DNA of 21,334 nt, from positions 1 to 21,334 of the forward strand of contig JAKAXN010000033.1 of the NCBI GenBank assembly GCA_021816565.1, read 5' to 3'. Each line of letters begins with the position of its first letter. The stretch's first letter is position 1. The translations under genes and the position numbers were made by a program. This stretch comes from Actinomycetes bacterium (GTDB lineage: Bacteria; Actinomycetota; Acidimicrobiia; Acidimicrobiales; Palsa-688). A model generated the notes under the pieces. That model worked only from the letters and a program-made list of their open reading frames with translations. It was not told the DNA's origin and did not search any database. Positions 1 to 21,334 of the stretch are shown piece by piece.

Positions 1-540
1 GCCTACGGATTCGTGGCCGGCATCCTCAAGCACGCCCCGGCCCTGGCGGCGATCTGCAATCCGACGGTCAACTCCTACAAGCGGCTCCAACCCCGGCTCT
101 CCGACGGAACGGTCTCCTGGGCCCCGGTGTGGGCCGCCTACGGGGACAACAACCGGTCCTGCATGCTGCGCCTGCCCCGCAACCGGCCCTGCGTGGAGAA
201 CCGGGCCGTCGACTCGGCGGCCAACCCGTACCTGGCTGCGGCGTTCCTCCTGGCCGCCGGCCTGGACGGGGTGGCCGGCCAGCTCGACCCGGGAGACCCG
301 GTCGACGACGTCACCTACGACTGGGCCGGCAGCGGTCCCAGCTCGGGGGACCTCCAGGCCACCCGCCTACCCCGCAACCTGCTCGAGGCCATCGAGGCGT
401 TCGACGCCGACCCGCTGACCCGCCAGGTGTTCCCGGCCGAGTTCGTGACCGCCTACATCGACATGAAGCTCGACGAGTGGAACACCTACCACGGGCAGGT
501 CAGCGAGTGGGAACGGTCGACCTACCTGACGATGTTCTGA
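1..540 (+). CDS. Glutamine-synthetase-like ligase, C-terminal part (5' truncated by window edge)
   Basis: The open frame runs in from base 1 and ends at TGA 538-540, giving 179 residues of a protein whose N-terminal part lies outside the window. NPTVNSYKRL, the NNRS arginine segment and ENRAVDSAANPYLAA followed by LLAAGLDGV match the C-terminal half of the glutamine synthetase catalytic domain. These enzymes ligate an amine (ammonia in true GlnA) to the gamma-carboxyl of glutamate using ATP. The loop that carries the adenylylated tyrosine (NLYxLPxE) in housekeeping GlnA is absent. The C-terminal EWxxYHxxVSxWE ending is typical of GlnA-like gamma-glutamyl amine or polyamine ligases rather than primary nitrogen-assimilation GlnA. 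The PuuD-like hydrolase two genes downstream supports a gamma-glutamylation role. The amine substrate is unknown. Its stop overlaps the next start as ATGA-type coupling. Confidence 0.9.
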   Translation, partial: AYGFVAGILKHAPALAAICNPTVNSYKRLQPRLSDGTVSWAPVWAAYGDNNRSCMLRLPRNRPCVENRAVDSAANPYLAAAFLLAAGLDGVAGQLDPGDPVDDVTYDWAGSGPSSGDLQATRLPRNLLEAIEAFDADPLTRQVFPAEFVTAYIDMKLDEWNTYHGQVSEWERSTYLTMF

Positions 541-1379
541 TGCCAGGAGCCGTCACCCCATCCCCGACGCCCGGCGCGCTCCGCTGGAGCGACATGGCCT
601 GGCCGGAGCTCGGGACCACCTTCGACGCCAACCCCACCGACGTGGGCCTGCTCCCCGTCGGCGCAACGGAGCAGCACGGCCCCCACCTGCCGACCGGGAC
701 CGACACCATCCTGGCCACCGCTATCTGTGAGGCCGTGTCGGCCCGCACCGGTGCCGTGGTCCTGCCAGCGGTGGCCGTCGGCTGCAGTTACGGTCACGGC
801 CTCGAGCTGCCCGGAACGTTCTCCCTCAGCCCCGAGGCGCTGGCCTCCCAGGTCCGGGAGATGGTCGAGTGGGCGGCCCTGTCCGGGCTGCGACGGATCC
901 TCATGGTCAACGCCCACTTCGGCAACCACGCCTCGTTGATGGTGGCGAGCGACCACATCCGGCTGAAGCGGCCGGATCTCAGGTGCGGCGTGGTCGCCTG
1001 GTGGTCCGCTGATCCGGAGGTGGCGGCGGAGACCGTCGCCGACGGCGAGGACATCCACGCCAACCGCAGCGAGACGGCGCTCATGCTGGCCGTCGCCCCG
1101 GATCTGGTGCACCTCGACCGGCTCCTCCACGCCGACGACCCGGATCGCACCGGGGATCTGGTGTTCCGCTACACCGCCCCGGCGCTGTCCACCAACGGGG
1201 TAACCGGTCGGCCCTCAGAGGCGTCGGCCGAACTGGGCCGGCACCTGCTGGAGCGCACGGTGCGAGCCATCGCCGCCCGGGTCGAGAGGGGCCGGGTGGA
1301 GGAGCCCCCGCTGGCCGATCACAGCCAGGGATCACCGAAGCGGGCCGAGCCCGTCCCGGAGCCGGAGGCCGTGGCGTGA
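540..1379 (+). CDS. Creatininase-family amidohydrolase
   Basis: A 279-residue protein of the creatininase family, metal-dependent amidohydrolases that open cyclic or linear amides (creatininase, some formamide hydrolases, MftE-type peptidases). Glu44-x-His46 in the ATEQHGPHLPTGTD motif, Asp55 and His126 in NAHFGNH fit the expected metal ligands. The family motif NGHGGN is altered to NAHFGN, and the usual HAGExET is altered to HANRSET around residues 173-179, so the active site is atypical. The last ~25 residues are a charged, proline-rich tail of no recognisable function. ATG 540 overlaps the preceding TGA. The gene ends in a GTGA overlap with the next gene, so the three are almost surely co-translated. 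It could hydrolyse an amide intermediate of the operon's pathway; that is inference. Confidence 0.86.
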   Translation: MPGAVTPSPTPGALRWSDMAWPELGTTFDANPTDVGLLPVGATEQHGPHLPTGTDTILATAICEAVSARTGAVVLPAVAVGCSYGHGLELPGTFSLSPEALASQVREMVEWAALSGLRRILMVNAHFGNHASLMVASDHIRLKRPDLRCGVVAWWSADPEVAAETVADGEDIHANRSETALMLAVAPDLVHLDRLLHADDPDRTGDLVFRYTAPALSTNGVTGRPSEASAELGRHLLERTVRAIAARVERGRVEEPPLADHSQGSPKRAEPVPEPEAVA

Positions 1380-2056
1380 CCCCGCAGGTCGCGGTCCTGA
1401 TCGGCCGAAGCCCGGAGCGGCGCTATTCGCTGCACCGGGGTTACGTCGACGCGGTCCACGCCGTCGGGGGGATGCCCCTGCTGCTGGCCGCCGGCCCCGG
1501 GGCCGACCCCGGGCCCGTCCTCGACGCGATCCGGGGTTGCTCGGGCCTGATCGTGACGGGAGGCAACGACGTCGACCCGCAGGTGTACGGCCTCGAAAGG
1601 GGGCGCGGTGAGAAGGACCTGGACCCCGACCGCGACGCCGTCGAGGTGGCCGCGGTCCGCGTCGCCATGGCCGCAGGCCGGCGGGTGCTCGGCATATGCC
1701 GCGGGATCCAGCTGCTGGCCGCCGCCCTGGGGGGAACCCTGGTCGGCGACCTCCCGGCCGCCGGTCACATCGGCCACGAGGACGAGGAGCGGGAGGGGAC
1801 GCCGGTGCACGGCATCACCGCCGAGGGCGCATCCCTGGCATCGCGGGCGCTGGCCGGGGCGGTGGCCGTCAACTCCATCCACCACCAGGCGGTGGCCACC
1901 ACCGGTCCGGTTCTGGCGGCCACGGCCTGGAGCCCCGACGGGGTGATCGAGGCGGTGGAAGGACCGGGTGTGCTCGGCGTCCAGTGGCACCCCGAGCGCA
2001 TGATCGGCACCGATCCCCGTCACCTGGCCTGCTTCCGGTGGGTCGCGGGGACATGA
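1376..2056 (+). CDS. PuuD-like class I glutamine amidotransferase / gamma-glutamyl hydrolase
   Basis: A 226-residue single-domain class I glutamine amidotransferase of the peptidase C26 group. This group contains gamma-glutamyl-GABA hydrolase PuuD and folate gamma-glutamyl hydrolases. The nucleophile elbow GICRG carries Cys108. The catalytic His205 and Glu207 sit in GVQWHPE, and the TGGNDVDP segment near residues 61-68 is typical of the PuuD group. No synthetase partner domain is fused, so hydrolysis of a gamma-glutamyl amide is more likely than ammonia channelling. With the glutamine-synthetase-like ligase upstream it makes a PuuA/PuuD-like pair: glutamate is added to an amine, then removed after oxidation. 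The GTG start at 1376 overlaps the upstream TGA, and its own stop overlaps the ATG of the dehydrogenase. Confidence 0.88.
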   Translation: MTPQVAVLIGRSPERRYSLHRGYVDAVHAVGGMPLLLAAGPGADPGPVLDAIRGCSGLIVTGGNDVDPQVYGLERGRGEKDLDPDRDAVEVAAVRVAMAAGRRVLGICRGIQLLAAALGGTLVGDLPAAGHIGHEDEEREGTPVHGITAEGASLASRALAGAVAVNSIHHQAVATTGPVLAATAWSPDGVIEAVEGPGVLGVQWHPERMIGTDPRHLACFRWVAGT

Positions 2057-2823
2057 CCGTCGCGGTCGTAACGGGGGCTGGGCGGGGCCTGGGCCGGGGG
2101 ATAGCCACCGCCCTGGCCGCCGCCGGCCACGACCTGGTGCTCGGCTGGAACCGGGACCGGTCCGCCCTGCTCGAGACCATGTCGGAGGTCACCGACCTTG
2201 GTGTCCGTGCCGTCGCCGTGCAGGGCGACGTCTCCGCCCCGGACACCTCAGCCCGTCTGGCGGCAGCCGCCACCGGCGATCTCGGCGGTCTCGACGTCTG
2301 GGTGAACAACGCCGGGGTCTCGGTCCTGGCCCCACTGACCGAGACCACCACGACCGACCTCGAGCGCATGGTGGCGGTCAATTTCTACGGGGTCTTCCAC
2401 GGGCTGCAGGCGGCGGCTGCGGCCATGGGAGCTACCGGCCGGGGCGGCCGGATCATCAACGTCGCATCCGACCTGGGCCTCGAGGCCGCCCCCCTCCTGG
2501 CCGGCTACAGCGCCACCAAGTTCGCCGTGGTCGGCCTCACCCAGGCCGCAGCGGTGGAGCTCGGCCCGCTCGGCATCTCGGTCAACTCCGTCTGTCCGGG
2601 CACCGTCGAGACCGACATGGTCGCCACGGAGGAGGAGGCCGAAGCCCGCCTGACCGGGCGACCGGTCGACGACGTGCGGGCCCGCCTCGTGGCCGCGGTG
2701 CCGGCCGGGCGGCTCTGCACGGTCGAGGACGTGGCCGCTCTCGTGGTCTTCCTCGCCGGGCCCGCCGCCGGGTTCGTCACCGGCCAGGCCATCTGCACCA
2801 ACGGCGGATCGATCCGGCATTGA
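2053..2823 (+). CDS. Short-chain dehydrogenase/reductase (classical SDR)
   Basis: A 256-residue classical SDR, an NAD(P)-dependent oxidoreductase of alcohols and ketones. All landmarks are present: the cofactor motif TGAGRGLG at residues 7-14, NNAG at 85-88, structural Asn110, and the catalytic Ser139, Tyr152 and Lys156 (YSATK). The C-terminal TGQAICTNGG segment is the usual end of FabG-type SDRs. The residue after the second strand is not a clear acidic NAD selector (GWNRD), so NADPH use is possible. ATG 2053 overlaps the previous TGA in an ATGA junction. In this operon it would oxidise or reduce a pathway intermediate; the substrate is unknown. Confidence 0.92.
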   Translation: MTVAVVTGAGRGLGRGIATALAAAGHDLVLGWNRDRSALLETMSEVTDLGVRAVAVQGDVSAPDTSARLAAAATGDLGGLDVWVNNAGVSVLAPLTETTTTDLERMVAVNFYGVFHGLQAAAAAMGATGRGGRIINVASDLGLEAAPLLAGYSATKFAVVGLTQAAAVELGPLGISVNSVCPGTVETDMVATEEEAEARLTGRPVDDVRARLVAAVPAGRLCTVEDVAALVVFLAGPAAGFVTGQAICTNGGSIRH

Positions 2824-2838
2824 CACCGATTTCCCGAC

Positions 2839-2844
2839 AAGGAG
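2839..2844 (+). promoter_or_regulatory. Ribosome binding site of the solute-binding protein gene
   Basis: AAGGAG lies 11 bases before ATG 2856. It is one of the few clear Shine-Dalgarno sequences in the operon, where most genes rely on start/stop overlap. It supports the ATG at 2856 over the in-frame TTG at 2820. An independent site here would allow the binding protein to be made in excess over the membrane components. Confidence 0.6.
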
Positions 2845-2855
2845 ACACAAACGAC

Positions 2856-4502
2856 ATGTTCCACTCCCCCCTCCCGAACCGCCGCCGGGCACTGCTCGCC
2901 GGAGTCATGGCCACCGCAGCCCTGGGTGCGACCGCCTGCGGCGGCGGCACCTCGACCAGCTCTGCGGCCTCGCCGGCTGCGCTCAACGTGTCGGCTTCGC
3001 ACACCCTCAACCTGGCCTTCGGGGCCGACATGCAGGTCCCCGACCCCGACGTCTTCTACGAGATCGAGGGCAACGCCGTGGTCACCTCGCTGTACGAGGG
3101 CCTGGTCAGATACGCCAACGGGTCCACCCGGATCGTCCCGGCTCTGGCCCAGAGCTGGACCGTGTCCCCCGACGGGACGACCTACACGTTCCACCTGCGC
3201 CCCGGGGTGACGTTCCACGACGGCACACCGGTCGACTCGCAGGCCGCGGCCTTCAGCTTCGCCCGCCGGACCGGGGTCAACTCGGCCCCCGCCTACATGC
3301 TCGCCGACGTCGTCTCCACCCAGACCCCCGATCCACTCACCTTCGTCGTCCACCTCGACCACCCGGTCTCCGCGTTCATGGACTACCTGGCCTCGCCCTA
3401 TGGGCCGAAGATGGTGAGCCCCACCACGGTCAAGGCCCACGAGGTCGGCGTCACCGCCGCCAGCCCCAACGGCGACTGGGCCCAGCAGTACCTCAAGACC
3501 CACGACGCCGGCACCGGTCCGTACCGGATAACCCAGTTCGTCCCTGGCAGCCACTACGTCCTGTCCGCCTACAGCGGCTACTGGGGGATCAAGCCCTACT
3601 ACACGACGGTCAACATCAGCATCGTCCCCGACATCAGCGTCCAGCAGGCCGAGCTGCAGAGCGGCCAGCTGTCGATGATCCTGCACGGCCTGCCCGTCAA
3701 CGCGGTCCAGAGCTTCCAGGCGAACAAGAACTTCGAGGTGCAGGCGTTCCCGGCCCAGCTGAAAGCCATGCTGGCCGTCAACCCCCACCTCGGGATCTTC
3801 CAGAGCCCGGCCGTACGGTCGGCGCTCAGGCAGGCCATCAACAAAGCCGCCATAGTCGCCGCCGTCTACGGAAACACGCTCGCCACCGTGTCCACCCAGG
3901 CGTACCCGGTGCAGGAGTTCCCCGCCGGCATGGCCGCTGACAACCCGACCTACGACCCGGCGGCGCTCAAGAAGGCCCTGGCGGCCACTCCCGGATCGAG
4001 GAACATCAGCCTGGCCTACTCCACTGACGATCCGACCAACCAGCGGCTGGCCGAGTTCGTCCAGAGCGAGCTCGACGCCGAGGGCCTCAACGTCCAGGTG
4101 CACGGGGTGCCGCTCGGGCAGGTGTTCGACTTCGCCAGCACCCCGGCGGCGCAGCTGCCGAACCTGCTCGTCTGGACGGTCAACCCCGACGACTCCGCCC
4201 CCGACAGCTGGATCCGTATCTTCTCGAACACCAACGGGTCGCTCAACGAGATGCACGGCTCGGTGCCCCAGGCCGACGCGCTGATGGACGCCGGGTTGCA
4301 CTCCACCGACCCGGCCACCATCCAGAAGGACTACGCCGAGGCCGGGACGCTGGTGGCCGACTCCGGGGAGTGGATCAGCATCGCCGACGTGAAGGACGTG
4401 GTGGTCTCCCATGCCGGGGTTGCCGGCTGGTACTTCCAGTTGCCGACCGCCGACACGGTCGTGCTGGGCGACCTCACCTACAAGGCGCCGGGCAAGGCAT
4501 GA
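2856..4502 (+). CDS. ABC transporter substrate-binding lipoprotein, family 5 (peptide/opine/nickel type)
   Basis: A 548-residue periplasmic-type binding protein of the SBP_bac_5 family. The N-terminus has an Arg-rich stretch (NRRRALLAG), a hydrophobic core and a lipobox-like LGATAC with Cys28, followed by a Gly/Ser/Thr-rich linker. This is an exported lipoprotein, possibly using the Tat route because of the consecutive arginines. The mature part shows family hallmarks: YEGLVRY, the LAQSWTVSPDGTTYTFHLRPGVTFHDGTP block and a later HLGIFQSPAVRSALRQAINK. It captures the substrate and hands it to the two permeases encoded downstream. The family takes peptides, opines, sugars, nickel and other solutes, so specificity cannot be assigned. 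A 32-base gap separates it from the SDR gene, and its stop overlaps the ATPase start (ATGA). Confidence 0.93.
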   Translation: MFHSPLPNRRRALLAGVMATAALGATACGGGTSTSSAASPAALNVSASHTLNLAFGADMQVPDPDVFYEIEGNAVVTSLYEGLVRYANGSTRIVPALAQSWTVSPDGTTYTFHLRPGVTFHDGTPVDSQAAAFSFARRTGVNSAPAYMLADVVSTQTPDPLTFVVHLDHPVSAFMDYLASPYGPKMVSPTTVKAHEVGVTAASPNGDWAQQYLKTHDAGTGPYRITQFVPGSHYVLSAYSGYWGIKPYYTTVNISIVPDISVQQAELQSGQLSMILHGLPVNAVQSFQANKNFEVQAFPAQLKAMLAVNPHLGIFQSPAVRSALRQAINKAAIVAAVYGNTLATVSTQAYPVQEFPAGMAADNPTYDPAALKKALAATPGSRNISLAYSTDDPTNQRLAEFVQSELDAEGLNVQVHGVPLGQVFDFASTPAAQLPNLLVWTVNPDDSAPDSWIRIFSNTNGSLNEMHGSVPQADALMDAGLHSTDPATIQKDYAEAGTLVADSGEWISIADVKDVVVSHAGVAGWYFQLPTADTVVLGDLTYKAPGKA

Positions 4503-6589
4503 CGGCCGTCACCTCCGTCCTGCGCCGGGTCCGGCCCCACGCAAACACCACCGGGGAGGACGGCACCCCGCCCTCCGATTCCGGTCACCTGGCCCGCGTC
4601 GACGACCTGCACGTGTCGTTCAAGCGGGGGGACCGCATGGTGAGGGCCGTCCGCGGTGTGACGCTCGACATCGGCCCCGGCGAGGTGCTCGGCTTGGTCG
4701 GCGAGTCGGGGTCGGGAAAGAGCGTGCTCGGGCTGTCGCTGCTCGGGCTCCTGCCGACCAGCCCGGCGCCGATCATCTCCGGGCGGGCCGTCGTGTCGGG
4801 CACCGACATGGTGAGCGCCGCCCCGGAGGAGTGCCGGCTCATCCGGCGCCGTCACATGGGAGCGGTGTTCCAGGACCCGATGACCTCGCTCAACCCCACC
4901 ATGCGGATCGGTCGGCAGGTGGCCGAGGCGGCCGGCGGGGACGAGCCGGTGCTCGAGCTCCTCGACTCGGTGGGCATCCCCGACCCCCGGAGGCGGATGG
5001 AGGCCTACCCCCACGAGCTGTCCGGTGGCCTGCGCCAGCGGGTGATGATCGCCATGGCCATTGCCGGATCGCCGTCACTGGTGATCGCCGACGAGCCGAC
5101 CACCGCCTTGGACGTGACGGTGCAGGCCCAGATCCTCGAGCTGATCCGCCAGCTATGCGACAGCAGGGGTATGAGCTTCATCCTGGTGACCCACGACCTG
5201 GGCGTGGCGGCCCAGATCAGCGACCGGATAGCCGTCCTCTACGGCGGACGCCTGGCCGAGGTGGGCCCGTCCGGGACCATCTTCGACCACAGCCGGCACC
5301 CCTACACCCGGGGCCTGCTTCGGTCCCGGCTGGTCCTCGGTTCGGACCGGGCCCGACCGGTGACCACGCTGCCGGGGGAGCCCCCCGACCCCCGGGCCCA
5401 CCCACCGGGCTGCCCCTTCTCCCCCCGGTGCACCTACCGGAGCGGTGACTGCGACAACGCGCTCCCGGACCTGGTGGCGGTGACGGGGCCGCCCTCGGCC
5501 AGCGCGGTGGCCTGCTTCCACCCGGTCGACCCTGACGCCCCGGCCCGCTCCGAGGAGGCGGCACCACCGTGGCCACCTCCGGCGCCGCGCCCCGGAGGCC
5601 GGGATCCGGCGGTCCTGGTCCACGACGTACACAAGGCCTTCACCCTCGGGTCCGGCTGGAGGAAGGCCCGGCTCCACGCCCTGCGCGGGGTGTCGCTAGA
5701 GGTCGACCGGGGCGAGGCCGTGGCACTCGTCGGGGAGAGCGGATGCGGCAAGTCCACCCTGCTGCGGACCGTGGCCGGGCTGTACCAACCCGACGGGGGC
5801 AGCGTCGAGTTTTCCCGTGACGCGGCCGCCCAGATGGTCTTCCAGGATGCCGGCGCCTCACTGACCCCCTGGTTGTCCATCGGTGAGCTCATAGGTGAGC
5901 GCCTCAGACACCAGGGGCTGAGCCGGGCCCAGCAGGCGGAGAGGGTCCGCCAGGCTCTGTCCCTCGTCGGTCTCCCGGCCGAGGTGGCGGCGGCCAAGCC
6001 GGGACAGCTGTCGGGGGGGCAGCGCCAGAGGGCCGCTCTGGCCCGGGCGACGGTGGTCCCGCCGGCCATCCTCCTCTGCGACGAGCCGACGAGCGCCCTC
6101 GACGTCTCGCTGGCTGCCACGGTGCTCAACCTCATCGGCCGGCTGAGGCGGGAGCTGGACATGGCGGTGCTGTTCGTGACCCACGACCTGGCCGCGGCCC
6201 GGATGGTCGCCGACCGCATCGCGGTCATGTACCTGGGCCAGATCGTGGAGTCCGGCCCCGCGGAGGCCGTGTGCGCTCTCCCGTCCCACCCCTACACGCG
6301 GGCCCTCCTGGCCGCCGTGCCCGATATCGGCCTGTCGAGGGTCCGCATATCCGGCGAGCCGGCCAACCCCCTCGACCCCCCGGCCGGATGCGGATTCCAC
6401 ACCCGCTGCCCCGACCGCATCGACGGGTGCGCCACCCGGTCCCAGACCCTCGTGTCTCTGGGCGGTCCGCCCCGGTCGCGGTCCGCTGATCGGTATCCGG
6501 ACCCGGACCGGCGGATGGTGGCGTGCGCAGTGGTCGCGCCCGCCCCGGACTCCCGAGCGAACTCCAGCCTGCCTGGAAAGGAGCAATGA
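4499..6589 (+). CDS. Fused double ATPase of peptide-type ABC importer (DppD-DppF-like)
   Basis: A 696-residue protein with two complete ABC ATPase domains in tandem; many peptide importers encode these as two genes. Domain 1 has Walker A GESGSGKS (68-75), Q-loop Gln125, signature LSGG (174-177), Walker B ending DEP (198-200) and switch His232. Domain 2 has GESGCGKST (412-420), Gln449, LSGG (504-507), DEP (528-530) and His562. Each is followed by the Cys-rich oligopeptide-transporter C-terminal motif: Cys305, 311, 318 and 339, then Cys631, 637, 644 and 676. In Dpp/Opp ATPases such cysteines can bind an Fe-S cluster. The domains are joined by a Pro/Ala-rich linker around 345-368. It powers import through the two following permeases. 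The ATG at 4499 overlaps the upstream stop. Confidence 0.95.
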
Positions 6590-7467
6590 TGGCTGTAGCC
6601 GAACCGTTCATCTCGGCGTCACCCCTCCGGAGGTCAGGACCGGTCCGGGCCCTGCGCTCCTTCACCGGCCGGGTGGCGGCCCTCGACCTGGCGGCCATCG
6701 CCGCCCTGCTGCTGCTGGTGATCGCCGCGTTGGCGGCTCCGCTCCTGGCCACCCACAACCCGGTGCAGCCGGCCGGGACGTCGTTCGTGCCCCCGGGCCA
6801 CGGAGGGTTCCTCTTCGGGACCGATGAGGTGGGCCAGGACATCTTCAGCCGGGTGCTGTTCGGCCTGCGCTCCAGCCTGGAGGCGGCCGGTGCGGTGATC
6901 GCGTCCGGTGTGGTGATCGGGGGAGCCATCGGGCTGGCCGCCGGGGCGGCCGGCGGGTGGGTCGACGACCTGCTCATGCGCTTCACCGACGTGTTCCTGG
7001 CCCTGCCCGGGCCGGTGCTGGCCATCGCCGTGGTGGCCGCCCTCGGCCCGAGCTTCACCCACACCCTCATCGGGGTGGGGATCGTGTGGTGGCCGTTCTA
7101 CGCCCGCATCGTCCGGGCCGAGGTCAAGGCGCTGGCCGCCCGGCCCCACATCGAGGCGGCGAAGATGGCGGGGGTCGGGGCGTCACGGAGGGCGTGGCGC
7201 CACCTGCTCCCCGGGGGGGTGCCGGCGGTGCTGGTGACGGCCAGCCTGGATGTGGGAAACCTGATCGTCACCCTGGCGTCGCTGTCGTTCCTGGGCCTCG
7301 GTGCACCGGCCCCCGCCCCGGAGCTGGGCTCCATGGCCGCCCGGGGTCTGCAGTACCTGCTGCAGGAGTGGTGGGTGCCGGTCATGCCGGCCCTGGCCGT
7401 GTTCATCGTGGCTCTGGTCGCCAACCTGGCCGGCGACGGGCTCAGGGACCTGCTGGGGGACCGATGA
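6589..7467 (+). CDS. ABC transporter permease, DppC-like
   Basis: A 292-residue inner-membrane permease of the binding-protein-dependent transport family. It has an N-terminal cytoplasmic segment, a first membrane span near 33-55 and then the FGTDEVGQDIFSRVL motif (76-90), characteristic of DppC/OppC. The EAA loop that docks on the ATPase is at 189-208 (EAAKMAGVGAS to HLLP). Further spans lie near 98-122, 136-178, 213-238 and 264-283. AAAGGAG at 6577-6583 sits five bases before ATG 6589, which gives better spacing than the adjacent in-frame ATG 6586, so 6589 was chosen. The DppC-like gene precedes the DppB-like gene, the reverse of the usual dpp order. It overlaps the preceding stop and the following start. 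Confidence 0.93.
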   Translation: MAVAEPFISASPLRRSGPVRALRSFTGRVAALDLAAIAALLLLVIAALAAPLLATHNPVQPAGTSFVPPGHGGFLFGTDEVGQDIFSRVLFGLRSSLEAAGAVIASGVVIGGAIGLAAGAAGGWVDDLLMRFTDVFLALPGPVLAIAVVAALGPSFTHTLIGVGIVWWPFYARIVRAEVKALAARPHIEAAKMAGVGASRRAWRHLLPGGVPAVLVTASLDVGNLIVTLASLSFLGLGAPAPAPELGSMAARGLQYLLQEWWVPVMPALAVFIVALVANLAGDGLRDLLGDR

Positions 7468-8462
7468 TCAGGGTCATAGGCAAGCGGCTCCTGGCCATGG
7501 TGGCCATACTCCTGGTGCTGTCGGCGTCGGTGTTCATCTTGCAGAAAATGAGCCGCACCGATCCGGTGCACGCCTACCTGGGCGCCAACGCGTCGAAGCA
7601 GGCGATCGCCCGGGAGAGCCACATCCTCGGCTACGACCGGCCCCTCATCGACCAGTACCTCCACTATGTGAAAGGTCTGCTGACCGGGGACCTGGGCCAG
7701 TCGCTGCGCACCCGCCGGCCCGTCGCCACCGACCTCGGGGCGTACCTGCCGGCCACCGTCGAGCTGACGCTGTTCGGCCTGCTTCTCGCTTCGGTGCTGG
7801 GAGTCCTTCTCGGCGTCGCCTCGGCGGGCCGCTGGCGGGGCTCGGGGGTCCTGCGGTTCGTCCTGGTCTCAGGGGCGTCCGCCCCGTCGTTCCTGCTGGC
7901 TCTGCTCGGGATCCTGCTGTTCTTCAACAAGCTGCACTGGCTGCCGGCCACGGGCGACACCAGCTATTCGAACGCCCCGACGGGGCCGACGGGGATGGTC
8001 GTGATCGACACGCTCGTACACGGGCAGATGGCCATGTTCGTCGACGCCGTACGCCACCTCGTCCTGCCCGGCCTGTGCATCGCCCTGGGGCCCGCCGTCT
8101 CGATCGGCCGGGTGCTGCGCACCAGCCTGGTGACCAGCCTCCGGTCCGACTTCGTGCGTACCGCCCGGGCCAAGGGGCTGAGCGAGCGGGCCGTCCTCAT
8201 CCGCCACGCCCTGCGCAACTCGCTCAACGCCGGGCTCAGCATGACCGGTCTCCAGGCCGGCCTCATGTTCGCCGGTGTGGTGGTGATCGAGACGGTGTTC
8301 GCCTGGCCCGGTATCGGGCTCTACACCGCCCAGAGCATCCCGGCCGCCGACTTCCCGGCCATCGGAGGGGTCACCCTGGTGCTCGGTGTGGGTTACGTCC
8401 TGATCAACACGACCGTCGACATACTCCAGGCGGTCGCCGACCCGAGGGTTTCATTCGCATGA
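7464..8462 (+). CDS. ABC transporter permease, DppB-like
   Basis: A 332-residue permease of the DppB/OppB type, the partner of the DppC-like subunit. An N-terminal signal-anchor span (about 8-27) is followed by a long external segment that includes the family pattern LGYDRPLIDQYLHYVKGLL and GDLGQSLRTRRPV. Spans lie near 100-120, 132-154, 198-215, 265-285 and 300-322. The EAA-like ATPase-docking loop is DFVRTARAKGLS (229-240). The conserved VVIETVFAWPGIG block is at 273-285. The ATG at 7464 overlaps the upstream TGA by four bases. Its own stop overlaps the Rieske oxygenase start, which ties the importer directly to the catabolic enzyme in translation. Confidence 0.93.
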   Translation: MIRVIGKRLLAMVAILLVLSASVFILQKMSRTDPVHAYLGANASKQAIARESHILGYDRPLIDQYLHYVKGLLTGDLGQSLRTRRPVATDLGAYLPATVELTLFGLLLASVLGVLLGVASAGRWRGSGVLRFVLVSGASAPSFLLALLGILLFFNKLHWLPATGDTSYSNAPTGPTGMVVIDTLVHGQMAMFVDAVRHLVLPGLCIALGPAVSIGRVLRTSLVTSLRSDFVRTARAKGLSERAVLIRHALRNSLNAGLSMTGLQAGLMFAGVVVIETVFAWPGIGLYTAQSIPAADFPAIGGVTLVLGVGYVLINTTVDILQAVADPRVSFA

Positions 8463-9568
8463 CAGCGCAGACGAACCTGGAGCACCCGCCGTCGGGACCG
8501 CTCCCCGAGCCCTTCACCGGCGGACCGCACCCCGGCTGGGCGCCCCACGAGTGGTACACGTCCGAGGCCCTCCTCGACATCGAGCGGCGCCGCCTGTTCG
8601 ACCGGTCGTGGGCCCTGGTCGGCACGGCCGACGACCTGCCGGAGCCGGGCACCTACCTGACCGCCACGGTGGGGTCGAGCCTCCTGGTGATCCTGCGTGA
8701 CGAGGCCGGCGGAGTGCGGGCCTTCCACAACCTCTGCCGTCACCGCGGTCTTCCGATGGTCGAAGGGCAGGGCCGGTGCGGCCGGTTCATGACCTGCCCG
8801 TACCACCAGTGGTCCTACGATCTCGGCGGCGCCCTGCGGAAGGTGCCCCAGGCCGGGGAGCAGTTCCCCGGCATCGACCCCCTACGGTGGGGGCTCGAAC
8901 CGGCGGCGGCCGCCGAGTGGCACGGGATGGTATTCGCCAACCCCGACCCCCAGGCATCGCCTCTCCCGGCGGCACTGGGCATCCTCGATCGTCGGCTGGA
9001 GGCGTTCCTGTCGGGGCCGCTGGTCGAAGTGGCCAAGGTGGAGTACACGGCCCGCTGCAACTGGAAGCTGCTGGTCGAGAACCACGTGGACGTCTACCAC
9101 CTGTGGTACGTGCACAGCCGGTCGCTGTCGATGTACGAGCACCGCAGCTTCGAGTGGGAACTGGAGTCGGACAACTGGTGGAGCATCGAGCCACTGAAGG
9201 ACCGGTCGGCCGCCCCCGATCCCGGACTCGAGTGGATCACCGTCGACGAGCGGGAGGGGATCGGAGCCCACCTCCTGTTCCCCAACCTGATGCTGGTCAC
9301 CACCGGCTCGTACTTCGGGACCTACGACGCCGTCCCACTGACCCCCGACACGACCCGGCTGACCCTCAGGATCAGATCGGTGGCCGGCGCCGACGGATCG
9401 GCTCTGGTGGATTCCGTGCGGTCGTTCCTCGCCGAGGACGTGGCGGTCTGCGAGCGGCTCCAGACCGCCGCCGGGTCCTCGGCCTTCGGGTACGGGCCGC
9501 TGGCCGCGACCCACGAGGAGCCGGTACGGGCCTTCCACCGGGCGGTGGCGGGGCGCTGCCATGGCTGA
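8459..9568 (+). CDS. Rieske non-heme iron oxygenase, alpha subunit
   Basis: A 369-residue oxygenase alpha subunit. The Rieske [2Fe-2S] site is complete: Cys93-x-His95 and Cys113-x2-His116, separated by 17 residues. The mononuclear iron site is marked by NWKLLVENHVDVYHLWYVH, with Asp211, His214 and His219. A C-terminal FLAEDVAVCERLQ supplies the likely third ligand, Asp327. Such enzymes hydroxylate arenes or oxidatively demethylate and cleave quaternary amines (choline, betaine and carnitine oxygenases). The single-component alpha architecture and importer context slightly favour the quaternary-amine group; this is inference. No reductase or ferredoxin gene is present in the window, so electron donors must come from elsewhere. 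ATGA overlap upstream and an eight-base overlap downstream place it firmly in the operon. Confidence 0.94.
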   Translation: MTAQTNLEHPPSGPLPEPFTGGPHPGWAPHEWYTSEALLDIERRRLFDRSWALVGTADDLPEPGTYLTATVGSSLLVILRDEAGGVRAFHNLCRHRGLPMVEGQGRCGRFMTCPYHQWSYDLGGALRKVPQAGEQFPGIDPLRWGLEPAAAAEWHGMVFANPDPQASPLPAALGILDRRLEAFLSGPLVEVAKVEYTARCNWKLLVENHVDVYHLWYVHSRSLSMYEHRSFEWELESDNWWSIEPLKDRSAAPDPGLEWITVDEREGIGAHLLFPNLMLVTTGSYFGTYDAVPLTPDTTRLTLRIRSVAGADGSALVDSVRSFLAEDVAVCERLQTAAGSSAFGYGPLAATHEEPVRAFHRAVAGRCHG

Positions 9569-10199
9569 CGCCGCCATCGACGGCGCCCCCGCCTCACCCG
9601 GGTGCCTGCAGGGAGTGTGGCGACGGGAGGGTCGATCGCTGGCCGGGCGGCCCATGGCGGAGGTGAGCCAGGTGGTGTGGGCCCAGGCCGGGGACTGGTT
9701 CGTGGACGTGCGCCAACCCCGGGGCGACGGCGGCCCGCTGTCCCATCTCGACGAGGCCCAGGCCTTCGGCGGGGTCGCCCGCTGGCGGGACGGCACCGTC
9801 ACCTGGAACCACGACCTCGACACCATGGCGCGTCCCTCCGGCCACGGAGACCGGGCCGAGGTGGAGCTCGACGGGGCCGTCCTCATCGAACGGGGGCCCG
9901 GCTACGAGGAGCGGTGGCGGCTGGACGGCCCGCCCGGCCAGGTCTCGGTGCTGGAGCGGCGCGACCCGGCCGGGGTGCTCACCGCCCGCCTCGTGAGTGT
10001 GGACGACGTGTACGCCCTCGTCTGGGCCGGCCGCCGGCCGGGCGGGGCGGCCCTCCGCTTCGCCGAGGAGGGCTGGGAGGTGGAGGCCTGCGTGGGCCGC
10101 GGGGCCATCCCCTGGCCGGCGGTGCTCGCCGCCCGGGCCGGTCAGGTCCCGGCCGGCTGGTGGAGGGTTCCCACGTCCGGCGACCGGGCGGGGGGTTGA
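9561..10199 (+). CDS. Unrecognised conserved-looking protein, predicted beta-rich
   Basis: A 212-residue protein with no family I can name with confidence. It is rich in tryptophan and alternates short hydrophobic strands with turns: LQGVWRREG near 16-24, VVWAQAGDWFVDVRQ near 38-52, GGVARWRDGTVTWNHDLD near 70-87, then YEERWRLDG. This pattern resembles a lipocalin-like or HRI1-like beta-barrel and suggests small-ligand binding; it is a pattern impression only. There is no signal peptide, membrane span or obvious catalytic motif. The ATG at 9561 lies inside the end of the Rieske gene (eight-base overlap), and the lactonase-like gene follows within a few bases. It is therefore co-expressed with the oxygenase and could act on or bind its product. 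Confidence 0.75.
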   Translation: MADAAIDGAPASPGCLQGVWRREGRSLAGRPMAEVSQVVWAQAGDWFVDVRQPRGDGGPLSHLDEAQAFGGVARWRDGTVTWNHDLDTMARPSGHGDRAEVELDGAVLIERGPGYEERWRLDGPPGQVSVLERRDPAGVLTARLVSVDDVYALVWAGRRPGGAALRFAEEGWEVEACVGRGAIPWPAVLAARAGQVPAGWWRVPTSGDRAGG

Positions 10200-10204
10200 C
10201 CGCG

Positions 10205-11014
10205 GTGGCGTCGGCCGGGGCTCGCCGCGTCGTGCTGCTCACCCTCGGGTGGTGCGACCTGCCGAGGAGCTGGTCGGTCCACGGCGCCGACCCGGCGGAG
10301 CGCCTGGTCGAGCCCGTCCCGGCCGTGCTGGTGGAGGTGGACGGCGGGTGGATCCTGCTCGACACCGGCTACAACCCGGCGCTGATCAGCGACCCGGCGT
10401 TGCGTCGCCGATACCACAACCGCCTGTCGGGGATGACCCCGATCCTGCCCGCTGGCGGGGATCCGCTCCTCGACGCCCTCGACCGCCACGGCCTGACCGT
10501 CGAGTCGATCGACGCGGTCGCCGTCAGCCACCTGCACAACGACCACGCCGGAGGTATCCGCCACTTCGCCGGTACCACGCCGGTCCACCTCCAGAAGGCC
10601 GAGCTCGATTACGGACTCTCCGACTGGCAGGACGCCGAGCGGCACGGTTTCTGCCGGGTCGACTACGACGACCCGGCCATCGACTGGCGGCTCTCCGCCG
10701 GTGACACCGAGATCGGCCCGGGCGTGTCGACGATCCTCACCCCGGGTCACACGCCGGGCCATCAGAGCTTCGTCGTCCGTCTGGACGAGCGCGTCGGGGG
10801 CGGAGGCTTCATCTTCGCCGCCGACGCCGCGGACCTGACCGAGAACATCGACGGCGAGTTGCCCATCGGCGGTTGCATCGGCTGCGACCCGGTCGACACG
10901 GTCGGGAACATCCGCCGGCTCAAGGAGCTCGCCTCCCGTGAAGGGCTGACACTGGTGCCCGGCCACGACCCGGTCGTATGGCCGGCCCTGGCCGAGTCAC
11001 TGAACCGGCGCTGA
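10205..11014 (+). CDS. Metallo-beta-lactamase-fold hydrolase, N-acyl-homoserine-lactonase-like
   Basis: A 269-residue hydrolase. The HxHxDH motif (His109, His111, Asp113, His114), TPGHTPGH with His186, Asp207 in FAADAAD and His254 in VPGHD give a full two-metal site of the lactonase/glyoxalase type. The arrangement and length resemble AiiA-type lactonases. The position of the AiiA catalytic tyrosine, three residues after the bridging aspartate, appears to be Asp210 here, so true AHL lactonase activity is doubtful. Other options are hydrolysis of another lactone or ester produced in the pathway. The GTG at 10205 is preceded by six Gs at 10190-10195 with nine-base spacing. The alternative TTG 10196, overlapping the upstream stop, would add three residues. 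It is the last gene of the operon. Confidence 0.9.
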   Translation: MASAGARRVVLLTLGWCDLPRSWSVHGADPAERLVEPVPAVLVEVDGGWILLDTGYNPALISDPALRRRYHNRLSGMTPILPAGGDPLLDALDRHGLTVESIDAVAVSHLHNDHAGGIRHFAGTTPVHLQKAELDYGLSDWQDAERHGFCRVDYDDPAIDWRLSAGDTEIGPGVSTILTPGHTPGHQSFVVRLDERVGGGGFIFAADAADLTENIDGELPIGGCIGCDPVDTVGNIRRLKELASREGLTLVPGHDPVVWPALAESLNRR

Positions 11015-11054
11015 CTCGACCGGTCAGCAGACCCCGGAGGGGTCAGACCCGCCC

Positions 11055-11080
11055 GCAGGATCGGCGCCTGCCGGATTTTT
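11055..11080 (+). terminator. Candidate Rho-independent terminator after the catabolic operon
   Basis: GCAGG (11055-11059) pairs with CCTGC (11067-11071) around a seven-base loop. Four bases later a run of five Ts occupies 11076-11080. A second hairpin, GACCCC-GGA-GGGGTC at 11030-11044, lies just upstream, directly after the lactonase-like gene. T-runs are rare in this GC-rich sequence, which makes the combination notable. The stem is short, so strength is uncertain. The rest of 11015-11143 shows a small inverted repeat, CGGAC-N5-GTCCG at 11101-11115, but no convincing promoter hexamers. Confidence 0.45.
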
Positions 11081-11143
11081 CCCCAATTGCCGGCGGGCTG
11101 CGGACCTTACGTCCGGGACCGATTGCTGGTCCGGAAGCAGGCC

Positions 11144-11995
11144 ATGGAGTTCGACATCGCTTCCTACAAGGCCCGAACAGACCGGCTCCGCTGGGACGAT
11201 CTCGACATGGGCCGGTTCCGCACCCACCGGCTCAGCGAGGGCGCCCTGCGGTGCCTGAGATTCATGCACGACGTGGAGTACCACACGGTCTGCTATCTCA
11301 GGGACCTCCTGGTCGGCCCAGCCCACTCCGACCCGGAAGTGACATCGTTCTTGTCATTCTGGGTGTACGAGGAGTTCTGGCACGGTGAGGCCATCGCATC
11401 GGTGCTGGCCGCCCACGGCGAGCCGGCCGGCCAGGACCGGGTGGCCACGATGCGCCGACGGCTGGGTTGGGCCGAACGGTTGCGGCCCCTCGGCATGATG
11501 GCCGGATCGGCCCTGGCTGGCCGCGACTTCGTGGCCCTGCACATGGCGTGGGGCGCCATCAACGAATGGACCACCCAGGCCGGCTACGCCCAACTGGCCC
11601 GCCGGGCCGACCATCCGGTACTGCGGGAGCTGCTGCGCCGGATCATGCGCCAGGAGGGCCGGCACATCGACTTCTACGCCTCTCAGGCGGAAAAGCGGCT
11701 GGCCGCCAGCGGGCGGGCCCGGAAGCTGACCCGCTTCGCCCTGCGCCGCCTGTGGTCACCGGTCGGCACCGGTGTGATGCCGGTATCGGAGGCGCAGCAC
11801 CTGGCCTCGTACCTTTTCGGCCACGCCGAAGGCCTGCAGGCGGCCCGGCGCATCGACCGGCGGGTCGACCGCCTGCCCGGCCTGGACGGGCTCGGGCTGC
11901 TCGAAGGGTCGCTAGGGCGGATCATCCAGGTGTCCCCGCCGCTGGCGGCACCGTCGGGCTCCGACCCGGTCGCCGGCCTTCCCCTGGCCGCATGA
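11144..11995 (+). CDS. Ferritin-like di-iron protein, acyl-ACP-desaturase-like ligand pattern
   Basis: A 283-residue, mostly helical protein. It carries a class II di-iron ligand set: Glu45 (MHDVEYH), Glu77-x2-His80 (EEFWH), Glu141 (INEW) and Glu171-x2-His174 (EGRH). Order and spacing resemble stearoyl-ACP desaturase and related ferritin-superfamily oxidases. Expected chemistry is O2-dependent desaturation, hydroxylation or oxidation, but the substrate is not evident. ATG 11144 is preceded by GGAAG (11133-11137) at six bases. The open frame extends upstream to about 11087 without support for a start there. Its stop overlaps the start of a PlsC-type acyltransferase, which hints that the substrate is an acyl chain. 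No membrane span or signal peptide is seen. Confidence 0.82.
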   Translation: MEFDIASYKARTDRLRWDDLDMGRFRTHRLSEGALRCLRFMHDVEYHTVCYLRDLLVGPAHSDPEVTSFLSFWVYEEFWHGEAIASVLAAHGEPAGQDRVATMRRRLGWAERLRPLGMMAGSALAGRDFVALHMAWGAINEWTTQAGYAQLARRADHPVLRELLRRIMRQEGRHIDFYASQAEKRLAASGRARKLTRFALRRLWSPVGTGVMPVSEAQHLASYLFGHAEGLQAARRIDRRVDRLPGLDGLGLLEGSLGRIIQVSPPLAAPSGSDPVAGLPLAA

Positions 11996-12795
11996 CGGCG
12001 GGCCCGACGGGTGGGTCCCCAGGTCCCGGGGCCCGGGTGATGGTCAACCGGCTGGTCGCCGCTGTCGCGGTGCCGGTGGCCCTGGCTCACATCGCGCTGA
12101 CCGGGAAGGTCCGGCCCGGGTCGGCCGGACGCACCGCCGCCGCCTGGGCCCGCCTCGTCGGCCGGCTCACCGGCGTGACCTTCCAGGCGGCAGGCCGCCT
12201 GGGCCCGGCGTCTGGAACCATGAGGGTCCTCGTGGCCAATCACTCCAGCCCCCTCGACATTGCCGCCCTGCTGGCCGTGGAGCCCGACTTGACCTTCGTG
12301 GCGGCGGCGGAGCTGTTCCGGGTGCCGCTGCTGGCCGCGGCGATGAGGGCGCTGCGCACGGTGCCGGTGGACCGGCGCAGCCGGAGCGGGGTGCACCTGG
12401 AACTGCCGCCCGGCCTGGCCGGCCCGGGCCTGGCGCTGGCCGTGTTCCCCGAGGGAGGCATCGCTCCACCCGGCCGGCGCCTGCCGTTCCGCCGGAGCCC
12501 CTTCGCCCTGGCCGTCGGGCACGGCGCCACCCTGGTGCCCGTCGCCATCCACTCCAGCGAGCGGGCCCTGCCACCCCGGTCCCGGCTGGGTGTCCGCCCG
12601 GGGACCGTGACGGTGGAGTTCCTCCCGCCCATCCCCACCGCCGGTCGGGGCATGGCCGACCGGTGGGAGCTGTGCGAGATGGCCGAGCGGCGTATAGCCC
12701 GGGCCCTCAGCGACCGGGCCGCGGAGGGACCCGGCCGGCCCGTGACGGCCCGGCCCGAGGGGATTGTGCCGGCTCCGGAAGGGCAGGCGGCGTGA
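11992..12795 (+). CDS. 1-acyl-glycerol-3-phosphate acyltransferase family protein (PlsC-like)
   Basis: A 267-residue PlsC-domain protein. The catalytic block I is NHSSPLD with His84 and Asp89 (HxxxxD). Block III is FPEGG at 152-156, where FPEGT is commoner, and block IV is around VPVAIHSS at 182-189. An N-terminal hydrophobic segment near 18-36 likely anchors it at the inner face of the membrane. It would transfer an acyl group to lysophosphatidic acid or a related acceptor. The ATG at 11992 overlaps the previous TGA; ATG 12040 is a possible later start that would remove a Gly/Pro-rich leader. The C-terminus from about 245 is low-complexity. It ends in a GTGA overlap with the next gene. Confidence 0.88.
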
Positions 12796-13352
12796 GCACC
12801 GGCGGCGCCCGGAGACCGGCCGCCGCCGGCGGCGTGGCCGGCCCGGTGGCCTTCGCCGCCGCCTGGTGGCTGGTGGGCCGGCGGAAGCCGGGGTACTCCC
12901 CGGTGTCGCAGCCGGTCAGCCGGCTGGCTGCCCACCGGTCGCCCACCCGGGCAGCCATGACCGCCGGTTTCGCCGGCTACGCCGCCGGGGTGGGCGGACT
13001 GGCCCTGGCGCTGGCCCCCTCCGACCGGCGCGTCGCGGCCGGCCTGGCGGCCAACGCGGCCAGCATGGTGGCGGTGGCGTCCCTGCCGCTCGACGCCCCC
13101 TACGGCGACACCCCCCACGTGGTGGCCGCCACCGCCGCGTACGTCAGCCTGGCCGCCACCCCCCTGGCCGCCGCGGTGGGGCGGGGCCGGAACTTCCGGG
13201 TCGATGCGGCCGTGGGGGCCGCCACCGGGGCGCTCCTGGTGCTCAGTCAGGCCGTCCCGGCCCGCCGGGGACTGTTCCAGCGCCTGGGCCTCTCGCTGGG
13301 TCACCTGTGGATAGCCGGACAGGCCCTGCGGGAGATGGTCCGGACCGGATAG
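12792..13352 (+). CDS. DUF998-like integral membrane protein
   Basis: A 186-residue hydrophobic protein with about five or six predicted membrane spans, near 12-27, 56-78, 85-102, 111-133, 138-155 and 162-180. [13 protein letters not shown] after the first span matches the opening loop of DUF998 membrane proteins, whose biochemical function is not known. [13 protein letters not shown] in a later loop is also typical. The GTG at 12792 overlaps the stop of the PlsC-like gene, so the two are translationally coupled. It ends at TAG 13350-13352, 35 bases before purE. The lipid-modifying neighbours suggest a membrane-lipid role only by association. Confidence 0.8.
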
Positions 13353-13373
13353 TTCCACCGGGCGGGGGGCCTG

Positions 13374-13379
13374 TAGCTT
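13374..13379 (+). promoter_or_regulatory. -10 element of a leaderless purE promoter
   Basis: TAGCTT (TAnnnT pattern) ends eight bases before the purE GTG at 13388. This places the expected transcription start at or next to the start codon. No Shine-Dalgarno sequence precedes the GTG, so a leaderless mRNA is the simplest reading. The -35 region (TTCCAC at 13353-13358) is weak and has a short spacer. Confidence 0.5.
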
Positions 13380-13387
13380 GGTCGGCC

Positions 13388-13879
13388 GTGCAGACGGCCC
13401 CCCGAGTAGCGATAGTGATGGGCAGCCAGTCGGACTGGAAGACCATGAAAGCGGCAGCCCAGGTCCTCGACGAGCTGGGCGTGCCCTACGAGAGCCGGAT
13501 CCTCTCCGCCCACCGCACCCCGGACCGGATGCGCAGCTTCGCCACCTCGGCCGCCGAGCGGGGACTGTCCGCCATCATCGCCGGCGCCGGCGGAGCGGCC
13601 CATCTACCCGGGATGCTGTCCGCCTACACCCGGGTGCCGGTGATCGGCGTGCCGGTGGAGAGCTCCATCCTGCACGGGGTGGACAGCCTGTGCTCCATCG
13701 TGCAGATGCCTCGCGGGTTCCCGGTCGCGACCATGGCCATCGGACCGGCCGGCGCATACAACGCGGCGCTGATGGCGACGGCCATCCTGGCTCTCGGCGA
13801 CGGGGAGGTGGCCCGCCGGCTGGAGACGTGGCGGGCCGAGTTGACGGCCTCTGTGGCCGAGGCCCCCGCCGATGAGTAG
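13388..13879 (+). CDS. purE: N5-carboxyaminoimidazole ribonucleotide mutase
   Basis: A 163-residue class I PurE, which converts N5-CAIR to CAIR in de novo purine synthesis. Diagnostic segments are VMGSQSDW (10-17), SAHRTP with catalytic His42 (40-45), [12 protein letters not shown] with His72 (65-76) and the [10 protein letters not shown] region (92-101). Length is normal for the bacterial class I enzyme. The paired purK confirms the two-step N5-CAIR route. The GTG start gives the correct N-terminus directly before the first beta strand. A TAGCTT -10 element just upstream suggests leaderless transcription. The stop overlaps the purK start by eight bases. Confidence 0.97.
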
Positions 13880-14942
13880 CCCCCAGCGGCTGGGGATCCT
13901 CGGAGGCGGGCAGCTGGCCCGCATGCTGTCGGTGGCGGCGTCCCGGCTCGGGATCGAGACCCACGTGTACTCCGACGAACCGCAGGCCCCGGCCCGGGCC
14001 GTGTGCGCCGGATTCACCGCCGCCGGCTACGACGACGGCGACGCCCTGGACCGCTTCGGCCGGTCGGTGGACGTGGTCACCTACGAGTTCGAGAACCTTC
14101 CGGTGGAGGCGGTGCAGCGGCTGCAGCAGCTGTGCCCGGTCCGACCCGGCGACTTCCCTCTCGGGGTGTGCCAGGACCGGATGGCGGAAAAGGACTGGCT
14201 CAACGGGCTGGGCCTCCCCACGGTCCAGTGGGCCCCGGTGTCCAGCGAGGCGGACCTGCAGCGGGGGGTGGAGTCGGTGGGACTGCCGGCGCTGCTCAAG
14301 ACCAGGCGCATGGGCTACGACGGCAAGGGCCAGGTCCTGATCACCGATCGTGACCGGATCGCCGGGGCGTGGGCCTCCCTCCAGGGGCAGGAATCGGTGC
14401 TCGAGCAGTTCGTGGACCTCGACCACGAGATCTCCGTCATCGCTGCCCGGAGCCAGGACGGGGAGGTGGCCTGCTTCGACCCGGGAGCCAACGCCCATTC
14501 CGACGGCATCCTGCGCACCACCCGGGTGCCGTCGGGCACCTCCACCGGGTTGCTCGACGCGGCCCGGGCGGCGGCCGCGACGGTGCTGGATGCATTCGGA
14601 TACGTCGGGGTCATCGGCATCGAGTTCTTCGTCACCGGGTCCGGCCGGCTGCTGGTCAACGAGATGGCCCCCCGGGTCCACAACTCCGGGCACTGGACCC
14701 AGAACGGTTGCGCCGTGGACCAGTTCGAGCAGCACGTCCGGGCGGTCATGGGCCTGCCCCTGGGCAACGGAGAGCGCCACGCCGACGTGGTCATGACCAA
14801 CCTCATCGGCTCGGACATCCTGGAGTTGGACCGGTGGCTGCGCCTGCCCGGCGCGGCCGTGCACGTCTACGGCAAGCACGACGTGCGGGACGGCCGCAAG
14901 ATGGGCCACGTCAACCAGGTGACGACCCGCAGCCAACCCTGA
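13872..14942 (+). CDS. purK: N5-carboxyaminoimidazole ribonucleotide synthase
   Basis: A 356-residue ATP-grasp enzyme that carboxylates AIR to N5-CAIR with ATP and bicarbonate, supplying PurE. It has the N-terminal [13 protein letters not shown] (7-19), the ATP-grasp loop [10 protein letters not shown] (145-154) and the highly conserved [14 protein letters not shown] (263-276). Length matches the family. ATG 13872 lies within the end of purE (ATGAGTAG overlap), so the two subunits of the pathway step are coupled in translation. Ordinary in every respect. Confidence 0.97.
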
Positions 14943-14970
14943 CCGGCTCGCGTACCTGATCGGTCAGCGG

Positions 14971-14976
14971 TACCGT
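14971..14976 (+). promoter_or_regulatory. -10 element of a leaderless promoter for the glutaredoxin/thioredoxin-reductase fusion
   Basis: TACCGT (TAnnnT) ends seven bases before GTG 14984, the same geometry as at purE. No ribosome binding site is visible between purK and the GTG, so a leaderless transcript is likely. No good -35 hexamer is apparent. Confidence 0.45.
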
Positions 14977-14983
14977 CAGGTCC

Positions 14984-16222
14984 GTGAGCCAACCAGCCAT
15001 CACCGTCTACGGAACCCTCTGGTGCTCGGACTGCAAGCGGGCCAAGCAGTTCCTCGGGGACCAGCGGGTCCACTACGAGTTCGTCGATGTCGATGCCGAC
15101 CCGGCGGGTATGGCGGTGGTGGAGGAGGCCAGCGGCGGCCGCCAGATCATCCCGGTGATCCGCTTCGACGACGGCCGTAGCCTGGTGGAGCCGTCGAACG
15201 CCGAGCTGGCCGCGGCCCTGGGCCTGCAGACGGTGGCGGCGCGCAGCTACTACGACCTGATCGTGGTGGGCTCCGGGCCGGCCGGGCTGACCGCCGCCCT
15301 GTACGCGGCGCGGGAGGGGATCGACACGCTGGTGATCGAGAGATCCGGGGTGGGTGGTCAGGCCGGGGTCACCGAGCGTCTGGACAACTTCCCGGGGTTC
15401 CCCGAGGGGGTCACCGGTTCGGAGTTCGCGTCCCGGTTGCGGGCCCAGGCGGAGCGGTTCGGGGTGGAGGTCCTCTCGGCCCAGGAGGTGACCGGCCTGC
15501 AGGCTGACGGCCGCTATCACTGCGTCACCACCGCTGACGGCCGGGTGTACCGGGCCGGGGCGGTGCTGCTGGCCCTCGGGTCCACCTACCGGAGGCTCGG
15601 CATCCCCGGTGAGGAGGACTTCATCGGGGCCGGGGTCCACTTCTGCGCCACCTGTGACGGGGCGTTCTACCGCGACCGGGAGGTGCTGGTGGTCGGCGGC
15701 GGCAACAGCGCCGGGGAGGAGAGCATCTTCCTGACCCGCTTCGCCCGCAGGGTGACCATCGTGACGCGCGACGGCCAGCTGTCGGCCAGCCGGGTGGTGG
15801 CGGAGAAGGTCGCCGAGAACCCGGCCATCGAGGTGCTGGCCTCCACCATCCCGGTCGAGTTCCGGGGCGACACGAGGCTGCGGTCCGTGGTGGTGGCCGA
15901 CGGGGCCGGTGACCGGCGCGAGCTGACCCCCGACGGGGTGTTCGTGTTCATCGGCCTGAGCCCCAACAGCGAGCTGGTCCGGGATCTGGTGGACGTCGAC
16001 GCCCTCGGCTTCGTCCAGACCGACATGGGGCTGCAGACCTCGATGTCGGGGGTGTTCGCAGCCGGTGACATCCGGGCCGGCTCGACCAAGCAGGCGGCAT
16101 CGGCGGCCGGTGAGGGGGCGGCCGCGGCCCTGGCCATCCGCCGCTACCTGGAGACCGCCGGCCTGCACGAGCAACCCGGGCGGCCGCAGGTCCTGGCCGA
16201 GACCGACCGGGCCGCCGGGTAG
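14984..16222 (+). CDS. Glutaredoxin (mycoredoxin-like) domain fused to thioredoxin-reductase-like flavoprotein
   Basis: A 412-residue two-domain protein. Residues 5-80 form a glutaredoxin-like domain with WCSDC (Cys14, Cys17), cis-proline segment IIPVIRF and the DGRSLVEPS ending seen in mycoredoxins. Residues 90-390 are a thioredoxin-reductase-like FAD enzyme: GSGPAG (96-101), redox pair CATC (Cys221, Cys224), second nucleotide motif GGGNSA (238-243) and FAAGDI (358-363). The HRRxxxR motif that binds the NADPH 2'-phosphate in classical thioredoxin reductase is replaced by VTRDGQLSAS (260-269), so NADH or another donor is possible. The fusion suggests electron transfer from flavin to the attached glutaredoxin. 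GTG 14984 is supported by a -10 element at leaderless spacing. Confidence 0.93.
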   Translation: MSQPAITVYGTLWCSDCKRAKQFLGDQRVHYEFVDVDADPAGMAVVEEASGGRQIIPVIRFDDGRSLVEPSNAELAAALGLQTVAARSYYDLIVVGSGPAGLTAALYAAREGIDTLVIERSGVGGQAGVTERLDNFPGFPEGVTGSEFASRLRAQAERFGVEVLSAQEVTGLQADGRYHCVTTADGRVYRAGAVLLALGSTYRRLGIPGEEDFIGAGVHFCATCDGAFYRDREVLVVGGGNSAGEESIFLTRFARRVTIVTRDGQLSASRVVAEKVAENPAIEVLASTIPVEFRGDTRLRSVVVADGAGDRRELTPDGVFVFIGLSPNSELVRDLVDVDALGFVQTDMGLQTSMSGVFAAGDIRAGSTKQAASAAGEGAAAALAIRRYLETAGLHEQPGRPQVLAETDRAAG

Positions 16223-16255
16223 ATCGCACCGGGGAGGCCTCGGTCGACCTTCCAG

Positions 16256-16275
16256 CCGGGGGGCGGTCTGCCCGG
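16256..16275. terminator. Possible bidirectional hairpin between convergent genes
   Basis: The 60-base gap between the convergent fusion gene and acyl-CoA ligase gene contains CCGGG (16256-16260) facing CCCGG (16271-16275). An alternative nested pairing is GGGC-N5-GCCC (16261-16273). No T-run follows on either strand, so termination is only suggested by position. Confidence 0.25.
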
Positions 16276-16282
16276 CGGGTGG

Positions 16283-17863
16283 TCAGTCGCCGTCGGCCAG
16301 GGAGCCGTACTGCTCACGCAGCTGACGCTTGAGGATCTTGCCGCTCGGGTTCTTGGGTAGCGAGTCGGCCATGACCACGTACTTGGGCCGCTTGTAGCCG
16401 GCCAGCCGGCCCCGGGCGTGGGCCGCCACGTCCCCTGCCGTGATGGTGCTCCCGGAGCGGGGGACGACCACGGCCGTCACCGCCTCCACCCACTGGGGGT
16501 GACGGATGCCGAACACGGCCACCTCGGCCACGCCGTCCAGCTCGAAGAGGGGTTCCTCGACCTCCCGGCTGGCGACGTTCTCCCCGCCGGTCTTGATCAT
16601 GTCCTTGATGCGGTCCACCACCGCCAGGTAGCCGTCCCCGGTCATCACCCCGAGGTCCCCGGAGTGGAACCAGCCGTTGCGGAACGCCGCCGCCGTCTTC
16701 TCCTCGTCGTTGTAGTAGCCGAGCGTGGCATGGGGGCTGCGGTGGACGATCTCGCCGACCGTCCCGGGGGGTACCGGCCGGTCCTCCTCGTCGACCACCG
16801 CGGTCTCCACGTTGACAGCGGCCCGGCCGGCACTGCCGGGGCGCGCCGACTGCTCGTGGGGCAGGAGGATGGTGGCCAACGGGGCCATCTCGGTCTGGCC
16901 GTAGAAGTTCCACAGCTGCAGCCCCGGCAGCCGCTCCTGCATCTCCTTCAGCACCTCGACCGGCATGGGCGACGCCCCGTAGTAGCCCTTGCGCAGCGAC
17001 GACAGGTCCCGGCGGTCGAAGTCCGGGTGGCGCAGCAGGGAGATCCACACGGTGGGAGGGCAGAAGATCTTGGTGACCTTCTCCTTCTCGATGGTCTCGA
17101 GCAGCCGGGCCGGATCAGGTGACGGCAGGATGATGCTCCTCGCCCCCAGGTAGACGTCCACGCAGAAGAAACAGTCCAGCTGGGCGCAGTGGTACATCGG
17201 CAGCGAGTGCACCTCCACGTCGTCGGGGCCCATCGAACCGTCGACGATGCAGCTCACGTACTGCGCCATCAGCGACCGGCTCGAGAGCATCACCCCTTTC
17301 GGCCGGGACTCGGTGCCAGAGGTGTACATGAGCCGAAGCGGGTCGTCGTCGCCCACCATGACCTCTGGCTCGCTGTCGGGACCGGCGGACCACCAGCCGT
17401 CCACGTCCTCCCAGCCGGCGAGGGCCCGGTCTGCTCCACCCAGGGGGATCGACCCCTTCACCGCCGGGTCGATCCCGGCGGCCGCCACCGCGTCGTCCAT
17501 GGTGGCGGCCAGAGCGTCCTCCGCCACCACCGCCCGGGCCCCGCAGTGCCCGAGGATGTAGGCGATCTCCCCGGCGTTGAGCATGAAGTTGACCGGCACC
17601 AGGATGACGCCCAGCTTGGCCGTGGCGAAGGTGAGCACCCCGAACTGCCAGCAGTTGTGCGACAGGAGCGCCAGGCGGTCCCCCTTGGCCAGGCCCCGCC
17701 CGGCCAGGGCGTGGGCCGCCCGGTTGGCCGCCTGCTCGAACTCCGCATAGGTGAAGCTCCGCCCCTCGTGCACCACGGCCACCCGGTCCGGGTACCGCCG
17801 AGCCGTCCGGTGCAGCACGTCGCCCAGGCTGTGGCGGCGGGCCCGCAGCACCGGGTCCGCCAT
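16283..17863 (-). CDS. AMP-dependent acyl-CoA synthetase/ligase
   Basis: A 526-residue adenylate-forming ligase that activates a carboxylic acid via acyl-AMP to its CoA thioester. It shows the P-loop YTSGTESRPKG (180-190), YGQTE (321-325), the GWFHSGD segment with Asp403, the hinge VVDRIKDMIKTGGENV and the C-terminal NPSGKILK with catalytic Lys509. The motif set is that of FadD/medium-chain or aromatic acyl-CoA ligases; specificity cannot be read. Being beside a PaaX-type regulator and boxCB, it may be the benzoate-CoA ligase of this locus (inference). The start at 17863 is supported by GGGAGGGG nine bases upstream. An in-frame ATG at 17884 would add seven residues, and a TAGGAT -10 element sits six bases before it. 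Confidence 0.92.
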   Translation of the reverse strand: MADPVLRARRHSLGDVLHRTARRYPDRVAVVHEGRSFTYAEFEQAANRAAHALAGRGLAKGDRLALLSHNCWQFGVLTFATAKLGVILVPVNFMLNAGEIAYILGHCGARAVVAEDALAATMDDAVAAAGIDPAVKGSIPLGGADRALAGWEDVDGWWSAGPDSEPEVMVGDDDPLRLMYTSGTESRPKGVMLSSRSLMAQYVSCIVDGSMGPDDVEVHSLPMYHCAQLDCFFCVDVYLGARSIILPSPDPARLLETIEKEKVTKIFCPPTVWISLLRHPDFDRRDLSSLRKGYYGASPMPVEVLKEMQERLPGLQLWNFYGQTEMAPLATILLPHEQSARPGSAGRAAVNVETAVVDEEDRPVPPGTVGEIVHRSPHATLGYYNDEEKTAAAFRNGWFHSGDLGVMTGDGYLAVVDRIKDMIKTGGENVASREVEEPLFELDGVAEVAVFGIRHPQWVEAVTAVVVPRSGSTITAGDVAAHARGRLAGYKRPKYVVMADSLPKNPSGKILKRQLREQYGSLADGD

Positions 17864-17890
17864 CGGAGTCGTCCCCTCCCTCATGGGCCC

Positions 17891-17896
17891 ATCCTA
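17891..17896 (-). promoter_or_regulatory. -10 element for the acyl-CoA ligase
   Basis: On the minus strand TAGGAT (17896 to 17891) lies six bases before ATG 17884. Transcription from it would start near 17884 and give either a leaderless message or a roughly 21-base leader carrying GGGAGGGG ahead of ATG 17863. It suggests the ligase can be transcribed separately from the regulator gene 65 bases upstream. Confidence 0.4.
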
Positions 17897-17927
17897 AGGG
17901 CGCCCTCCCACACCGACGTGGTAGTGG

Positions 17928-18800
17928 CTACCCGGTGGAGTCGGTGTCGTCGATCCAGCGCAGGGCGCCCGGCAGCCACCGGGCGTGCAGCCGGTCGAAC
18001 AGCGCCTTGGCCCGGTGGCCGGGCCACCCCTCGGGCAGGAGGTCGTCAGGCAGCTCCGGGTCGATGAAGGGGAAACGCCGCCACCGGTGCACCATCTCGG
18101 TGACTGCAGCGCACTTCCCGATCTCGCCCGCCGGCTCGACGGTCTCGAAGCGGGCGATGAAGTCGAGGTAGCCGGCGCCCAGCGTCCCCACGTCCCAGGC
18201 CCGGCGCACCAGCTCCGCGCTGCCGGCCAGCTGCCCGGCCTCCCCCCGGAAGCTGAGACAGTTGCCGGCCAGTCCCAGCCGGTCCAGCACCCGCCGGGCC
18301 TCGGCCTCGCGGTCGGTGTGGGCGCACACGGCCAGGCCCGGGCCGGGAAAGCCGAACCCGGCGAATCCCAGCTCCTTGCGCAGCTGGGCCCGGGCGTGGC
18401 GCTGCTCCTCTGGCACTGAAAACGACAGAACGAGCCAGCGACCGTCCCACTCCCGGCCCCCGCCCAGGAAGCCGAAGATGCGCTCGGTGCCCGCCGATAG
18501 AAGGTCCACGGCCGCACCGGTCAGGTGCCAGCGCACCTGGCGGCCGACCCGCTCGGAGTCGAGGAGTCCCTGCTCGGCCAGGCGGGCCACCGCCTGGCGG
18601 GAGTTCTTCTCGGCGAAACCCAGAGATCCGAGGACCGCGACCAGGGTGGTGGTCCAGATGGGCCGGTCCCGGCGGAGCACGAACTCCCCGAGGACGGTGA
18701 GGAGCATGCTCTTGGCGCTCGACCCGGGCCGGGCCACCCCCGGGCCGTCAGCGGCCGGCCCGACCGGGAGTGCCACATCGACGGCCAGATCGCTCTCCAC
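17928..18800 (-). CDS. PaaX-family transcriptional regulator
   Basis: About 290 residues. The N-terminal GSSAKSMLLTVLGEFVLRRDRPIW block, followed by a winged-helix segment (FAEKNSRQAVARLAEQGLLDSERVGRQVRWHLT), is characteristic of PaaX. PaaX is the repressor of phenylacetate catabolism that is released by phenylacetyl-CoA. The middle (WDGRWLVLSFSVPEEQRHARAQLRKELGFAGFG) and the C-terminal region are also PaaX-like. It is transcribed away from boxC, with the control region between them, so control of box genes and the downstream ligase, perhaps by an aromatic CoA thioester, is likely. GTG 18800 was chosen because GGAG lies six bases upstream; GTG 18812 would add four residues but lacks a ribosome site. 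Confidence 0.9.
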   Translation of the reverse strand: MESDLAVDVALPVGPAADGPGVARPGSSAKSMLLTVLGEFVLRRDRPIWTTTLVAVLGSLGFAEKNSRQAVARLAEQGLLDSERVGRQVRWHLTGAAVDLLSAGTERIFGFLGGGREWDGRWLVLSFSVPEEQRHARAQLRKELGFAGFGFPGPGLAVCAHTDREAEARRVLDRLGLAGNCLSFRGEAGQLAGSAELVRRAWDVGTLGAGYLDFIARFETVEPAGEIGKCAAVTEMVHRWRRFPFIDPELPDDLLPEGWPGHRAKALFDRLHARWLPGALRWIDDTDSTG

Positions 18801-18842
18801 GCCGGTCTCCACGACCGGGCAGAGTAGCCGCCCCGAGGCCAG

Positions 18843-18848
18843 AATCTA
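18843..18848 (-). promoter_or_regulatory. Possible -10 element of the PaaX-type regulator gene
   Basis: Minus-strand TAGATT (18848 to 18843) follows a weak TTCACG (18873 to 18868) at a 19-base spacing. It overlaps the left copy of the ATCTAC repeat, so autorepression is conceivable. Support is limited to the hexamer match. Confidence 0.35.
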
Positions 18849-18863
18849 CTTATTGATATCTAC
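18844..18863. promoter_or_regulatory. Direct repeat ATCTAC-N8-ATCTAC, candidate operator
   Basis: ATCTAC occurs at 18844-18849 and again at 18858-18863, 14 bases apart. The pair lies in an unusually AT-rich patch between the divergent regulator and boxC. The left copy overlaps the regulator's possible -10; the right copy overlaps the boxC -35 region. This is where a regulator of both promoters would be expected to bind. No match to a known consensus is claimed. Confidence 0.4.
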
Positions 18864-18882
18864 CACCGTGAAGTTGTAGCAT
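18853..18882 (+). promoter_or_regulatory. Sigma70-like promoter of boxCB
   Basis: TTGATA (18853-18858, five of six to TTGACA) and TAGCAT (18877-18882) are separated by 18 bases. Transcription would start near 18889 and give a leader of about 20 bases with GGGAGG before GTG 18911. This is the best-formed promoter in the window. Confidence 0.6.
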
Positions 18883-18893
18883 GACTTTGGTCA
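18882..18893. promoter_or_regulatory. Inverted repeat TGAC-N4-GTCA at the boxC transcription start
   Basis: TGAC (18882-18885) and GTCA (18890-18893) are perfect inverted arms around four bases, overlapping the end of the -10 element and the predicted start of transcription. A repressor bound here would block the box promoter. The arms are short, so chance occurrence cannot be excluded. Confidence 0.3.
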
Positions 18894-18910
18894 CATCATC
18901 GGGAGGTGCC

Positions 18911-20620
18911 GTGGTACAGACAGCCGAGGTAGAGGCCTTCGAAGCAGGCGTCCGGGCGGACGCCGACGGGGCGGGGGAGCTCACCTTCGAGCGCGACCCC
19001 GGCGCCTACCGCCACTGGCGGGTCGAGCTGGCCGGCCCGGTGGCCACGGTCACCATGCAGGTCGATCCCTCCGGCGGGCTCCGCCCCGAGGTGGAGTTGA
19101 AGCTCAACTCCTACGACCTGTCGGTGGACATCGAGCTGGCCGACGTGGTGCAGCGCCTGCGCTTCGAGCACCCCGAGGTCAAGGCGGTGGTGCTCACCGG
19201 CGGCCTGGACAAGGTGTTCTGCGCCGGGGCCAACATCCAGATGCTGGCCGGGGCCACCCACGACCACAAGGTCAACTTCTGCAAGTTCACCAACGAGACC
19301 CGCAATGCCATTGAGGACGCCACCGCCACCTCCGGTCAGGTCTGGCTGTGCGCGGTCAACGGCACCGCCGCCGGTGGCGGCTACGAACTGGCGCTGGCCT
19401 GCGACGAGGTGATCCTGGTCGACGACCGGGCGTCGACGGTTTCCCTTCCCGAGGTGCCGCTGCTGGCCGTACTGCCCGGTACCGGTGGCCTGACCCGCCT
19501 GGTGGACAAGCGCCACGTCCGCCACGACCTGGCCGACGCGTTCTGCACCCGGGCCGAGGGCCTGAGGGCGGCGCAGGCCATCGAGTGGGGCCTGATCGAC
19601 TCGGCCGCCCCGCCCCGGATGTTCGCCGAGCACGTGGCGACCCGGGCCGCCACCCGGGCCGCCGGATCCGACCGCCCCGGCGGGACCGGGGTGACGCTCA
19701 ACCCGCTCCCCTTCGAGCGGGGACCCCAGGGCTGGCGGTACCGCCACGTGGAGGTGACCCTCCGCCCGGAGGTGGGAGTGGCCGAGATCTCGGTGTCGGC
19801 TCCCGCCGGGGCGGAGCCCGGCGACCCCGACGCGCTGCTGGCCGCAGGGGACCGGGCGTGGCTGCTGGCGTCGTGCCGGGAGCTCGACGACGCCCTCGTG
19901 CGCCTCCGGTTCAACCATCCGGAGATCGGGACCTGGGCCCTGCGCAGCTCCGGCGACCCGGCCGCGGTGCTCGATGCGGAGCGGGTGCTCCACGAGCACC
20001 CCGACCACTGGCTGGTGCGCGAGACGGCCGCCTACTGGACCAGGACGCTCAAACGCCTGGACCTTTCGGCCCGCAGCCTGTTCGCCCTGGTGGACTCCGG
20101 CAGCTGCTTCGCCGGGGTGCTGGCCGAAATGGTCCTCGGCGCCGACCGCAGCTTCATGCTCGACGGCGGGGCCGACGACGGCGGAGCCGCCCCGGTACTG
20201 GTACTCAGCGCCAGCAACTGCGGCCGGTTCCCCATGAGCAACGGCCTGTCGCGCCTGCGCACCCGGTTCTGGGGCCGGGAGGAGGAGGCCCGGACCGCCG
20301 AGTCGGCGCTGCTCGCCGAGCTGGACGCCGCAAGGTGCACGGCCCTGGGCCTGGTCACGTTCGCTCCCGATGACCTGGACTGGGACGACGAGATCAGGGT
20401 GGCTCTCGAGGAGCGGGCCGCCTTCTCCCCCGACGCCCTGACCGGCATGGAGGCCAACCTGCGCTTCGCCGGCCCCGAGACCATGGAGACCCGCATCTTC
20501 GCCCGGCTGTCGGCCTGGCAGAACTGGATCTTCCTCCGCCCCAACGCCTCCGGACCCGAAGGCGCCCTGCGCCGCTACGGCACCGGTTCCCGTCCCTCCT
20601 ACGACCGAAAGCGGGTGTGA
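18911..20620 (+). CDS. boxC: Benzoyl-CoA-dihydrodiol lyase (BoxC)
   Basis: A 569-residue enoyl-CoA-hydratase-superfamily enzyme with the long two-part layout of BoxC. BoxC opens the ring of 2,3-epoxy/dihydrodiol benzoyl-CoA in the aerobic box pathway, releasing formate. Diagnostic stretches are HWRVELAGPVATVTM, the LKLNSYDLSVDIEL segment, VFCAGANIQML (102-112), NGTAAGGGYELALACDE (150-166) and SLPEVPLLAVLPGTGG (178-193). The C-terminal half, through to the WQNWIFLRPNASG segment, is BoxC-specific and excludes an ordinary crotonase. The start is GTG 18911, with GGGAGG four bases upstream. The upstream in-frame ATG 18881 falls inside the predicted -10 element and has no ribosome site. boxB follows after four bases, so the two form one transcription unit. 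Confidence 0.95.
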   Translation: MVQTAEVEAFEAGVRADADGAGELTFERDPGAYRHWRVELAGPVATVTMQVDPSGGLRPEVELKLNSYDLSVDIELADVVQRLRFEHPEVKAVVLTGGLDKVFCAGANIQMLAGATHDHKVNFCKFTNETRNAIEDATATSGQVWLCAVNGTAAGGGYELALACDEVILVDDRASTVSLPEVPLLAVLPGTGGLTRLVDKRHVRHDLADAFCTRAEGLRAAQAIEWGLIDSAAPPRMFAEHVATRAATRAAGSDRPGGTGVTLNPLPFERGPQGWRYRHVEVTLRPEVGVAEISVSAPAGAEPGDPDALLAAGDRAWLLASCRELDDALVRLRFNHPEIGTWALRSSGDPAAVLDAERVLHEHPDHWLVRETAAYWTRTLKRLDLSARSLFALVDSGSCFAGVLAEMVLGADRSFMLDGGADDGGAAPVLVLSASNCGRFPMSNGLSRLRTRFWGREEEARTAESALLAELDAARCTALGLVTFAPDDLDWDDEIRVALEERAAFSPDALTGMEANLRFAGPETMETRIFARLSAWQNWIFLRPNASGPEGALRRYGTGSRPSYDRKRV

Positions 20621-20624
20621 CGCC

Positions 20625-21334
20625 GTGTCGTCCATAGACCTCAACGACTCGATCCCCAACAATGTGGAACTGGCCTCGGACCGCAAGCTCCAGCGGGCCC
20701 TGGAACGGTGGCAACCCCAGTTCCTCGACTGGTGGAAGCAGATGGGACCGGTCGAGCACCAGGACCACGACGTGTACCTCCGCACCGCGGTGTCGGTCGG
20801 CCGGGACGGCTGGGCCCACTTCGACTACGTGAAGATGCCGGAGTACCGCTGGGGGATCTTCCTGGCCGACGCCGACCCGGGGCGCACCGTCGGCTTCGGC
20901 GACCGCATCGGCGAGCCGGTGTGGGACGAGGTGCCCGGCGAGTTCCGCTCCGACCTCAGGCGCCTGATCGTGGTGCAGGGCGACACCGAGCCGGCGTCGG
21001 TCGAGCAGCAGCGCCACCTGTGTCGCACCGCCCCGTCGCTGTACGACATGCGCAACCTGTTCCAGATCAACGTGGAGGAGGGGCGCCACCTGTGGGCCAT
21101 GGTGTACCTGCTCCACGCCTACTTCGGACGCGACGGGCGCGACGAGGCGGACATGCTGCTCGACCGGAGGTCCGGGGACGAGGACAACCCGCGCATCTTG
21201 GGGGCGTTCAACGAGCCCACCCCCGACTGGCTGTCGTTCTACATGTTCACCTACTTCACCGACAGGGACGGCAAATTCCAGCTGGCGTCGCTGGCCGAGA
21301 GCGGGTTCGACCCGCTGGCCCGCACCTGCCAGTT
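20625..21334 (+). CDS. boxB: Benzoyl-CoA 2,3-epoxidase oxygenase component (BoxB), 3' truncated by window edge
   Basis: An open frame from GTG 20625 runs to the window end without a stop, giving 236 full codons, about half of the usual BoxB length. The N-terminus (VSSIDLNDSIPNNVELASDR) and the segments FDYVKMPEYRWGIFLA, LIVVQGDTEPASVEQQ and LFQINVEEGRHLWAMVYLL are characteristic. Candidate di-iron ligands Glu122, Glu152, His155 and Asp213 are each offset by two from those of the studied BoxB. The remaining ligands lie beyond the window. BoxB epoxidises the ring of benzoyl-CoA using O2 and electrons from the reductase BoxA, which is not in the window. It is separated by four bases from the boxC stop and surely co-transcribed. 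Confidence 0.95.
   Translation, partial: MSSIDLNDSIPNNVELASDRKLQRALERWQPQFLDWWKQMGPVEHQDHDVYLRTAVSVGRDGWAHFDYVKMPEYRWGIFLADADPGRTVGFGDRIGEPVWDEVPGEFRSDLRRLIVVQGDTEPASVEQQRHLCRTAPSLYDMRNLFQINVEEGRHLWAMVYLLHAYFGRDGRDEADMLLDRRSGDEDNPRILGAFNEPTPDWLSFYMFTYFTDRDGKFQLASLAESGFDPLARTCQ

Follow-up and report, generated by a model that had tools for sequence, protein, structure and literature searches.

Organization of the operon

The window, a stretch of 21,334 nucleotides, carries between positions 1 and 11014 eleven co-directional genes on the plus strand, and nine of the ten junctions between them overlap, by 1 to 8 bases. The first-pass annotation was right in describing an overlapping operon here, but counted ten genes and gave the overlaps as 3 to 8 bases. 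The first gene, cut by the window's left edge, encodes the C-terminal 179 residues of a glutamine-synthetase-like (GS) ligase (1..540; PF00120, 2.8e-50). It overlaps by one base, at 540, the gene for a non-canonical creatininase-family amidohydrolase (540..1379; PF02633, 7.6e-66), followed, with 4-base overlaps at 1376 and 2053, by genes for a PuuD-like gamma-glutamyl amide hydrolase of the Peptidase C26 family (1376..2056; PF07722, 7.2e-48) and an SDR oxidoreductase (2053..2823; PF00106, 3.8e-52). The only non-overlapping junction is a 32-base gap after the SDR gene, with AAGGAG ahead of the ATG at 2856.

The next four genes encode an Opp/Nik-type ABC importer. The solute-binding lipoprotein (2856..4502; SBP_bac_5 family, PF00496, 4.7e-67) begins with a signal-like stretch in which ATAC, read by us as a putative lipobox, stands ahead of GGG. 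Its gene overlaps by 4 bases (4499) that of a fused double ATPase with two ABC_tran and two oligo_HPY stretches (4499..6589); then come a DppC/Opp2C-type permease (6586..7467; PF00528, 4.3e-26), whose ATG at 6586 or 6589 gives an overlap of 4 or 1 bases, and a DppB/Opp2B-type permease (7464..8462; PF00528, 3e-30; 4-base overlap at 7464). The fused ATPase exceeds the cut-off of the NikD model (344.7 vs 318.7) and falls below that of NikE (323.6 vs 332.55). The remaining importer parts score under the other Nik models (NikA 142.6 vs 393, NikB 199.1 vs 447, NikC 218.3 vs 358.45), and the permeases under the Opp2C (230.9 vs 300) and Opp2B (241.8 vs 350) models, respectively.

The gene for a Rieske non-haem iron oxygenase alpha subunit (8459..9568; PF00355/PF00848) follows with a 4-base overlap at 8459, then an orphan gene (9561..10199) with an 8-base overlap at 9561, and last the gene for an MBL-fold lactonase-like hydrolase (10196..11014), which starts at the TTG at 10196, overlapping the orphan by 4 bases, or later. 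The hydrolase stays below the cut-offs of the AHL lactonase equivalogs AttM (116.6 vs 390) and AiiA (110.8 vs 375). At 11055..11074 on the plus strand two overlapping terminator-like hairpins precede ATTTTT, and this stem-loop makes an operon end at the MBL gene plausible; positions 2700-11300 hold four terminator-like sites, counting both strands, compared to a mean of 1.3 in shuffles. A domain search of the eleven genes found no reductase or ferredoxin gene, and the window has no guanidine-degrading gene. Nor does it contain a guanidine riboswitch, its left edge cutting the GS gene, the first of the operon. The earlier idea of a single catabolic operon that joins an importer, a Rieske oxygenase, a GS-type ligase and a PuuD-type hydrolase held, and the operon is conserved; no description of this exact gene set was among the literature matches listed.

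The Rieske oxygenase and its HRI1-fold neighbour

Rieske oxygenases are recognized by a CxH/CxxH motif, a His-His-Asp iron site and a bridging Asp. The protein of the window has both the motif and the iron site of the family, with C93-H95, C113-H116, D211, H214, H219 and D327 all present and invariant across 38 aligned sequences, itself included. Its AF2 model (pLDDT 89.6) returned as first structural rows CntA and the proline-betaine and stachydrine demethylases (TMq 0.72-0.76), with aromatic dioxygenases following at similar TM-scores. This demethylase-first ranking may weakly favour a guanidine-releasing reading, and we propose that the enzyme is an N-alkylguanidine hydroxylase, in which case the labels "choline monooxygenase" and "ring-hydroxylating dioxygenase" on its relatives would need correcting. 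In the Rieske tree 22 rows form one clade (100/99), where the window groups with genome G291 (100/94). A further genome of this clade (G928, locus L148), found later than the 20 treated below and thus the 21st, has no guanidine gene or riboswitch within the 20 kb examined.

The orphan at 9561..10199 was absent from the discussion in the first-pass annotation, and proved decisive. It encodes an MgdL-like beta-barrel protein of 212 residues that belongs to the HRI1 fold, and is here proposed to be a hemiaminal (hydroxyalkylguanidine) lyase. MgdL is described as an N-(hydroxymethyl)guanidine lyase that requires D49 and R51 (PMC12508155). Both residues are present in the orphan as an invariant D49-x-R51, and D-x-R is conserved in 17/17 and 15/15 sequences. 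The likeness to MgdL runs via the protein at the mgdL position of locus L151 (hhalign probability 98.3, E 1.7e-14) and not via the published MgdL sequence; the L151 operon, of the published carboxylase type, comprises riboswitches, CgdAB, a carboxylase, a 2-OG oxygenase, the HRI1-like protein, an Opp-type importer and an allophanate-hydrolase-like protein. Judging from this chain of homology, the orphan family is likely to have MgdL-type lyase activity. The Pfam model of the HRI1 family (PF16815) gives no match to the orphan at the gathering score; among ten homologues scanned, two pass (L105 53.9 and L148 46.0, vs 27), L005 reaches 20.5 and seven have no match.

An MgdL-like gene is present in 18 of the 20 Rieske genomes. 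No HRI1-like match was found in G291 and G440, whose Rieske proteins are the nearest to the window's in the tree, and the HRI1-like gene of G548 is in two pieces, one with an in-frame stop. In 15 loci of another order, the MgdL-like gene is directly preceded by an MgdH-type 2-oxoglutarate oxygenase in 11; its other partners are a Rieske protein of this clade (one, L148) and a desaturase-type protein in the operon (two), with none in the last one. HRI1-like proteins without an oxygenase occur in L147 and, as weak matches, on two Streptomyces plasmids.

Guanidine riboswitches and guanidine-degrading genes in relatives

The Rieske searches found 20 genomes, 12 of which carry a guanidine riboswitch; seven (G001, G002, G004, G137, G498, G639 and G666) have no riboswitch at all. 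In the four genomes where GS precedes the creatininase-like gene, as in the window (L115, L119, L120, L121), a guanidine-I riboswitch over the gathering score lies 48-85 bases upstream of the GS match in all four. Where the creatininase-like gene comes first and GS second, no riboswitch was found ahead of the pair. The order riboswitch, ureohydrolase, Rieske gene is seen in L002, L003 and L012, and the last of these, whose record bears the title Aciditerrimonas ferrireducens strain MV1 and is not flagged as a MAG, has in unbroken succession a riboswitch and the genes for GdmH, the Rieske protein, the HRI1-like protein and a member of the amino-acid permease family, which makes it a minimal test system. 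The cluster has a TetR gene next to it in L005, L105 and L106, and the MBL gene adjoins GdmH in several relatives.

Guanidine-degrading genes accompany the Rieske clade in 19 of the 20 genomes searched: 13 have GdmH, six others have a carboxylase whose match extends past the biotin-carboxylase part, and none has both. In G002 and G498, carboxylase stands for a guanidine or urea carboxylase. G667 has neither guanidine route, yet a riboswitch is present. The GdmH of L102 scores 657 and 563 bits against 9fek and 7esr/7oi1, respectively, the next match being at 178. In a sample of 395 genomes of one class (Rieske in 6, GdmH in 12, carboxylase in 10), a guanidine route is present in 6/6 Rieske carriers vs 16/389 others (p=1.5e-8), and without the centre genome G001 in 5/5 (p=2.6e-7). 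As a control, the flanks examined at 64 more distant Rieske loci contained no gene for GdmH, for urease or for a carboxylase; among these loci, L024 has a 31% CgdB-like protein and an amidase, and L048 an amidase.

Nitrogen-scavenging genes could cluster irrespective of a common pathway, so that the Rieske cluster would degrade an unrelated nitrogen compound, with the Opp/Nik importer bringing nickel for GdmH and urease. Urease is a nickel enzyme, and the fused ATPase passes the NikD model. GdmH is also a nickel enzyme (PMC12508155). However, the riboswitch directly before the first gene of the operon in four relatives, the riboswitch-ureohydrolase-Rieske order, the MgdL-like protein adjoining the Rieske protein and the genome-level association all speak against this explanation, and carboxylase-route genomes keep the importer (L106, L103/L117, L111/L122); we regard it as very improbable. 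The first-pass view of import and breakdown of an unusual nitrogen compound is retained, but not its amine or quaternary-amine chemistry: riboswitches, GdmH/urease or carboxylase modules and the MgdL-like protein point to guanidino-compounds.

Proposed pathway and relation to known systems

We infer all reactions and the substrate from the observed anatomy, conservation, riboswitches, co-occurrence and homology, and consider it fairly probable that the operon is a guanidine-releasing import and breakdown system built around the Rieske oxygenase and a partner enzyme. The importer would take up a guanidino compound, and the Rieske enzyme would hydroxylate it at the carbon adjoining a guanidine nitrogen, to form a hemiaminal, for example N-(hydroxymethyl)guanidine. 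The MgdL-like, HRI1-fold product of the next gene would split this hemiaminal into guanidine and an aldehyde. The guanidine released would then serve as nitrogen source via GdmH and urease, or via carboxylase, CgdAB and allophanate hydrolase, whose genes in relatives lie near the operon or at other sites. For the window's lineage, guanidine probably turns on expression of the operon by way of a guanidine-I riboswitch just beyond the window. The Rieske step most likely acts on methylguanidine, an assignment that we hold at slightly below an even chance; a bulkier N-alkylguanidine, either creatine-like or a gamma-glutamylated amine such as agmatine, is a possible alternative. The lyase described in PMC12508155 has N-(hydroxymethyl)guanidine as its specific substrate, whereas the additional genes here hint at a larger one, a point that speaks against the model.

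The genes for GS, the creatininase-like enzyme, the PuuD-like enzyme and the SDR probably serve either to prepare a larger relative of the Rieske substrate or to clear it. The GS fragment also matches the type III model TIGR03105, and its full-length relative in L106 (459 residues) has as nearest PDB entry the glutamate-methylamine ligase 9qur (282 bits), to which it is closer than to PuuA. The PuuA model scores 127.5 on the fragment and 214.8 on the L106 protein, vs a cut-off of 650. The PuuD-like protein, which carries the stretches GICRG (residue 106) and HPE (residue 205), is below the PuuD equivalog cut-off (77.9 vs 266). The Rieske enzyme might act on a gamma-glutamylated guanidino-amine such as gamma-glutamylagmatine: GS would glutamylate, the Rieske enzyme hydroxylate beside the guanidine nitrogen and so free guanidine, the SDR convert the gamma-glutamyl aldehyde and the PuuD-like enzyme remove glutamate. 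The aniline and 1-naphthylamine systems, which combine GS-like ligase, amidotransferase-like hydrolase and Rieske protein (PMC11335346), offer a precedent for this route, and for the earlier suggestion of glutamate as a removable protecting group. Moreover, GS and PuuD-like genes are adjacent, or have the creatininase-like gene between them, with SDR next, in L103, L105, L106, L111, L115, L119 and L120. However, seven of the 20 Rieske genomes have no creatininase-like match at E<=1e-40, and in the loci read GS is absent in five, a 24%-identical off-cluster match in one and a short remnant in another (L035); thus, the glutamyl module looks non-essential to the Rieske step. L012 lacks GS and PuuD in the stretch read, L124 lacks PuuD between GS and SDR, and the ligase's nearest solved relative is a methylamine ligase. 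We find the gamma-glutamyl route unlikely; glutamate may still serve as a removable handle.

Creatinine or creatine as starting compound is less probable still. The creatininase-like enzyme would open the ring of a cyclic acylguanidine, after which a single Rieske enzyme, or two, would take off the carboxymethyl and methyl groups and leave guanidine. In L149 a guanidine-I riboswitch stands ahead of a run of genes encoding a creatininase that scores above the equivalog cut-off (372.8 vs 235), an isochorismatase resembling biuret hydrolase, an SDR, a desaturase-type protein and an MgdL-like protein, and tandem Rieske genes lie near the creatininase-like gene in L004 and L105. Abiotic production from creatinine is, moreover, the reported source of methylguanidine (PMC12508155). 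The window's enzyme, however, is below the creatininase cut-off (TIGR04448, 137 vs 235; MftE model, 137 vs 172), and has NAHFGN in place of NGHYQN, hence FG for YQ, of creatininase chain 3a6j_A, which we take to be the E122Q variant of the active-site Glu; GS and PuuD would also have no place in the scheme.

If the guanidine-releasing reading is true, the operon may be a new natural source of guanidine and would add Rieske chemistry to the guanidine-releasing enzymes; guanidine riboswitches are widespread, and the natural source is still called an open question (PMC12186494). A more speculative and rather doubtful extension is a new pathway in which GS puts a tag on a precursor, either a guanidino-amine or an acylguanidine. 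The Rieske enzyme, together with a hemiaminal lyase of the HRI1 family, would then detach guanidine from this compound, with the tag still on or already removed, and the two amidases, creatininase-like and PuuD-like, would take off the glutamate handle. HRI1 proteins would then be general hemiaminal lyases that partner with no fewer than three unrelated kinds of oxygenase (2-OG, Rieske, desaturase-like), and eukaryotic HRI1 might be a lyase too.

The closest known system is the methylguanidine demethylase MgdH/MgdL of Vreelandella boliviensis (PMC12508155), which releases guanidine and formaldehyde from methylguanidine. It shares with the window an importer and the succession of an oxygenase gene and one for a beta-barrel protein of lyase type bearing D49 and R51, and with the window's relatives the guanidine riboswitches and the carboxylase or hydrolase routes. 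The window differs in having a Rieske instead of a 2-OG/Fe(II) oxygenase, four additional genes (GS, creatininase-like, PuuD-like, SDR) and an Opp/Nik-type importer; a search of 43 loci from the Rieske genomes, partly overlapping, gave no MgdH homologue at E<=1e-8. The AtdA and NpaA aniline and 1-naphthylamine dioxygenase systems unite GS-like ligase, amidotransferase-like hydrolase and Rieske alpha subunit as here, their dioxygenase converting gamma-glutamylanilide (PMC11335346). In contrast, the present operon has no beta subunit and no reductase gene (AtdA4, the second dioxygenase component, and AtdA5, the reductase, have no counterpart among the 11 genes), and its relatives carry the guanidine riboswitch and guanidine-degrading partners. 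The Puu putrescine pathway shares the GS-type ligase and Peptidase C26 hydrolase, but here both are below the PuuA/PuuD cut-offs, and Rieske and MgdL-like genes stand instead of PuuB and PuuC, absent among the 11. CntA and the proline-betaine and stachydrine demethylases have 22-23% identity to the Rieske protein and a different gene context. The Synechococcus guanidinase cluster, likened here by reported gene neighbourhood only, has a Rieske Fe-S protein downstream and a ykkC riboswitch, the former read there as Fe use with no reaction assigned (PMC10119275). Finally, GdmH and guanidine carboxylase operons with a guanidine-I riboswitch have the same regulator RNA and degradative modules as the relatives of this operon, to which an oxidative, guanidine-releasing front end would here be added.

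Anatomy and conservation of the operon

The operon comprises 11 co-directional genes between positions 1 and 11014, one more than the ten counted in the first-pass annotation. The overlaps described there, of 3-8 bases, were found at nine of the ten gene junctions, with a range of 1-8 bases; the single non-overlapping junction is a 32-base gap upstream of the solute-binding protein gene. According to family searches, the first gene, truncated by the window edge, encodes a glutamine-synthetase-like (GS-like) ligase, and the operon also encodes a creatininase-family hydrolase, a Peptidase C26/PuuD-like hydrolase, an SDR, an SBP_bac_5 lipoprotein, a fused double ABC ATPase, two permeases and a Rieske alpha subunit. 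At 9561-10199 lies the gene for a 212-amino-acid orphan that no Pfam model matches, and the last gene encodes an MBL lactonase-like protein by model search. A terminator-like hairpin lies 3' of the operon. The names Puu pathway for these genes, canonical creatininase for the creatininase-like gene and AHL lactonase for the MBL gene were discarded, all scoring below the model cut-offs. Elsewhere in the window, the genes at 13415-16222 are ordinary (PurE, PurK and a thioredoxin-reductase-like protein whose N terminus is extended by a stretch of glutaredoxin-like appearance), and those at 16283-21334 constitute a separate aromatic pathway of benzoyl-CoA epoxidation. BoxC scores 800 there against a cut-off of 712, the beginning of BoxB is present, and genes for an acyl-CoA ligase and for a PaaX-like regulator accompany them.

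Genome contigs were scanned with an alignment of 38 Rieske proteins, that of the window among them, and 78 loci were obtained. Loci at 39-55% identity (L001-L013 and L035) together with class and order searches yielded 20 distinct genomes, all kept and hereafter called Rieske genomes; their regions were fetched and searched by tblastn with the window proteins. The window order, with GS before the creatininase-like gene, is found in four genomes. Locus L115 keeps it up to the ATPase and, combined with L101, up to both permeases and the Rieske gene; the GS-first run of L119 is cut in the SBP, that of L120 continues up to both permeases and then an HRI1-like gene, and that of L121 meets the contig end inside the creatininase-like gene. 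The same genes are present in L103, L105, L106 and L111 with the creatininase-like gene before GS and a variable permease/ATPase order. Thus, in the conserved-neighborhood analysis proposed earlier the objection of non-conservation fails: the operon is real and conserved. Moreover, Rieske relatives 80% identical to that of the window are present on metagenome contigs.

Some loci differ in their details. In L035 (6765-7024), GS and creatininase are each matched over a short stretch only (48 and 35 amino acids) beside a TauABC-type importer, and both are probably decayed remnants. Tandem Rieske genes lie upstream of the HRI1-like gene in L004 (9965-11964) and L105 (10318-12530), and the two enzymes may act sequentially on two groups of one substrate. 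A TauD-family dioxygenase gene is found directly upstream of a Rieske gene in L103 (7372-8319).

The Rieske oxygenase and its guanidine-linked relatives

The iron and cluster ligands of the window Rieske protein are intact, as seen in the alignment of 38 and a sequence check. The Rieske tree has 73 rows, 16 of the 85 input loci (including L013 and L035) having been dropped for lack of a match of at least 230 query residues. Placing the protein in a family tree, as had been suggested, puts it in one clade of 22 rows (100/99), made up of the window protein, L148 and 20 rows that stem from 18 Rieske genomes of the 20. Genomes G002 and G498 each have two copies in the tree. The window protein pairs with G291 (100/94) and next with G440 (100/96), both of which have a riboswitch-led operon with the guanidine hydrolase GdmH and urease, on one contig in G291 and two in G440. 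The exact placement of L148, L012, L075 and L078, on long branches, is unsure; the 20 kb examined of L148, from a 21st genome of the Rieske clade (G928) found via the orphan, have no guanidine gene or guanidine riboswitch.

In Foldseek searches with an AF2 model (pLDDT 89.6), CntA, proline-betaine demethylase and stachydrine demethylase came out on top. Aromatic dioxygenases had similar TM-scores, so these fold matches weakly favor N-dealkylation by the window enzyme. Breakdown of quaternary amines, choline or carnitine was rejected as the main reading, given a GbcA score of 110 against a cut-off of 670 and the guanidine genes of the relatives.

In L102 and L101 a ureohydrolase gene adjoins the Rieske gene and is followed by urease genes. 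The L102 ureohydrolase scores 657 bits to 9fek and 563 to 7esr/7oi1 ('agmatinase 2' entries), the next match being at 178; these entries are the Nitrospira inopinata guanidinase and Sll1077/GdmH. Proteins of UAAP1/UAAP2, urea carboxylase and allophanate hydrolase type occur in L106 and, by tblastn, in L007, and this set is read as the guanidine carboxylase route in a published study (PMC12508155). Within the flanks examined, 11 of the 20 Rieske loci have guanidine-degrading genes, urease or a guanidine riboswitch (L002, L003, L006, L007, L010, L011, L012, L035, L101, L102 and L106), L010 having the riboswitch only and L035 urease only; the carboxylase set of G137 shares a contig with the Rieske locus, at a distance of about 15 kb. 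Genome-level searches found GdmH (E<=1e-100) in 13 Rieske genomes and a carboxylase match extending past the biotin-carboxylase part in six others (G002, G004, G005, G137, G498 and G639); 15 of the 20 genomes had matched the carboxylase, nine of them in the biotin-carboxylase part only, which were left out of the count. One or the other is present in 19 of the 20 genomes and both together in none, the same searches finding neither in G667.

A mere background gathering of guanidine genes was rejected on two grounds. Among 64 more distant Rieske loci, some on short contigs, none has GdmH, urease or carboxylase above 80 bits in the flanks examined; L024 encodes an amidase and a CgdB-like protein (31%), and L048 an amidase. 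The second is a survey of 395 genomes of one class, sampled around G001 and including it, in which the best five candidates per genome were scored for Rieske (E<=1e-70) and GdmH (E<=1e-100) and the best two for carboxylase (E<=1e-140, set after the search of the Rieske genomes); the three were found in 6, 12 and 10 genomes, respectively. GdmH or carboxylase is present in 6/6 Rieske genomes against 16/389 others (Fisher p=1.5e-8), or in 5/5 without the central G001 (p=2.6e-7), and GdmH alone in 3/6 against 9/389 (p=4e-4).

An MBL lactonase-like gene lies directly 3' of GdmH in L006, L011, L118, L128 and L101. A second ureohydrolase type is found near the Rieske gene in L102 (4532-5719), L002 (8760-9800) and L003 (1489-2535). 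That of L102 is about equidistant from GdmH (175 bits), guanidinopropionase (163) and guanidinobutyrase (160), and a guanidino acid may be the substrate of this type.

Guanidine riboswitches

Guanidine-I riboswitches, counted above the gathering score in an Rfam scan, are present in 12 of the 20 Rieske genomes. They lie upstream of ureohydrolase-Rieske genes in L002, L003 and L012 and, in L006, L010 and L011, precede importer or GdmH-MBL genes. In L115, L119, L120 and L121 they lie before GS, whose match begins 85, 48, 62 and 62 bases further on, respectively. Locus scans found none in the window, L001, L004, L005, L007, L008, L101-L103, L105, L106 or L111, and genome-wide scans none in G001, G002, G004, G137, G498, G639, G666 or G473; the status of L013, L035 and L104 comes from the genome-level scan. 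Given this absence, no riboswitch leads the cluster in its creatininase-first form, which a TetR gene adjoins in L005, L105 and L106. Since the window begins inside GS, it cannot show the operon leader; it has the gene order of four riboswitch-led relatives and groups in the tree with two of them. RF02514 matches in L101, L102 and L123 overlap urease genes.

The HRI1-like orphan and the proposed route

With the orphan model, the PDB entry 3rby was outside the Foldseek top 50, yet it was found by VIA-align. Profile A3 gave six matches in the protein database. The Pfam model of HRI1 matched nothing in five proteobacterial genomes; controls among them gave no match either, and this negative is not taken as evidence of absence. 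The window orphan had no match in a plasmid search, and its relative from L105 had two weak Streptomyces matches, with no guanidine gene among the neighbors listed beside them. HRI1-like genes also occur in a second gene order, mostly directly after an MgdH-type oxygenase gene, with a riboswitch at 5 of 14 scanned loci (L161 left out). Seven such loci (L153, L155, L156, L157, L159, L160 and L161) pair an MgdH-like oxygenase with a longer HRI1-like protein; neither guanidine hydrolase nor carboxylase is matched in their flanks, the six that were scanned (L161 excepted) gave no guanidine riboswitch, and these pairs may have a different substrate. The HRI1-like gene of L147 (9545-10162) has the D-x-R motif and no oxygenase match nearby. 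In L149 (4370-11959) and L150 (3684-12143), a guanidine-I riboswitch is followed by genes for a TauA-like binding protein, a desaturase-type protein, an SDR and an EamA transporter, and the runs also include a creatininase-family protein, a biuret-hydrolase-like protein, an MgdL-like protein and ABC genes. It is possible that they represent a route from creatinine to guanidine that uses a third type of oxygenase.

A mechanism can be proposed around what was observed, namely the anatomy of the genes, their conservation and co-occurrence, the riboswitches, homology and fold. The Rieske enzyme would hydroxylate next to a guanidine nitrogen, the hemiaminal would be broken by the HRI1-like lyase, and the freed guanidine would pass either to GdmH and urease or to the carboxylase route. 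The preferred Rieske substrate is methylguanidine, because the characterized lyase MgdL is described, in passages of its report, as specific for N-(hydroxymethyl)guanidine (PMC12508155), and because minimal loci such as L012, which has a riboswitch and GdmH, Rieske, HRI1-like and amino-acid-permease-family genes, lack the GS module as far as they were read. An origin of the pathway in creatinine or creatine is a possible alternative, since the riboswitch-led run of L149 joins a creatininase above the equivalog cut-off and an MgdL-like protein.

The proposal is weakest on the GS module. The nearest solved relative of the GS-like ligase is glutamate-methylamine ligase, and a creatininase-like match is missing in 7 of the 20 Rieske genomes. 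Aniline and naphthylamine systems, as described in parts of one report, provide a precedent for a Rieske enzyme acting on a glutamylated amine (PMC11335346).

No paper among the matches listed from the open-license literature describes a Rieske oxygenase releasing guanidine, or this gene set, and neither PMC12508155 nor PMC12186494 uses the word 'Rieske' anywhere in its main text. A Synechococcus guanidinase cluster with a Rieske Fe-S protein downstream, mentioned in a section of PMC10119275, is an earlier hint. The general idea of the first-pass annotation, an operon for the import and degradation of an unusual amine or amide, holds, and its specific biology is new here: a probable Rieske variant of the oxygenase-plus-lyase scheme for guanidine release, as in MgdH/MgdL, joined to an unexplained glutamyl/amidase module.
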